From Alphaproteobacteria bacterium (lineage in GTDB: Bacteria; Pseudomonadota; Alphaproteobacteria; Rhodospirillales; WMHbin7): a DNA stretch of 64,000 bases. Every line of letters begins with the position of its first letter. Within the stretch, counting starts at the first letter, position 1. Where the stretch lies: positions 682,001-746,000 of the forward strand of contig JADGAX010000001.1 in NCBI GenBank assembly GCA_015231795.1, written 5' to 3'. The position numbers and the translations under genes are program-made. Shown in pieces: positions 1 through 64,000 of this stretch. The notes below the pieces were generated by a model. It did no database searches, was not told where the DNA came from, and saw only the letters and a list, made by a program, of their open reading frames with translations.

Positions 1-2
1 AG

Positions 3-1019
3 GAAGAGGAAGAAGTCGAGGAAGAAGTTCCGACCACGCCGACGGCGGGCAATGTCGCTTGGTCCTTTGCTGGCAATCTGACCAATTCTTCGGCCCTCAC
101 CACCACCAGCAGCAGTTCTTCAAGCAAAACCGACAAGCCCGACGTCAACCTGACGACGACGAAAAAGAAAAAATGGGGGGGATCGTCTTATACAAAAACC
201 GGCTCGCTGCAATTCGACGACATCGAAGACAACCGGCGCAGTTGCGCTTGGATTCCCACCGAAATCCCGCTTTACCGCAAGATCATCCGCGCCTATTACA
301 CCATAAAATTCGATAGCGATTCCGATGACGAAAACGGCGAAGGCACGGTTTTGGCCTTCCTGCCCGGCAGCACCTCGGTCAGCAGCACGCTATGCGGCGG
401 CTATGGCGAATATCTGGGTTACGCCGATCAATCCGGCTACACCGCCATGCCCGAACCCCGCTTCGGCATCGAATTCGACACCGACAAAACGACGTCCATG
501 AGCGATCCCAACAACAACCATGTCGCCATCGTCGCGGACAAGATCAAGCATGACGGCACTGATTCCCCGACCTGCCCGGCCACGTCGGCGGCCAACGACA
601 GCAGCTCGCCCTACGGCAATTGCTGGACCGGGGCCAACACCACGAAAACCAAGAAGTCAAAAACTTACTCCTATCCCTGGCTGGAAAGCAGCCAGACCCA
701 TAAATTCAGGGTCGAGATGTTGGCCTGCGCCGGTAGCGGCACGACCAACAACTGCGCCAGCCAAGGCTGCGCCACCACCGACGTTTACGTCAAAACCTGG
801 GTGTGTCCTTACAAGGATTCGTCTTGCTACAACAGTTCGTCGTTCCAAAGCGTGGAAAGCGCCTATGCGGGCAGCGCGCCCACAGTCATCGAACGTTGCG
901 TGCCCTTCAATCAGACCACCTATGACAGTCTGATCGTGGGCTTCACCTACGGCGCCAAAGACCATAGTTCCGACACCACCTATGGAAGTTTCGCCATCAA
1001 GACCTTCGACGGGCCATAA
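3..1019 (+). CDS. Partial exported Cys-rich protein with an L-type-lectin-like region (C-terminal ~338 residues)
   Basis: The frame is open from base 3 to the TAA at 1017-1019, so the gene begins left of the window. The visible part starts with a Glu-rich run (bases 3-29), then a Ser/Thr-rich linker, then a folded region. GIEFDT (465-482) followed by NHVAIV (516-533) resembles the acidic strand and Asn-His motif of L-type (legume) lectin domains; this is my inference, not a proven match. Ten Cys residues are visible, as expected for a disulfide-bonded exported protein. It lies just upstream of a prepilin-like gene, so a pilus-associated or tip adhesin is the most likely role. The missing N-terminus would show whether it is itself a prepilin. 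An unrelated surface beta-sandwich is the main alternative. Confidence 0.6.
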   Translation, partial: EEEEVEEEVPTTPTAGNVAWSFAGNLTNSSALTTTSSSSSSKTDKPDVNLTTTKKKKWGGSSYTKTGSLQFDDIEDNRRSCAWIPTEIPLYRKIIRAYYTIKFDSDSDDENGEGTVLAFLPGSTSVSSTLCGGYGEYLGYADQSGYTAMPEPRFGIEFDTDKTTSMSDPNNNHVAIVADKIKHDGTDSPTCPATSAANDSSSPYGNCWTGANTTKTKKSKTYSYPWLESSQTHKFRVEMLACAGSGTTNNCASQGCATTDVYVKTWVCPYKDSSCYNSSSFQSVESAYAGSAPTVIERCVPFNQTTYDSLIVGFTYGAKDHSSDTTYGSFAIKTFDGP

Positions 1020-1033
1020 GGCAGTTCCCTCTA

Positions 1034-1060
1034 TTGAAGGCGTTGCATTCCTGCTAGAAT
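1034..1060 (+). promoter_or_regulatory. Possible sigma70-type promoter before the prepilin-like gene
   Basis: TTGAAG (1034-1039) and TAGAAT (1055-1060) lie in the 60-base gap between two + strand genes. The spacer of 15 is shorter than ideal, so this is a weak prediction. Read-through from the gene to the left is equally possible. Confidence 0.25.
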
Positions 1061-1091
1061 AACCCCTGTCCCTAGTGGGATGGGGGTTGGA

Positions 1092-1973
1092 ATGCGCAAG
1101 CGGTTGAGCAGATGGACTCTGGAATCTTTCAAACGCCTTGATTCTGGCGAGGCGCAGGGTTTTACCCTGATCGAGATCGCCATCGTGCTGGCCGTGGTTG
1201 GCCTGTTGCTGGGTATGGGCCTGATGTCGGGCGCCCAGATGCTTGAGAACGCCAAGCGCAAAACGACCGGCGAACGCATGGACAAGATCGAAGACGCCAT
1301 CACCCTGTTCGCCATCCAGAACAATTTCCTGCCCTGCCCCGCCGATGGATCGCTGAACAGCGCCAACGCCAATTTCGGTCGCTCGCAACCCGCCACCGGC
1401 TTGGCCGCCTGCACGGCGATTGCCAACGGCGCCCATGTCGTGCCCTGGATCACCCTGGGGCTGGACGAGCTTTATTCCCGCGACGGCTGGGGCAACCGCA
1501 TCACTTACTACGTGGCGGGAAGAAGTCAGGGGGGTACCGCCAACGGCATCGTTCTGCATACCAACCCCAACACGAACGACGGCATCCAACGCGTCGATAC
1601 TTCATATCCCTATGGTGAGGTTCTTGTTTACGCCCTTGCAGGCGTTCCAGGCCTGACCACCAACCAATTGACCAACAGCAGCAACAATACGGCGGCGGGC
1701 TGCAGCGCAACGAATGTCTGCGCCGCCTATGCGCTGGTCAGCCACGGGGCGCACGCCAGCGGCGCCTATACGGGCAGCAACAATCCGACACGGATTGCCA
1801 CCACCGATGCCAGCGCCGGCGAGGCGGAAAACAACGATGGGGACGCGTTCTTCGTGCAGAACGACCCCACCGAGCGGGCATCAAGCAGCGGCATCTTCGA
1901 CGACATGGTGCGCTGGCGCTCGGCGCAAAGCATCGTCTCGTCCTGCGGACAGAGTGCATGCGGCAACCCATGA
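1092..1973 (+). CDS. Type IV prepilin-like protein (minor pilin or pseudopilin)
   Basis: A positively charged leader ends in GFTLIE, the prepilin peptidase cleavage and N-methylation site, followed by the usual hydrophobic helix (IAIVLAVVGLLLGMGLM). The mature protein would be about 270 residues and carries several Cys (for example LPCPADG and SCGQSACG). I chose the ATG at 1092 because GGGGG lies 5 bases upstream; the ATG at 1080 has no good ribosome site and is the alternative. The protein is longer than typical major pilins, so a minor pilin fits better. It should be processed by the prepilin peptidase at 21.4-22.1 kb. The stop overlaps the next gene (ATGA at 1970-1973), indicating translational coupling. 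Confidence 0.8.
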   Translation: MRKRLSRWTLESFKRLDSGEAQGFTLIEIAIVLAVVGLLLGMGLMSGAQMLENAKRKTTGERMDKIEDAITLFAIQNNFLPCPADGSLNSANANFGRSQPATGLAACTAIANGAHVVPWITLGLDELYSRDGWGNRITYYVAGRSQGGTANGIVLHTNPNTNDGIQRVDTSYPYGEVLVYALAGVPGLTTNQLTNSSNNTAAGCSATNVCAAYALVSHGAHASGAYTGSNNPTRIATTDASAGEAENNDGDAFFVQNDPTERASSSGIFDDMVRWRSAQSIVSSCGQSACGNP

Positions 1974-3127
1974 TGCGTGGAATCGCCGTCCTGCCGGGCC
2001 TATTGCTGCTGCTTGCCGTCCCCCCCGCCCCCGCCCTTGCCCAAACCACCGCCGCCGGGGCCTGCAACAAGCCGATCGAAGAGGCCGAGAAGAATTACAA
2101 TCTGCCCCGCGGACTGCTTTTCGCCATCGCCACGGCGGAAAGCTCCTATCGCGATCCAACGACGGGCATCCGCGCGCCTTGGCCCTGGACCATCAACGCC
2201 GCCGGAAGCGGGCGCTATTACCCCAATATCGAGGAAGCCAAGCGGGCCGTGGTGGTGCAACTGGCCAGCAATGTCGATTCGGTCGATGTGGGCTGCATGC
2301 AGGTGAATCTGCGCTCGCATCCCAAGGCTTTTTCCAGCCTGGATCTGGCCTTCGATCCGGCGACCAACGTCAATGCCGGGGCGCAGATTTTGCAGAACAA
2401 TTATTTCGTCACCAAATCCTGGAGCGAGGCGATCCGGCGCTATCACGCCCCACCCGGCAGCCCGAACGGCGTTTTGTACCTCTCCAAGGTGATGGCCTAT
2501 TGGCGCAGTTCGCTGGGCCTGCCCGCCAGCCCGCTGCGCGAGGCGCTGGACCAGACCCCCAGCGAACTGGACAACGCCGCCAAAGCCTTCGAGAAGGGCG
2601 ATTACGCCAACGCGCTGGCCCGCTATCGCGGCATCTTGAAAAAGGAACCCGATTCGCGCATCGCCCATCTGGGGATGGCCATGTCGGCCGAGAAGCTGGG
2701 CGACATCCGCACGGCTTCGGAACATTACGTCCGCGTCCTGGTTTACGACCCCTATAACCGCACGGCGCTGGACCAGTTGGTCGCCCTGTCCGCTGGCCTG
2801 CCCGCCACCCAGCGCCTGCAGGCCCTGGGCGAGTTGCGCCGCTTGGCGCCGCATGACGCCAACCTGCCTGCCCAGATGGGCGACGTTTTCGTCCAACTGG
2901 GCAATCTGCGAGAAGCGTCCCGCGCCTTGACCGACGCCCTGGAGATCGAACCCGAACGGACGGTCTGGCGTCTGAACCTGGCTTCGATCTATGATCGGCT
3001 GGGCGAGAGGGACGCCGCCATCGGCCAGTACCATCGCTTCTTGAAGGATTACCAGCCCAGCACGACACCCGTGCCGGTATCGCTGGACGAGGTGAAACGC
3101 CGGCTTGCCTGGCTGATCGACAACTGA
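1970..3127 (+). CDS. Periplasmic lytic transglycosylase (SLT domain) with C-terminal TPRs
   Basis: A signal peptide (hydrophobic GLLLLLAVPPAPALA) is followed by a lysozyme-like SLT domain (roughly residues 25-190). The catalytic Glu lies in the ATAESSYRDP motif, followed by VGCMQVNLRSH and NAGAQILQNNY, typical of soluble lytic transglycosylases. The C-terminal half holds about four TPR-like helical repeats. Three in-frame ATGs exist (1958, 1970, 1973); 1970 gives an ATGA overlap with the preceding prepilin gene. The enzyme would cleave peptidoglycan glycan strands in the periplasm. Its position between a prepilin and pilT suggests it opens the wall for pilus assembly, with the TPRs docking to a partner; that role is inferred. 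Confidence 0.85.
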   Translation: MMRGIAVLPGLLLLLAVPPAPALAQTTAAGACNKPIEEAEKNYNLPRGLLFAIATAESSYRDPTTGIRAPWPWTINAAGSGRYYPNIEEAKRAVVVQLASNVDSVDVGCMQVNLRSHPKAFSSLDLAFDPATNVNAGAQILQNNYFVTKSWSEAIRRYHAPPGSPNGVLYLSKVMAYWRSSLGLPASPLREALDQTPSELDNAAKAFEKGDYANALARYRGILKKEPDSRIAHLGMAMSAEKLGDIRTASEHYVRVLVYDPYNRTALDQLVALSAGLPATQRLQALGELRRLAPHDANLPAQMGDVFVQLGNLREASRALTDALEIEPERTVWRLNLASIYDRLGERDAAIGQYHRFLKDYQPSTTPVPVSLDEVKRRLAWLIDN

Positions 3128-3148
3128 TCGAGGACGGAACCAAAGGTC

Positions 3149-4366
3149 ATGGAAATCACCGAACTTCTTGCCTTCGCCCAACAGAACAAGGCGTCGGACA
3201 TCCACCTGACCAGCGACAACCCGCCCATATTGCGCGTCAACGGCGAGATCAAGCCGATCAAGATCGCCCCGCTGCCGCCCGACGAAACCAAGACCATGAT
3301 CTATTCGATCATGAGCGAAGAGCAGCGGGCCGAGTACGAGCAAGAGCACGAGTTGGATTTCGCCATCTCGTTCGGCCAGACGGCGCGCTTTCGCGTCAAC
3401 GCCTTCACCACCAATCGCGGCCCGGCGGCGGTGTTTCGCACCATTCCCACCATCGTACCCTCGCTGGACGATTTGCACGCGCCGCCCATTTTCAAGCGCT
3501 TCGCCGATTTCGAGAAAGGGTTGGTGCTGGTGACCGGCCCCACGGGTTCGGGCAAATCGACCACGCTGGCGGCGATGATCGATTACATCAACCGCAATCA
3601 CGCCAAACACATCCTGACCATCGAAGACCCGGTCGAATTCGTGCACACCAACAACAAATGCCTGATCAACCACCGCGAATTGGGCAGGCACACGAAATCC
3701 TTCGCCCGCGCCCTGAAAAGCGCCCTGCGCGAAGACCCCGACGTGATCCTGGTCGGCGAAATGCGCGATCACGAAACCATCGGCTTGGCCCTGACAGCCG
3801 CCGAGACCGGCCACTTGGTGATGGGCACCTTGCACACCAGTTCTGCCGCCAAAACCATCGACCGCATCATCGACGTCTTCCCGGCGGGCGACAAGGAAAT
3901 GGTGCGCGCCATGGTGGCGGGATCGCTGCAGGCGGTGATCAGCCAAGTGCTGATGAAGCGCATCGACGGCAAGGGCGGGCGCATCGCCGCCCACGACATT
4001 CTGGTGGGCACCCCCGCCGTGCGCAACCTGATCCGCGAAAACAAGGTGCCGCAAATCGTTTCCATGATGCAGATGGGCCAGCGCTTCGGCATGGCCACCT
4101 TGGAAGACAGCGTGAAGAACATGGTGGCCCAGGGAATCGTGGCGCAGGAGGAAATGGAACGTTTCGCCATGCCTTCGGCGGCGCCGGCAGCCGAAGCCGC
4201 CGGAGGCGAAGCCAAGGCCGCGCCTCAACAGCAACCCGTGCAGCGTCCGGCGCAGCAGGCAGCACCTCCGCCCCAGCAAGCGCCCCAGCAGCCGATGGCA
4301 AGACCCCAGCCGCAACCCCAGCCACAAGACGCCCCCAAGAAGGGCATCACCAGCCTGTTCCGTTAA
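3149..4366 (+). CDS. pilT: Type IV pilus retraction ATPase PilT
   Basis: A cytoplasmic hexameric ATPase that drives pilus retraction. Walker A is GPTGSGKS (residues 130-137), the Walker B region DVILVGEMRD (198-207), and the His box is followed by TLHT. The PilT hallmark near the C-terminus is present as AVRNLIRE (290-297). The catalytic core matches the usual ~345 residues. Beyond it is a 60-residue tail rich in Gln, Pro and Ala (342-405), which PilT proteins normally lack, ending in a short basic/hydrophobic segment (KKGITSLFR). It starts 21 bases after the transglycosylase and is followed 12 bases later by pilU, so the three genes are probably co-transcribed. Confidence 0.93.
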   Translation: MEITELLAFAQQNKASDIHLTSDNPPILRVNGEIKPIKIAPLPPDETKTMIYSIMSEEQRAEYEQEHELDFAISFGQTARFRVNAFTTNRGPAAVFRTIPTIVPSLDDLHAPPIFKRFADFEKGLVLVTGPTGSGKSTTLAAMIDYINRNHAKHILTIEDPVEFVHTNNKCLINHRELGRHTKSFARALKSALREDPDVILVGEMRDHETIGLALTAAETGHLVMGTLHTSSAAKTIDRIIDVFPAGDKEMVRAMVAGSLQAVISQVLMKRIDGKGGRIAAHDILVGTPAVRNLIRENKVPQIVSMMQMGQRFGMATLEDSVKNMVAQGIVAQEEMERFAMPSAAPAAEAAGGEAKAAPQQQPVQRPAQQAAPPPQQAPQQPMARPQPQPQPQDAPKKGITSLFR

Positions 4367-4378
4367 GGGAAAAAGATC

Positions 4379-5503
4379 ATGGCCGACGCATCGAAAATCC
4401 GCACTTGGCTGGCGACCATGGTGGCCCATAAAGGGGCCGACCTATACGTCACCTTCGGCGCCCCTCCCACCATGCGCGGCGAAGGCGGCTTCAACATTCT
4501 GCAACGCGAACCCTTAAGCGACGAAGACATCGCCCAGATCATGTCCGACGTCGCCTCACTCGACCAGTTGCAGGAATTCGAGAAGTCGTGCGAGTTGAAC
4601 ATGGCGCTCGACCTGGGCAAAACGCAGGGACGTTTTCGCATCAACGCCATGAAGCAGCGCCAGCATACGGCCATGGTGATCCGGCGCATCACCGCCCAGG
4701 TGCCGACCATGGAAAGCCTGGGCCTGCCCCAGGTGTTGGGCGATTTGGTGATGGAAAAGCGCGGGCTGGTGATTCTGGTCGGCGGCACAGGATCGGGCAA
4801 ATCGACCACCCTGGCCGCCATGATCGACCATCGCAACGCCTCGGCGCCCGGCCACATCATCACCATCGAAGACCCGATCGAATATATCCACGACCACAAG
4901 CGCTGCATCGTGACCCAGCGCGAAGTGGGTGTTGACACCCAAAGTTTCGACGCCGCCCTCAAGAACACGCTGCGCCAGAAACCCGACGTGATCTTGATCG
5001 GCGAAATCCGCGACTCCAATTCGATGCAGCAGTCGATCAACATCGCCGAGACGGGGCATCTGGCCCTGGCCACCTTGCACGCCAACAACGCCAATCAGGC
5101 CATCGAGCGCATTCTGAACTTCTTCGAGAAGGAAATGCACCACCAGATTCTTTTGAACCTGTCTTTGAATTTGAAGGGCATCGTTTCGCAGCGTCTGGTC
5201 GCCAAGCAAGGCGGCGGGCGCGCCCTGGCTTTGGAAATCCTGCTCAATCAGGGCCTGATCAAGGATCTGGTGCGCAAGGGCGAGGTGAAGGAGATCAAGC
5301 CCGTGATGGCCGCCAACACCGATCTGGGCATGCAGACTTTCGATCAGTGCCTGTTTAGGCTGTTCGTCGAAGGGGCGATCGATCAGGAAACCGCCCTGGC
5401 CGAAGCCGACAGCCCCAGCGATCTCAAGCTGCAGATGAAGCAGCAACTGACCGGCGGCGGCGAAGGCCTGTCCTCGGTGGATACGTCAAGTTTGTCTTTG
5501 TAG
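4379..5503 (+). CDS. pilU: PilT-dependent retraction ATPase PilU
   Basis: A second PilT-family ATPase of 374 residues, the usual PilU length. Walker A is GGTGSGKS (135-142), the Walker B region DVILIGEIRD (about 204-213), followed by ETGHLALATLHANN. It lacks the NLIRE motif of PilT and has the C-terminal QTFDQCLFRLF segment seen in PilU. PilU assists PilT in retraction under load in other bacteria. It is the last + strand gene of this group; the region after its stop is a set of hairpins bracketed by a direct repeat. Confidence 0.9.
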   Translation: MADASKIRTWLATMVAHKGADLYVTFGAPPTMRGEGGFNILQREPLSDEDIAQIMSDVASLDQLQEFEKSCELNMALDLGKTQGRFRINAMKQRQHTAMVIRRITAQVPTMESLGLPQVLGDLVMEKRGLVILVGGTGSGKSTTLAAMIDHRNASAPGHIITIEDPIEYIHDHKRCIVTQREVGVDTQSFDAALKNTLRQKPDVILIGEIRDSNSMQQSINIAETGHLALATLHANNANQAIERILNFFEKEMHHQILLNLSLNLKGIVSQRLVAKQGGGRALALEILLNQGLIKDLVRKGEVKEIKPVMAANTDLGMQTFDQCLFRLFVEGAIDQETALAEADSPSDLKLQMKQQLTGGGEGLSSVDTSSLSL

Positions 5504-5622
5504 GTTGCCCTCTGTCGCCGGGCGGGATGCTCCGCATCCCTTGGCTTTCGCAAATCAGGAGATTTGCGAGGCCCCTTGGGCCTAGTCGCTGCGCTCTGTT
5601 ATTGGTTGCCCTCAGTCGCCGG
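5503..5622. repeat. Triple-hairpin element bracketed by 19-bp direct repeats
   Basis: The 19 bases at 5503-5521 recur at 5604-5622 with one mismatch, an offset of 101. Between them lie three perfect hairpins almost back to back: GGGATGC/GCATCCC with a 3-base loop (5524-5540), CGCAAATC/GATTTGCG with a 4-base loop (5549-5568), and AGGCCC/GGGCCT with a 3-base loop (5569-5583). The right copy covers the stop codon of the - strand ABC ATPase gene; the left copy abuts the pilU stop. No long T-tract follows the hairpins. It may act as a bidirectional transcript end or be a palindromic repeat element. Confidence 0.7.
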
Positions 5623-6349
5623 ATTTATTTTCGGCTTCGGTGATCGCCGCCAGGAAGGCGCGTTCCAGCGTGAGGGCTTCGTGGCGCGCGACGAATTGCT
5701 TGGGCGTCCCCACATAGATCAGCTTGCCCGCATGCAAAATGCCGATGCGCCCGCAAATTTCCTCGATGTCGGACAGAATGTGCGAGGAAAAGAAAACCGT
5801 GCCGCCATTGGCGCGGTATTCCATCAGCCGATCCTTCAGCAAGATGCGCGAACGCGGATCAAGCCCGCTCATCGGCTCGTCCAAAATCAGAAGCGGCAGG
5901 CCGGTCAGCAGGCTGGCCAACAGGCCCAGCTTTTGGCCCATGCCTTTGGAAAGCTGGCGGCCTCTCTTGGAAAGAGCTGCGGGATCAAGTGCCAATCCTT
6001 GCGCCAGCTGGCAGGCTTTGTCGCGGTCCAGCTTCAGCGCGTAGAAATCAAGCGTCAGCTTCAAGAACTCCCATCCGGTCAGCAGATGCGAGGGCATGAA
6101 CTTCTCGGGAAGATAGGCAAAGTTGCGCCGACTTTCCGGCTTTGCGGCATCCTCGCCAAAAAAGCGGAAAACGCCCTCGGCCTCGCCCAGCCCCAGCAAG
6201 GCCTTGATCAGCGTGGTCTTGCCAACGCCGTTCAGACCGATCAGGCCGAAGATTTCGCCCGGCTCGACGGCCAGCGTCAGATGTTCGAAGACCGGCGGCC
6301 CGCCATAACCGGCCTTGGCGTTCTGAATGTCGATGGGCCGTTCGGTCAT
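5612..6349 (-). CDS. ABC transporter ATP-binding protein, pilus-associated (PilH-like)
   Basis: An ABC ATPase of 245 residues: Walker A GLNGVGKT (38-45), signature LSKGMGQK (133-140; the canonical LSGGQ is altered), Walker B LLILDEP (153-159) and the switch His in SSHILSD. The sequence is of the ABC-2 exporter type (CcmA/PilH/GldA-like). No permease lies beside it, but an ABC-2 permease is encoded upstream in the same - strand run (18403-19173). The start ATG overlaps the stop of the MshK-like gene (TCAT at 6346-6349). In Myxococcus an ABC ATPase, PilH, is required for type IV pili. A similar role is inferred here from position; the substrate is unknown. Confidence 0.85.
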   Translation of the reverse strand: MTERPIDIQNAKAGYGGPPVFEHLTLAVEPGEIFGLIGLNGVGKTTLIKALLGLGEAEGVFRFFGEDAAKPESRRNFAYLPEKFMPSHLLTGWEFLKLTLDFYALKLDRDKACQLAQGLALDPAALSKRGRQLSKGMGQKLGLLASLLTGLPLLILDEPMSGLDPRSRILLKDRLMEYRANGGTVFFSSHILSDIEEICGRIGILHAGKLIYVGTPKQFVARHEALTLERAFLAAITEAENKSGD

Positions 6350-6849
6350 GGAAAGATTCCGTCCACCACCTTGTCGTCCTTGATCAGATAGGTCTGATTG
6401 GGGCTAAGCCGCACGCGAATGCTTGGCCCGGCATCGGTGTCGACATCCAGTTCGACCCAGCGCGAGGTGGCGCGCACGGGCCGAATGCCGCCCTCGACCG
6501 ATCCCGGCCTGAAACGCATGCCGTTGACCCAGGCCGACCAGTCTTTCTCGCCGTGATAGACCAGCGCCGACAGATAGATGTTGGGCTTGGCGTCCTCTTG
6601 CGGCGCGTCTTGCAGCACCTTAGGCTTGCCGTCGCCATCGGTGAAAGCCTTGGGCAATTCGGCCAGGAAGGCTTCGATCTTGTCGCTTTCCTCGGACGTA
6701 TAAAGCAGCGTTTTCGGAAATTCAGGCATCGGTTTGCCCGACAATGTTGTGCTGGTCGCCTTCTGGGCCTGCGACTGCCCATCCTGGGCCGAAACCTGCG
6801 AAAGGCAAACAAGGCTGAAAACCAGAGCAAGAAGGAATGAACGCAGCAT
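6346..6849 (-). CDS. MshK/PilP-like periplasmic pilus assembly protein
   Basis: 167 residues with a clear signal peptide (FLLALVFSLVCLSQVSAQ). The C-terminal ~70 residues show WVNG, then a short beta-type segment with SRWVELDV and a final LSPNQTYLI, the pattern of MshK/PilP/GspC homology-region proteins that bridge the inner-membrane platform and the secretin. It sits where mshK lies in MSHA clusters, after the MshJ-like gene and overlapping it by one base. The family is divergent, so the assignment rests on context and general pattern. Confidence 0.6.
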   Translation of the reverse strand: MLRSFLLALVFSLVCLSQVSAQDGQSQAQKATSTTLSGKPMPEFPKTLLYTSEESDKIEAFLAELPKAFTDGDGKPKVLQDAPQEDAKPNIYLSALVYHGEKDWSAWVNGMRFRPGSVEGGIRPVRATSRWVELDVDTDAGPSIRVRLSPNQTYLIKDDKVVDGIFP

Positions 6850-7556
6850 CAGCGACGTCCCTTCTTGTCATCGGCGCCCTGCTTCGCCGGTGGGTCTGCC
6901 GTCACCCACATGAATTCCAACTCGGCATTGATCGGAAGCGTCAGCTTCGCGTCGTTCTTGCGATTCTCCACGTCCTTGACGAAGGCTTGGCGGCTTTTGC
7001 GCTCCAGACGCATTTTTTTCAGCAGGGTAACGCCGCTTAGAGAATTCATGGCGTCATAGGCGAACTGGTAGAAGTGTCGGTCATGCACCATTTCGATGTT
7101 GATATGGACGGGGCTGGCGAACCAGTTGTAGGATTTTCCGCCAGCCGATACAGCATAATTGCCGCCAGGCTCGATATTCAGCCGATACTCGCTGAAAGGC
7201 TCAAGCCAGCTCAGCGCCACATGTCGCGCCTTGATGTCGGCCAGCAACTCGTTGGCCCGCAGACGATTCTCAGGCTCGAAAGTTCCCTTCTCCATCTCGC
7301 TTTTGTAACTGTCGGTCATCTCGCGCATGCCGGACAGTTCCTTGCGCAAGGCGGCGATCTTGCCGTCTAGCGCGGACACTTCGCCGCCCAAACGCCCCTG
7401 TTCCGCCTGCAGTCGTTCCGTCTCTGCCTCGATCTCCGGCAAGCCCAAACCCCAAAAGCCCAGATTGAGCGCCAGAACGACTGCCGAAAGAATCAAGCCT
7501 ATCGGCAACGCCCTCAAGCCGCCGCTTTCCACCATCTCTTGAAGATCGATGCGCAT
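6849..7556 (-). CDS. MshJ/PilO-like inner-membrane pilus assembly protein
   Basis: 235 residues with one N-terminal transmembrane helix (about 18-38), followed by a predicted coiled coil (about 40-85, EAETERLQAEQ and similar heptads) and a C-terminal periplasmic domain. This is the architecture of PilO/MshJ/GspM proteins, which pair with PilN-type proteins under the secretin. It follows the PilM-PilN-like gene by 2 bases. The assignment is by architecture and synteny. Confidence 0.65.
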   Translation of the reverse strand: MRIDLQEMVESGGLRALPIGLILSAVVLALNLGFWGLGLPEIEAETERLQAEQGRLGGEVSALDGKIAALRKELSGMREMTDSYKSEMEKGTFEPENRLRANELLADIKARHVALSWLEPFSEYRLNIEPGGNYAVSAGGKSYNWFASPVHINIEMVHDRHFYQFAYDAMNSLSGVTLLKKMRLERKSRQAFVKDVENRKNDAKLTLPINAELEFMWVTADPPAKQGADDKKGRR

Positions 7557-7558
7557 GT

Positions 7559-9163
7559 CTAGCCTTTCCTGCGAATAACGAAGGTGGCTTGAACGATCTT
7601 TGGCGTGCCTGCCTGCAAATGCTTGCCGGTACTGGTGAAGGTTCCCTGCGGTTTGATGTTGGTAGGCATGTCCAACACCTCGACCTCGGTTCGCGGGAAA
7701 GCCTGTTTGAAACGCTTTTCCTGATCGGCAACCGTGGCGACGATATCGGCGAGATTGCTGGTCGCCCCAGGAAACATGACCACAAGCTCCAGATTGAACG
7801 GTACGCCGCCTTGGCCATCCATCTGCGCTGCCGCAGGCGGCTTTTTCGCCTTCGCGGGATCGCCCGATTTCATCTCGACCTCAAGCCCCAGACTCCAAAC
7901 GAAGCCCTGACCATCCAGCGCCGTCTCGACGTTTCTTAGGATTTGCGGCCAATCGGCAACCTGCGTTTCCAGTGCCTGTTTGGCGCCCAGCTTGGCGGTC
8001 AGAGTTTCGAAAGGAACCTCTGCGGCAGCCATCTCGCCTTCCAGCTTTTTCAACTGACCTTGACGATCCTGCAGGCTTGCCTGACGCGTTTCGATCAGAT
8101 CGGCTGTTTCATAATTGGCGAAAACCATGTCGCCCGCATAATAGAGCTGAAACGCCGTGACCGCCGCCGCCGCCAGGGGAACCACCTTCTCGACCTGGCG
8201 CATCTGGCGCTTCTTGGCCATGGCGGGGGTGGAAAGCAAGATGGGCGCCTTGGTGCGCCTGGCCAGCCATACGGCATGCAGCATGTCGCAATAAGGGCTG
8301 TCCGGATCGGCCACCTTCTCGTAGCCCAGCTTGTTTCCGGCTTCCAGCGGGGTCAGGATCGACAGCGTGGTGACGGGAAGGTCGCGCTGATACAGGGCTT
8401 CGCGGATCGGCGCGCCGACCACGGCCACCAGATCCAGGTGATCATTTTCCTGATAGCCCAGGCGCTTGATGTAACCCAGCGACGATTTGAATTCGCGCTC
8501 GATGAGCTGCGAAATTTCCTCGGCCGTGTCCTCTTCGGCGGGCTTTGGCGTCATGCGGGTCAGGATGAACTGGCCGTTCAACTGGATGATCTGGCGAAAG
8601 CCGCCGGTCACTTCCTGGCTGACGAAGATGCGCCAATGTTTCTCGGTCTGCGCCTCGGCGGGCGGGGCCAGGGCTTCGGACAGGCCCAGGGATTCCATGG
8701 GCAGCAGCGAATAGGCTTCGACCGGATTGGAAACGGTGTCCAGAAAGGACGTCCATTTCTTCAGCCAATCGCTCATGGGCAACGCCATGAACAGATAAGG
8801 CTTCTGGCCGTTCTGTCCCTTGCGGTTCAAGGGTCTGGCGGCCTTCATTTCCTCGCTGGCATAAGCCATCTCAAGGCGGCGCTTCAGCACCTTGGGATGG
8901 TCCAGGAAATTGCTTTTGGGCAGTTGTTCTTCGCGATAAAGCTGCTCGACCACGTCCACTTCGACCAGCAGCGGAATGCGCTTGTCGGTCATCAGGAATT
9001 CGCGGATCGATTCCGGCCCCTCCTCGGAATCGATGGGCACGAACCAGGCGTTCTTCACATTGCCGCGCACCACATGCACCAGCACGGCGCCTTCGTCGCC
9101 GATGACCAGCACGAATTTCCTGACCAGCAAATGAAGGGGAAGGCCGGATTTCTTTGCCGCCAC
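7559..9163 (-). CDS. MshI-like protein: PilM-type actin-like domain joined to a PilN-type domain
   Basis: About 534 residues. The first ~310 are cytoplasmic, with a pattern consistent with an actin-like PilM/GspL fold. A hydrophobic segment follows (about 327-342), then a coiled coil and a periplasmic C-terminal domain ending in IVQATFVIRRKG, as in PilN. One chain thus covers two functions split between PilM and PilN elsewhere. I chose the GTG at 9163: GGGGA lies 6 bases upstream and it sits 1 base after the mshG stop. The ATG at 9193 would overlap mshG by 29 bases and has no ribosome site. Confidence 0.65.
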   Translation of the reverse strand: MAAKKSGLPLHLLVRKFVLVIGDEGAVLVHVVRGNVKNAWFVPIDSEEGPESIREFLMTDKRIPLLVEVDVVEQLYREEQLPKSNFLDHPKVLKRRLEMAYASEEMKAARPLNRKGQNGQKPYLFMALPMSDWLKKWTSFLDTVSNPVEAYSLLPMESLGLSEALAPPAEAQTEKHWRIFVSQEVTGGFRQIIQLNGQFILTRMTPKPAEEDTAEEISQLIEREFKSSLGYIKRLGYQENDHLDLVAVVGAPIREALYQRDLPVTTLSILTPLEAGNKLGYEKVADPDSPYCDMLHAVWLARRTKAPILLSTPAMAKKRQMRQVEKVVPLAAAAVTAFQLYYAGDMVFANYETADLIETRQASLQDRQGQLKKLEGEMAAAEVPFETLTAKLGAKQALETQVADWPQILRNVETALDGQGFVWSLGLEVEMKSGDPAKAKKPPAAAQMDGQGGVPFNLELVVMFPGATSNLADIVATVADQEKRFKQAFPRTEVEVLDMPTNIKPQGTFTSTGKHLQAGTPKIVQATFVIRRKG

Positions 9164-9164
9164 G

Positions 9165-10373
9165 CTAAATCCCCATCTTGCTGAAGCTGTCATACATGGG
9201 TCCGAAGATCGCCATGATGATCCAGGCCATCAGGGCGCCGACGATCATGGTCAGCATCGGCTCCATCATGGCGATCAGGCCGTCCACCGCGTCGTTGACG
9301 TCGGTGTCGTAAAAGCTGGTCACGTTCTCCAGCGTCTCGGACAGATTGCCGCTGTCCTCGCCGATCTTGACCATGCGGATGACCAGACTGGGAAACTCGC
9401 CGGTGTTCTTCAAGGCCGCCGAAAAGGCGTTGCCCTGTTGCACGGTGCGCTGCACGTTCTCGAGCGATTTGCTCAAGCACAGATTGTTGACCACCTTGGT
9501 CGCCGTTTCGATGCATTGCAAGATCGGCACGCCGCTTTGGAACATGACGGCGAAGAAGTGCGCGAAGCGGGCCAGGGAAATCTTGCGGATCATGTCGCCC
9601 ATCTTGGGCATGCGCAGCACAAGATAATGCATGCGGTAGCGGAATTCCTCGGAGACCGACATCAAAAGGCGGATGCCGATCAGCAGCACCACCGGCGTGA
9701 TCAAGATGACGTACCAGAAATTGATCACGAAATCGGAAGTGGCGACCAGGGCCAAGGTCACGCCCGGCAAAGGCTGGCCGGTGCCCTTCAAGAATCCGAT
9801 CACTTCCGGCACCACCATGGTCATCATGAAGAAGAACAGGCCCAGAATGACGACCAGCATGACAGACGGATAGCGCGTCGCCTTCTTGATCTTGGTCGTT
9901 ACCTCTTCGGTCCATTTCAGATGTTTGACCAGCTGCAAAAAGGCTTCGCTGAGATTGCCGCTTTCCTCGCCCGCCGAGATCAGCGAGGTGAAGACCGGGC
10001 CGAAAACGCGGGGATGCGCGCCGAAGGCCTGCGACAGCGACTTGCCCTCGGCCACCGAACTGTGGATTTCGGAAACCAGATCGCGCAGCTTGGGCTGTTC
10101 GGTCGAATCGCGCACATCGGCCAGCCCTTCGATCAGCGACACGCCCGCCGCGTTCAACTGCTGCAAATGCACGCACATCTGGATCAGGTCGCGATGCTTG
10201 ATCTTGGGCGCGAACAGCGCGGTCAGCTTGTTCTGGCGCACCTCGGACGAGGTGATCAGCTCAAGGCCCGATTCCTTCAAACGCTGGAAAAGATCAAGGT
10301 CGTTGGAGGCGCTCAACTGCCCCCGGACGGATCGTCCGCCGGTGTCGATGGCTCGGTAGTTGAAAAGCGGCAT
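9165..10373 (-). CDS. mshG: Type IV pilus inner-membrane platform protein MshG (PilC/GspF family)
   Basis: 402 residues with two GspF domains. The first carries LIEGLADVRDS and GEESGNLSEAF; the second carries MFQSGVPILQCIETA and IGEDSGNLSETL, the internal duplication typical of PilC/GspF. Three transmembrane segments follow the usual pattern (about 170-190, 215-235 and 375-395). It forms the platform driven by the assembly ATPase MshE, encoded just upstream with a 12-base gap. Confidence 0.92.
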   Translation of the reverse strand: MPLFNYRAIDTGGRSVRGQLSASNDLDLFQRLKESGLELITSSEVRQNKLTALFAPKIKHRDLIQMCVHLQQLNAAGVSLIEGLADVRDSTEQPKLRDLVSEIHSSVAEGKSLSQAFGAHPRVFGPVFTSLISAGEESGNLSEAFLQLVKHLKWTEEVTTKIKKATRYPSVMLVVILGLFFFMMTMVVPEVIGFLKGTGQPLPGVTLALVATSDFVINFWYVILITPVVLLIGIRLLMSVSEEFRYRMHYLVLRMPKMGDMIRKISLARFAHFFAVMFQSGVPILQCIETATKVVNNLCLSKSLENVQRTVQQGNAFSAALKNTGEFPSLVIRMVKIGEDSGNLSETLENVTSFYDTDVNDAVDGLIAMMEPMLTMIVGALMAWIIMAIFGPMYDSFSKMGI

Positions 10374-10385
10374 CTTGGCGGCCCC

Positions 10386-12896
10386 TTACAACCGGTCGGT
10401 CACGTCGACGGTGCCGATCAGCTCTTCCACGCTGATCAGGCCCTTCAACACCTTGCCGATGCCGTCGTCGGCCATGGGGATGAAGCCGTATTTGCGCGAC
10501 GCCTGGCGGATCATGTTCATCGAAGCCCCTTCGATGACCATTTCGTCCAGCTCCTTGTTCATGGGCAGAATTTCGTGCAGCGCCAAGCGGCCCTTATATC
10601 CGGTATGGCGGCAGGCCTCGCAACCCTTGGGATGGCCGATCTTGGGCGGATGCGCCGGATCGGCGCCCAGAACGCGGCATTCCTCGGCATTGGCCGTCTT
10701 CATCTCGCGGCAACTGGGGCACAGGCGCCGAGACAGGCGCTGGGCCAGAATGCCGATGATGTTGCCCGCCATCAAGGTGGCGTCCAAGCCAAGATCGCCA
10801 AGGCGCGGCAAAGCGCCGGCGGCGTCGTTGGTGTGCAGGGTGGTGAATACTTGGTGGCCGGTCATCGAGGCGCGCAGCGCCATGGTGGCGGTGTCCTTGT
10901 CGCGCACCTCGCCGATGAAGATGATGTCGGGATCTTGGCGCAACAGGGCGCGGACACCGTCGGCGAAATTCATGCCCGTTCCTTCGCGCACCTGCGCTTG
11001 GCGGATCAAGGGCAATTCATATTCCACCGGGTCTTCCAGCGTCATGATGTTGACGTCAAGCGAATTGATGTGGGCCAGAATGCCGTACAGCGTGGTGGTC
11101 TTGCCCGAACCCGTGGGGCCGGTGACGATGATGATGCCTTCCGGGCGCTTCAGCATTTTCAGCAACAGGGCTTCATTGCTCTCCGACAGGCCCAGTTGCG
11201 GAATGCCCATCAGCGATTTGCTTTTGTCCAGAATGCGCAGCACGATGTTTTCGCCGTGCGAGGTGGGCATGGCGGCGACGCGGAAATCGACCTTGCGGTT
11301 GCCCACCGTGATGCTGAAACGTCCATCCTGCGGGTTCAGCTTGTCGGCGATGTTCATGCCGGACACGATCTTCAGGCGGTGCGAAACGGCGGGCCAGTGA
11401 TCCTTGTGGATGGTGCGCACCTGGGTCATCACGCCGTCGATGCGATAGCGCAGGCGCAGGAACATGCCCTCAGGTTCAAAATGGATGTCGGAAGCGCCCA
11501 CTTTCACGGCGTCGAGAACCAGCGCGTTGACCAAGCGCACCAGGGGATGCACATAGCCGGAATCGGCGGACATGGCGGCGGCCGACACGTCGTGCTTGCC
11601 GGTTTCCAATTCGCGCAAGATGCCGTCAATCGACAGTTCGTAGCCGAAATACTGGTCGATGGCCTCGTTGATTTCGGTTTCGCTGCACACCAACGGGGTG
11701 ATTTCGACGCCCAGCGGGAAATAGCGCCTTGCCTGATCCAGCGCCAGAACGTCGTAAATGTCCGACATGGCCAAGCGCGCCTGCTGGCCGTCGATGGCGA
11801 CCGGGAAAACGCGATAGCGCGCCGCCACTTCCTTGGGAAATTTCTTGATCAGGTCGGGATCGACGACGGTGCTTTTCGGATCGAAACGCTCGAAGCCCGA
11901 ACTTTGCGCCAGCACGGCGGAAAGCGCTTGTTCGGTGATGAAGCCCAAATCGATCAGCGTCTGGCCGATCATCTTGTTGGTGCGCTTCTTCTCGAACAAG
12001 GCGACATGCAGCTGATCTTTCGAGATCAGCCCCATATCGACCAGCTTGTCGCCGATGCGCGCCATGCCGCCGCCACCGGGAGGAGCGCCGCCGCCACCAC
12101 CGCCGGGCGGACCGCCACCACCGCCACCGCCGGGCGGACCACCACCACCACCACCACCACCACCGCCTGGAGCGGGAGCAGGTGCTGGCGGAGCCGATTG
12201 CGCGGCAGGCGGCGCTTGGGGCGCTGGCGCTGGCGGCGCTTGGGGCGCTGGCGCTGGCTGAGCGGCGGGTTGACGGGCCTGGGGTGCGGGCGGCGTTGGC
12301 GCGCTGGCAACTGGCGTTGCGTCGCCGATCAATCCGCCCAATTGCAAACCAGCGGGCATGGGGGGCTGCGGGGGCGGCGCTTCCGGCAACGAACTACCTA
12401 CCAACTCGCCCAACTGAAACGCGGGCGCTGGCTTGGCGGCGGCGGGCGGCGGCGCGGCAGGCGGCGCAAGCTCGCCGATCAACTCGCCCAATTGCAGGCT
12501 GGATGTCTTGGCGGGCTGCGGCGCGGCGGCGGGGGCTGATGCGGGCGGGGCCGCGCCCACCATATCGCCCAGTTGGAAACTGGGGGCGGCTTTGGGTGCT
12601 GGCGCGGTAGCGGCTGGTCTGGCTGGCGCTGCGACAGCGCCGATCTCGCTCCCTAGTTCCAAAGGCTTCGAGGCTGGGCGGGCCGCTGCTGTAGGCGCTG
12701 GGGCACGGGTCTGCGGAGCCGCAGCGGCAGGCTGGCCGCCGCCCACCATCTGGCGCACGGCGGAACGCGCCGCCGCCGCCGCTGCCGCCTGCTGCTGGGC
12801 CGCCTGCGGATTTGCCGGTCTCGCCTGTCCCGCTGGCGGCTGCGCTGGCGCTTGTGGCCTGCCGCCGCCTGGCGGGTTGTTCCCGTTCATCGCCAT
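10386..12896 (-). CDS. mshE: Type IV pilus assembly ATPase MshE (PilB/GspE family) with a long repeat-bearing N-terminus
   Basis: The C-terminal ~560 residues form a complete GspE/PilB ATPase: two N-terminal MshEN-type segments (DKLVDMGLISKDQL and GQTLIDLGFITEQAL), Walker A GPTGSGKT (593-600), Walker B region DPDIIFIGEVRD, and a zinc tetracysteine CPSC...CEAC (726-729 and 759-762). MshE of Vibrio binds c-di-GMP through its N-terminal region. Ahead of it lie ~275 residues of Pro/Ala/Gln- and Gly-rich low-complexity sequence with five copies of a short [FL]xLGxx[IV]G motif, which is unusual for the family. I chose the ATG at 12896; an in-frame TTG at 12926 would add 10 residues. Confidence 0.92.
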   Translation of the reverse strand: MAMNGNNPPGGGRPQAPAQPPAGQARPANPQAAQQQAAAAAAARSAVRQMVGGGQPAAAAPQTRAPAPTAAARPASKPLELGSEIGAVAAPARPAATAPAPKAAPSFQLGDMVGAAPPASAPAAAPQPAKTSSLQLGELIGELAPPAAPPPAAAKPAPAFQLGELVGSSLPEAPPPQPPMPAGLQLGGLIGDATPVASAPTPPAPQARQPAAQPAPAPQAPPAPAPQAPPAAQSAPPAPAPAPGGGGGGGGGGPPGGGGGGGPPGGGGGGAPPGGGGMARIGDKLVDMGLISKDQLHVALFEKKRTNKMIGQTLIDLGFITEQALSAVLAQSSGFERFDPKSTVVDPDLIKKFPKEVAARYRVFPVAIDGQQARLAMSDIYDVLALDQARRYFPLGVEITPLVCSETEINEAIDQYFGYELSIDGILRELETGKHDVSAAAMSADSGYVHPLVRLVNALVLDAVKVGASDIHFEPEGMFLRLRYRIDGVMTQVRTIHKDHWPAVSHRLKIVSGMNIADKLNPQDGRFSITVGNRKVDFRVAAMPTSHGENIVLRILDKSKSLMGIPQLGLSESNEALLLKMLKRPEGIIIVTGPTGSGKTTTLYGILAHINSLDVNIMTLEDPVEYELPLIRQAQVREGTGMNFADGVRALLRQDPDIIFIGEVRDKDTATMALRASMTGHQVFTTLHTNDAAGALPRLGDLGLDATLMAGNIIGILAQRLSRRLCPSCREMKTANAEECRVLGADPAHPPKIGHPKGCEACRHTGYKGRLALHEILPMNKELDEMVIEGASMNMIRQASRKYGFIPMADDGIGKVLKGLISVEELIGTVDVTDRL
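12324..12662 (-). repeat. Five degenerate LQLGELIG-type repeats in the MshE N-terminal region
   Basis: Within a Pro/Ala-rich stretch an eight-residue motif recurs at residues 79-86 (LELGSEIG), 107-114 (FQLGDMVG), 134-141 (LQLGELIG), 160-167 (FQLGELVG) and 184-191 (LQLGGLIG), numbered from the ATG at 12896. Spacing is 28, 27, 26 and 24 residues. The motif is hydrophobic and amphipathic while the linkers are disordered-looking, the pattern of a multivalent short linear motif. Confidence 0.85.
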
Positions 12897-12978
12897 GCCA
12901 ATTCCATCAATAGGGCCTGGGGGCAATCATAACCCATTATCCAGTCTCCCACTCTAAGGAAAGCAGCCTAACAGGGGG

Positions 12979-15519
12979 TTAACCTCGCCACTCTCCCAAG
13001 GCCGCTTTTTCCAGGAAATCAGCGAAATGGGCCACGGCATCCTTGTTTTCGAACAGAACGCCCTTGGCGGCCAAAATCCGCTCGCGCATCTGGGCGCGCC
13101 AATCTCGATCCTTTGCCAGTTTTAGGGCCAGTTCCACATAATGGTCGGCGTCAGCGGCGATCAAGTCGTCGATGCCCATCATTTTATAGAATTGCGCGGT
13201 CACGCGCCCGCGCATGAAGGCCGAGGGCAAGGTGACGATAGGACTGCCATAGGCGAAGGCTTCCAGGCTGGAATTGCCGCCCGAGAAATGGAAGGTGTCG
13301 AGCAGCGCGTCGGCAGTGGCGCACAGGCCCAGGAATTCCTGATATTTCAGCGGATCGACGAAATGAACCCGCTTGAAAAGGCCGCCCAGCTCGCGCTCCA
13401 GATTTTGGCTAAGCCGCTTGGTCAGGAACGGATTGGCGTTGATGAATACGACTATGCCGTCCGTGTCGCGCTCCAGAATGCGCTTCAAGGCTTGGCGGAA
13501 TTCTGGATGCACCTTGAAAGGCGTTTGCGCGCACACGTACAGCCGCTTGTCTTCGGGCAGCTTCAGCGCTTTGCGGTCGGCCAGTTCGTCTTGCGCCAAT
13601 TTGGGATGCTGATAGCAGCAGGGCGGCAAGGGCAAACGGGCCAGCTTTTCCGTGTAATGCGATTCGTTGCCGGGGGGATCGAGATAATCGGTCGAAACGA
13701 AATAATCCATATTGGGAATGCCCGTAGTGTCGGGATGCCCCCAGGCCACCACCTGCACCGGAGCCAAGCGCGAGAAGGCCATGAAGTAGGTGTGATAGGA
13801 CATGCCGATGTCGGGGAAGAACAGAATGTCCAAACGCTCGGCTGCGATGCGCTGCAACTGTTCACCCGGCCGCAACGGAAGACGAACCACCCGGTCGGCC
13901 TTTTCGTCGATCTCGCGGGTCAGGTTGGGGCTTTGATGATAGAAGCGGAAAATCACCAGTTCGAAACGGCTGCGCGGCAGATTGGCCAAAAGGCCAGCGA
14001 ACAATTTTCCGATCGTGTGCGTGGGTTCCAAAAAGGCCGACAGCACGCCCAGCCGGATTCGCTTGCGAGGCTGGGGCCATTTTCCGGCGGCCAGATGCGG
14101 CGCCGTCCAGGTCAGTTCCTGGCAGGCCTTGGTAAAGAAGCGTCCCAGGGTTTCTTGCAGGGGGCGGTCGTCAAGCCCCGGATAGGCCTGATAGAAATTG
14201 GTCAGATTGACGCTGCTGTAAGGGTCCTTGATTTCGGCATTCGCCGCTTCCAAGGCCTGGATGGCTTCAACCTGATGCTGGCGCCATTCGCTTGCCTGTT
14301 CCATCGTGTCGTAAACGACCGGGCAGAGAAGCGCCATTTCCACCCGATAGCCCGCATCCTCCTTGATCGCCAGCCCCCGCTGATAGCAATCCTTGGCTTC
14401 CTCGACCCGCCCCATATTCTGCAACAAATTCCCCAGCGCGGCATGCAGCACCGGCAGTTTGGGCAATATCTCGATTCCGTGGCGGAAAGCGGCCTCGGAT
14501 TCGGTGAATTTGCTTTTGTTTTGCAGCAAAATCCCCAGATTCAGATAGGCTTCGCCCAGATCTGGCTTGATCTCGATGACTTCGAAATAGCAGTCGGCGG
14601 CGCTTTTGAAATCGCCGCGCGCCAAAAAGGCCGTGCCCAGATTAAGCAGAACCTCCGGGGAATCCGGTTTCAGCTTGCGGGCGCGCTGATAGCTGACGAC
14701 AGCCTCGTCCACGCGGCCCAGCAACGACAGCGCGTTGCCCAGATTATTGTGCGGCTCGACCAAATCGGGGCCAAGTGCCGCCGCCTTGCGCAAGGTGCGT
14801 TCGGCATCCACGGCGCGGCCCTGGCGCATCATGGCGTTGCCCAGATTGTTGAAGGCGCGCGCCGATTTTGGATGCGCCTTGCAATGGCGCAAGAACACCT
14901 CTTCGGCTTCGGAAAAGCGCGACTGGCGCAGCAGAATGGCACCCAGATTCGAATAGGCTTCTTCCAGCCCGGCATCCAGCGCCAAGGCTTTCGAAAAGGC
15001 CGCCATGGCGTCTTCGTCATCGCCGCGCGCATGCAAGGCCTCGCCCAAACCCATCCAGGCGGCGGCGGAATCGGCGGTATTTTCGGTTAGCGCCCGCCAC
15101 TGGGCCAAGGTGCGCCCCACCGGTTTTTCGACCAGCGGCTTGCGTCTGGCCAGTTCGGGATCAAGCCCGGTGGCCCTGGCGATCAGATGTTTGCCCAGTT
15201 GCTCCTTGCCGACTCGCTGGGCCATGACCCCCAGGAACCACAAGGCTTCCGGCTGATGAATGCGCGCCAGCAGCCAAGGGCGCAGCAGCAGACGAACCAG
15301 CAGGCGAAAGAACAGGCTGAATTTCTTGCGGGTGACGCCCGCTTCCATGATGCCCGAGGACCATCCCGCCCCCGGCCCCATGCCGTCGCCCAGCCCCAGC
15401 GTCAGGGTGGCGGTGGGAGCGGAACGTTCGATCCTGGCGTGAAAGTCTGATTCACCCAGATCGATCTCGGCGACCGATTTCTTGCGGCTGGCCGCCGCCC
15501 GGCGCTGCTGACGATTCAT
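12979..15519 (-). CDS. TPR-containing GT41 (SPINDLY/OGT-type) O-glycosyltransferase
   Basis: 846 residues. Residues ~150-400 are a run of about seven to eight TPRs (for example AYSNLGAILLRQSRFSEAEE and EAYLNLGILLQNKSKFTESE). Residues ~470-840 match the GT41 catalytic region: RLGVLSAFLEPTHTIGK, then PVQVVAWGHPDTTGIPNMDY, CAQTPFKVHPEF, LLDTFHFSGGNSSLEAF and a final YGSPIVTLP. GT41 enzymes add a sugar (GlcNAc or a related residue) to Ser/Thr. In Caulobacter a TPR-GT41 protein, FlmG, modifies flagellin. Here the gene is immediately downstream of the pilin gene, beyond a terminator, and upstream of mshE, so pilin is the inferred substrate. Confidence 0.85.
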   Translation of the reverse strand: MNRQQRRAAASRKKSVAEIDLGESDFHARIERSAPTATLTLGLGDGMGPGAGWSSGIMEAGVTRKKFSLFFRLLVRLLLRPWLLARIHQPEALWFLGVMAQRVGKEQLGKHLIARATGLDPELARRKPLVEKPVGRTLAQWRALTENTADSAAAWMGLGEALHARGDDEDAMAAFSKALALDAGLEEAYSNLGAILLRQSRFSEAEEVFLRHCKAHPKSARAFNNLGNAMMRQGRAVDAERTLRKAAALGPDLVEPHNNLGNALSLLGRVDEAVVSYQRARKLKPDSPEVLLNLGTAFLARGDFKSAADCYFEVIEIKPDLGEAYLNLGILLQNKSKFTESEAAFRHGIEILPKLPVLHAALGNLLQNMGRVEEAKDCYQRGLAIKEDAGYRVEMALLCPVVYDTMEQASEWRQHQVEAIQALEAANAEIKDPYSSVNLTNFYQAYPGLDDRPLQETLGRFFTKACQELTWTAPHLAAGKWPQPRKRIRLGVLSAFLEPTHTIGKLFAGLLANLPRSRFELVIFRFYHQSPNLTREIDEKADRVVRLPLRPGEQLQRIAAERLDILFFPDIGMSYHTYFMAFSRLAPVQVVAWGHPDTTGIPNMDYFVSTDYLDPPGNESHYTEKLARLPLPPCCYQHPKLAQDELADRKALKLPEDKRLYVCAQTPFKVHPEFRQALKRILERDTDGIVVFINANPFLTKRLSQNLERELGGLFKRVHFVDPLKYQEFLGLCATADALLDTFHFSGGNSSLEAFAYGSPIVTLPSAFMRGRVTAQFYKMMGIDDLIAADADHYVELALKLAKDRDWRAQMRERILAAKGVLFENKDAVAHFADFLEKAALGEWRG

Positions 15520-15586
15520 GACCCATCCCCATAATGACCTGCCAATCCCTTAGCACTCCCCGCAAGCAAGGTGAAGCGCTGCAACG

Positions 15587-15615
15587 AAAAAGGGCCGCGT
15601 CTTTCGACACGGCCC
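15587..15615 (-). terminator. Rho-independent terminator after the pilin gene
   Basis: On the - strand a 10-bp stem (GGGCCGUGUC paired with GACGCGGCCC, one G-U pair) is closed by a GAAA tetraloop and followed directly by five T residues. It lies 25 bases past the pilin stop. It would end most pilin transcripts and reduce read-through into the glycosyltransferase and mshE genes, a common way to make a major pilin more abundant than its machinery. Confidence 0.9.
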
Positions 15616-15640
15616 CCTTCTTCATCCAAAACGGTCTGGC

Positions 15641-16426
15641 TTATTGCAGCGCCATCAGCAAGGAACAGGCCTTGGCGGTGCTAAGCGCGTTATAGGTATT
15701 GCTGGCCGCCACGAAGCAGGTGCCTGCCGTGGTGCCGGTTCCGGCAACCGCGCCGTGGATCGACCCGGTTGTGGGGGCTGAATCGTCATATTTGCGCTCG
15801 ATCTCGGCGGCTTGACGAGGCGTTAAAGGATCGCCGGTCATAGCGCCCGCGGTGCCCAACTGGAAGCGCGCCCAAATACTGGTATCCGCCACATCGGTGC
15901 CCTGAATGATGGTATAGAAGGTATTGGCGATGCGGCCCGGCATGATGCCGCCGCTGGCCGCCGCCTGCGCCGTATTGGCCGCCGAATTCAGCGAAACGCC
16001 CGAGACCAGATTGGCCGCCGCCAAATGCGCCCAGGCATTCAAATTCTCGCCAGCGATGGCATTTGCCCCAAAAGTGGCTCCCGCAGCAGCCGCAGCCCCG
16101 ATCGTTCCGTCGCCATTGCCATCCTGAACGCCGGTGGCGCGGATGGTGGTGTTGGCGGCGTTGTAATCGCCCGGCATGGCGTTGTAGCGGTCCTGGAAAC
16201 CGTTGGTGGCCGCCTTGATGGCGTCCCACTGTGTCACAACGGCCTTCAGCCTTGTGCTGTCGATCAGTTCCTGGCCCTTCAGCACGCCGCCGATCAGCAG
16301 GCCGATGATGACCAACACGATCGACATTTCGATCAGGGTGAAGCCTTCTTCCCCATCGGCGCTTTCAAGGCGGGCGCTGATCGCGCGTTCCTTCTGAACC
16401 AGCCAATCTCTTAACATGCCAAACAT
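15641..16426 (-). CDS. Type IV major pilin precursor (MSHA-type)
   Basis: 261 residues. A 28-residue leader with several charged residues ends in EEG/FTLIEM, the cleavage site, with Glu at position 5 of the mature protein as required for assembly. The hydrophobic helix SIVLVIIGLLIGGVLKGQELI follows. The rest is rich in Ala, Gly, Thr, Asn and Ser, with two Cys near the C-terminus (GTCF and KACS) that could form the D-region disulfide. The ATG at 16426 is chosen because GGAAGGA lies 7 bases upstream; in-frame ATGs further upstream have no such site. A strong terminator follows. The neighbouring glycosyltransferase suggests it is glycosylated. Confidence 0.88.
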   Translation of the reverse strand: MFGMLRDWLVQKERAISARLESADGEEGFTLIEMSIVLVIIGLLIGGVLKGQELIDSTRLKAVVTQWDAIKAATNGFQDRYNAMPGDYNAANTTIRATGVQDGNGDGTIGAAAAAGATFGANAIAGENLNAWAHLAAANLVSGVSLNSAANTAQAAASGGIMPGRIANTFYTIIQGTDVADTSIWARFQLGTAGAMTGDPLTPRQAAEIERKYDDSAPTTGSIHGAVAGTGTTAGTCFVAASNTYNALSTAKACSLLMALQ

Positions 16427-16545
16427 GCCCCGATCCTTCCTTGTGACTTGGCCCCGCACGGGCCTGATCTTAACCATTGCCAGGGTCATTCAACACCTGG
16501 AGCAATTAACAATATCTTATAAGGGTGGTGAAATAGCTGCTTATT

Positions 16546-17700
16546 TTACGATTTGAGGGGTGATTCAGGCAAAATACCCCTATTTTTTTCCAGCCATTCC
16601 GAGGGCGAGCAGCCCGCATGCTTTTTAAACACCCGGTGGAAAGACGGCAGGGCGTTGAAGCCCGAGGCGAAGGCGATCTGCGTAATTTGTTGATCTGTTG
16701 ATAATAAAAGTCGCTGCGCTTCCTCGACCCGCAATTCGTTCAGCACATCGATCAAGGACTTGCCGAAACCCTGATTGATCACCTTCGATAAACGATGCTC
16801 GGGCACGCCCAGCGCCCTGGCCATGCTTTGGCGGTGGAAATTCTCCTTAAGCTGCGGCCGCTCGTGGTCCAGGTAGCGGCGAATCCGTTCCAGCAGCGCC
16901 AGATCGTCGTCGCCCAGCGGCAAGGGGGCCGGGGGCGGCTGGTCGGCACAAGGCAAAGGCGGCGTCTCGGCCAGGAAGGAGGGGGCCGCCGTCTCGCTGG
17001 CATGCAGGGCGAACTGGCTCGATTCGGGAAAAATGCGAAACATCATGCTGGTCGCCAGATAAATGAAGCCTAAGCCCAGGGTGATGCGGGCAAAAAGCGA
17101 CTCGTCTTGGCTGATCAGGTTGGCATGACCGGCCAGCACCGCCCCCAGCACGGCCAGATTGACGATCACGAGGCCCAGCACCAACCCTCGGCGCTCCTTG
17201 CCCTGGGGCTTGGCCTCGGCTTGGCGCAATTTCACTTCGGCCAGCGCCATCATGGCCAGCAGGATGGTCCCGCCCGCCAACACCTGCCAAAGCTGGGCCG
17301 CCGCCTGGGCTTCCACGCACAGGCTGGCCAGACAGGCATCGTCCATGGGGGCCACGCTCCCCCAATAAAGCAGCGGAGCGCCCGCCAGCGGCGCCAAAAG
17401 GATGGCGAATTGGCGCTTGTCGGGAAGGTGGGCTTCCAGCATCTGCCCGGCCAGCAGATAACTAAGGGCGGGCATGGCCCCCGCCAGGGCCGCCATCAGT
17501 CCTAGCGGCCAGGAAGGCGCGTCGTCGGGCCACAGAGGCAGGCCGAAACCGGCGGCGACGGCCAGAAAGAACAGACCGGCCAACAGGCGGCGCATTCTGT
17601 CGCCCCCGCATCCGGCCAGATAGGCCAGCAGCAACACGCACTGGATCAGCCCCATCAATTGAAAGGCCTGGGTCAGCGACAGCAAGGGATCGGTCATCAT
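16546..17700 (-). CDS. Membrane-bound AraC-family transcriptional regulator
   Basis: About 384 residues. The N-terminal ~230 contain roughly six to seven hydrophobic helices. The C-terminal ~115 form the AraC/XylS DNA-binding domain with two helix-turn-helix units: SMARALGVPEHRLSKVINQG, and ITQIAFASGFNALPSFHRVF followed by GCSPSEWL. Membrane-integral AraC regulators sense signals at the membrane. The ATG at 17700 overlaps the stop of the preceding gene (ATGA). It lies directly upstream of the major pilin gene, so it is a natural candidate for the pilin's regulator; the ligand is unknown. Confidence 0.85.
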   Translation of the reverse strand: MMTDPLLSLTQAFQLMGLIQCVLLLAYLAGCGGDRMRRLLAGLFFLAVAAGFGLPLWPDDAPSWPLGLMAALAGAMPALSYLLAGQMLEAHLPDKRQFAILLAPLAGAPLLYWGSVAPMDDACLASLCVEAQAAAQLWQVLAGGTILLAMMALAEVKLRQAEAKPQGKERRGLVLGLVIVNLAVLGAVLAGHANLISQDESLFARITLGLGFIYLATSMMFRIFPESSQFALHASETAAPSFLAETPPLPCADQPPPAPLPLGDDDLALLERIRRYLDHERPQLKENFHRQSMARALGVPEHRLSKVINQGFGKSLIDVLNELRVEEAQRLLLSTDQQITQIAFASGFNALPSFHRVFKKHAGCSPSEWLEKNRGILPESPLKS

Positions 17701-18401
17701 GGTTGGCCGCCCTCGCCCAAGCGCTGCCATTTGCGGATGCTTTTTTCCATCCCCACCATTTCCTCGGGCGTCAGATGCTTGGCGTCGGTGGCCATGATGG
17801 CGACCAGCAGTGCGATGGCCGCCTCGCGCTCGCCCAGATCGGCCAGGGCGTAGGCGGGCATGGCCCGCGTCCAGGGCGGCAGGTCGGGAATGGGCAGGCC
17901 AGCCAGTTCGCGCGCCACTTCAAGCGCCAGGCTGTTATCCTTCATGCGGTGGCGGGCCAGATAAACCGCATGGGCCAGCCAGCGCCAATTGCGGGCGTAA
18001 TCCTTGGCGGCATGGGCGCGCAGATAGGCCACCACATGGCGCACGTCCTGGCGCTTAGGCGTTATGCCGTAATATTGGGCGGCGATCACCGCCACGTAAT
18101 CCGACAGAGGATCAAGCCCATCCAGCGCCAGGAACCAACCATACAGCCGCTGATAATCGTAATCGGCCAGCGGCGTCACCTGCCCGCCGGTGTCGCCGAA
18201 ATTCTGCAAATGCAGGCCCAGCGCGCGGAACAGGAACTGATCGTCGCCCATGGCGGCCAGCTTCAGGGACAAGGCGGGCGGCGGCGGCGGGGTGATTTCC
18301 TCGTTGGCATGCATGCCCCTGCCCCACGCCCAAACAAGAAGCTGCGCCGCCAACGTCGCCAGCAAGGCCCAGGTGGCCGGGTGCGGCAAGCGAGCCAGCA
18401 T
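17697..18401 (-). CDS. Membrane-anchored protein of unknown function in the pilus cluster (possible PilG-like accessory)
   Basis: 234 residues: one N-terminal transmembrane helix (about 10-28), a Pro-rich linker, then a soluble helical region whose final third reads like TPR-type repeats. I recognise no family. The ATG at 18401 follows the ABC-2 permease stop by one base and has AAAGG eight bases upstream; the stop overlaps the AraC regulator start. In Myxococcus the pilus ABC transporter genes pilH and pilI are accompanied by pilG, a membrane-anchored accessory protein. A similar role here is suggested only by position and topology. Confidence 0.55.
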   Translation of the reverse strand: MLARLPHPATWALLATLAAQLLVWAWGRGMHANEEITPPPPPALSLKLAAMGDDQFLFRALGLHLQNFGDTGGQVTPLADYDYQRLYGWFLALDGLDPLSDYVAVIAAQYYGITPKRQDVRHVVAYLRAHAAKDYARNWRWLAHAVYLARHRMKDNSLALEVARELAGLPIPDLPPWTRAMPAYALADLGEREAAIALLVAIMATDAKHLTPEEMVGMEKSIRKWQRLGEGGQP

Positions 18402-18402
18402 G

Positions 18403-19173
18403 TCAGAACCTTTTGCGGCGCAGGTCGAAAACAGACGCCAGCAGCAGCATCGGCACGTAGACCGCCGTCTGGGCCAGCAGGAACAAGATAGTTTCCAGCG
18501 GCGGCGGGCCATGGACCAGCCAGACCGATTGCGAATAGAGGTCAAGCCTGGGCAGCAGCAGCGACAAAATTTTCAAAAGAAAGCGGACCAGCAGGCCCAA
18601 CGTCTCGCTTTGCGTCTCGTTTTCCAGAACGCGGGATTCGGCCAGCGAGACGAACACGCTCATCAGACGCGCCAGAATGTAAATGCCGCCCGACAGCAAG
18701 GCCGCCGCCACCGCCGTTTCAAGCGCCAAGGCGGCGAACAGGCCAAGCGCCGCCACGATGGCCGCTTCCATGGCCAGCGACAAGGTCCAGACGGCCAGCC
18801 CCGCCCAGCCGGGATGAAAGAAAGACAGGCCCAGCCCCATCGGTATCGCCAGCAACACGGCAACCGACGCCAGGCCCAATCCATAGGCGGCCACGAAACC
18901 CGTTCTTGAAATCGGACGGGCCAGCAGGGTTTCCAATTCGCGGTTTTCGGCCATGCGCCGCACATGGAAGGCCACGAAAATCAGGATGCCCGCCACCAGG
19001 ATGCTGCGCCCGCTGCCCGCCGCCACCGGCAAGGACAATTCGCGCCCTTCGGCCAGGGCGGCCTTGCCCAGCGCGCCCGCCACGGCATAGACCAGCGCCG
19101 TCAACCCCAGAAGGGTGACGAACAGGCGGTCGCGAAGTGCGGTCAGAAGAACATAGCGCAGGGTTGCGGACAT
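18403..19173 (-). CDS. ABC-2 type transporter permease, pilus-associated (PilI-like)
   Basis: 256 residues with about six transmembrane segments and a charged segment after the second (RRMAENRELETLLARPISRT), the pattern of ABC-2 permeases. No ATPase is adjacent. The only unpaired ABC ATPase in the surrounding - strand run is at 5612-6349, so the two probably form one exporter. The gene follows the secretin gene mshL by 40 bases. The substrate is unknown; a role in pilus assembly is inferred by analogy with PilHI. Confidence 0.75.
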   Translation of the reverse strand: MSATLRYVLLTALRDRLFVTLLGLTALVYAVAGALGKAALAEGRELSLPVAAGSGRSILVAGILIFVAFHVRRMAENRELETLLARPISRTGFVAAYGLGLASVAVLLAIPMGLGLSFFHPGWAGLAVWTLSLAMEAAIVAALGLFAALALETAVAAALLSGGIYILARLMSVFVSLAESRVLENETQSETLGLLVRFLLKILSLLLPRLDLYSQSVWLVHGPPPLETILFLLAQTAVYVPMLLLASVFDLRRKRF

Positions 19174-19213
19174 TGGTTCTCACCCTTCTCCTTGAAAAGG
19201 TGACCCTGCGGCG

Positions 19214-21238
19214 TCAGAAGGTCAAGGGGCGCGGGTCGCGGGTATATTTCTGGTAAAGATCACGATCGGCCGGGCTGACCGACTTTTCGGGGGCCTTGAT
19301 CACGCTGGCCCGGATCAGGACCACCAGTTCGGTCACCGCCACCGAATCGGCCTGCGCCTTGAACAGATTGCCCAGCAGCGGAATGTCCTGGGCACCGGGA
19401 ATGCCCTGCGTGTCCTTCTGGATGCGCTCTTGCATCAGGCCACCCATGATGATGGTGCGCCCGGTTGGAATGGTGACCACCGAATCCATCTCGCGCACTT
19501 CGACCACCGGCACCGCCGAGGTGATGGTCGATCCCGCCGCCGCCGCCTGCAAATCGACAGCCGGATCGTTGACCCTTCTGGCGATGCGCGAAATGGTGGG
19601 GCGCAAGCCCAACGCAATCTCGTCGGTATCCAGATTGACCGAGGGCTGCACCGTCATCACCAGACCGATCGGCACGGTGTTCATGGTGCTGGTGTAGTTG
19701 GTCGAGCTGACGCCGTTGTTGACCGTGGTTTGAATTTCCGTGCGGAAATAAACCTCGTTTTCGGCCACCTTCAGCACCGCCGTCTGATTGTTCATCACGG
19801 TCAGGCGCGGACTGGACAACGTGCGCACGGTGCCGAATTCCTTGATCAGCGACACCAAGGCCCCGATATCCTGGTTCAGATAGCCCAGCGTCATGACGCC
19901 GGTCGCCGCAGAGGAAAACGTGGTAAAGGGCGGGCCGGTGGTCGGCAAGGTGGTGGTGGTGGTGCCCGAGGCGTTCGTGCTGGAAATGCCCAGCGGCGCC
20001 GCGAAATTGATGTTGCGGTCGGTCAGCGAACGCCAATTGATGCCGGTCTTGAAGGCGTCGGCCAGCGTGACCTCGACCACCTTGGCCTCGATCAGCACCT
20101 GCGTGCTGATGGCGGCCTTGACCTGATCCAGATAGGCCTTGACCAGCTTTTGCTGGCGCGAATTTCCGAAGATGGTGACAAGGCCCGCCTGCTTGTTCAC
20201 GCTGTGATAGCTGAGCGTGGGCGACGTATAGGCGGCCGAAGCCGAAGCCGCCTGGGCGCTGGCGCCGGAAGATGGGTCGGTGGCTGCGCCGGCGGCGGCT
20301 GGTTGAGCGCCATCATTGGTGGCCTGATTGACGGCATTGGTGGTGGCAGCCGCCACGCCCTGGGCCGCCGCCGCCGGATTGGCGACGTTCTGCGCCTTCA
20401 AAGACATTTGCGAACCGGAGGTCTGCGATGCCCCTTGCTGGCTGGCGCCATTGGGATTGGCGGCGGGCTGCGCCGACGTCGCGTTCGGATTGACCTTGCC
20501 TAACTGGGATTGCGACAAGGTGGGCTGATTGCGCGGATCGGAATTTTGCAAGATCTGCTTGATGTTGTCGCCCACCTCTTTCCAAAGATCGGCTTCCGAC
20601 GAACCATCGACCGAACTGGACGAGGAATTGCCGCCCGCAGCACTGCCGCCCGAGACGGCGGCGAAGACGTCGGTATTGGTTTCAACTTTGCTCGCACTTT
20701 TGCGAATCAGGTTGATCGCATCCAGGCGGTAATTCACCTGATACATGGTGTCCAGCTCGACCCTGAGAACATTGTTCTTCAGGCTGTAGCGCAATCCGGC
20801 CAGTTCTGCGATGCGGTCGATCACCTGGGGGAACGGGCGCTCATGCGCCGAAAAGATGATGCCGCCAGATACGTTGGGATCAAGTTCAAGATCGACCGAC
20901 GCCTTGCGGGTCAGTTCCATCAGAACGTCTTTTAAGGGGACGCTGTCGTTCACCTCGATCGAGACCAGACGGGTCTCCAGCGAATTGGGCGGCGCGGGAG
21001 CGGCCAGCACGGGCTGAAGATCGGGAATCGGCGGCGCTTCCTTGGGCTTGGCCTCGGGCGGGCGGCGATCCTTCAGCGCCTCGTAATCATCCTTGGACAG
21101 GCCAGCGGCGCGGTCGTATTTCAGGTCCTTGTCGTTGCAGCTGGACAGGGAAAGCACAGCCATAAGGGCGGCAAGGACGACCAGTCCCCGCCCGGCTCTG
21201 CGTCGCAAGTCCTTCAACTGTCCGTCCCGATTACCCAC
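19214..21238 (-). CDS. mshL: MSHA-type outer-membrane secretin MshL (lipoprotein)
   Basis: About 674 residues. The N-terminus has a lipoprotein signal ending in LSSC (Cys34 from the chosen start). A secretin/TonB short N-terminal region follows (VNDSVPLKDVLMELTRKASV), then a long Ser/Asn/Ala/Gln-rich insert, and the C-terminal secretin domain (ISTQVLIEAKVVEVTL, FGTVRTLSSPRLTVMNNQTA, VPLLGNLF). It forms the outer-membrane pore for the pilus. The start is uncertain: the GTG at 21238 gives a normal lipoprotein signal and has GGAG just upstream, while a start at 21346 would put 36 atypical residues in front. Confidence 0.88.
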   Translation of the reverse strand: MGNRDGQLKDLRRRAGRGLVVLAALMAVLSLSSCNDKDLKYDRAAGLSKDDYEALKDRRPPEAKPKEAPPIPDLQPVLAAPAPPNSLETRLVSIEVNDSVPLKDVLMELTRKASVDLELDPNVSGGIIFSAHERPFPQVIDRIAELAGLRYSLKNNVLRVELDTMYQVNYRLDAINLIRKSASKVETNTDVFAAVSGGSAAGGNSSSSSVDGSSEADLWKEVGDNIKQILQNSDPRNQPTLSQSQLGKVNPNATSAQPAANPNGASQQGASQTSGSQMSLKAQNVANPAAAAQGVAAATTNAVNQATNDGAQPAAAGAATDPSSGASAQAASASAAYTSPTLSYHSVNKQAGLVTIFGNSRQQKLVKAYLDQVKAAISTQVLIEAKVVEVTLADAFKTGINWRSLTDRNINFAAPLGISSTNASGTTTTTLPTTGPPFTTFSSAATGVMTLGYLNQDIGALVSLIKEFGTVRTLSSPRLTVMNNQTAVLKVAENEVYFRTEIQTTVNNGVSSTNYTSTMNTVPIGLVMTVQPSVNLDTDEIALGLRPTISRIARRVNDPAVDLQAAAAGSTITSAVPVVEVREMDSVVTIPTGRTIIMGGLMQERIQKDTQGIPGAQDIPLLGNLFKAQADSVAVTELVVLIRASVIKAPEKSVSPADRDLYQKYTRDPRPLTF

Positions 21239-21388
21239 CGTCTCCAAATCCCGGATACCCGTTGCACCCCAGGGCAGGCATCTTTGCCCCTGCTTATAGC
21301 TCTTCCAATCCAACTCACAATATATAGGGCTTTTTTGGGTTTGCATCAACGAGATATTGTTGGCCGCGACTCGGCGGATTTCCTGGGT

Positions 21389-22135
21389 TTAGCGTATTAC
21401 GGGCAGAACGGCCAAGGTCAGGAACAGGGCCGCCGCCAGGGCGGGACCAAAGGGGAACACCTTGTTCCCGGTCGCCAGCCGCCAAATCAATCCGAAAGCA
21501 ACCCCCAAAAGGCCGGCCAGCAGCAAGAAGGTCGGCAGGGCCGCCAGCCCCAGCCAAAGACCAGCCACGCCCAGGAATTTCACGTCTCCCATCCCCAGGC
21601 CATGACGCTTCTTGAGGGCCAAATAGGCGAAGCGCAGCAGCAATCCCACGCCCAAACCCAGCCCCCCGCCCAGAATCATGTCTTGCCATTCGGCCTGGGT
21701 CGATGCCTGCCAGCCCAAGGCCAGCAGCGCCAAGCCGCCTTGAATGGGATCGGGCAGAATGCGCATCTCGAGATCACTAACGACCAGCACGACCAGCCCC
21801 GCCCCCAGAAAGGCCAGACACACGGCGGCCCATAAATTGGGGGCTAGCGCCAAGGCGGCCAGGAACAAGGCGGTGACCGCCAGTTCTATCCAAAGATAGC
21901 GGGAAGAGACCGGCGCCTTGCAATGACGGCAGCGGCCCTTGGCCAGCAGCCAGGAAAGAACGGGAATCAGATCGCGCGCGCCCAACGTGGCGGCGCAAGA
22001 AGGACAGCGCGAGCGGTCGAAGATCACCGGCTGGCGCCTGGGCAGGCGATAGGACAACGCCCCGGCCAGACTGCCCGTCGCCAAACCGTAAAGCGCGAAG
22101 ACGATGTAAAGCAGGGGCGCCGGAACGCTCTCCAA
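21389..22135 (-). CDS. Prepilin peptidase / N-methyltransferase (PilD family)
   Basis: About 248 residues with several transmembrane helices. The N-terminal zinc site is CPSC (44-47) and CRHC (69-72). The two catalytic Asp residues are in VVSDLEMRILPD (Asp121) and GMGD (Asp184), the GxGD aspartyl protease signature. It cleaves prepilin leaders after Gly and methylates the new N-terminus, and its substrates here would include both GFTLIE proteins in the window. There is no ATG. TTG at 22135 has AGGA nine bases upstream; TTG at 22141, overlapping the mshM stop, is the alternative. Confidence 0.9.
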   Translation of the reverse strand: MESVPAPLLYIVFALYGLATGSLAGALSYRLPRRQPVIFDRSRCPSCAATLGARDLIPVLSWLLAKGRCRHCKAPVSSRYLWIELAVTALFLAALALAPNLWAAVCLAFLGAGLVVLVVSDLEMRILPDPIQGGLALLALGWQASTQAEWQDMILGGGLGLGVGLLLRFAYLALKKRHGLGMGDVKFLGVAGLWLGLAALPTFLLLAGLLGVAFGLIWRLATGNKVFPFGPALAAALFLTLAVLPVIR

Positions 22136-22137
22136 TA

Positions 22138-23178
22138 TCAACGGTCCTGAAGCTGGCGCGCCTCGGGTCCGGGCAGGGCCGCGGTCTGGGTGCTTTCGAC
22201 GGCAGGAACGCCACTTTCCAGCAGGCGGGCCAGAAAGCTCGATCCTTTGAAATCGCCGATCGGCAGCAAGAACAGCGCGATGACGGCGGCCAGCGCCGCT
22301 TCCGCCGCCAAGGCGGCCCACAAGACGCGCCTTGTCGTGGTTCTGTCCAGAATGGAAACGGGCGAGAACAACAGATCCTTGGAATCGGCGATTGCGTCCT
22401 CGACATGCGAGCGCTCGACGCGCGGCGCCGTCTCGGAATAAGCCACCAGCAGGGCCTTTTCGCTTAAGATGTTCAGCAAGCGCGGAATGCCGCGGCTGGA
22501 TTTGGCCATCAGGGCCAAAGCCCCTTTCGAGAACAGTTCGCGCCGATTGCCCTTGCGCCTGGTGCAAGACAGGCGGTGGCGCACATATTGCTCGGCCTCG
22601 GCGCTGGTCAGCTTGCGCGTATAGAAACTATGCACGACCCGCTGATTGAGCTGGCGCAATTCATAGCGCTTCAGCAGGGCATCCAGTTCGGGCTGGCCGA
22701 ACAGCACGATCTGCAGCAGCTTGTCGTGTTCGGTTTCCAAGTTCGACAGCAGACGCAGGGATTCCAAACCTTCGACGCCCAGCGCCTGCGCCTCGTCGAC
22801 GATCAAGATGGGCATATGGCCCTGGGCATGCTTTTCCAGCAGAAAATGGCGCAGCGCCTCGTAGGCGCTTTCGCGCGAGCCGGGCTGAACGCCGAATTCC
22901 GTGCAGACCGTATCGACCAGACGTTCCTCGTCGCGCTCGGGCGCGTTGATGTAGGCCAGCGGCTGCACATCGTTCAGCGCATGCAAAAGGATGCGGCACA
23001 ACATCGTCTTGCCGGTGCCGATGTCGCCCACCACCTTGATCACGCCCGCCTGCTGCTTGAGCGCATAGACCACCGCCTGCGCAATGCCGGTGTGTTCGGC
23101 CGTGTGCATGTACAGTTCAGGGTTCGGGGTTAGCGTGAACGGCTTTTCGACCAATCCGAAATGGGCCAGATAGGGCAT
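22138..23178 (-). CDS. mshM: MshM/ExeA-type AAA ATPase
   Basis: 346 residues. The N-terminus HFGLVEKPFTLTPNPELY is typical of ExeA/MshM. Walker A is GDIGTGKT (51-58) and Walker B PILIVDEAQ (123-131). After the AAA domain a single transmembrane helix (about 288-311) anchors the protein, leaving a short C-terminal tail outside the cytoplasm. ExeA-type ATPases act with peptidoglycan-binding partners to place the secretin. It starts 3 bases after mshN. Confidence 0.88.
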   Translation of the reverse strand: MPYLAHFGLVEKPFTLTPNPELYMHTAEHTGIAQAVVYALKQQAGVIKVVGDIGTGKTMLCRILLHALNDVQPLAYINAPERDEERLVDTVCTEFGVQPGSRESAYEALRHFLLEKHAQGHMPILIVDEAQALGVEGLESLRLLSNLETEHDKLLQIVLFGQPELDALLKRYELRQLNQRVVHSFYTRKLTSAEAEQYVRHRLSCTRRKGNRRELFSKGALALMAKSSRGIPRLLNILSEKALLVAYSETAPRVERSHVEDAIADSKDLLFSPVSILDRTTTRRVLWAALAAEAALAAVIALFLLPIGDFKGSSFLARLLESGVPAVESTQTAALPGPEARQLQDR

Positions 23179-23181
23179 GCG

Positions 23182-24729
23182 TCACCTCGTCCTTAGATAG
23201 CTGAGCCGTTCCTTGACCTGTCCCACCGGCATGGGCAGCGCCGCAACGCTTCCCCTGGCGGCCAGATTGAGAACGGTTTCGTAGGAATTTGCCGCTTCAG
23301 AAGACATGCCGGCTCGGTCTTGCATGACGGCCAGATTGAAGCGGTACAAAAGATTTTCGGGCGCCAACTGAACCGCCAGCCCCAGATAGCGGATGGCGGC
23401 GGAAAGATCGCCCGACTGGGCGTAAAGATTGGCCATCTGGGCGGGAATGGGGCTGAAGCCCGGATTGTCCTGCTGCAGCATTTCAAGCTGGCGCAGCGCG
23501 TCCCTGGGATCTTCCGATCCGTACAGAGACATCAGATTGGCCAACACCTCGCGATTGCCGGGGCTGATCGCCAGGGCCTGTTGGTACAGGCCGCGCGCCT
23601 CGCCCATTTGGCCCAGCTTGTGAAGGGCCGCGGCGCGTCCCATCAGGGCCGACAGGTTCTTAGGCTCGCGCTTCAGGACTTCGCCGTAAAGAATGGCAGC
23701 CCCCTCGAACTGGCCGGACATCAAGCGCGCATATGCCATCTCGGAGTCTTCGCGCACTTGGCTGGAACTTGTGCCCACGCGCACCATGTCAAGCTTGGTG
23801 TCGCCGCCGGGAACGACCACGCTGGGCGTGCCCGAAGCCTTGCGCACGTCGATTTGGGGCGTTACGGCGCCCTGCGCCTTGCGGGCGCGCACATCAGCCA
23901 ACAGGCCGGGCAGATCGACAGCCGCTTTGTCGGCGATGTCTTTTTCCTGGGTCGTGCGGCGACCGGCCTCGGCGACCACCCGGTCAACGGCGGCGTCGGC
24001 ATCGCTGACGGCAGGCGACGACGGAATGTATTTGGGCACTCCAACCGGAGCCGCAGGCGGCTGAGCGGCAGCCTCGGGGGCGGGAGCATCCTGCTTGGGT
24101 TCTTCGACCTTGGCCGGTTCGGCAGGGGCTTCGACGGGCGCTTCGACCGGCGCTTCGACGGGGGGCTTGGGTGCTTGTGCGAGTTGGCGGGGCTTGCGCG
24201 GCGGCGGCGGCTGACGGGCGGGTTCTTCTCCCATCAACTCCTCATAGATCGCCAGCGTGTCGTCGCCGAAATAGTAAAGGGCGCCCAGCGTGCCGCCCAA
24301 TGACGTCACCAACACGATCAACGCGATGCGGAAGGGACGCGGGCTGGGACGCCCCATGCTTTCGCTAAGGCGGACGCGCCCACCCAGGCTGCCCAGACGC
24401 TTCAAGCCATCCATGTCGAAACGGCGCTTGGCGGGAACGCCGTCCAACTCAGGTTCGGACGCGGGCGCAACATACCGATTGAGATCGGCAACTCCGTGCC
24501 CGGCGCTGGAAGCGGCGGCGGCCAGGGCTTGCCACATGGCCGAATGAGCGGCGGGCCTGCGGGAAAGGGCCGGATTTCTTGGGGTGGGCGGTTGGGGCTG
24601 GGATTGCGGGCGCGAAGAGTATGAAGGCTGGGCGAAAGAAGCCTGGGACCCCGGCAAAACGCCAGCCGAACGGTGCCGGGCCTTATTGGCCTCGGCAGCT
24701 TTCGCCAGCGCTTTGAAGAGAACACTCAT
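23182..24729 (-). CDS. mshN: MshN-like TPR protein, first gene of the pilus operon
   Basis: 515 residues. The N-terminus MSVLFKALAKAAE resembles that of MshN. A Pro/Ser-rich cytoplasmic part leads to one transmembrane helix (about 135-154). Then comes a Pro/Ala/Glu linker with three PVEA copies, and finally four to five TPRs (about 330-510; for example NLSALMGRAAALHKLGQMGE). It would scaffold the inner-membrane part of the pilus machine. It is the most upstream gene of the - strand run; the 421-base gap before it holds the likely promoter. Confidence 0.75.
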   Translation of the reverse strand: MSVLFKALAKAAEANKARHRSAGVLPGSQASFAQPSYSSRPQSQPQPPTPRNPALSRRPAAHSAMWQALAAAASSAGHGVADLNRYVAPASEPELDGVPAKRRFDMDGLKRLGSLGGRVRLSESMGRPSPRPFRIALIVLVTSLGGTLGALYYFGDDTLAIYEELMGEEPARQPPPPRKPRQLAQAPKPPVEAPVEAPVEAPAEPAKVEEPKQDAPAPEAAAQPPAAPVGVPKYIPSSPAVSDADAAVDRVVAEAGRRTTQEKDIADKAAVDLPGLLADVRARKAQGAVTPQIDVRKASGTPSVVVPGGDTKLDMVRVGTSSSQVREDSEMAYARLMSGQFEGAAILYGEVLKREPKNLSALMGRAAALHKLGQMGEARGLYQQALAISPGNREVLANLMSLYGSEDPRDALRQLEMLQQDNPGFSPIPAQMANLYAQSGDLSAAIRYLGLAVQLAPENLLYRFNLAVMQDRAGMSSEAANSYETVLNLAARGSVAALPMPVGQVKERLSYLRTR

Positions 24730-25151
24730 CGGTCCCAGAACCCGCTACACATAATATGTCGACGATCCTGCCTAACAGGCATGCGGCTAAGATTCGGTTA
24801 ATTCTAGAAAAGCCCGGAATTAGGCGTTTTTTCGTCTTTGCACGGACCAGCGGGTTAACGCCAGGAGAACGTTCATTTCCAATGGGTTGAAGGATATCTC
24901 CCACAATAGGAGGGAGGCATTGCCGGATCGGGCGCGACATTTTGTGGTTTGTGAAGAAAAGGACGACTCGGCGAATTCTATCTCCGAGTCGCGGCAATTT
25001 CAGGTATTCGCAAAGCGAAACCTGGCAAATTACTTAGTGTAAAACAAGTATTCGCGGGCGCCGGTCCATGGCGCCGCCCCTTCCGCATGCGCCCTTGACA
25101 CCCCCGCCCAGGCAGGTAGGTTTCTTGGAAGCAGACTGGCCGGGAGCGCAA
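24730..25151. promoter_or_regulatory. Divergent intergenic region between the pilus operon and the liv operon
   Basis: 421 bases with no convincing gene. It must hold the - strand promoter for mshN and the + strand promoter for livH. Near mshN is the palindrome ACATAATATGT (about 24750-24760), which contains a TATTAT box on the - strand. Further right, 24964-24991 is a perfect 8-bp inverted repeat (CGACTCGG/CCGAGTCG, 12-base loop). The octamer GTATTCGC occurs twice (about 25003 and 25049). A short reading frame on the - strand here has no ribosome site or recognisable product. Confidence 0.6.
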
Positions 25152-26066
25152 GTGGCTTATTTTCTTCAGCAATTGATAAATGGCGTCACGCTGGGGGCCA
25201 TCTATGGCTTGATCGCCATCGGCTACACCATGGTTTACGGCATCATCGGCATGATCAATTTCGCCCATGGCGAAATCTATATGATCGGCGCCTTCATCTC
25301 GCTGATCGCCTTCCTGGTTCTGGGGGCCATGGGCGTCACCTATGTGCCGCTGGCCCTGTTCCTGGTGCTGATCCTGGCCATGGGGTTCACGGCCCTGTGG
25401 GGCTGGGCCGTCGAGCGGCTGGCCTATCGCCCGCTTCGGGGATCGTTTCGCCTAGCGCCGCTGATCACCGCCATCGGCATGTCGATCCTGCTGGGCAACA
25501 TGGTGCAAATTCTGCAAGGTGCTCGGGTGAAGACCTTGCCGCCCACCGTGCCGGGCGGCTTGATTCTGATGGAGGCTGACAGCTTCGCTGTGCGCCTGTC
25601 CTTCTTGCAAATCGTCATCGTAGCACTGACCGTGGTGCTGATGATCGGCTTTACCTGGCTGATCAAGAACACCAGCCTGGGCCGCGCCCAGCGGGCCTGC
25701 GAGCAGGACATGACCATGGCCGCGCTGATCGGCGTGAATGTGGACCGCACCATCTCGGCCACCTTCGTGATCGGCGCCGCCCTGGCCGCCGTGGCCGGAC
25801 TGATGGTGACGCTTTATTACGGCGTGATCGATTTCTATATCGGCTTTCTGGCGGGCATCAAGGCCTTCACGGCCGCCGTGCTGGGCGGCATCGGGTCCTT
25901 GCCGGGCGCCATGCTGGGCGGCCTGCTGATCGGCCTGATCGAGGCCTTTTGGTCGGGTTATTTCACCACCGAATACAAGGACGTCGCCGCCTTCTCGATC
26001 CTGGTTCTGGTGCTGATCTTCCGCCCCACCGGCCTGTTGGGCCGCCCCGAAATCGAAAAGGTGTAA
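25152..26066 (+). CDS. livH: Branched-chain amino acid ABC transporter permease LivH
   Basis: 304 residues, about eight transmembrane helices, with the LivH hallmark near the N-terminus (LINGVTLGAIYGLIAIGYTM and MINFAHGEIYMIGAF) and the EAA-type loop near the C-terminus (IKAFTAAVLGGIGSLPGAMLG). The GTG at 25152 is chosen: GGGAG lies five bases upstream and the product starts as LivH proteins normally do. It forms the membrane channel with LivM. It is the first gene of a tight operon. Confidence 0.93.
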   Translation: MAYFLQQLINGVTLGAIYGLIAIGYTMVYGIIGMINFAHGEIYMIGAFISLIAFLVLGAMGVTYVPLALFLVLILAMGFTALWGWAVERLAYRPLRGSFRLAPLITAIGMSILLGNMVQILQGARVKTLPPTVPGGLILMEADSFAVRLSFLQIVIVALTVVLMIGFTWLIKNTSLGRAQRACEQDMTMAALIGVNVDRTISATFVIGAALAAVAGLMVTLYYGVIDFYIGFLAGIKAFTAAVLGGIGSLPGAMLGGLLIGLIEAFWSGYFTTEYKDVAAFSILVLVLIFRPTGLLGRPEIEKV

Positions 26067-26072
26067 GCCGCG

Positions 26073-27326
26073 ATGGCCCGCCTTCCCTTCCTTCTGAAAG
26101 ACGCTGGGCTGGCCGCCCTGATCGCCTTCGGCCTGGCCCTGCCGCTGGCTGGTTTCCGCCTGCCCGACGGCGCTGCCGGCACCAACCTCGGCTTTCGCTT
26201 CGATTGGGTCGGAGCCGCTGCCGTCATCGTCTTCGCCGGTCGTCTTTTCATGGGCCTTGCAAGGCCCTTTTTCATGGCTGCTGCCCAGGGTCTGGCGCCA
26301 AAATTCAGCGCCGTCACCCGCCGCCTGTCCTGGAGCGGCTATTTGCTGGCGGGCGTCGCCCTGGTTCTTCCCCTGCTGCCTTTCGCCGACCGCAATCTGA
26401 TCGACAAGGCCACCTTGATCCTGATTTACGTCATGCTGGGCTGGGGGTTGAACATCGTGGTCGGTCTGGCTGGCCTGCTCGATCTGGGCTATGTCGCCTT
26501 CTATGCGGTTGGGGCCTATTCCTACGCGCTGCTCAGTCTGAATTTCGGCCTGTCCTTTTGGATATGCCTGCCGCTGGCCGGGCTGTTCGCGGCCCTGTTC
26601 GGCATTCTGCTGGGCTTTCCGGTGCTGCGCCTGCGCGGCGACTATCTGGCCATCGTGACGCTGGGATTCGGCGAAATCATCCGCGTCATTCTGTTGAACT
26701 GGCAGGATTTCACCGGCGGCCCCAACGGCATTTCATCGATCCAGCGCCCATCCTTCTTCGGCTTTCCTTTCACCGCCGAACCGCAGGAGGGAATCACCGC
26801 CTTCCACGAATTGTTCTCGCTCGACTATTCCAGCTTCCATCGCGTGGTGTTCCTTTACTACCTGATCTTGCTGTTGGCGCTGGCCACCAACCTGTTCACC
26901 ATCCGCATCCGCAAATTGCCGCTGGGCCGGGCCTGGGAGGCATTGCGCGAAGACGAAATCGCCTGCAAGGCGCTGGGCATCAACCCGACCATGGTGAAAT
27001 TGTCCGCCTTCGCGCTGGGCGCCATGTTCGCGGGCTTCGCGGGATCGTTCTTCGCCACCCGCCAGGGCTTCATCAGCCCCGACAGCTTTTCCTTCATCGA
27101 ATCGGCGCTGATCCTGGCCATCGCGGTGCTGGGCGGCAAGGGCAGTCAGATGGGCGTCGCCTTCGCCGCCATTCTTTTGATCGGCATTCCAGAATGGTTC
27201 CGGGAATTGGCGCAATACCGCATGCTGGCCTTCGGCTGCGCCATGGTGATGATCATGGTCTGGCGGCCCGAAGGCTTGATGAGCAAACGCGATCCCACGG
27301 TCCGACTGAAGGGGGAAAAGCCATGA
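26073..27326 (+). CDS. livM: Branched-chain amino acid ABC transporter permease LivM
   Basis: 417 residues, about ten transmembrane helices. Family motifs include GLAGLLDLGYVAFYAVGAY, LRLRGDYLAIVTLGFGEIIR, and the C-terminal KGSQMGVAFAAILLIGIPEW. An N-terminal extension of about 100 residues with extra hydrophobic segments precedes the core, as in many alphaproteobacterial LivM proteins. It starts 6 bases after livH, and its TGA overlaps the livG ATG. Confidence 0.93.
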   Translation: MARLPFLLKDAGLAALIAFGLALPLAGFRLPDGAAGTNLGFRFDWVGAAAVIVFAGRLFMGLARPFFMAAAQGLAPKFSAVTRRLSWSGYLLAGVALVLPLLPFADRNLIDKATLILIYVMLGWGLNIVVGLAGLLDLGYVAFYAVGAYSYALLSLNFGLSFWICLPLAGLFAALFGILLGFPVLRLRGDYLAIVTLGFGEIIRVILLNWQDFTGGPNGISSIQRPSFFGFPFTAEPQEGITAFHELFSLDYSSFHRVVFLYYLILLLALATNLFTIRIRKLPLGRAWEALREDEIACKALGINPTMVKLSAFALGAMFAGFAGSFFATRQGFISPDSFSFIESALILAIAVLGGKGSQMGVAFAAILLIGIPEWFRELAQYRMLAFGCAMVMIMVWRPEGLMSKRDPTVRLKGEKP

Positions 27327-28134
27327 CGGCGCCCCTGCTGGCCGTCGATCATCTGACCATGCGCTTCGGCGGCTTGGTCGCCATCGGCGATCTGTCCTTC
27401 GAAGCCAGGCACAGGGAAATCACCGCCATCATCGGCCCTAACGGCGCTGGCAAAACCACCGTCTTCAACTGCCTGACCGGATTCTATCGCCCCAGTTCTG
27501 GCATGCTGCGCCTGTCGCACCGAAGTGGCAAACGCTTCCTGCTCGAGCGCCTCGACGGGCACATGATCACCAGAACCGCCCGCGTGGCGCGCACTTTCCA
27601 GAACATCCGCCTGTTCGCCAACATGACGGTGTTGGAAAATCTGATGGTGGCCCAACACACGGCCTTGATGAAAGCCTCGCTGTTCACGCTGGGCGGCTTG
27701 TTCGGCCTGCCCGGTTACCGCAAGGCGGAAAGAAACGCGCTGGACTTGGCGCGCCACTGGCTGGACAAGGTGGGATTGATCGCCAAGGCCGACGAAGCCG
27801 CGAACGCCCTGCCCTATGGCGACCAGCGTCGGTTGGAAATCGCCAGGGCCATGTGCACGGGGCCTGAGCTTCTGTGCCTCGACGAACCGGCGGCGGGCCT
27901 TAATCCCAAAGAGTCGGCCGATCTCAATCAGCTGTTGCTGTCGATCAAGCGCGAAGAGGAGATCGGCATCCTTTTGATCGAGCACGACATGAGCGTGGTG
28001 ATGGGCATTTCCGACCATGTGGTGGTGCTGGATTACGGACGCAAGATCGCCGAAGGCCCGCCCGCCCATGTGCGCGCCGACAAGGCCGTCATCCGCGCCT
28101 ATTTGGGCGAGGCCGAGGATGCGGAGGAAAGCGC

Positions 28135-28141
<7 letters not shown>
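27323..28141 (+). CDS. livG: Branched-chain amino acid ABC transporter ATPase LivG
   Basis: 272 residues. Walker A is GPNGAGKT; the Q-loop region ARTFQNIRLFANMTVLENL is typical of LivG. The signature position reads PYGDQRRLEIARA, the usual LivG variant of LSGGQ, and Walker B LLCLDEPAAGLNP. The ATG at 27323 overlaps the livM stop by four bases (ATGA). Together with LivF it powers uptake of Leu, Ile, Val or related substrates. The segment RSGKRFLLERLDGHMI is a little longer than usual. Confidence 0.93.
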
Positions 28142-28841
<700 letters not shown>

Positions 28842-28845
<4 letters not shown>

Positions 28846-29192
28846 TCACCTTCCAAGACCTCATGGGCACCAGCCTCGGCGTGTTTCTCGGCATCACCGT
28901 CGTTTTTGCGGGCGGTTGCGCCATCATGACCGGGCATGCGTTGGGGCGCAATTGGCGGCCGATCTGGCAATGTCTGGTCTATGCGCCCTTGCTGGGGATG
29001 GGAGCGCGCTTTCTGATCTACGCCCTGTTCCAGGGCGAGTTGTTGTCGCTGTCGGGCTATCTGATCGACACCATCTTGTTGACCATTTTCACGCTGACGG
29101 CCTATCGCACCGCCCTGGCGGCCCTGATGGTGCGCCAGTACCCATGGCTTTACGAGCGGGTCGGCGTTTTCGGCTGGAGGCAAATCTCGTAA
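28842..29192 (+). CDS. Small liv-associated membrane protein (DUF6867-like)
   Basis: 116 residues with about three transmembrane helices (8-28, 42-62 and 70-95). It overlaps the livF stop by four bases and precedes the binding-protein gene. A protein like this is found between livF and the binding protein in many alphaproteobacteria and has been given a DUF number (DUF6867, from memory). The function is unknown; constant linkage suggests an accessory of the transporter. Confidence 0.65.
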
Positions 29193-29280
29193 AGTAACCA
29201 CATGATGAGTAAGATTCGCAGGACAACTTAAAATGGTTTATTCTTACGCACCATCTCGATCCACATTGGGAGACAAACGT

Positions 29281-30384
29281 ATGACCAGCATCAAGACATC
29301 CCTGTTGGCCGCCAGCGCGATCATGGCCTTCTCGGCCCAGGCCGCCATGGCCGACATCACCATTTCCACCGTCGGCCCGATGACCGGCCAATATGCCGCT
29401 TTCGGCGAACAGATGAAGCGCGGCGCCGAAATGGCGGTCGAAGACATCAACGCCAAGGGCGGCGTGATGGGGCAAAAGCTGAAGCTGGAAGTGGGCGACG
29501 ACGCTTGCGACCCCAAGCAGGCGGTGGCGGTCGCCAATCAGATGGCCGCCAAAAAGGTGGCGCTGGTGGCGGGTCATTTCTGCTCGGGGTCCTCGATCCC
29601 GGCCTCCGAAGTCTATAAGGAAGAAGGCATCCTGCAAATTTCGCCCGCCTCGACCAATCCCACCTTCACCGAGCGCGGCTTCGCCAACGTGTTCCGCACC
29701 TGCGGACGCGACGACCAGCAGGGCGGCACGGCAGCGGCCTATCTGGCCAAGAACTTCAAGGGCAAGAACATCGCCGTCATCCATGACAAGACCGCCTATG
29801 GCAAGGGCTTGGCCGACGAGACCAAAGCGGCGCTCAACAAGGCTGGCGTGAAGGAAGTTCTCTACGAAGCCATCTCGGCGGGCGAGAAGGACTATTCGGC
29901 GCTGGTCAGCAAGCTGAAGGAAGTGAAGGCCGACGTGATTTATCTGGGCGGCTATCACACCGAAGGCGGCCTGATCATCCGCCAAGCCAAGGAACAGGGG
30001 CTTAAGGCCGTTCTGGTCTCCGGCGACGCCTTGGTCACCGAGGAATTCTGGAAGATCACCGGCGACGCTGGCGAAGGCACCTTGATGACCTTCAGCCCCG
30101 ATCCGGCCAAGGACCCGGCCAACAAGGATCTGGTCGCCAAGTTCCAGGCCAAGGGCTTCAAGCCCGAAGGCTATACGCTTTACACCTATGGCACCATCCA
30201 GGCCTGGGCGCAGGCGGTCGAGGCCAGCAAGGGCACCGACACCAAGAAGGTGGCGGCCGAGCTGAAGAAAAGCAAGTTCAAGACCGTGCTGGGCAATATC
30301 GGTTTCGACGCCAAGGGCGACGTGACCGCGCCCGGCTATGTCATGTATGTCTGGTCGAAGGGCACTTACGACTACAAGAAGTAA
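29281..30384 (+). CDS. Branched-chain amino acid ABC transporter periplasmic binding protein (LivJ/LivK type)
   Basis: 367 residues. A signal peptide of about 23 residues ends in AAMA before DITISTVGPMTG. Family motifs include KRGAEMAVEDINAKGGV, VGDDACDPKQAVAVANQM, GHFCSGSS and RTCGRDDQQG. The ATG at 29281 has GGGAG eight bases upstream; an in-frame ATG at 29233 would spoil the signal peptide. An 88-base gap separates it from the previous gene and may hold its own promoter, since binding proteins are usually needed in excess. It is followed by a palindromic element and a terminator. Confidence 0.93.
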   Translation: MTSIKTSLLAASAIMAFSAQAAMADITISTVGPMTGQYAAFGEQMKRGAEMAVEDINAKGGVMGQKLKLEVGDDACDPKQAVAVANQMAAKKVALVAGHFCSGSSIPASEVYKEEGILQISPASTNPTFTERGFANVFRTCGRDDQQGGTAAAYLAKNFKGKNIAVIHDKTAYGKGLADETKAALNKAGVKEVLYEAISAGEKDYSALVSKLKEVKADVIYLGGYHTEGGLIIRQAKEQGLKAVLVSGDALVTEEFWKITGDAGEGTLMTFSPDPAKDPANKDLVAKFQAKGFKPEGYTLYTYGTIQAWAQAVEASKGTDTKKVAAELKKSKFKTVLGNIGFDAKGDVTAPGYVMYVWSKGTYDYKK

Positions 30385-30394
30385 GCCCCCTCAC

Positions 30395-30454
30395 GTCATG
30401 CCCGGACTTGATCCGGGCATCCACCTGGATCACCGGGTCAAGCCCAGTGATGAC
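30395..30454. repeat. 60-bp compound palindromic repeat element
   Basis: The two halves are imperfect inverted copies of each other (GTCAT... at 30395 and ...ATGAC at 30454). The left half contains its own perfect 8-bp hairpin, TGCCCGGA/TCCGGGCA. Intergenic palindromes with this CCCGGACTTGATCCGGG core are widespread in alphaproteobacterial genomes. It lies 11 bases past the binding-protein stop and may stabilise the 3' end of the message. Confidence 0.8.
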
Positions 30455-30464
30455 AGCAAGAAAG

Positions 30465-30495
30465 AACCCGGCGGCGCCATCCGCCGGGTTTTTTG
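30465..30495 (+). terminator. Rho-independent terminator of the liv operon
   Basis: A perfect 10-bp stem (AACCCGGCGG/CCGCCGGGTT) with a six-base loop is followed by a run of six T. It would end liv transcription and insulate the toxin-antitoxin pair that follows. Confidence 0.92.
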
Positions 30496-30563
30496 TTGGG
30501 CACCCCGTCTTGACGGTTTGGATGGGAAACGCCATCCTTGATGGAACGATAGGAGTTCATCTC

Positions 30564-30773
30564 ATGCCCAACCCAACTGCCGCTCAACTAACCCCAGAAG
30601 AGAAGCTGGCGCTGATCGGCAAGCTATGGGACAGCATGAACGATTCCGAGATGACGCTTACTACTGCCCAACAAGATGAACTGGATCGACGCCTTGCTTC
30701 GCTGGACCAGGACCTCAAACAGGCAGCGGATTGGCCCGGGCTTCGTGACGAACTCCTCAAGCGCCTGGCCTAA
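30564..30773 (+). CDS. Antitoxin of a ParE/RelE-type toxin-antitoxin pair (addiction module protein)
   Basis: 69 residues. The sequence LTPEEKLALIGKLWDSM, then LDRRLASLDQD, then WPGLRDELL follows the pattern of the short addiction-module antitoxin family that accompanies RelE/ParE toxins. The start is fixed by AGGAG at 30551-30555, eight bases upstream of the ATG. Its TAA overlaps the toxin ATG by one base (TAATG), the usual antitoxin-first order. Confidence 0.8.
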   Translation: MPNPTAAQLTPEEKLALIGKLWDSMNDSEMTLTTAQQDELDRRLASLDQDLKQAADWPGLRDELLKRLA

Positions 30774-31066
30774 TGCGACAAGTCGTTTTTGGGCCATCGG
30801 CAAAAAAGGAACTGATTGAAGCTCTCGACTGGTACAAGTCCCGCGCCCCGGAACTCGGGGAACGCTTCATCACCGAAATCGATACCGCAGTTGCGCGAAT
30901 TTCCGAAGGTCCGTTAAGGTATCCCGTTGTTTACAAGGATCTAAGGCGCATCCGACTTCGCCACTTTCCCTACGGCCTGTTCTACCGCGTAACCGAATCC
31001 CAACTGTTTGTCATCGCCTGCTTCCACAGCAACCGCGATCCAAAACGTTGGAAAGAGCGGAATTGA
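30773..31066 (+). CDS. ParE/RelE-family toxin
   Basis: 97 residues: KKELIEALDWYKSRAPELG at the N-terminus, RYPVVYKDLRRIRLRHFPYG in the middle, and FHSNRDPKRW at the end, the standard ParE/RelE pattern including the C-terminal HxxRDP. ParE toxins inhibit gyrase and RelE toxins cut mRNA; sequence alone does not settle which applies. It is translationally coupled to the antitoxin. Confidence 0.85.
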   Translation: MRQVVFGPSAKKELIEALDWYKSRAPELGERFITEIDTAVARISEGPLRYPVVYKDLRRIRLRHFPYGLFYRVTESQLFVIACFHSNRDPKRWKERN

Positions 31067-31148
31067 CAGTCAGCCATTCCCCATTTGCATCGGGCCACGG
31101 CGAAAGCGGCGAGTGGCAAGGCCAAGAAAAATGCCGTAAACAAGGCGC

Positions 31149-32318
31149 ATGATCTGGCTTGTCCTTATCGCCACCACCGCCGCCCAGGCCCTGGCCACCT
31201 TGGCCATGCTGGCCATTCCCGTCATCGCGCCCACCATCGCCGCCGCCTTCGGCGTCGACGCATCGCTGATCGGCCTTCAGGTCAGCATCGTTTACGGCGG
31301 CGCCATGCTGACCTCGATCGTGGGCGGAACGCTGGACCGCAAATGGGGGGCGGTGCGTTCAAGCCAGGCGGCTTTGGGCTTCGGCGCGGCGGGTCTGTTG
31401 CTGGCCGTGCTGCCCTGGCTGGCAAGTCTGGCCCTGGGATCGCTGCTGATCGGCTTCGCCTATGGGCTGACCAATCCGGCGGCGGCGCATCTGCTGACCC
31501 GCTTCACGCCCGCCAAACGGCGCAACCTGATTTTCTCGATCAAGCAGGCCGCAGTGCCGCTGGGCGGCATGATGGCCGGATTGATCACGCCGCCCTTGAC
31601 CGACGCCTTCGGCTGGCGCATCGCCTTCGCCGTCATAGCGCTGGGACTGGTCTTGCTGGCCGTCCTCTTGCAAAGCGGGCGCAAGGCATGGGATGGCGAC
31701 CGCGAGCCGCATATCAAACTGCACGTCAATCCCTTTGCGGGGCTAAGCGTGGTCTGGCGAAACAAGCCGGTGCGTTGGCTGTCTTGGTGCGGATTTTTCT
31801 TCTCAGCCGTCCAGATGTGCGTCGCCAGCTTCCTGGTGACCTTCCTGGTCCATGAGATCGGCTTTGGCCTGATCGAGGCGGGCGTGGTCATGGCGCTCAT
31901 GCAAACCGGCGGCGTTGCTGGCCGCATGAGCTGGGGCTGGCTGGCCGACCTGATCAAAAGCGGCTACAAGGTGCTGCTGATCATCGGCGTCATCGCCGTG
32001 CTGGCGTCGCTGGCGTCCGCCTTCCTGGTTCCCGGCACGCCCGACTGGTTCGTCAAACTGGTCTTCGTCACACTGGGTTTCACGGCCATTGGATGGAACG
32101 GCGTGTATCTGGCGGAAGTGGCGCGTCTGGTCCCCAGGGAACAGGTCAGCATCGCCACCGGCGGCACGCTGTTCTTCACCTTCATGGGCGTCTTCTTCGG
32201 CCCAGCTTTGTTCAGCTTGGTCTATGGCGCCACGCAAACCTATGCCGCCACCTATGCCGGACTGGGATTGGTGACCCTGGCCGGCATGACGATGGTGTGG
32301 AAATCCAAAAAAAGTTAG
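31149..32318 (+). CDS. Major facilitator superfamily transporter
   Basis: 389 residues with about twelve transmembrane helices. The loop after helix 2 carries [18 protein letters not shown] (the MFS GxLxDRxG motif), and a related segment occurs in the second half ([15 protein letters not shown]). Substrate is not predictable; the closest general type is the CynX/NimT or sugar-phosphate-like group. It ends convergently with lolD, the two stop codons overlapping at 32315-32318. Confidence 0.85.
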
Positions 32319-32995
32319 GCAGGAACCAAACCGCCGTCTTTCAGCCTGACGCGCCGGTCCATGCGCGCCGCCAGATCGGGATTGTGGGTGGCGATCAGCG
32401 CCGCCAAGCCCTGCTCGCGCACAAGGCTTAGCAGTTCCTGGAACACGATGTCGGCAGTGGCGGGATCGAGATTGCCGGTCGGCTCGTCGGCCAGCAGCAA
32501 TTTCGGGCGATTGGCCAGCGCTCGGCAAATCGCCACCCGCTGTTGCTCGCCGCCGGAAAGCTGGCCCGGTCGGTGCGTCTCGCGCCCAGAAAGCCCCATG
32601 CGGCCCAGTAATTCGCGCGCCCTGGCACTTGCCTTCGACTTCGAGACGCCCGCGATCATCTGCGGCAACACCACATTCTCCAGCGCCGAAAATTCCGGCA
32701 GCAGATGGTGATACTGATAGACGAAGCCCATGGCTCTGCGCCGAATGGCGGTGCGCTTGTCGTCGTTCAACAGCGTCGCGTCCTGCCCCGCCAGCATCAC
32801 CTGTCCCGCATCCGGCTTTTCCAAAAGCCCGGCGATATGCAGCAGCGTGGATTTGCCAGCGCCCGACGGCCCCACCATGGCGACGATCTCGCCGCTTTTC
32901 ACTTCGATCTCGGCGCCCTTCAAAACCTGAAGATCGGCGCGTCCCTGATGGAACGAGCGCATGACGCCCGACAGTTTCAGCACCACCTCATTCAT
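32315..32995 (-). CDS. lolD: Lipoprotein-releasing ABC transporter ATPase LolD
   Basis: 226 residues. Walker A GPSGAGKS, signature LSGGEQQ, Walker [14 protein letters not shown], and the LolD-specific [20 protein letters not shown]. It energises release of outer-membrane lipoproteins from the inner membrane. It overlaps lolC by eight bases. The secretin MshL in this window is one likely lipoprotein client of the Lol pathway. Confidence 0.94.
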
Positions 32996-34238
32996 AGCGC
33001 AGCGCCTCGACCGGATCGAGCTTGGCGGCGCGCCAGGAAGGATAGATGGTGGCGGCGAAGGACAGGCCCAGCGCCATCAGCACCACTTGGACCACTTCGC
33101 CGAAATCGACCTTGGCTGGCAATTTCGACAGGAAATAGATTTCCGCCGAAAACAGATCGGTGCCGGTCAGGCTTTGCAGCAACTGGCGGATGCTTTCGAT
33201 GTTGAGTGCGAAGGAAAGCCCCAATACCACGCCCAGAACGGTGCCGGTCACGCCGACGCTAGCGCCCGACAACAGAAAGATGCGCTGGATCATGCCCTGG
33301 GTCGCTCCCATGGTGCGCAGGATCGCGATGTCGCGTCCCTTGTCCTTGACCAGCATGATCAGGCTGGAAATGATGTTGAAGGCGGCGACCAGGATGATCA
33401 GCGTCAAAATCAGGAACATGACGTTGCGTTCCACCTGCACCGCGTTGAAGAAGCTGGAATTGGCCTGTTGCCAATCATAGACGCTGCCCGCATCGCCGAT
33501 GCGCTCGGCCACCTGGGCGCGCACCTTGGGCACCAGATCGGGATTGCTGAGCACCACTTCCAGATGGGTGACCGCGTCCTTCTCCTTGGTCTGGAAGAAT
33601 ATCTGCGATTCTTCAAGCGGCATGAAGATGTAGGAGGAATCGTATTCGTACATGCCGACATTGAAGGTGGCGACGATGGGATAGGCGCGCATGCGGGGCA
33701 CGGTGCCGAACGCCGTCACCTGTCCCTTGGGGGCGATCATGGTCAGCACGTCGCCCACCCCCAGGCCCAGCTTGGTGGCCAGTCGCGAGCCGATGACGAC
33801 GCCCTCGTTGTTGTTGAAGGCGTTGATGTCGCCATTGAAGTTCTTGGCGATCACCTCGCGGCTGAGAAGATCGGCGCCGCGCACGCCGCGCACCAAAGCG
33901 CCCTGCGCATGGTTGCGCCCGGTCACCATCACTTGGCCTTCCAGCGTGGGCGAGACATGGACAATGCCATCGATGTTGCGGATCGAATCGGCTAGGCGGT
34001 CGTAATCGGTCAACTGATTGGCATAGCCGTAAACGCCCAGATGGCCGTTCAGCCCCAGGATGCGGCCCAGCAGTTCGGCGCGAAAGCCATTCATGACGGA
34101 CATCACGATGATCAGCGTCGCCACGCCAAGGCCGATGCCCAGCAGCGAGAAACCCGCGATGACCGAGATGAATCCTTCCTGGCGGCGTGCGCGTAGATAG
34201 CGCATGGCCACCATGCGTTCGAAGGCGCCGAAGACCAT
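32988..34238 (-). CDS. lolC: Lipoprotein-releasing system permease LolC/LolE
   Basis: 416 residues: one N-terminal transmembrane helix, a large periplasmic domain, then three helices, the FtsX-like layout of LolC/E. Hallmarks are [24 protein letters not shown] at the N-terminus (LolC/E start) and [22 protein letters not shown] in the loop before the later helices. Only one LolC/E gene is present, as in alphaproteobacteria, which use a single LolF-like permease dimer. It begins one base after the proS stop. Confidence 0.92.
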
Positions 34239-34239
34239 T

Positions 34240-35553
34240 TTATCCCGCCAATCTTGCCAAAGCCGATTCGACCGACAATTCGTGCTTCTCGCCGGTGGCG
34301 CGATATTTCAGTTCGACCACGCCCGCCTTCAACCCCTTGGGTCCGGCCACCAATTGCCAGGGCAAGCCGATCAGGTCCATGTCGGCGAACTTGACGCCCG
34401 CGCGTTCGTCGCGGTCGTCATACAGCACTTCGATGCCCTTGCCGATCATGGTGCCGTACAGCTCGCCGCACACGCGGTCGCACTCGCCATCACCCACTTT
34501 CAGATTGACCAGACCCACGCGGAAGGGCGCCACGCTTTCCGGCCAGATGATGCCAGCCTCGTCGTGATGCGCCTCGATGATGGCGCCCACCAAGCGCGAC
34601 ACGCCGATGCCGTAGGACCCCATTTCGATGGTGATGTTCTCGCCGCCGGGACCCTGCACCATCGCCCCCAGAGCGGCGGAATATTTGGTGCCGAAATAGA
34701 AGATGTGGCCCACTTCGATGCCACGCGCGCTCACCAGCTTGTCGCCCAGCAGATCGGCCTGCTTCACGTCGTGTTTTTCGTCGGTGGCGGCGTAAAGCGA
34801 GGTGAAACGCTCGACCATGGTCGTCACGTCGCCCGCGTAATCGACCGGCTCGCTCAGCACGTCGATGTCCAGCAGGTCCTTGTGGCAATAGACTTGGCTT
34901 TCGCCGGTTTCGGCCAGAATGATGAATTCGTGGGAAAGGTCGCCGCCGATGGGGCCGGTGTCGGCGGCCATCGGAATCGCCTTCAGCCCCATCTTGGCGA
35001 AGGTGCGCAGATAGGCCACGAACATGGTTTCGTACGAGCGCTTGGCGCCCGCGTAATCGAGATCGAAGGAATAGCTGTCCTTCATCAGGAATTCGCGTCC
35101 GCGCATCACGCCGAAACGCGGACGCACTTCATCGCGGAACTTCCACTGGATGTGATAGAGAATTTTGGGAAGTGCCCGGTAGCTGCGGATATCCTTGCGC
35201 ACGATATCGGTGATCAGTTCCTCGTTGGTGGGGCCGAACAGCATCTCGCGCTCGTGGCGGTCGGTGATGCGCAGCATCTCCTTGCCGTAATCGTCGTAGC
35301 GTCCGCTTTCCTTCCACAGTTCGGCAGGCTGGATGGTGGGCATCAGCAGTTCCTGCGCCCCCGCAGCATCCTGTTCCTCGCGCACGATGGCCTCGATCTT
35401 CTTTAACACCTTATGGCCCATGGGCAGCCAAGAATAGATGCCCGCCGCCGATTGGCGGACCATGCCGGCGCGCAGCATCAAACGGTGCGAGGCGATCTGG
35501 GCCTCGGACGGGGTATCCTTCATGGTGGGCATGAAAAAACGGCTAAGGCGCAT
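34240..35553 (-). CDS. proS: Prolyl-tRNA synthetase (short form without the editing insertion)
   Basis: 437 residues, class II. Motif 2 is in [18 protein letters not shown] and motif 3 in [18 protein letters not shown]; the C-terminal anticodon-binding domain includes [21 protein letters not shown]. It lacks the ~180-residue INS editing domain of the E. coli enzyme, which is normal for alphaproteobacteria. It charges tRNA-Pro. It heads the proS-lolC-lolD operon, divergent from the glycosyltransferase gene with a 61-base gap. Confidence 0.95.
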
Positions 35554-35614
35554 GGCAATCCCTGAACGTGTTGGAAAACTGGCGACAATCTAACCAGAAA
35601 GCTACACTGACGCC

Positions 35615-36706
35615 ATGATGAAACGCATCTTGTTCCTGGCCGAGACGGCCGAGCGACTGGGCAGTTCGATATTTCTGCTCCACTTTTTGTCCTGGCTGAA
35701 AGCGGAGGGGCTGGCCGAATCCCACGTTCTGTTCGCCGCCCCAGGGTCGATGTTGAACGATTTCAATGAGATATGTGAAACAACAATCCTGTTGCCGGAT
35801 GGCCGGATGACGCCCCAGGCGCTGGCCGAGGCCACCCCCGCCTTGCAAAAACTGCGCGCCCAGCCCTTCGATCTGCTTTTTGCCAACACGGCCAGCACGG
35901 CCCCGCTTCTGGACCTGACGGCCAAGCCCGGCCTGCCGGTCCTGGCGCATGTGATGGAAGGGGCCTATTCGATCCGCCATGTGCTGGGGCAAGAGGCGCT
36001 GGAGCGCCTGAAACGCCATGCCAGCCGGTTCGTCGCCGCCTCAAGCTCGATCGAGCGGGAATTGGCCAACGAGTTCCATATCCCTCCCCATCTGCTGGCC
36101 TGCGTGCCCTGCGCCGCCCGCCTGCCCCGCCCCGGCCCCAAATCCGCGCATGACGGATTGACCGTGCTGGCCGCCGGGACCTTGAACTGGCGCAAGGGAC
36201 CCGACCTGTTCTTGCAACTGGCCGGGGAAACCAAGCGCCAAGCCCCCCGGCTTCAGGCCCGTTTCATCTGGGCGGGCCGGGAAAGCGAGGCGGGCATCGG
36301 CGACCGCTTGGCTTACGAAGCGAAATTGGCGGGCGTTGAAGATCGCCTCGTCTTCCTGGGCGAAGTCCAGGACATGCCAACCCTTTACGCATCCGCCGAC
36401 ATTTTCGTGCTGGCGTCTCGGGAAGAGCCGCTGGGGCTGGTCTGCGTGGAAGCCGCCGCCATGGGCCTGCCGGTTCTGTGCTTCAAGGGAGCGGGCGCCG
36501 CCCCCGATTTCGTGGGCGAGGATGCGGGCGTTTGCGTCTCTTTCCCCGCCATCGGCGAGATGGCGGCGGCGCTGATCAGGCTGGCGGGCGATCCTGGCTT
36601 GCGCGAAGAAATGGGCAAGACGGGACAAGCGCGCGCCCTGGCTCAGCACGACATGGAGATGGCGGGACCGGCGATGTGGAAAATCATCGAAGGGGTTTGC
36701 GGTTAG
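35615..36706 (+). CDS. GT4-type glycosyltransferase
   Basis: 363 residues with a GT-B fold pattern. The C-terminal domain has VLAAGTLNWRKGPDLFLQL, then the donor-site Ex7E motif in EEPLGLVCVEAAAMGLPVL, typical of GT4 enzymes. The N-terminal acceptor domain begins RILFLAETAERLGSSIF. It is a lone + strand gene, so the pathway (surface polysaccharide or glycoprotein) cannot be told from context. Confidence 0.82.
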   Translation: MMKRILFLAETAERLGSSIFLLHFLSWLKAEGLAESHVLFAAPGSMLNDFNEICETTILLPDGRMTPQALAEATPALQKLRAQPFDLLFANTASTAPLLDLTAKPGLPVLAHVMEGAYSIRHVLGQEALERLKRHASRFVAASSSIERELANEFHIPPHLLACVPCAARLPRPGPKSAHDGLTVLAAGTLNWRKGPDLFLQLAGETKRQAPRLQARFIWAGRESEAGIGDRLAYEAKLAGVEDRLVFLGEVQDMPTLYASADIFVLASREEPLGLVCVEAAAMGLPVLCFKGAGAAPDFVGEDAGVCVSFPAIGEMAAALIRLAGDPGLREEMGKTGQARALAQHDMEMAGPAMWKIIEGVCG

Positions 36707-36724
36707 ACGATCCTGCGCCGACGT

Positions 36725-37573
36725 TCACTTTTGGGCGCGCCGGGTGAGAAACGCTCCCACGACGAAGGGAATAAAGCCCAGCAGGAAATAGGTCGGCCCC
36801 TCGGCGCTGACCGAGTGAGTCCAAAGACCTTTTTCCAGGTCCGACGTCCCCGCTATGAAGCGAGTGACCAACCAAAGCGACAGAGCGACGGCGATCATGA
36901 CGGGTAGGCGGGGCCACCACGCTTCGTTGCGAAGCCTTCCCCGCCAGCACGCCCACAGACCGGCGCCCAAAAACAGGGCGGCGGCTACCAGACCAGGCAA
37001 GAATGGAATGGCGCCGTCGCCGCCAAGTGTCCGGGCGGGATTGTAGAAGGTCCAACCGGAATGGGTTTCACTGGTGGCATGAAGAACGTAAGCCGGGTTC
37101 CAGCCAGCATGGAACGACCATCCGCAAAGAACACAGGACAGCACCATCAGGCGGATGGCCCAACTCCCGCGCCAAAGTTCGCGCGGGTCGATCTCCCAAG
37201 CGGGCGTGCCATCCTCCTGCAGGGGACCGCGCAACTCGCCTCGGCTCCAACTGTCGGCAACCAGGATCACGGTGGCAGCGATTTGCGGCAAGAAGGCGGG
37301 CACCAGACCGGCCTGTACGGTCATGAGGGCATAAATAAGCAGCGTCGGCTTGATGATGCGCGCCCGGCGCAGCGCTGGCGGGGCCTTGTACCATTCCGGC
37401 TGGAAGGCATCGAGCAGCAACAGCGCCGTCAACCCAACCACCACCAGCCCCGCGCCCATCGGCCAATCGACCGAATGCCCGAAAATGAAAAACTGAACCC
37501 CTACCAGCGAGGCGAACAGGACAACGCGACTGCGCTCGCTGCGCGGAAGCCACGCTAGTTCTGAAACGGACAT
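36725..37573 (-). CDS. Polytopic membrane protein of unknown function
   Basis: 282 residues with about seven to eight hydrophobic helices and no motif I recognise. It converges on the glycosyltransferase gene with an 18-base gap and stands alone on its strand. Start ATG at 37573. It lies in the accessory stretch between proS and tag. Confidence 0.6.
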   Translation of the reverse strand: MSVSELAWLPRSERSRVVLFASLVGVQFFIFGHSVDWPMGAGLVVVGLTALLLLDAFQPEWYKAPPALRRARIIKPTLLIYALMTVQAGLVPAFLPQIAATVILVADSWSRGELRGPLQEDGTPAWEIDPRELWRGSWAIRLMVLSCVLCGWSFHAGWNPAYVLHATSETHSGWTFYNPARTLGGDGAIPFLPGLVAAALFLGAGLWACWRGRLRNEAWWPRLPVMIAVALSLWLVTRFIAGTSDLEKGLWTHSVSAEGPTYFLLGFIPFVVGAFLTRRAQK

Positions 37574-37705
37574 GCAATCCCCCGAATTGTCCAGTTGCCG
37601 GTTCTAATCAGACCGTAAATACAACAGATTATGCGGTTGTGCCATCCTGCAAAACAATGACAGGCCAAACTTGTCCACCGGGAGGAAGAGCATCGAAGGG
37701 ATGCC

Positions 37706-38122
37706 TTATGGGCCTGCCAGCGCGATGCCGGGAAAGTAGGTCAGATAGCGTTTGGTGTTGCGGGTCAGCAGCGTATGGCCCGCCACCATGGCATGGGCGC
37801 CGATGAAGAAATCAGGCAGCACGCCGCTCCGCCTTCCGCCGTTGCGCTTGTAATCCAGGAACACTTTGCCAGCCAGGAACAGCGCCTCTTTGGGCATGGG
37901 ATCGATGACCAGCCCGGCATCGCCGACAAAGAGGTTCAAATCCTCGATGCGTTCGAAGCGCACCGACAATTCGGCATAGACCACGTCATTGATCAGCAGC
38001 GGCCCCTGAAGGGCCGCCCCTTCCAGCATGTTGATCGACCAATCGGCCCATTCGGGATCGTTGGTCGCTACATCCAACAAGACATTGGCGTCGGCCAGCG
38101 TCGCCACGGCGCTATTCTCCAC
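37706..38122 (-). CDS. vapC: PIN-domain toxin VapC
   Basis: 138 residues. Acidic PIN residues are visible: the first Asp in LADANVLLDV, the Glu in VVYAELSVRF, and Asp in VLPDFFIGAHA near the C-terminal third, followed by LLTRNTKRYLTYF. PIN toxins are Mg-dependent ribonucleases, often cutting tRNA. It overlaps the antitoxin gene by 11 bases. Confidence 0.88.
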   Translation of the reverse strand: MENSAVATLADANVLLDVATNDPEWADWSINMLEGAALQGPLLINDVVYAELSVRFERIEDLNLFVGDAGLVIDPMPKEALFLAGKVFLDYKRNGGRRSGVLPDFFIGAHAMVAGHTLLTRNTKRYLTYFPGIALAGP

Positions 38123-38348
38123 GCGTCAGTTTCATGATGTCCTTGGTGCTCATCCCCTCGCCCGCTTGTCCGCGCAGTTTGGCGAAGCGGCTGTTGGGAC
38201 GCCGACGCGTCGGCGAGGCGGGAACCACCATCACCTGTCCGTCCTTGCCCAGCACGAATTCGACCAAGGCGCCAGGAGCGACGCCCAGATAGTCGCGCAC
38301 GCTTTTGGGAAGGGTAACCTGTCCCTTTTGAGTGATCGCGGATGCCAT
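38112..38348 (-). CDS. vapB: AbrB/MazE-type antitoxin VapB
   Basis: 78 residues. The N-terminal swapped-hairpin DNA-binding fold is evident: ITQKGQVTLPKSVRDYLGVAPG followed by a short beta segment VEFVLGKDGQVMVVP. The C-terminal tail would occupy the VapC active site. A palindromic operator lies 11 bases upstream, consistent with autoregulation. Confidence 0.88.
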   Translation of the reverse strand: MASAITQKGQVTLPKSVRDYLGVAPGALVEFVLGKDGQVMVVPASPTRRRPNSRFAKLRGQAGEGMSTKDIMKLTRGE

Positions 38349-38358
38349 GGCTGCCTCG

Positions 38359-38385
38359 GTATTACCTGTTCAAGATAGGTAATAC
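38359..38385 (-). promoter_or_regulatory. Palindromic operator of vapBC
   Basis: A perfect 9-bp inverted repeat, GTATTACCT and AGGTAATAC, with a 9-base spacer, sits 11 bases upstream of the vapB start. AbrB-type antitoxins bind such inverted repeats to repress their own operon. The site is clear in the sequence; binding is inferred. Confidence 0.8.
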
Positions 38386-38422
38386 ATACCATATTTCTGG
38401 GCTTACTTCCATCCCGACCGCA

Positions 38423-39367
38423 TTACCGCCTGAGCGCATGTTGGCAACCCCGGCAGGACAGCGGTTCGGCCAGCGCATAGCCTTCCAGCCAGCGGGCGGG
38501 CTGGGGCTGTTTCAACGCTTCTTGCAACGGCATCTCGGCGATGCTGACATGGCCGTAATGATGGGCGTCGGTCAACGTGCAGCAAGGCGTCAGATAGCCT
38601 TGGGCATCGATGAAGGGGTGACGGAATGGGGCCGGGCAGCGTTGCTCCTGGCCGCGCTGGGCGGGCTGGGTCAGCACGAGGTCCAAATTGGGCAATTGAG
38701 GTCCCAACTTCACGACCAGAGCAGACAGGAAGGCGCGCTCCTTGTCGTCCAGCCTGCGGGCCATGGGGTCCAGAAAATCGAGCAGCGCCACGTCGGACCA
38801 GTCGGTCAGAAACACCGTGAAGCGCCCCAGATCATTCAGCTTGGCCAGCGTTTCGCCGATATCCAGCAGATTGTCGCGGCAGACCACGCTGGTGATGGTG
38901 ATGGGAATGGGCAAAGCCTTGGCAAGTTCGCCAATGCGCGCCGCCAGCTTGTCCACCTTGGTGCCCGCACGCACCTTGTCGGCCACATCCTGGGTCAGGG
39001 AATCGACCGAAATGGACAAGAAACCAAGCCCCGCCCGGGCGACGTCGATATAGGCATCGACCCCGCGGGTCAGCCCGTTGCTGTTGAAGGTGATGCCCTG
39101 GAATTTGCCGCTGTCCCTGGCTTGGCGCACGATGTCGGCAATCTCGGGGTTCAACATCGGCTCGCCGGTGCCGTTCAGGATAAGCACCCGGCAAGCGGGC
39201 AGGTTATCCAGCACGCGGGAAAACAGCAGGGCGCTCATCCGATCATCCGACCAGCGGCCCATTTTCTTTCGCAAGGTGCGCAGACAGCCGGGGCAGGCCA
39301 AGTTGCAGTCCCTGGTCGTTTCCACCTGCACGGTATCGATGGAGACCGCGCCCCAGCCCAGGCTCAC
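38423..39367 (-). CDS. Radical SAM enzyme with a SPASM-type C-terminus
   Basis: 314 residues. CNLACPGC (CX3CX2C, about residues 22-29) binds the SAM [4Fe-4S] cluster; NGTGEPMLNPE is the GGE-type SAM motif. The C-terminus has more Cys (RCPAPF, CCTLTDAHHYGHV, SCRGC), as in SPASM domains with auxiliary clusters. Such enzymes modify peptides, proteins or carbohydrates. The start is a GTG at 39367 overlapping the stop of the preceding gene (GTGA), so the two are translationally coupled. That gene encodes a secreted coiled-coil protein, but whether it is the substrate is unknown. Confidence 0.85.
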   Translation of the reverse strand: MSLGWGAVSIDTVQVETTRDCNLACPGCLRTLRKKMGRWSDDRMSALLFSRVLDNLPACRVLILNGTGEPMLNPEIADIVRQARDSGKFQGITFNSNGLTRGVDAYIDVARAGLGFLSISVDSLTQDVADKVRAGTKVDKLAARIGELAKALPIPITITSVVCRDNLLDIGETLAKLNDLGRFTVFLTDWSDVALLDFLDPMARRLDDKERAFLSALVVKLGPQLPNLDLVLTQPAQRGQEQRCPAPFRHPFIDAQGYLTPCCTLTDAHHYGHVSIAEMPLQEALKQPQPARWLEGYALAEPLSCRGCQHALRR

Positions 39368-40182
39368 TTCACACCCGCCTTGGCGCAGGCTTCGGCCAGG
39401 GCTTCCATGTCCGGCGACGCCAGGGGCTGGCCGTTGATCAGAAACTTGTTCTTGGCGATGTCGTACTTGATGGCCGCCGCCGTCATCGAGGTTCCGTCCA
39501 GCCCCTTGGCCGACAGCGCCGACTGCTTCGCCTCGACCGTGGTCTGGGTTTGGGTCAGCGAGGTTTCGGTGGCAGGCGCCGCATCGACGATGGCCTGCTG
39601 GGTGGCGATCTGGCTGGTCAGGCTGGTTTGCGTGGCCGTGTTGGCGGTGATTTGCGCCTGCTTGGCCGTGACGGCGGTCAGGGCGGATTGATATTCCTGA
39701 TTGGTGGGGCGGCGCGTTCCGGCATCGACCTGGGCCTGCAAGGGAGTCAGCACTGCCTGCAGCGGCGCCAAATCGGCGGCCAGCGTTACCCCGCTGGCCA
39801 CTGCCGTCGCCTTTTGGGCGGTCAGCGCGGTGACCTGCGCCTCGGCCGTCGCCTTGGCCTGCTGATTGGCGACAATGGCCTTTTGCGTGTCGGCTTTCTG
39901 CTTTGCCAAGGCGTTGCGGGCCTGATAATCGACCGGATTGATGCTGACGTTGAATTCCAGCACCTCGGGCAGCAGCTTGATGTTGTTGGCGCCGCCGTCC
40001 AGATCGGCGGGTGCCACGGCGCGGCCTTTGACGTCAACGCCGGGTTTATACGCCACATCCGCCGACGGCGCGTGATGAATCAGCCGCGAGCAGTCCTGAC
40101 GGGAAATCCTGACTGTCCCATCCGCCCACGACTGACCCGACGCCAGCAACCCCAGGGTGATGATCAAAGCGCTGTATTTCAT
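39364..40182 (-). CDS. Secreted coiled-coil protein of unknown function, co-transcribed with a radical SAM gene
   Basis: 272 residues. A signal peptide (ALIITLGLLASGQSWA) is followed by a conserved-looking globular part (VAYKPGVDVKGRAVAPADL, residues ~42-62), then a long Ala/Thr/Gln-rich coiled coil (about 90-235) and a short C-terminal helical part with one Cys. I recognise no named family; the VAYxPGVDV segment seems to recur in uncharacterised Rhodospirillales proteins (from memory). It is the first gene of the pair with the radical SAM enzyme. Confidence 0.6.
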   Translation of the reverse strand: MKYSALIITLGLLASGQSWADGTVRISRQDCSRLIHHAPSADVAYKPGVDVKGRAVAPADLDGGANNIKLLPEVLEFNVSINPVDYQARNALAKQKADTQKAIVANQQAKATAEAQVTALTAQKATAVASGVTLAADLAPLQAVLTPLQAQVDAGTRRPTNQEYQSALTAVTAKQAQITANTATQTSLTSQIATQQAIVDAAPATETSLTQTQTTVEAKQSALSAKGLDGTSMTAAAIKYDIAKNKFLINGQPLASPDMEALAEACAKAGVK

Positions 40183-40465
40183 GGATTTATTATGCCGAAT
40201 CAGCGTTTAAGGAAATGCTAACCCCCATTGATCCAGATCAGTTAATTCAAATACTTCGTCAACTAGGTAATATGCGCAAGCTTATTAAAAAAAACAGGTG
40301 ACGAATGGAAAAATCTTTCGTAAATTGAGGCCCACAAAAAAGGGGCCCTGCCGCCAAAGCGGTGATATGGCTTAAGTTTAGGGAGGAGTTGGCCGCGCTT
40401 ACCATGGCTTCGAAACAGGAGCCAGGGGTCCGATAACGGGCCGGAAGCGGACAGGTCGTGAGAGC
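40183..40465. other. Gene-free stretch with possible RNA structure
   Basis: No reading frame with a ribosome site was found. It holds the likely promoter of the coiled-coil/radical SAM operon (AT-rich around 40270-40330). It also has short complementary pairs in its right half: CCGCCAAAGCGG, TGGCT/AGCCA (about 40404-40423) and GTCCG/CGGAC (about 40429-40453). Read on the + strand these precede a strong terminator with no gene before it, so a small RNA is possible. Confidence 0.4.
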
Positions 40466-40510
40466 AAAAAAAACGGCGAGGCGCCTGATGGCTGCCTCGC
40501 CGTTTATATT
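40466..40510. terminator. Bidirectional Rho-independent terminator after tag
   Basis: A perfect 12-bp stem, AAACGGCGAGGC (40471-40482) and GCCTCGCCGTTT (40494-40505), with an 11-base loop. On the - strand it is followed by eight T, five bases past the tag stop region; on the + strand it is followed by an AT-rich TATATTTTGTTT. It clearly terminates the coaX-rnj-mce-tag transcript and may also end a + strand transcript. Confidence 0.9.
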
Positions 40511-40514
40511 TTGT

Positions 40515-41069
40515 TTATGTCGCGATTTTCATGCCCGCCCGCATCCAGGCCGGTTTCAGTTTGGCGATCTTCTTGGCCACCTTGCAGTCGGGACGATGGG
40601 CGCCGGGCAAATAGCCCAGGCTCATCAGAAACTCGTTCACCACCTCGCCGCCCGTGAAAACGAAACTCTTCTTGAACAGCTTGACCCACTCCTCCTTGGG
40701 CAAAGGGTGATGCGCCTCGATCCAGGCGTGAAAACCGCCATGGCTTTTGCGCAATTGCCGGATGCGGTTTGCGTTCTCGATGATGGCGGCGATCTTGCGT
40801 CGGTTGCGGATGATCCCGGCGTCTTCCAGCAGGCGCTGGCTTTCCTGCTCGCCATAGCGGGCCACGCGGTCAACCTTGAACCCGTCGAAGGCTTTAAAGA
40901 TGCCGGCGCGCTTTTTCAGCACGATTTCCCACGACAAGCCCGCCTGCATGATCTCCAACGCCAAGCGCTCGAACAGCACGGCTTCGTCGCTGACCGGGAA
41001 ACCATATTCCGTGTCGTGATAGGAGCCGTGCACTGGATGGCCCGGCGCTATGTCGCAATACCAGCTCAT
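40515..41069 (-). CDS. tag: DNA-3-methyladenine glycosylase I (Tag)
   Basis: 184 residues, the normal length. The zinc ligands are present with family spacing: Cys5, His18 (GSYHDTEYG), and His158/Cys162 (HRPDC). LEIMQAGLSWEIVLKKR and IIRNRRKIAAIIENA are typical of Tag. It removes 3-methyladenine from alkylated DNA. It follows mce by 18 bases and is the last gene before a terminator. Confidence 0.93.
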   Translation of the reverse strand: MSWYCDIAPGHPVHGSYHDTEYGFPVSDEAVLFERLALEIMQAGLSWEIVLKKRAGIFKAFDGFKVDRVARYGEQESQRLLEDAGIIRNRRKIAAIIENANRIRQLRKSHGGFHAWIEAHHPLPKEEWVKLFKKSFVFTGGEVVNEFLMSLGYLPGAHRPDCKVAKKIAKLKPAWMRAGMKIAT

Positions 41070-41087
41070 GAAACGCCCACACGCGGC

Positions 41088-41492
41088 CTACGCTTCTTCC
41101 AATTCGACCAGGGCGCCCTGGAAATCCTTGGGATGCAGAAACAGCACCGGCTTGCCATGCGCGCCGATCTTGGGTTCGCCGTCGCCCAGCACCCTGGCAC
41201 CCGCAGCCCTCAACTTGTCCCTGGCCTCGCGGATATCCGCCACCTCGTAGCAGACATGATGGATGCCGCCCGCCGGATTCTTCTCCAAAAACCCCTTCAA
41301 GGGCGAAGCGTCGCCCAAGGGATGCACCAGTTCGATCTTGGTGTTGGACAATTCGACGAAGACGACGGTGACGCCATGGTCGGGAATGTCGCAAGGCGTC
41401 GAGACGATGGCGCCCAGCGTTTGGCGATAGGATTTGGCGGCGGCGTCGAGATCCGGCACCGCGATGGCGACATGGTTCAAACGTCCGATCAT
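41088..41492 (-). CDS. mce: Methylmalonyl-CoA epimerase
   Basis: 134 residues of the glyoxalase/vicinal-oxygen-chelate fold. Metal ligands lie in LNHVAIAV, GIHHVCYEV and LVELEEA. It interconverts the 2R and 2S forms of methylmalonyl-CoA in propionyl-CoA metabolism. It lies 33 bases after rnj in what looks like one operon. Confidence 0.92.
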   Translation of the reverse strand: MIGRLNHVAIAVPDLDAAAKSYRQTLGAIVSTPCDIPDHGVTVVFVELSNTKIELVHPLGDASPLKGFLEKNPAGGIHHVCYEVADIREARDKLRAAGARVLGDGEPKIGAHGKPVLFLHPKDFQGALVELEEA

Positions 41493-41525
41493 GTTTCAGT
41501 CCTTTCGCCTTCTTGGCTGACCTTA

Positions 41526-43187
41526 TTAAATCCTGATCAGATGCACCTCGGTCAATGGTTTCTTTTCCAGCCGATCATAAAGCGCCCGTCTGGTCGCGAT
41601 GCGGATGGCCTCACTGAGAACGGCGTCATCCTTGCGCTGGCTGCCCGACATGTCTTCGATGCTTTCCGCCACCGCCTGTTCGGCCTCTTCCAGCAGATGG
41701 GCGTCGGTCTCGGGATCGAGCAGCCCTTGCGCGCTGATCTTGGGATCGGCCAGCAGGCGGCCCTTCTTGTCGACCACCACCGTCACCACGGCATGACCGT
41801 TCCAGATCATGCGCGTGCGGTTGCGCATGACGGGAGAATCAAGACGGATCAGGCGTCCGCCATCCATGGCCAGCTTGCCGGTCGGCACATGATCGACGAT
41901 TTCCGCCTCTCCCGGCGCCAAGCGAACTTCCGAGCCATTGCGCGCGATCAGCACCTCGGGAACGTTGAGGCTGCGGGCCAGTTCGGCATGTTCCAGCAGA
42001 TGGCGGTCCTCGCCATGCATGGGAATGGCGATGCGGGGCTTGAGCAGCGCGTAAAGCCGCTTCAACTCGTCGCGCCCCGGATGGCCCGAGACATGGACGA
42101 AATGATCCTCGTCGGTCACGATTTCCACGCCGCGTCGCGCCAATCCGTTCTGCACGCGGTGAATTTCCTTCTCGTTGCCGGGAATGATCTTCGAGGAAAA
42201 GATCACCACGTCGCCCGATCCCAATTCCACATTGGGATGATCGCCATGCGCGATGCGGGAAAGCGCCGCCCTGGCCTCGCCCTGACTGCCGGTGCAGATG
42301 AACAGCGCCTTGTCGTCGGGCAGCGACATGCCGTCGCGGTCGGTCAGGAATTCGGGCACGCCCTTCAGATAGCCATTCTTGCGCGCCGCCTTGTCGATCC
42401 GCCACAAGGAACGCCCGGCCAACGCCACATGGCGTCCATTGGCCTTGGCGGCGTGCGAAATGCTGTCTAAACGCGCCACGTTGGTGGCAAAGCAGGCGAC
42501 GGCGATGCGCCTGGGATAATGGCCGATCAGATGCGAAAGGCTTTCGCGCACCTCGGCTTCGGACCCCGAATGGCCGTCCAGGAAGACATTGGTCGAATCG
42601 CAGATCAGCGCCAGCACGCCTTCCTCGCCCAGTTCTGCCAGGCGCTGTTCGTCGGCCAAAGGACCTAGGATGGGGGCCGGGTCCAGTTTCCAATCGCCGG
42701 TATGCACGATCATCCCCGCTTTGGTGCGAATGGCCAGCAGATGCGCTTCCGGGATGGAATGGGTCATGGCGACATATTCGATCTCGAAGGGGCCGACCTT
42801 GAAGCGCTTTCCGGCCCTGACCACCTTGACCTCGACCTCGTCTTCCAGGCTGGCGTCTTCCAGTTTTCCGCGCACCAGATCGGCGGTGAAGCCGGTGGCG
42901 TAGACCGGGCAACGGAAACGGTCCCACAGATAAGGGATGGCGCCCATATGGTCTTCATGGCCGTGCGTGAGCACGATGCCCACCAGATCGGAAACACGCT
43001 CCTCGATGAAGGCAGGATCGGCCATCACCAGATCGACGCCGGGCGTCGCCGCGTCGCCGAAGGCCACGCCGCAATCGACGATCAGCCATTTGCCCTTATA
43101 GCCGTACAGATACAAATTCATGCCGATCTCGCCCGCCCCGCCCAAAGGCAGGAAGAACAAGGCGCCGTCTTGCTGATGTTTGCTCAT
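41526..43187 (-). CDS. rnj: Ribonuclease J
   Basis: 553 residues. The metallo-beta-lactamase motif is [10 protein letters not shown], the beta-CASP region includes [18 protein letters not shown] and MHGEDRHL, and a C-terminal dimerisation domain follows. RNase J has 5' exo- and endonuclease activity in mRNA decay and rRNA maturation; it is the normal form in alphaproteobacteria. Its ATG overlaps the coaX stop by four bases. Confidence 0.95.
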
Positions 43188-43963
43188 GATTTTCCTTTGG
43201 CGTTCAAGCGCCAGATGGCCAACAGGCCGCGCAGCGTCAGGTCGGAATCGAGATGCGCGATCTTAGGCACGGATTCGGCGAACAAGGGTGCTAGGCCGCC
43301 AGTGGCGACCACGGTCATGGTCTGGCCGAACTCGGCCTCGATCCTGGCCACCAGCCCTTCGATCAAACCGACATAGCCCCAGAAAATGCCCGACTGCATG
43401 GCGGGCACGGTGGCCCTGCCGATCACCTGCTTGGGCTTGCCGATGGCGACGCGTGGCAGCTTGGCCGCCGCCATATGCAACGCCTCTAATGACAGATTGA
43501 TGCCGGGCGCGATGGCGCCGCCGCAGTAATTGCCCTGCTCGTCGATCACGTCGAAGGTGGTGGCGGTGCCGAAATCGATGACGATCAGCGGCCCTTGATA
43601 GCTGGCATGCGCCGCCACGGCGTTGACCAGACGGTCGGCCCCAACTTCTTCCGGGCGATCCAGAAAAACTTGAAGGCCCAGTTCGACCCCTTCTTCGCCG
43701 ACCACCAAGGGGTCGGCGTTGAAATAGCGCCTGCACAGTTGCTTCAAATTGAACAGCACGGCGGGCACCACGGTGGCGATGATGGCGCTGTCGATATCCT
43801 TGCGATCAATGTCCGACAACGACAATAACTGGGTCAGCCAGACGCCCAATTCGTCGGCGGTGCGCATGGCCCCCGTCGAGGCGCGCCACTCGCCCTTGAC
43901 CGTTTCTCCGTCGAAAACGGCGAAGACGATGTTGGTATTGCCAGAATCGATAGCCAGCAGCAT
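43184..43963 (-). CDS. coaX: Type III pantothenate kinase CoaX
   Basis: 259 residues of the ASKHA fold. [16 protein letters not shown] is the phosphate-1 motif, [11 protein letters not shown] the substrate loop, and [12 protein letters not shown] the phosphate-2 motif. It phosphorylates pantothenate, the first step from pantothenate to CoA. It diverges from panD, with 128 AT-rich bases between, and leads the coaX-rnj-mce-tag run. Confidence 0.94.
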
Positions 43964-44091
43964 GCGACAATCCTGTTGTTCGCCAAGGGATAACGCCCAG
44001 AGGGGCCAGCGTCAACGCCAGCGGAAAGATAATTATGGCATATGGATACCGATTTTCATATTTTAACAGCCAACCAACAAGGATTTTCGAC

Positions 44092-44637
44092 GTGCCGCTG
44101 ATCAAGACCATTCGCGCCAAACTGCATGGCATCCGGGTAACCGGGGCCGACCTGAACTATCACGGATCGATCACGCTGGACCCTGAACAATGCGAGCAGG
44201 CCGGCATCTATCCCATGGAGTTCGTGGAAATCTGGAACAAGAATTCCGGTGCGCGCATCAGCACCTATGTCATTCACGGCCAGCCGGGTTCCCGCTGCTG
44301 CGTGTTGAACGGGGCGGCGGCCCGCACCTGCCAGAAAGGCGACGAGTTGATCGTGGCCTCGGCCGACTGGATCGAACCCGCCCAACTTTACGCCACCAAG
44401 CCACGGATACTCACCTTCCTGCCCGACAACCAAGTGGACCAAGTTTTGCTGTACGACGTGTTCGCTTCGGAAAAAAGGCCCTATGATTTTCGCATCGTCG
44501 AGGCCGACGGCCAGACGCTGGCCGATTGCCACACCTGGCCCAATGTCGACGTCGCCGCCATCCGCAATGATCTGAAAACGCGCGGCTGGACGGAAGCCGA
44601 CATCGACGCCTTCGTGGCGAATCACTTTTCGCTTTGA
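44092..44637 (+). CDS. panD: Aspartate 1-decarboxylase PanD with a C-terminal extension
   Basis: 181 residues. The core (1-~122) carries all key PanD features: Lys10, Tyr23, the self-cleavage site Gly25-Ser26 (LNYHGS) that yields the pyruvoyl group, ISTYV with the catalytic Thr-Tyr, and NGAAA. It makes beta-alanine from aspartate for pantothenate. E. coli PanD has 126 residues; here about 55 extra follow, ending [13 protein letters not shown]. The GTG at 44092 is chosen because AAGG lies nine bases upstream and the N-terminus then aligns with PanD. Its end overlaps birA convergently by 16 bases. Confidence 0.88.
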
Positions 44638-45359
44638 TCAGCGCCGGGAAAGAACACATCCCCTGCCAGGATGCGCGTCGTTCCATCCAAAATCAGCGCC
44701 CCTTGCTCGTCAAGGCCGGTGAAGATGCCCGTCAGTGTGCGGTCTTCAAGCCGCACCTCAAGCGCCTCACCGATCCCCTTCGCATTGGACAGCCACAGAT
44801 CGCGGATCGGCAAGAAGCCCTGACTCCGCCAAAGCCCGTACAAGTCCCATAGGCGCGCCATAAGCCTTTCAAGCGCCGCCTGGGCGGTTAGATCATTATT
44901 CCAAGCCGAGAGCGCCGCCGCCGGATAGGGCGTGCCCGAAGGCGCCGATGCGATATTGATTCCCATGCCCAGCACGATGCCGCCGGGCGGGGCCGGTTCC
45001 AGCAGAATGCCGGAAATCTTGGCCCCGTCGGCCAGCACGTCGTTGGGCCACTTAAGACGAATGTCCGCCTGGGGGGCTGCCCAACTGGCAAGATCGGCAA
45101 TCGCCAGCGCCGCCACGAAACCCAGTTCGGCGGCCCGCATCAAAGGAACATCCGGCGTCAGGATCAGCGAGCAATAGAGATTGCCGGGCGGGCTTGCCCA
45201 GCTTCGTCCGCGCCGCCCCCGCCCGCCGGTTTGTTGGTCCGCCCAAACCAGCGCGCCCTCGCCTGCGCCGCCTTCGGCCAGGCTTTTCGCCTCGTCATTC
45301 GTACTGCCGACGCAAGCCCTTCGGTGAAGGACGAAAGCCGGCGGCAGACGAAGCGTCAT
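44622..45359 (-). CDS. birA: Biotin-[acetyl-CoA-carboxylase] ligase BirA (short form)
   Basis: 245 residues containing only the catalytic and C-terminal domains. The biotinyl-AMP site is [10 protein letters not shown], with [17 protein letters not shown] after it. There is no N-terminal helix-turn-helix, so unlike E. coli BirA it cannot repress biotin genes. It attaches biotin to carboxylases. The start overlaps the nuoN stop (TGATG), so it is part of the nuo transcript. Confidence 0.93.
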
Positions 45360-46816
45360 CAGTGGGGGAATAGGGTTTTCGCCGCCGCTTCCGACAGCCT
45401 AAGCACCGGCATGGGAACCAGGAAGAAGAAAGCGACCACAATGGTGGAAACCGTCAGCACCACGCTCATGGTCCGCCCGATAGCCTTGTCCAAGGCTTCG
45501 ATCGGCTCGTCGAAATACATGACCTTGACGATGCGCAGATAATAGAAGGCGGCCACGGCACTGGTTAGCACGCCCAGAATGGCCAGCGTATACAAGCCCG
45601 CATGGACGGCGGCCAGGAAGACATAGAGCTTGCCGAAGAACCCGGCCAGCGGCGGAATGCCCGCCATCGAAAACATGAACAGCGCCATGGCCAGCGCCAT
45701 CAGGGGATTGGTGCGCGCCAGCCCCGCCAGATCGTCGATCCCCTCGACGGCGCGGCCCTTGACCCGCATGGCCAGGATGACGGCGAAAGCGCCCATATTC
45801 ATGGCCAGATAAATCGCCAGATAGACCAGAACGCCGGTGACGCCTTCCTGATTGCCGACCGCCAAACCCACCAGAGCGTAACCCGCATGGCCGATTGAGC
45901 TGTAAGCCATCAGACGTTTGATGTTGGTCTGCCCCAGCGCTCCGAAAGCGCCGATGGTCATGGACAGAATGGAGATCAGCACCAAAATGGGCTGCCATTG
46001 CGGCAACATGTCGCCGAAGGGGCCGGTCAGGACGCGGATGATCAGCGCGAAGGCGGCGATCTTGGGGGCGATGGCGAAAAAGGCGGTGACCGGCGTGGGA
46101 GCGCCCTCGTAAACGTCGGGCGTCCACATATGGAAGGGAGCGGCGGCCACCTTGAAGGCTAGACCCGCCAAAATGAAAGCCAGACCGATCTGCACGCCGA
46201 CCGGCGCATGGCCATGGCCCAGCACCTTGGCGATCTGCTCGAAGCCCGTGGCGCCCGCATAACCATAGACCAGCGACATGCCGAACAGCAGCAGGCCGGA
46301 AGCCAAAGCGCCCAGCATGAAATATTTCAAGCCCGCCTCGGTCGAGCGCGCATTGTCGCGATGATAGGCGGCGATCACATACAGCGACAGGCTTTGCAGC
46401 TCTAGCCCCATATACAAAGCCATCAGATCGTTGGCCGAGATCATCACGCTCATGCCAAGGGCCGCGAACATCACCAGCACGGGATATTCGAAACGGGCCA
46501 GCTTTTCGCGCTCGAACCAAGCCCGTGCCATGGCCAGCGTGAAGGCCGATGCGCCAAGCACCATCAGCTTCATGAAACGCGCAAAGCCGTCTTGCACGAA
46601 CAAGCCGTCGAAGGCGTGAACCGCAACCCCGCCCTTGGGCGTGACCAGATAGGCCAAGCCGCCTGCCAGCACCAAAAGAACGGCGCCCATGTAAAAGAAC
46701 AGGCGCGGACGCTCCTCGCCCTTGCCGAAAACGCCCAGCATCAGAACGGCCATGGCGGCCACGGCCAGAAAAATTTCGGGCAACGCCGGAGCCATGACGG
46801 GAAGTACGCCGCTCAT
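45359..46816 (-). CDS. nuoN: NADH-quinone oxidoreductase subunit N
   Basis: 485 residues, fourteen predicted transmembrane helices, antiporter-like. Key motifs are LELQSLSLYVIAAY (with the helix-5 Glu), KVAAAPFHMWTPDVYEG and LMAYSSIGHAGYALVG. It is one of three proton-pumping subunits of complex I. It follows nuoM by five bases. Confidence 0.95.
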   Translation of the reverse strand: MSGVLPVMAPALPEIFLAVAAMAVLMLGVFGKGEERPRLFFYMGAVLLVLAGGLAYLVTPKGGVAVHAFDGLFVQDGFARFMKLMVLGASAFTLAMARAWFEREKLARFEYPVLVMFAALGMSVMISANDLMALYMGLELQSLSLYVIAAYHRDNARSTEAGLKYFMLGALASGLLLFGMSLVYGYAGATGFEQIAKVLGHGHAPVGVQIGLAFILAGLAFKVAAAPFHMWTPDVYEGAPTPVTAFFAIAPKIAAFALIIRVLTGPFGDMLPQWQPILVLISILSMTIGAFGALGQTNIKRLMAYSSIGHAGYALVGLAVGNQEGVTGVLVYLAIYLAMNMGAFAVILAMRVKGRAVEGIDDLAGLARTNPLMALAMALFMFSMAGIPPLAGFFGKLYVFLAAVHAGLYTLAILGVLTSAVAAFYYLRIVKVMYFDEPIEALDKAIGRTMSVVLTVSTIVVAFFFLVPMPVLRLSEAAAKTLFPH

Positions 46817-46821
46817 GCCAT

Positions 46822-48525
46822 CTACTCCTGCTTCGCTTGTGGGGCGCCAGCGTCGCCGGGGGCGGTTGCTGGGGCCGTGGCCTCGGGGGCCGGAATGGTT
46901 TGCGGGCTTTCCGCTGGGGCAACCGGGGCCGTCACCGGCGGCTCGGCCGTCACAGGAGCGGCGGCGGCGGGCGCTTCGACTGCTGGCGGCGATGCGGCTT
47001 CGGCTGCTGGCGCAGGCAAAGCGGCGGGCTGGGCCGGATTTTTGCCCAGCGACGCTCGATGATTCAAGATCAGATTATCGACCGAGACATGCATGACGTT
47101 CAGATAGCTGGACGGATAGATGCCCATCCACAGAACGACGGCGATCAAGGGAGCGAACACCACGATCTCGCGCATATTCAGATCAAGGATGTTTTTCAAA
47201 TCCTCGCGCACCAACTTGCCGAACACCACGCGCCGGTAAAGCAGCAACATATAGGCCGCCCCCAACACCACGCCGGTCGAAGCCAGCAGCGCCACCCATG
47301 TATTGGCGCGGAAAGCGCCCAGCAGCACCAGGAACTCGCCCACGAAGCCAGACGTGCCGGGCAGGCCGACGGCGGCCAGCATGAAGACCATGAAGACCAG
47401 CGCGTAGCGCGGCATGCGTTGCACCAAGCCGCCGTAGCGCGAAATTTCTCGCGTATGCATGCGGTCATAGACCACGCCCACGCACAGGAACAAAGCACCC
47501 GACACCACGCCGTGCGACAGCATCTGGAAGATGGCGCCCTCGACCGCCTGCGGCGTCATGGCGAAAATGCCGATGGTGACGAAGCCCATATGCGCCACGG
47601 AAGAATAGGCGATCAGCTTCTTCATGTCTTCCTGGGCCAAGGCCACCAGCGACGTGTAAATGATGGCGACGATCGACAGGGTATAGACCAGCGGCGTGAA
47701 ATATTCCGTCGCTTCCGGCAGCATCGGCACCGAGAAGCGGATGAAGCCGTAAGCGCCCATCTTCAACAGCACGCCAGCCAGGATGACCGAGCCGCCGGTG
47801 GGCGCCTCGACATGCGCGTCGGGCAACCAAGTATGGAACGGCCACATCGGCACCTTGACCGCGAAGCTGGCGAAGAAGGCCAGCCACAGCCAATATTGCA
47901 TCGAGACCGGGAAGGGAATGCCCATCAGGGTCGGGATGTCGAAACTGCCCGCGTGCCAAGACATGGCCAGCATGGCGACCAGCATCAAGACCGAACCCGC
48001 CAGGGTGTAGAGGAAGAACTTGAAGGCGGCGTAAACGCGCCTGGGGCCGCCCCAGACGCCGATGATCAGGAACATCGGGATCAGCACGCCTTCGAAGAAG
48101 AAATAGAACAGCACGAAATCAAGCGCGCAGAACATGCCCACCATCATGGTTTCCAGAACCAGGAAGGCGACCATGTATTCCTTCACCCGCTTCTCGATCG
48201 ATCCGAAACTTTGCAAGATGCAGATCGGCGTCAGGAAGGTCGACAGGATGACGAACAGCATGGAAATGCCGTCCACCCCCATATGGTAAGTGATGTTCAA
48301 TTGCGGCAGCCAATTGGCCTTCTCGACCAACTGGAAGTCTGGCGTGGTGGGATCGAATTTGATCCAGATGCCCAGCGACAGCAAGAAGGTGCCCAGCGAT
48401 GTCAGAAGCGCCACATGCCTTGCATTGGCGGCCACGACCTTGTCGTCGCCGCGCACGAACATGATGAAGGCCGCACCCGCCAGGGGCAGGAAGGTTACGA
48501 GCGATAGAAGGGGCCAGTTGTTCAT
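46822..48525 (-). CDS. nuoM: NADH-quinone oxidoreductase subunit M with an unusual Pro/Ala-rich tail
   Basis: 567 residues. The core (~1-490) is a standard antiporter-like subunit: [17 protein letters not shown] with the helix-5 Glu, [20 protein letters not shown], and [16 protein letters not shown]. After the last helix about 75 residues follow that are rich in Pro, Ala and Glu with no hydrophobic segment. NuoM normally ends near residue 500, so this tail is lineage-specific. Confidence 0.94.
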
Positions 48526-48532
48526 CAGGGCC

Positions 48533-50467
48533 TCATCCCGCTTGGTTGTAGACGTACCACGTCACCAGCACGAACATGCCGGCGATCATGGCGAAGGCAT
48601 AGTGGTAAACAAGTCCGCTTTGGAAGCGTTGCAGGCGCTTGAAAACACCCTGACAGAAAGCCGCCACCCCATCGGGGCCGCAACCGTCGATCAGCGCGCC
48701 GTCGCCATCCTTCCACAAGCCGCGGCCCAGCCAAAAGGCGGGACGCACGAATAGAAAATCGTACAACTCGTCGAAATACCACTTGTTCAACAAGAACAGA
48801 TAGACCGGGCGGAAACGCTCGGCCAGGAACTTGGGAATGGCGGGCAGGAAGGCGTAGAAGACATAGGCCAGCAGAATGCCCGACACCGCCAGCACCACCG
48901 GCAGCAGCTTCACCCAGGTAGGCACCGAATGCGCCGCTTCCACCGAATCATGGGTGGCCAGCACGGCGATGGCGTCGCCCCAGAAATGCGCGCGGTCATG
49001 GCCGACGAACAGTTCATAGCCGATGCCGCCCGCGAACAAGGCGCCGATGGCCAGCACCATCAGCGGCACGATCATCACCGGCGGCGATTCATGGACATGC
49101 GCCATGACATGGTCGTCGGCCCTGGGCTTGCCGTGGAAGGTCAAGATGAGCAGACGCCAGGAATAGAAGGCAGTCAGGAAGGCGACCAGCGATCCGATCC
49201 AGAAGGCGAATTGGCCAACCCCGGTGCCAGCCCCCCAGGCGGCTTCCAAGATGGTGTCCTTGGAATAATAACCCGCAAAGAAAGGAATGCCCGCCAGCGC
49301 GAGATTGCCGATCCACATCAACAGCCAGGTGACCTTGATGTGTTTCCAGATGCCGCCCATCTTGCGAATGTCTTGCTCGTCGGACATGGCGTGGATGACC
49401 GAACCGGCCCCCAGGAACAGAAGCGCCTTGAAGAAGGCGTGCGTCATCAGATGGAAGATGCCCGCCGAATAGGCCGAAACGCCGCAGGCGAAGAACATGT
49501 AACCCAACTGCGAACAGGTGGAATAGGCGATCACCCGCTTGATGTCGTTTTGCACGCAGCCCACGGTGGCCGCGAAGAAAGCGGTTGAGGCGCCCACGAT
49601 GGTCACCACCATCAGGGCGGTTTCCGATTGTTCGAACAAGGGCGACAGGCGGGCCACCATGAAGACGCCAGCCGTGACCATAGTCGCGGCATGGATCAGC
49701 GCGGAAACCGGCGTCGGGCCTTCCATGGCGTCGGGCAGCCACGTATGCAAGAACAATTGCGCCGATTTGCCCATGGCGCCGACGAACAAAAGCAGGCACA
49801 GCGTGGTCATGGCGGGCAGTTGCAGCCCCAGGAATTCGATGCGGGCATTGGCCATCGAGGCCGAGGCCGCGAAGATGGTGTCCAGATGCACGGTGTCGAA
49901 CAGCACGAAGACGCCGAAGATGCCAAGCGCGAAACCGAAATCGCCCACCCGGTTGACCAGAAAGGCCTTGATGGCGGCGGCATTGGCGCTGGGACGCTCG
50001 TACCAGAAGCCGATCAGCAGATACGAGGCGACGCCCACCCCTTCCCAGCCGAAGAACATCTGCACCAGATTGTCGCTGGTCACCAGCATCAGCATGAAGA
50101 AAGTGAAGAGCGACAGGTAGGATTGGAAGCGCGGGATGGAATGGTCGTGATGCATGTAGCCGATGGAATAGACATGCACCATGAACGAGACCCAGGTCAC
50201 GGTCAGCACCATGACGGCGGTCAGCGTGTCGAATTTCAGCGCCCAGCGCACTTGTAGATCGCCGGAACTGACCCAATCGAGCAGCACCACAGTTTGCGGA
50301 TTGTGGCCCAACGCCACGTCCAGGAAGACCGGGATGGCCAGAATGGCGGCTAGGCCGACGCCCGAACAGGTGACGATCTGCGCGCCCAGATCGCCCAGGC
50401 GGCGATTCATCAGGCCCGCGATGGCGGCGGCCAGCAGCGGCAGGAAGACGGCAAGGGTCATCGACAT
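48533..50467 (-). CDS. nuoL: NADH-quinone oxidoreductase subunit L
   Basis: 644 residues, the largest antiporter-like subunit, with a long lateral helix near the C-terminus. Motifs include [39 protein letters not shown] and [17 protein letters not shown]. The NuoL-specific gating Asp/Lys segments appear intact. It follows nuoK by five bases. Confidence 0.95.
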
Positions 50468-50472
50468 GTCCG

Positions 50473-50784
50473 TCAGCCTTTCATCTGGTTGATGTCTTCG
50501 ACCGCGATGGTCCCGCGGTTGCGGTAGAAAACCACCACGATGGCCAAGCCGATGGCGGCCTCGGCGGCGGCGACGGTCAGGATGAACATCGAGAAGACCT
50601 GACCGGCCAGATCGCCCAAATGCGACGAAAAAGCGACCAGATTGAGATTGACCGCCAGCAGCATCAGTTCCACCGACATCAAGATGACGATGACGTTCTT
50701 GCGGTTCAGGAAGATGCCCAGCACGCCCAGCGTGAACAGGGCGGCGGCGACGATCAGGTAATGGGCCAAGCCGACGGTCATCAT
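50473..50784 (-). CDS. nuoK: NADH-quinone oxidoreductase subunit K
   Basis: 103 residues, three transmembrane helices. The conserved buried Glu residues are in [15 protein letters not shown] and [14 protein letters not shown]. Two adjacent ATGs exist (50784 and 50781); 50784 overlaps the nuoJ stop by four bases. A longer open frame upstream is only read-through in the nuoJ/nuoI region. Confidence 0.95.
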
Positions 50785-51395
50785 CCGATTCCTCCGCCCA
50801 CCGGCACTTTGCGGATCTCCAGCGTGTCCTCCGGCCTGCGCGCCAATTGATCGGCGATGTTCTGGCGCTTCGTGCTGGGCCGCTTGCGCAGCGTCAGCAT
50901 GATGGCGCCCACCATGGCGACCAGCAGCACCATGCCCGAAAGCTGGAACAAGAACAGGTATTTCGTATAGATGATCTGCCCCAGCGCCTTGGTGTTGGTC
51001 ACCTGCGCCATGTCGGGCGTGGCCGCAGCGATCATCTGCTTGGCTTCGGGTGCTTCGTGCCAGCCCGCGAAAACGGTGGCCAGCTCGATCAAAAGCACAA
51101 GACCGATGGCGGCGCCCACCGGCAGGTAATGCAAAAAACCTTGGCGCAATTCGACGAAATTGATGTCGAGCATCATGACCACGAACAAGAACAGCACCGC
51201 CACCGCGCCGACATAGACCACCACCAACACCATGGCCAGAAATTCGGCGCCCAGCAGCAAGAACAGACCCGCCGCGTTGAAGAAAACGAAGATCAGGAAC
51301 AGCACCGAATGAACGGGGTTCCTGGCCGAGATCACCATCACGCCGCCGAAGACGGCGAGAATGGCGAACATGTAAAAGACGGCGGCCTGGATCAT
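50781..51395 (-). CDS. nuoJ: NADH-quinone oxidoreductase subunit J
   Basis: 204 residues, five transmembrane helices. The motif [20 protein letters not shown] and the helix-3 segment [20 protein letters not shown] (with the conserved Tyr region) identify NuoJ. The C-terminal tail ([19 protein letters not shown]) is cytoplasmic. It starts 15 bases after nuoI. Confidence 0.94.
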
Positions 51396-51410
51396 GGCGT
51401 TCTTCCCCCC

Positions 51411-51902
51411 TTACCGGTACGGCGCATCGGCTTCGATGCGCGCCGCCAGTTCGGTTTCCCAGCGCTCGCCGTTGGCGAGCAGTTTGGCCTTGTTGTACAT
51501 CAGCTCGGCCCTTGTTTCGGTGGCGTTCTCGAAATTCGGGCCTTCGACGATGGCGTCCACCGGGCAGGCTTCCTGGCACATGCCGCAATAGATGCACTTC
51601 GTCATGTCGATATCGTAGCGTCTGGCGCGCCGAGATCCGTCTTCGCGCACCTCGCCTTCGATGGTGATGGCCAGCGCCGGGCAGATCGCTTCGCACAGCT
51701 TGCACGAAATGCAGCGCTCTTCCCCGTTGGGATAGCGCCTAAGCGCGTGCTCGCCCCTGAAACGCGGGCTAAGCGGCCCCTTCTCGAAGGGATAGTTGAT
51801 GGTGACGGACGGCCTGAAGAAGAAATACTTCAGCGTGCAGGCCATGCCCTGCAACAGTTCGATCAAGAAGAAAGAGCGCAAGGTGCTGTTCATGAAGCTC
51901 AT
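51411..51902 (-). CDS. nuoI: NADH-quinone oxidoreductase subunit I
   Basis: 163 residues. Two [4Fe-4S] motifs are present, [12 protein letters not shown] and [12 protein letters not shown], which carry clusters N6a and N6b toward quinone. The ATG at 51902 is chosen because a strong AGGAGGGGG site precedes it; an in-frame ATG further upstream lies inside the nuoH end. Confidence 0.95.
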
Positions 51903-51915
51903 CCTAGCCCCCTCC

Positions 51916-52938
51916 TCACTTCGGCACCAGACCGGTGAACTGAAGCACACCGGCAGTGATGACGAGCCAAGCCAGGGATAATGGCAAGAACACCTTCCAG
52001 CCCAGACGCATCAGCTGATCATAGCGATAGCGGGGGAAGGTGGCGCGCACCCACAGGAAGAAGAACAGCACGAAGGCGATCTTGGCGGCGAACCAGATGG
52101 GGCCGGGAATCCAGGTGAACAGCGCGATGTCCATCGGCGGCAGCCAGCCGCCCAGGAACAGAATGACGGTCATGGCGCTCATCAAGATCATGTTGGCGTA
52201 TTCGCCCAGGAAGAACAGGGCGAAGGGCATCGACGAATATTCGACATTGTAGCCCGCCACCAGTTCGGCCTCGGCCTCTGGCAGATCGAAGGGCGAGCGG
52301 TTGGTTTCGGCCAGGCCCGAGATGAAGAAGACCACGAACATCGGCAGATGGGGGATGAAGAACCACACCGTCTTTTGCGCCGTCACCACGTCGGACAGGT
52401 TCAGCGAGCCAACGGTCAGCAGCACCGAAATCAGCACGAAGCCGATCGACACTTCGTAGGACACCATCTGCGCCGCCGAGCGCAAGCCGCCCAGCAAAGC
52501 GTAGCGCGAGTTGGACGCCCAGCCCGACATGATGATGCCGTAAACGCCCAGGCTTGAAATCGCGAACAGGTACAAGATGCCAACATTGATGTCGGCCAAC
52601 ACCAACCCTTCTCCGAAGGGAATCACCGCCCAGGCGGCCAGCGCCAGGAAGAAGGTGAGCATGGGGGCCAGGAAGAAGACCGTGGCGTTGGCCCTGGTGG
52701 GCAGCACGGTTTCCTTCAAGAACAGTTTCAAGCCGTCGGCGAAGGGCTGCAACAGGCCGAAGGGGCCGACCACGTTGGGCCCCTTTCGCATCTGCATGGC
52801 GGCGATGATCTTGCGTTCAGCATAAGTAAGGTAGGCCACGGCGACCAGAAGCGGCACCACGATGACGACGATCTTGATGACCAGCCACAGAAGCGGCCAC
52901 AAATATTCAACCCAGAGATTGGCGAGAAGTTCAGCCAT
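51916..52938 (-). CDS. nuoH: NADH-quinone oxidoreductase subunit H
   Basis: 340 residues, eight transmembrane helices. The quinone-site region [20 protein letters not shown] is followed by [16 protein letters not shown], and the later loop is [20 protein letters not shown]. The ATG at 52938 (MAELLANLW) overlaps the nuoG stop by eight bases; an ATG 33 bases upstream is unlikely. Confidence 0.95.
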
Positions 52939-54994
52939 GAGTTCCCGTCCTGGGCTTGGCGCCGCTGACAAATGTTTCGACGCAGACCGCCATGGTGGGC
53001 GAAGCCCGACCGATGGCGTCGGTCATGTAGTAGTTGGCGATTGCCGTCTTCAACGGCTCGTCGGCCACCGGACCCGGCGTTCCGAACGGCCCCCAAGCGG
53101 CGGGAACGACGACATCTTGCTTGGCGAACAGCGGATTGATGTCGATCAGTCGGGCGCGCATCTGGCTTAAATTGTCATAGGGCATATGGATGCCGATAAC
53201 CTCGGCCAAGGCGCGCACGATCCGCCAATCTTCCCTGGCTTGGCCGGGCGGGAAGACGGCCAGCTTGGTCTGTTGCACGCGCCCTTCGGTGTTCACGTAG
53301 GTGGCGTTCTTTTCGGTATAGGCGGCACCCGGCAAAATGACGTCGGCACGCGACGCACCCACATCGCCGTGATGGCCCTGATAGATGACGAAAGCCGAAC
53401 CCAGACGCGACACGTCGATCTCGTCGGCTCCCAACAGATAAACCAGCTTGATGTCGCCCTTGCTGGCGCCTTCCAGAATGGCCTTGACGCCCTGCCCGCC
53501 GCCCACCGGCACGAAGCCGAGATCGAGAGCGCCCACGCGGCCAGCCGCCGTATGCAGCACCGAGAAACCGTTCCAGCCATCGGCGATCATGCCGCAGTTT
53601 TCAGCCAGTTTGCGGGCACCGGCCAGAATGGCGGCCCCGTCATGGCGCGACAACGCCCCCATACCCAGGATCAGCATCGGCTTCTTGGCCGCCTTCAGCA
53701 CGCCAGCGAAAGGATGCTTGCCCGAAGCGATCTCCTCGATCAGCGCAGCGCTGTCGCCCAGATGTTCGTATTTGAAAATCTGGTCCATCTTGGGACCGAT
53801 CACGCCCACCGGGAAGTTGGACTTCAGCGAGCGCTTGCGGATGCGCGCATTCAGAACCGGCGCTTCCTTCCTGGGATTGACGCCGATCATCAAAAGCGCG
53901 TCGGCCTGTTCGATGCCAGCGATGGTGGCGTTGAACAAATAGCCCGCCCGACAGGAAGGATCGATCTGCGCGAAATCCTGGCGGCAATCGAGATTGGCCA
54001 CCTTCAGGTCGGTCATCAGGTCTTTCAGGGCGGCGATGGATTCGCAATCTGCCAAGTCGCCCACAATGGCGGCCATGGCGGCAGCAGGCGTGCTTTTCAG
54101 CTTCGACGCCGCCAGATTGAGCGCTTCGGTCCAACTGGCTTCGCGCAAGTGACCGTTCTCGCGGATATAGGGACGGTCCAGGCGGCTTCGCATTAAGCCA
54201 TCCACCGCGAAGCGGCTTTTGTCGCCCAGCCATTCCTCGTTGATGTCGTCATTGTTGCGCGGCATGACGCGCAAAACCTCGTTGCCCCGACTGTCGGCGC
54301 GGATGTTCGACCCCAGCGCGTCCAGACAATCGATGGTTTCGGTCTTCTTCAGCTCCCACGGGCGCGCCTTGAAGGCGTAAGGCGCGCTGGTCAGCGCTCC
54401 GACCGGACACAGATCAATCAGGCAGCCCGACAATTCGGTGCCGATCGCCTTGCCGACATAAGTGTCGATTTCCAGATGCTCGCCCCTGCCGATGCCGCCC
54501 AGATCGGGCACGCCCGCCACTTCGGTCGTGAAGCGCACACAGCGCGTGCAGGTGATGCAGCGCGTCATCTCGGCCTTCACCAGGGGGCCGAAATCCTTCT
54601 TCTTGAGCGCGTTCTTGACCTCGGCAAAACGGCCACGGTCGCGGCCATAGGCCACCGCCTGATCTTGCAAATCACACTCGCCGCCCTGATCGCAGATCGG
54701 GCAGTCAAGCGGATGGTTGATCAAGATCAGTTCCATCACGCCCTTGCGGGCCTTCAGAATGTTGGCGGTGCTGGTGCGCACCACCATTCCCTCGCCCACC
54801 GGCATGGCGCAGGACGCCACCGGCTTGGGGGCCTTTTCCACCTCGACCAAGCACATGCGGCAATTGCCCGCGATGGTCAGGCGTTCGTGGTAGCAAAAGC
54901 GGGGAATCTCGATGCCCAGCGTCTCGGCCGCCTGCAAGATGGTGGTGCCGGGAGCGACGTCGATTTCAATGCCGTCGATGGTGAGCTTTGGCAT
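52931..54994 (-). CDS. nuoG: NADH-quinone oxidoreductase subunit G
   Basis: 687 residues. The N-terminal ferredoxin-like part has the [2Fe-2S] Cys set ([14 protein letters not shown]) and the [10 protein letters not shown] segment; [11 protein letters not shown] and a later Cys provide [4Fe-4S] clusters. The C-terminal part is a molybdopterin-oxidoreductase-like fold without cofactor. It follows nuoF by 12 bases. Confidence 0.95.
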
Positions 54995-55006
54995 CCTGTC
55001 CTCGCC

Positions 55007-56284
55007 CTACAGCCTAGCCGAGCGGCGCGCCAGAATGCGGCGCTCCATCTCGGGCCTGAAACTACGGATCAATCCCTGGATCGGCCAAGCGGCGGCGTCG
55101 CCCAGCGCGCAAATCGTGTGGCCTTCGACCTGACGGGTCACTTCGTCGAGCATGTCGATCTCTTCGATCTCGGCCTCGCCGCTGACCATGCGCTGCATCA
55201 TGCGCCACATCCAGCCCGTGCCCTCGCGGCAAGGCGTGCACTGGCCGCAGCTTTCATGCATGTAGAAATAAGACAGTCTTGCGATGGCCTTGACGATGTC
55301 GGTGGACTTGTCCATCACGATCACGGCGGCGGTACCCAGGCCGGAACGCACTTCGCGCAGCGCGTCGAAATCCATCAGCACATTGTCGCAGATGTCCTTG
55401 GTCAGCACCGGCACCGACGAGCCGCCGGGAATCACGCCCAGCAGATTGTCCCAGCCGCCGCGCACGCCGCCCGCATGTTTCTCGATAAGTTCCCGAAGCG
55501 GAATGCTCATCGATTCTTCCACGTTGCAGGGCTTGTTCACATGGCCAGAAATGCAAAAAAGCTTGGTGCCCGCATTGTTGGGCCGCCCGAAACTGGAGAA
55601 CCAGCTAGCGCCCCGGCGTAGAATGGTCGCCACCACGGCGATTGATTCCACATTGTTGACCGTGGTCGGGCAGCCATAGAGGCCGATGCCCGCCGGGAAA
55701 GGCGGCTTCAAGCGCGGCTGGCCTTTCTTGCCCTCGATGCTTTCGATCAGCGCCGATTCCTCGCCGCAGACATAGGCGCCCATGCCGCGATGGATATAGA
55801 CCTCGAAGTCCCATCCCGAGCCGCAGGCGTTCTTGCCGATCAATCCGGCGTCGCGCGCCTGATCGATGGCGGTTTGCAAAGCCTCGGCCTCGCGATAGAA
55901 CTCGCCGCGCACGTAGATGTAAGCCGCATGGGCTTGCACGGCGAAGCCGGCGATCAAGCAGCCTTCGATCAGCTTGTGCGGATCATGGCGCAGAATTTCG
56001 CGGTCCTTGCAGGTGCCGGGTTCGCCCTCATCGGCATTGACGACCAGGAAATGCGGGCGCGCCCCCACTTCCTTGGGCATGAACGACCATTTGACGCCGG
56101 TCGAGAATCCGGCGCCGCCACGTCCGCGCAGGCCCGAGGATTTCACCTCGTTGATGATCCATTCGCGGCCCTTGGCCAAAATATCCTTGGTGCCGTCCCA
56201 GTCGCCGCGCGCCTTGGCGCCCTGCAAACCGAAATCATGCTGGCCGTAAAGATTGGTGAAGATGCGGTCCTTGTCGGTCAGCAT
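55007..56284 (-). CDS. nuoF: NADH-quinone oxidoreductase subunit F
   Basis: 425 residues, the NADH- and FMN-binding subunit. The NADH site is [18 protein letters not shown], the FMN region [20 protein letters not shown], and the N3 [4Fe-4S] cluster [11 protein letters not shown] plus a distal Cys in [10 protein letters not shown]. It starts 3 bases after nuoE. Confidence 0.95.
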
Positions 56285-56287
56285 GGC

Positions 56288-56881
56288 TCAGCCCTCCCCC
56301 TTCAAGGTGGTCGGGCCGCCGATGGGAGCCGAATTCATGCGCCCGTTCTGGGGGCCATGCTTGGGCTTTTCGCCCTTCTTGATGGCTTCCAACACGCGGG
56401 TGATGGACGCTTCGTCAAGGTCTTCGAAATAGTCGTCATTGATGGCGGCCACCGGGGCATTCACGCAAGCGCCCGCGCATTCGACTTCGGAAAGCGTGAA
56501 CATGCCGTCCGGCGTGGTCTCGCCCAGGCCGATGCCCAGGGTCTTCTTGCAGGCCGACACCACTTGATCCGAGCCGCGCAACCAGCAAGGCAGATTGGTG
56601 CAAACCTGCACATGATGCCTGCCGACCGGCTTCTTGTTGTACATGGTGTAGAAGTTGGCGACCTCGTAGACCTTGATGGGATCAAGGCTGAGATAATCGG
56701 CCACGTAATCCATGGCGACGCGGGGCAGCCAGCCGCCCAGTTGGCGCTGCGCCAGATCGAGCAGCGGCATCACGGCGCTGCGGCTTCTGCCTTCGGGATA
56801 TTTGGCGACGATCGCCTTGGCCTTGGCGAGACTGTCGGCATCGAAGGCGAAATCCTTCGGTTCTTCGCGGTGAAAACTCAT
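56288..56881 (-). CDS. nuoE: NADH-quinone oxidoreductase subunit E
   Basis: 197 residues, thioredoxin-like fold. The N1a [2Fe-2S] ligands are in CTNLPC and ECAGAC. The ATG at 56881 overlaps the nuoD stop by four bases (ATGA); the longer open frame upstream is nuoD read in another frame. The C-terminus (~30 residues, [18 protein letters not shown]) is a short extension common in alphaproteobacteria. Confidence 0.95.
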
Positions 56882-58056
56882 CGGTCGATCTCGCCAAATA
56901 CGATGTCGATAGAGCCGATGATGGCCACGATATCGGCCAGCATGTGCCCCTTGCCCATCATTTCGAGGGCCTGCAAATGGGCGTAGCCCGGTGCGCGGAT
57001 CTTGCAGCGATAAGGCCGGTTCGTTCCATCCGACACCAGATAGACGGCGAATTCGCCCTTCGGCGCCTCGACCGCCGTATAGGTTTCCCCGGCGGGAACG
57101 CGCAAGCCCTCGGTGAATAGTTTGAAATGATGGATCAGCGCTTCCATCGAGCGCTTCATCTCGGCCCTGGGCGGCGGGCTGACCTTGCGGTCGTCCACCT
57201 TGGCGGGACCACCCGGCATCTTGGCCAGGCACTGCTTGATGATTTTCACGGACTCGCGCATTTCGACCATGCGCACCAGATAACGGTCATAGCCGTCGCC
57301 ATGCTTGCCAATGGGAATGTCGAAATCCATCTCGGCATAGCTGTCGTAGGGCTGGGCCTTGCGCAGATCCCAGGCGATGCCGCTGGCGCGCAGATTGGGA
57401 CCCGTAAAGCCCCAATCCAACGCCTGTTCTTGCGACACCACGCCGATATCCACCGTGCGCTGCTTGAAGATGCGGTTGTTGGTGACCAGCGTTTCGATGT
57501 CATCGAGAATCTTGGGGAAGGTTTCGGTCCAGGCGCCAATGTCGTCAAGCAGGGCCTGGGGCGTATCGAAGGCCACGCCGCCCGGACGGAAATAATTGGC
57601 GTGCAGGCGAGCGCCGCAAGCGCGCTCGTAGAATTCCATCAGCTTTTCGCGTTCCTCGAACCCCAGCAAGATGGGGGTCATGCCGCCGACATCCATCACA
57701 TAGGCAGTGATGTTCAGCAGATGATTGAGGATGCGTCCGATCTCGCAATACAAGGTGCGGATCATCTTGCCCCTGGCCGGAACCTCGACGCCCATCAGCT
57801 TTTCCACGGCCAGCACGAAAGCGTGCTCCTGGTTCATGGTGCCGACGTAATCCAGGCGGTCGAAATAAGGCGTGGCCTGCAGATAGGTTTTGTTCTCGAT
57901 CAGCTTTTCTGTGCCGCGATGCAACAGGCCGATATGCGGATCGGCGCGTTCGACCACTTCGCCGGTCATGCCCAGCACAAGACGCAGCACGCCGTGCGCC
58001 GCCGGATGCTGGGGGCCGAAATTGACGAAGTAGGTTTGCTCTTCCAGCATGCTCAT
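56878..58056 (-). CDS. nuoD: NADH-quinone oxidoreductase subunit D
   Basis: 392 residues, the 49-kDa subunit homologue related to NiFe hydrogenase large subunits. Typical segments are [18 protein letters not shown] with the conserved His, [14 protein letters not shown] and DIVFGEIDR at the C-terminus. It forms the quinone pocket with NuoB. It is separate from nuoC (not fused as in E. coli), 3 bases downstream of it. Confidence 0.96.
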
Positions 58057-58059
58057 CGT

Positions 58060-58659
58060 CTAGCCCTTCGCCTCGCTGCCCTTGTCCGGCTGGACCATGC
58101 CTTCCCAGGGGCTTAACGCATCGAAATTGCGGAATTCCTGCACCAGCTTCACCGGCTCGTAGACGATGCGCTTGGTCTGATCGTCGTAGCGCACTTCGTA
58201 ATAGCCGGTCAGCGGGAAATCCTTGCGCAGCGGATAGCCTTCGAAATTATAGTCGGTCAGGATGCGCCGAAGATCGGGATGACCGTCGAAGGGAATGCCG
58301 TACATGTCGTAGACTTCGCGCTCGAACCAGCCCGCCGTGGAAAAGACGCCGGTCACGGTGGGAACGGCGTCGCCCTCGTCCACCGCCAGCTTCACGCGCA
58401 CACGCTGGTTGTGCTTCATCGACAGCAGATTGTAGACCACCTCGAAACGATGTTCGCGGTCCGGAAAATCGACGCCGCAGATGTCCATCAGCTGCTTGAA
58501 CATGCAGTTCGAATCGTCGCGCAAATAGGTCAGCACGTCGACGACGGCCTGCATGCGCGCCGTCACCACCAATTCGCCGCCGGCCAGATGCACGCCCATC
58601 ACATCGTCTGGAAGCGCCGCCATAATGGTTTGACCCAACTCGTCGATCGGAAGCGTCAT
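58060..58659 (-). CDS. nuoC: NADH-quinone oxidoreductase subunit C
   Basis: 199 residues, the 30-kDa subunit homologue. The signature is [23 protein letters not shown] followed by [13 protein letters not shown]. It begins 12 bases after nuoB. Confidence 0.95.
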
Positions 58660-58671
58660 CTTGTTTTCCGC

Positions 58672-59196
58672 CTAGCGCAGGAAGGTTCCGGTGCGCCTGA
58701 TCCGCTTCTGCAATTGCAGAATGCCGTAGATCAGCGCCTCGGCGGTGGGAGGGCAGCCGGGAACGTACACGTCCACCGGAACGATGCGGTCGCAGCCCCT
58801 GACGACGGAATAGGAATAATGGTAGTAACCGCCGCCATTGGCGCAGGAACCCATGCTGAGAACGTAGCGGGGTTCTGCCATCTGGTCATAGACCTTGCGA
58901 AGGGCGGGCGCCATCTTGTTGGTCAGCGTGCCCGCCACGATCATCAGATCGCTTTGACGCGGGCTGGGGCGGAAGACCACGCCGAAACGGTCGAGGTCGT
59001 AGCGCGAGCAACCGGCGTGAATCATTTCCACGGCGCAGCAGGCCAAACCGAAGGTCATCGGCCACATGCTGCCGGTTCTGGCCCAGTTGACGGCGGCGTC
59101 CAGGGTGGTGAGCAGGAATCCCTTGTCGGCCACTTCACCGGCGACGGCGGCGGCCAAGGCGTCGGGCGGCGTCTCTTTGGTCAATGTCACTCCCAT
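58672..59196 (-). CDS. nuoB: NADH-quinone oxidoreductase subunit B
   Basis: About 174 residues. The N2 cluster ligands are the tandem Cys in [12 protein letters not shown], then [10 protein letters not shown] and [11 protein letters not shown]. The ATG at 59196 overlaps the nuoA end by ten bases; GTG at 59190 and an ATG at 59217 are alternatives. Confidence 0.95.
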
Positions 59197-59552
59197 TCCA
59201 AAGCGCCCTTCTTCCATTCATAGATGAAGCCGACCGTCAGCACGGCCAGGAAGATCATCATCGACCAGAAGCCGAACAGGCCGACGCTGCCCAGCGAAAC
59301 CGCCCAGGGGAACAGAAAGGCCACTTCAAGATCGAAGATGATGAACAAGATGGAGACCAGATAGAAGCGCACGTCGAACCGGCTGCGCGCGTCAGAAAAA
59401 GGTTCGAAGCCGCATTCGTAGGGCGAGGCCTTCTCGGTGTCGGGCTTTTGGCGGGCGACGACCCAGGATGCGCCGACGGCAATGATGGAGATGGCGATGG
59501 CAATGGCCAGGAAAACAAGGATCGGGAGATATCCCTGGAGCAGATTGTCCAT
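59187..59552 (-). CDS. nuoA: NADH-quinone oxidoreductase subunit A
   Basis: 121 residues, three transmembrane helices. The loop [22 protein letters not shown] with the conserved Cys and [11 protein letters not shown] identify NuoA. The ATG at 59552 has GAGG eight bases upstream; a GTG three codons earlier is less likely. First gene of the 14-gene operon. Confidence 0.95.
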
Positions 59553-59654
59553 TGCACCCACCTCGAAGCCTTTCCATTTTGGCGCACGCCCTTGCGGCGC
59601 GCCCGTCGCCCTGACCCGTTAACCCAGGCCTAGGGCTTGTCTCCCTGCCCCGGA

Positions 59655-59683
59655 GGTCTAGCAGAGCGGACCCCTGGCGTCAA
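59655..59683 (-). promoter_or_regulatory. Probable sigma70-type promoter of the nuo operon
   Basis: On the - strand TTGACG (59678-59683) and TAGACC (59655-59660) are separated by 17 bases, about 100 bases upstream of nuoA. A very similar pair (TTGACG, TAGACT) lies upstream of hupB. The 210-base gap between nuoA and tRNA-Asp holds no gene. Confidence 0.5.
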
Positions 59684-59771
59684 ACCGTTTTCAAGCCTGT
59701 AACGACAGGAGACGGCTGGGAAACATCGTGCTTCCGCCGTTAAATATCAACAAGTTGTGATGGAGGGTAAA

Positions 59772-59848
<77 letters not shown>

Positions 59849-59919
59849 GTAAAACGGAGGATGGCTGTGTATAGCCTTGCGTCTTCCATGTCAAGGAAGA
59901 GAAAGGGGGGACGCCATAT

Positions 59920-60135
59920 TTAGGCGGGGTGGGTGCCGCCCTCGTCCTCATAGGCGTCCAGCACGTCGTAGGGCAATACCTTTTGCGGAAAATTGATCTG
60001 GGCCTTCAGCCAGTCCACGGCGACCAGCACGGCGCCTTCCTTGTCGCGCGCCTGCACATGCGAGGCCCAGGTCAGATGCCCGCCAGCCACGGAGAAGGCG
60101 AGTTTGACATACCAAGTCTTCAGCGAACCGGACAT
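59920..60135 (-). CDS. Small protein of unknown function
   Basis: 71 residues from the ATG at 60135, which has GGGGA five bases upstream; a TTG twelve bases earlier is less likely. The sequence looks like a small mixed alpha/beta domain (WYVKLAFSVAGG, then AVDWLKAQINF) with an acidic C-terminus. No family is recognised. It lies between the TPR/glycosyltransferase gene and tRNA-Asp. Confidence 0.6.
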   Translation of the reverse strand: MSGSLKTWYVKLAFSVAGGHLTWASHVQARDKEGAVLVAVDWLKAQINFPQKVLPYDVLDAYEDEGGTHPA

Positions 60136-60155
60136 GAGCGTCCCCAAGTTGACAA

Positions 60156-61313
60156 TCAGTTGCGGGGAGAATAACCCCGGACGGCGGCAGAATCCACCCG
60201 TTCGGATAGGGCGGCGGATAATTTGGTCAAAGCGCGTTCCCAGCCCTGGGCGTCGGCCCGGAACAACCGCAGACTGGGATACCAGGAACAGGCGTCGTCA
60301 AGCCCCCAGACCCAGTGCGCCCTGGCGGGCAGCAACACAAAGGCGGGGCGCCCCAACGCCCCCGCCAGATGGGCGATGGCGGTATCGACGCAGATCAGCA
60401 GACCGATTTGCGCCAAGAGAGCGGCGGTGTCCTCAAAATCGGTCATCCCAGCCGACAAGTCGGCAAGCGGCTCTGGGCCGGGCCAATCCGCCGCCTCACC
60501 GCCGGACGCGCCCAATTGCAGGCTGTAAAAAGAGGCATCGGCCGTGTTTGCGACGAACGGAGCCAATTGCGACAGCGACAAGGCCCTCGCCTTCTGGTGC
60601 CGGTCATCCACCCGCCCGCTCCACACCAGCCCAATCTTAAAGCCTGAACCCGGCAACGCCTTGGCCGAAGAAGCCGCCAGATAGGGAGGACGGGGCCTTT
60701 CTTGCCCAAATATCCGCATCCGATAGGCCAAGCTCATCAGCATGACGAAACGGTCGAAGGAGGGCAGCGGCTCTCCCGTGGTCACCACCAGGGCCACGCC
60801 GGGGACCAAGGACAGCAAGCGCTTCAATTCGGGCGGCACGACCAGAACCAATCGGCGGCAACGTTTGGCCGCCAGGGGCAGAAAGCGGGCGAACTGGATC
60901 ATGTCGCCGAACCCCTGCTCGGCCAGCACCAGCAGCGTGCCGTCAAAGGCCTCGCCATCCCAACTTAGTTCAGCCGGTGGATGCCAAGCGGGACGGTTGA
61001 AACTGTCCCAGCGCCGTTCGTAAAGAGCCAGGCCGCGCTCCTCGTCGCCTTGCAGCAACAGAAGATGGGCCAGATTGTAGGCGGCCACGCCCTGGGCCGG
61101 ATCGAGCGCCAAGGCCCGCTCAAGCGCCTGACGGGCCGCTGCGAAGTCGCCGCTTTCGAAGCGGCAGACCCCCAAGGCCGAATGCAGACCGGCATTGTCG
61201 GGATGATGATGGGTCAAGTCATCCAGCAGGCGGACAGCCTCGGAAATTCGCCCCTGCCGCCACAGGGCATGCGCCGCATCGAAACGATCCTGATCGGATG
61301 AACCAGCCGCCAT
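60156..61313 (-). CDS. TPR protein with a glycosyltransferase-like (GT9-type) C-terminal domain
   Basis: About 385 residues. Residues ~10-110 hold three TPRs (ALGVCRFESGDFAAARQALE and AAYNLAHLLLLQGDEERG). Then EQGFGDMIQFARFLP and a later KIGLVWSGR followed by LLICVDTAIAHLAGALGRPAF match the C-terminal domain of GT9/ADP-heptose transferase-like proteins often joined to TPRs. The ATG at 61313 is chosen; an ATG at 61334 directly abuts the tRNA-Val gene. It is probably transcribed with the tRNA. Acceptor and donor are unknown. Confidence 0.72.
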   Translation of the reverse strand: MAAGSSDQDRFDAAHALWRQGRISEAVRLLDDLTHHHPDNAGLHSALGVCRFESGDFAAARQALERALALDPAQGVAAYNLAHLLLLQGDEERGLALYERRWDSFNRPAWHPPAELSWDGEAFDGTLLVLAEQGFGDMIQFARFLPLAAKRCRRLVLVVPPELKRLLSLVPGVALVVTTGEPLPSFDRFVMLMSLAYRMRIFGQERPRPPYLAASSAKALPGSGFKIGLVWSGRVDDRHQKARALSLSQLAPFVANTADASFYSLQLGASGGEAADWPGPEPLADLSAGMTDFEDTAALLAQIGLLICVDTAIAHLAGALGRPAFVLLPARAHWVWGLDDACSWYPSLRLFRADAQGWERALTKLSAALSERVDSAAVRGYSPRN

Positions 61314-61334
61314 ATGTCCCTGGCTTCGACGCAT

Positions 61335-61409
61335 TGGTGGGCGATGAGGGATTCGAACCCCCGGCCCCCTCGGTGTAAACGAGATGCTCTACCGCTGAGC
61401 TAATCGCCC
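61335..61409 (-). tRNA. tRNA-Val (anticodon TAC)
   Basis: 75 bases including an encoded CCA. Acceptor GGGCGAT/ATCGCCC, U8-A9, D arm GCTC...GAGC, anticodon stem TCTCG/CGAGG, loop TTTACAC with TAC at 34-36, T arm with GGTTCGA. Discriminator A73. Confidence 0.97.
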
Positions 61410-61454
61410 TATATGTCCTGACGCGCCACTGTACCCAACTTTTCGAAAATGACA

Positions 61455-61482
61455 ATGCCGGCCGCCCAGGAGCAGCCGGCAT
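61455..61482 (-). terminator. Probable terminator after hupB
   Basis: An 8-bp perfect stem (ATGCCGGC/GCCGGCAT) with a 12-base loop lies 20 bases past the hupB stop on the - strand, followed by TGTCATTTTCG. The T-tract is imperfect, so termination may be partial, with read-through into tRNA-Val possible. Confidence 0.65.
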
Positions 61483-61501
61483 CGTTGAAACGAACAAAAA
61501 A

Positions 61502-61780
61502 TCACTTGCTGTTGACGGCGTCCTTCAGACCCTTGCCGGCCTTGAACTTCGGCTGCTTGGAAGCTGGGATGCTGATGGTCTCGCCGGTGCGCGGATTGCG
61601 GCCTTCCGACTTCGCGCGCTTGGAGACATTGAAGGTGCCGAAACCCACCAGACGCACTTCCTGGCCCTTCTTGAGCGAATCGGTAATGGAATCGAATACG
61701 GCGTCCACGGCCTTGGCGGCGTCGGTCTTGGACAGGCTGGTCTTGGTGGCGACAGACGCCACGAGGTCGTTCTTATTCAC
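61502..61780 (-). CDS. hupB: DNA-binding protein HU
   Basis: 92 residues, the usual size. The helical N-terminus (MNKNDLVASVATKTSLSKTD) and the DNA-contacting arm with GRNPRTGETISIPASK and the intercalating Pro are intact, and the chain ends as expected (FKAGKGLKDAVNSK). HU bends and compacts DNA. It lies directly downstream of lon, as in many proteobacteria, but with its own promoter and terminator. Confidence 0.96.
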   Translation of the reverse strand: MNKNDLVASVATKTSLSKTDAAKAVDAVFDSITDSLKKGQEVRLVGFGTFNVSKRAKSEGRNPRTGETISIPASKQPKFKAGKGLKDAVNSK

Positions 61781-61845
61781 TTAAGGCCCCCTTTGTTGAT
61801 GTCACGAACCAGTCCCGGGAGCGAGACGGGCATTTTGAGGGGCGA

Positions 61846-61875
61846 AGTCTAGACATCAGTTTTTTTCGCCGTCAA
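61846..61875 (-). promoter_or_regulatory. Probable sigma70-type promoter of hupB
   Basis: On the - strand TTGACG (61870-61875) and TAGACT (61846-61851) with an 18-base spacer, about 65 bases upstream of the hupB start. The spacer contains an A-tract of seven. Confidence 0.5.
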
Positions 61876-61982
61876 TGAATCGAATCGTTTTTTCCCCAGT
61901 TTTCTGCGCTTTTCACGGCAATTATGGAAAATTTGTTCGGTTTTCCGCATAAAAACGCCCATGATCGACATGGAACGACCCA

Positions 61983-62021
61983 AAAACAAAACACGGATGC
62001 GCTTGGCGGCGTCATCCGTGT
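61983..62021 (-). terminator. Rho-independent terminator after lon
   Basis: A perfect 9-bp stem (ACACGGATG/CATCCGTGT) followed on the - strand by TTTGTTTTTGG, 27 bases past the lon stop. It separates lon from hupB. The rest of the 268-base gap between them holds the hupB promoter. Confidence 0.88.
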
Positions 62022-62048
62022 CTTGAAAGGTCAGGATCGAATAAGCGG

Positions 62049-64000
62049 TCAGTGCGTAATGACCGCCTGGGATTCCGCTTCTCCGCCCTTCTTCTTTTCG
62101 GCGGCCTTGGCTTCTTCCAACGCCTCGTCCCATTCGATCGGCGCCAGTTCGCGCACCAAGGCGTGCTTCAGAACTTCGTCAACCGTGGTCATGGCCAGGA
62201 TGGTCATTCCCTTCTTCACATTGTCGGGAATCTCGGCCAAGTCCTTTTCATTGTCCTTGGGAATCAGCACCGTCTTGATGCCCGCCCGCAGGGCCGCCAA
62301 CAGTTTTTCCTTCAAGCCGCCGATGGGCAACACACGACCGCGCAAGGTGATCTCGCCGGTCATCGCCACATCCTTGCGCACCGGCACGCCGGTTAACGCT
62401 GAAACGATGGCGGTGCACATGGCCACGCCCGCCGAAGGTCCGTCCTTGGGTGTCGCGCCCTCGGGCACATGCACATGGATGTCGCGCTTGTCGAAATAAG
62501 GCGGCTTGATGCCCAGCGAGACCAGTCGTGAACGCACGTAAGAGCGCGCCGCCTGCACCGATTCCTGCATCACGTCGCCCAGCTTGCCGGTATGCGACAC
62601 CGCACCCTTGCCGGGCATGACGACGGCTTCGATGTTCAAAATCTCGCCGCCCACTTCCGTCCAGGCCAAGCCGGTCACCACGCCGACCAGATCGTGATCT
62701 TCCAACTCGCCATAGCGGAATTTGCGCACGCCCGCGTACTTCTCAAGGTTCTTGGGCGAAACGCGAACCTGCTTCAAATTCTTGACCAGGATGTCGCGGG
62801 TCGCCTTGCGGGTGAGATTCGCCAATTCGCGTTCAAGGTTGCGCACGCCGGCTTCCCGCGTGTAATAGCGGATGACGTCGCGCAGGCCTTCCTCGGTGAT
62901 GCTCCATTCGCCCTTTTTCAGCCCCGCCGCCTTGATCTGCTTGGGGATCAAGTGACGATGCGCGATCTCGACCTTCTCATCCTCGGTATAGCCGTGGATG
63001 CGGATGATCTCCATGCGGTCAAGCAAGGGCTGCGGCATATGCAGCGTGTTGGCGGTGGTGACGAACATCACCTCCGACAGGTCGTAATCGACCTCGAGAT
63101 AATGGTCGTTGAAGGTGTTGTTCTGCTCGGGGTCCAGCACCTCAAGCAGCGCCGACGACGGATCGCCCCGCCAGTCCTGGCCCAGCTTGTCGACCTCGTC
63201 CAGCAGGAACAGCGGGTTCGAGGTCTTGGCCTTCTTCATGCCCTGGATCACCTTGCCCGGCATCGAGCCGATATAGGTGCGCCGATGGCCGCGGATTTCC
63301 GATTCATCGCGCACGCCGCCCAGGCTCATGCGCACGAAATTGCGCCCCGTCGCCTTGGCCAGCGATTTGCCCAGCGAGGTCTTGCCGACGCCCGGCGGGC
63401 CGACCAAGCACAAGATGGGTCCCTTGACCGAATTGGTCCTGGCCTGCACGGCCAGATATTCCAAGATGCGCTCCTTGACCTTGTCCAGCCCGTAATGTTC
63501 GGCATCGAGAATCTTGGAAGCGGCCTTGATGTCGTGCTTGATCTTGGTGCGCTTCTTCCAGGGGATCGACAGCATCCAGTCCAGATAGTTGCGCACCACC
63601 GTGGCTTCTGCCGACATCGGACTCATGCTTTTCAGCTTCTTCAGTTCGCCCAGGGCCTTTTCCAGGGCCTCCTTGGACAGCTTGGTCTTCTTGATGCGTT
63701 CCTCGATCTCGCCAGCTTCGTCCTTGGCTTCCTCGCCCTCGCCCAGCTCCTTCTGAATCGCCTTCAACTGCTCGTTCAGGTAATATTCGCGCTGGGTCTT
63801 CTCCATCTGGCGCTTGACCCGGTTGCGGATCTTGCGCTCGACCTGCAGCATGCCGATCTCGGCTTCCATATAGCCGAAGACGCGCTCCAGCCTTTCCGGC
63901 ACCGACACGGTTTCCAAAAGCTCCTGCTTCTCGGAAATCTTCAGCGCCAGATGCGAGGCCACGGTATCGGCCATCTTGCTGGTGTCTTCGATCTGGTTCA
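62049..64000 (-). CDS. lon: ATP-dependent protease Lon (C-terminal ~650 residues; start beyond the right edge)
   Basis: The frame stays open to base 64000, so the N-terminal substrate-binding domain is cut. The visible part has the coiled-coil region ([20 protein letters not shown]), Walker A GPPGVGKT, Walker [11 protein letters not shown], and the C-terminal protease with catalytic Ser in PKDGPSAG and Lys in [10 protein letters not shown]. It degrades misfolded and regulatory proteins. The C-terminus has a short charged tail ([16 protein letters not shown]). The downstream terminator shows lon and hupB are separate units. Confidence 0.96.

Follow-up and report, generated by a model that had tools for sequence, protein, structure and literature searches.

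A putative pilus-dedicated ABC system split across the MSHA-type pilus operon of an alphaproteobacterium

In the current view, motors of the MshE/PilB and PilT types drive type IV pili. To our knowledge, the PilGHI system of Myxococcus xanthus has stood since 1998 as an isolated and poorly explained exception. The PilG, PilH and PilI proteins of this bacterium form an ABC-exporter complex that shares its promoter with pilA (PMC3546991), and deletion of pilGHI leaves the cells defective in S-motility (PMC5544727). According to the passage of PMC3724824 that cites Wu et al. 1998, the three proteins are essential for pilin translocation across the inner membrane. In the MSHA system of Vibrio cholerae, the 'ABC ATPase' labels fall on the ExeA-like MshM and on MshE in the part of the source that names these genes (PMC4624765). 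We found no papers on ABC genes in MSHA operons; the search covered part of the literature, so that this is weak evidence of novelty.

An MSHA-type operon with ABC genes

The window analysed here is a stretch of 64,000 nucleotides (G000:C1:682001-746000) from a 3.6 Mb alphaproteobacterial genome, the nearest named relative found being Rhodospirillaceae bacterium LM-1 (L052), which is 100% identical over a 559-residue MshE query. A single co-directional run of minus-strand genes extends from mshN (24729) to an ABC ATPase (5612), and the ABC parts sit at two places within it. From 5' to 3', the run consists of mshN-like and mshM-like genes, a prepilin peptidase, an mshL-type secretin, the permease, an anchored protein, a membrane AraC-type regulator, a prepilin, a TPR glycosyltransferase of the GT41 kind, mshE, mshG, mshI, mshJ, mshK and the ABC ATPase:

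21389..24729, minus strand: head of the run (mshN-like, mshM-like, prepilin peptidase), a gene run kept in relatives
24729-23182, minus strand: mshN-like gene, named by order and weak similarity
19214..21349, minus strand: mshL-type secretin, directly upstream of the permease
18403..19173, minus strand: ABC-2-type permease (P0002, 256 aa), intact ORF, immediately downstream of mshL; the last TM helix is preceded by an invariant PRLD
17697..18401, minus strand: anchored helical protein (P0003, 234 aa), intact ORF, N-terminal TM helix and TPR-like solenoid, predicted periplasmic
16546..17730, minus strand: membrane-embedded AraC-type regulator (P0004), between the anchored protein and the prepilin
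15641..16489, minus strand: prepilin (P0005) of the GGVLKGQE(L/M)I type
12979-15519, minus strand: TPR-GT41 (O-GlcNAc-transferase-like) enzyme, between the prepilin and mshE
6849..12926, minus strand: core assembly genes mshJ, mshI, mshG and mshE, the MshE with a c-di-GMP-binding domain
6346..6849, minus strand: mshK-like gene, directly upstream of the ATPase
5612..6349, minus strand: ABC ATPase (P0001, 245 aa), intact ORF, last gene of the run

The MSHA-type gene set mshI/J/K/L/M/N/E/G is thus present in one run, the names of I, J, K, M and N being given by gene order and weak similarity; in the model search, the MshE-related c-di-GMP-binding domain scored above its cut-off, and GspE/PilB and GspF-type matches were obtained as well. 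The start codon of the ATPase gene and the stop codon of mshK lie in a 4-base overlap, and a single base separates the anchor and permease genes. No Rfam elements were detected in positions 1-30000 of the window, and promoter and terminator scans yielded results at the chance level. The preliminary description of this DNA had pointed to an unpaired ATPase and an unpaired permease that bracket the pilus genes co-directionally, and to a membrane-anchored protein next to the permease. Both observations hold: the ORFs are intact and belong to one minus-strand run, and the protein at 17697-18401 (234 aa) has one N-terminal TM helix. Below, the ATPase, the permease and this protein (the anchor) are referred to as the trio.

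Several other features of the region deserve mention. In the MshE of the window (10386-12926, minus strand), the c-di-GMP-binding domain is preceded by an N-terminal extension, nearly 290 residues long and rich in Pro, Ala and Gly; the MshE-like ORFs of most other families are roughly 550-640 aa long. The AraC-type DNA-binding domain is attached to a multi-TM part and is encoded directly upstream of the prepilin, so that the protein may control the pilin gene from the membrane. The TPR-GT41 enzyme may glycosylate the pilin. A converging plus-strand group (window 1080-5503) of a prepilin-like gene, a lytic-transglycosylase-like TPR protein, PilT and PilU adjoins the pilus run, and the placement of the PilT/PilU group beside this run is conserved in relatives.

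The ATPase matches PF00005 above the cut-off (9.9e-20), is closest in type to the DrrA/NodI/GldA/NosF-type ATPases, and has intact Walker A, Walker B and H-loop motifs that are invariant across its orthologues. Its signature, LSKGMGQK, had been read as degenerate; this argument falls because SKGMxQK is normal for the clade, where [YLF]SKGMxQK is the rule for nearly all pilus-linked ATPases (NosF has YSKGMRQR). The best paralogue in the same genome is NosF (37% identity), which is encoded on contig C10 in a nosF-nosY pair among other nos-like genes; another ATPase of this genome (C10:29554) also adjoins an ABC-2 permease. The search of this genome gave no second match to the permease, and NosF comes with a NosY-like permease of its own. 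The DrrA-like ABC ATPase at C4:54257-54907 (L041) of the same genome has no adjacent permease, so this genome alone leaves a rival pairing possible, and it is the relatives that settle the partnership.

Taken alone, the window permease matches none of the Pfam ABC-2 models; ABC2_membrane_2, ABC2_membrane_3 and ABC2_membrane_4 are matched by up to 5 of the 19 members of its family, with best E-values of about 2e-6 to 6e-6. The PRLD motif is invariant in the alphaproteobacterial permease family. The structure model, built from four sequences, is poor (pLDDT 51). In a profile comparison with the genome's own NosY, the score was above the controls and the similarity was not significant. One other genome (G400) contains a second permease copy (L151:9143-9961, minus strand) that lacks an adjacent anchor; its neighbours are metabolic genes, with mshN/pilT/pilU-like genes at a distance of about 4 kb.

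The anchor has no other match in the window's genome, and a plasmid search gave none on plasmids. It reaches the cut-off of no family model and matches none of the Pfam ABC-accessory families. In the AlphaFold2 model (pLDDT 89), the single TM helix spans 8-29, and a TPR-like helical solenoid comes after it. The solenoid is predicted to be periplasmic since the N-terminal flank of the TM helix is the more positive one in most members of the family. Foldseek and VIA-align return many TPR proteins at similar scores, including MamA, PilF, SycD and YfgM; with matches so numerous and unspecific, we do not claim any specific structural relative. Because solenoids of the TPR-like kind are widespread, the fold is a poor guide to how the anchor acts.

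Conservation of the trio with the pilus genes

All three genes of the trio occupy the same positions in LM-1 (G003) and in G002, both of the same genus as the window's genome, and in G004, from another genus; in G001 and L056, the ATPase follows mshK and the contigs stop before the permease position. Altogether, 15 other genomes (G001-G004, L056, G101, G115, G198, G208, G234, G327, G334, G400, G415 and G457) have the ATPase gene immediately after an mshK-like gene, and in G148, it follows an mshJ-like gene. Among 385 genomes sampled across the class, 13 besides the window's own have the anchor, with G457 among them a weak match. In each of the other 12, which come from 10 families, the permease adjoins the anchor. 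The msh genes of G208 and G400 are scattered, yet the permease-anchor pair remains by mshL and the ATPase by mshK. Outside the window's family, an AraC-type regulator is encoded after the anchor in 7 other trio loci of Alphaproteobacteria.

A survey of the trio against mshL and mshE bears out the proposed link: the permease-anchor pair lies directly after mshL in 10 of the 12 loci, and the ten genomes with the highest MshE scores (623 bits or more) all carry the anchor. MshE was found at E 1e-120 or better in 26 genomes of the class sample besides the window's own; in the sixteen with lower scores (616 bits or less), any sign of the anchor is confined to G457. The msh loci of 14 of these sixteen were read and are without the trio, and the permease profile has no match in 15 of the sixteen. 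It also has none in G027 and G098, two genomes from the same order with MshE 60% and 56% identical, where no trio gene was found. With the ATPase profile, five trio genomes give scores of 339-358 bits and no score elsewhere exceeds 173 bits; the 17 genomes that have MshE without the trio show no orthologue at this level. In G434, G325 and G522, where the permease and the anchor are present, no ATPase exceeds the threshold; these assemblies are fragmented near the loci or incomplete.

Mapped on the MshE tree, the root of which is arbitrary, the presence of the trio calls for five changes, and well-supported branches force three of these. This pattern agrees with an early origin of the trio and repeated loss, often from small genomes; given the arbitrary root, gains would be compatible with it as well. 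The objection that relatives might carry the pilus genes without the ABC genes applies only in part: close relatives keep the trio wherever the contigs reach, more distant MSHA-type operons lack it, and no trio gene was found in G027 and G098. Since such operons occur, the module is not a requirement for all MSHA-type pili.

Across the phylum, the anchor profile detects the protein in 33 of 398 genomes, and it does so in 30 of the 48 genomes in the class around G522; this second class is suggested to be Magnetococcia. Among 20 loci of this class that were read, the permease and the anchor are adjacent in 16, the ATPase is nearby in 11, and pilin or msh genes are present in 19; the order anchor-pilin-ATPase occurs in 8. 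The pilins beside the second-class trio are of the same type as the prepilin of the window (GFTLIE...GGVLKGQE(M/L)I...PGDY). No AraC-type regulator was seen in these trio loci, and profile searches of G484, G490 and G487 gave neither an anchor nor an ATPase orthologue. In the phylogenetic tree, the ATPases linked to pili group in a single clade for both classes (24 rows, support 99/97), apart from own-genome paralogues, of which NosF is the nearest relative.

The small genome of G457 (1.7 Mb) shows an apparent fusion of the permease and the anchor. A single ORF of 386 residues (L083:9403-10563, minus strand) consists of a permease-like part followed by an anchor-like part; the latter matches at 1e-18, and the former, for which the permease profile stays below the threshold, was recognised by eye and by order. 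A divergent ATPase follows mshK on another contig of this genome, and forms a long branch just outside the main pilus-linked clade.

Conserved linkage, co-occurrence and the apparent gene fusion together lend strong support, from comparative sequence analysis, to the conclusion that the ATPase, the permease and the anchor constitute one ABC system that serves the pilus specifically, with its genes at two places of the pilus operon. A pilus-dedicated transporter had been suspected from the window, and the dedication is now backed by a trio kept beside pilus genes in two classes.

Possible action of the trio

Two copies of the ATPase and two of the ABC-2 permease would form an engine in the membrane, with the membrane-anchored TPR-like protein on the periplasmic side. 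ATP hydrolysis would move the permease, and the motion would be passed to the anchored TPR domain, as has been proposed for NosFY with NosD. This domain would be a periplasmic arm that acts on prepilins or pilins and on the assembly platform. It might, for instance, insert, extract or hand over subunits, and would not serve the export of an ordinary small solute. The pilin neighbours of the trio and the lack of a recognised cargo-making gene favour action on pilins over solute export, although only moderately. That the trio is one ABC machine dedicated to the MSHA-type pilus, with the anchored domain acting on pilins or on the assembly machine, appears to us evenly poised between right and wrong. 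A fuller version, in which an ABC machine with a periplasmic TPR-like arm would be unrelated by descent to PilGHI, ancestral to the MSHA-type pili of Alphaproteobacteria and Magnetococcia, and engaged in insertion, extraction or hand-over of pilins, is offered tentatively and is, as a whole, rather unlikely.

By descent, the trio could instead be an orthologue of M. xanthus PilGHI that joined MSHA-type operons, a proposition compatible with any mechanism. It is suggested by the same make-up, an accessory protein, an ATPase and a permease beside a pilin gene, and by the organisation of pilA-pilG-pilH-pilI as one operon in M. xanthus, where deletion of pilGHI abolishes S-motility (PMC3546991, PMC5544727). 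The anchor, however, resembles no ABC-accessory family in Pfam, and we regard orthology as a serious possibility, albeit on the unlikely side.

A true exporter tied to the pilus would carry a cargo with which the pilus is decorated or assisted; a peptide, a lipid or a lipid-linked glycan would be candidates. Export is a common activity of ABC-2 transporters, the affinity of the ATPase to the DrrA/NodI/GldA/NosF types is in keeping with this role, and the operon of the window encodes a TPR glycosyltransferase. The glycosyltransferase, however, was not found in the G002 operon, which keeps the trio, or in most other trio loci, and no conserved cargo-making gene was recognised beside the trio, so that export seems doubtful. 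A narrower idea, dependence of the trio on the TPR glycosyltransferase, is rejected on account of G002.

A sensory ABC module of the BceAB type would report the state of the envelope or of the pilus to the membrane AraC-type regulator, which would control the pilin gene downstream. The position of the AraC-type protein, between the anchor and the pilin in the window and after the anchor in the 7 other alphaproteobacterial loci, fits this scheme. The gene is, however, missing from the second-class trio loci and from several alphaproteobacterial ones and so does not always accompany the trio: signalling through the AraC-type protein may occur in Alphaproteobacteria but would not be a general function, and as an account of the trio it is improbable. 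Finally, a chance neighbourhood of an ATPase and a permease from other systems, to which the 12 kb between them in the window and the DrrA-like ATPase without an adjacent permease might point, is barely credible given the conserved positions, the joint presence and absence, and the apparent fusion.

If the trio is indeed an ABC machine acting on pilins, it would add to MshE and PilT another step powered by ATP. Conservation of an ABC trio in the MSHA-type pili of two classes would make ABC involvement recurrent in pilus biology and give context to a family of anchored TPR-like proteins. The organisms that bear the trio would also allow the long-standing question of the role of an ABC transporter in a pilus to be tested.

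Comparison with described systems

The closest ATPase in the same genome belongs to NosF-NosY-NosD, which, like the trio, combines an ATPase and a multi-TM permease with a third, periplasmic protein. The fold of NosD is not TPR-like, unlike that of the third protein of the window. The similarity of the permease to NosY is not significant, and the neighbours in the window are pilus genes, not nos genes. The trio falls outside NosDFY, with the pilus ATPases forming a clade separate from NosF and located in pilus loci. GldA-GldF-GldG resembles the trio in its ATPase (99.6 bits with the GldA model) and in its tie to a surface machine; this score is far from the equivalog cut-off of 402.6 bits, and no GldF or GldG model is among the matches of the permease or the anchor.

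The locus shares with the MSHA system of Vibrio cholerae the mshI, J, L, M, N, E and G-type genes, whereas neither an ABC-2 permease nor an anchored TPR protein of the kind found in the window appears among the genes named in the relevant part of the source (PMC4624765). The likeness to PilGHI lies in the make-up: in both cases, an ABC ATPase, a permease and an accessory protein are encoded beside a pilin gene. This adjacency is seen in the 8 second-class loci with the anchor-pilin-ATPase order; in the window, only the AraC-type gene separates the anchor from the prepilin. In M. xanthus, the three genes and pilA lie side by side within a pil locus of type IVa, whereas the ATPase and the permease of the window are split across an MSHA-type operon, with a TM-anchored TPR-like protein as the accessory component.
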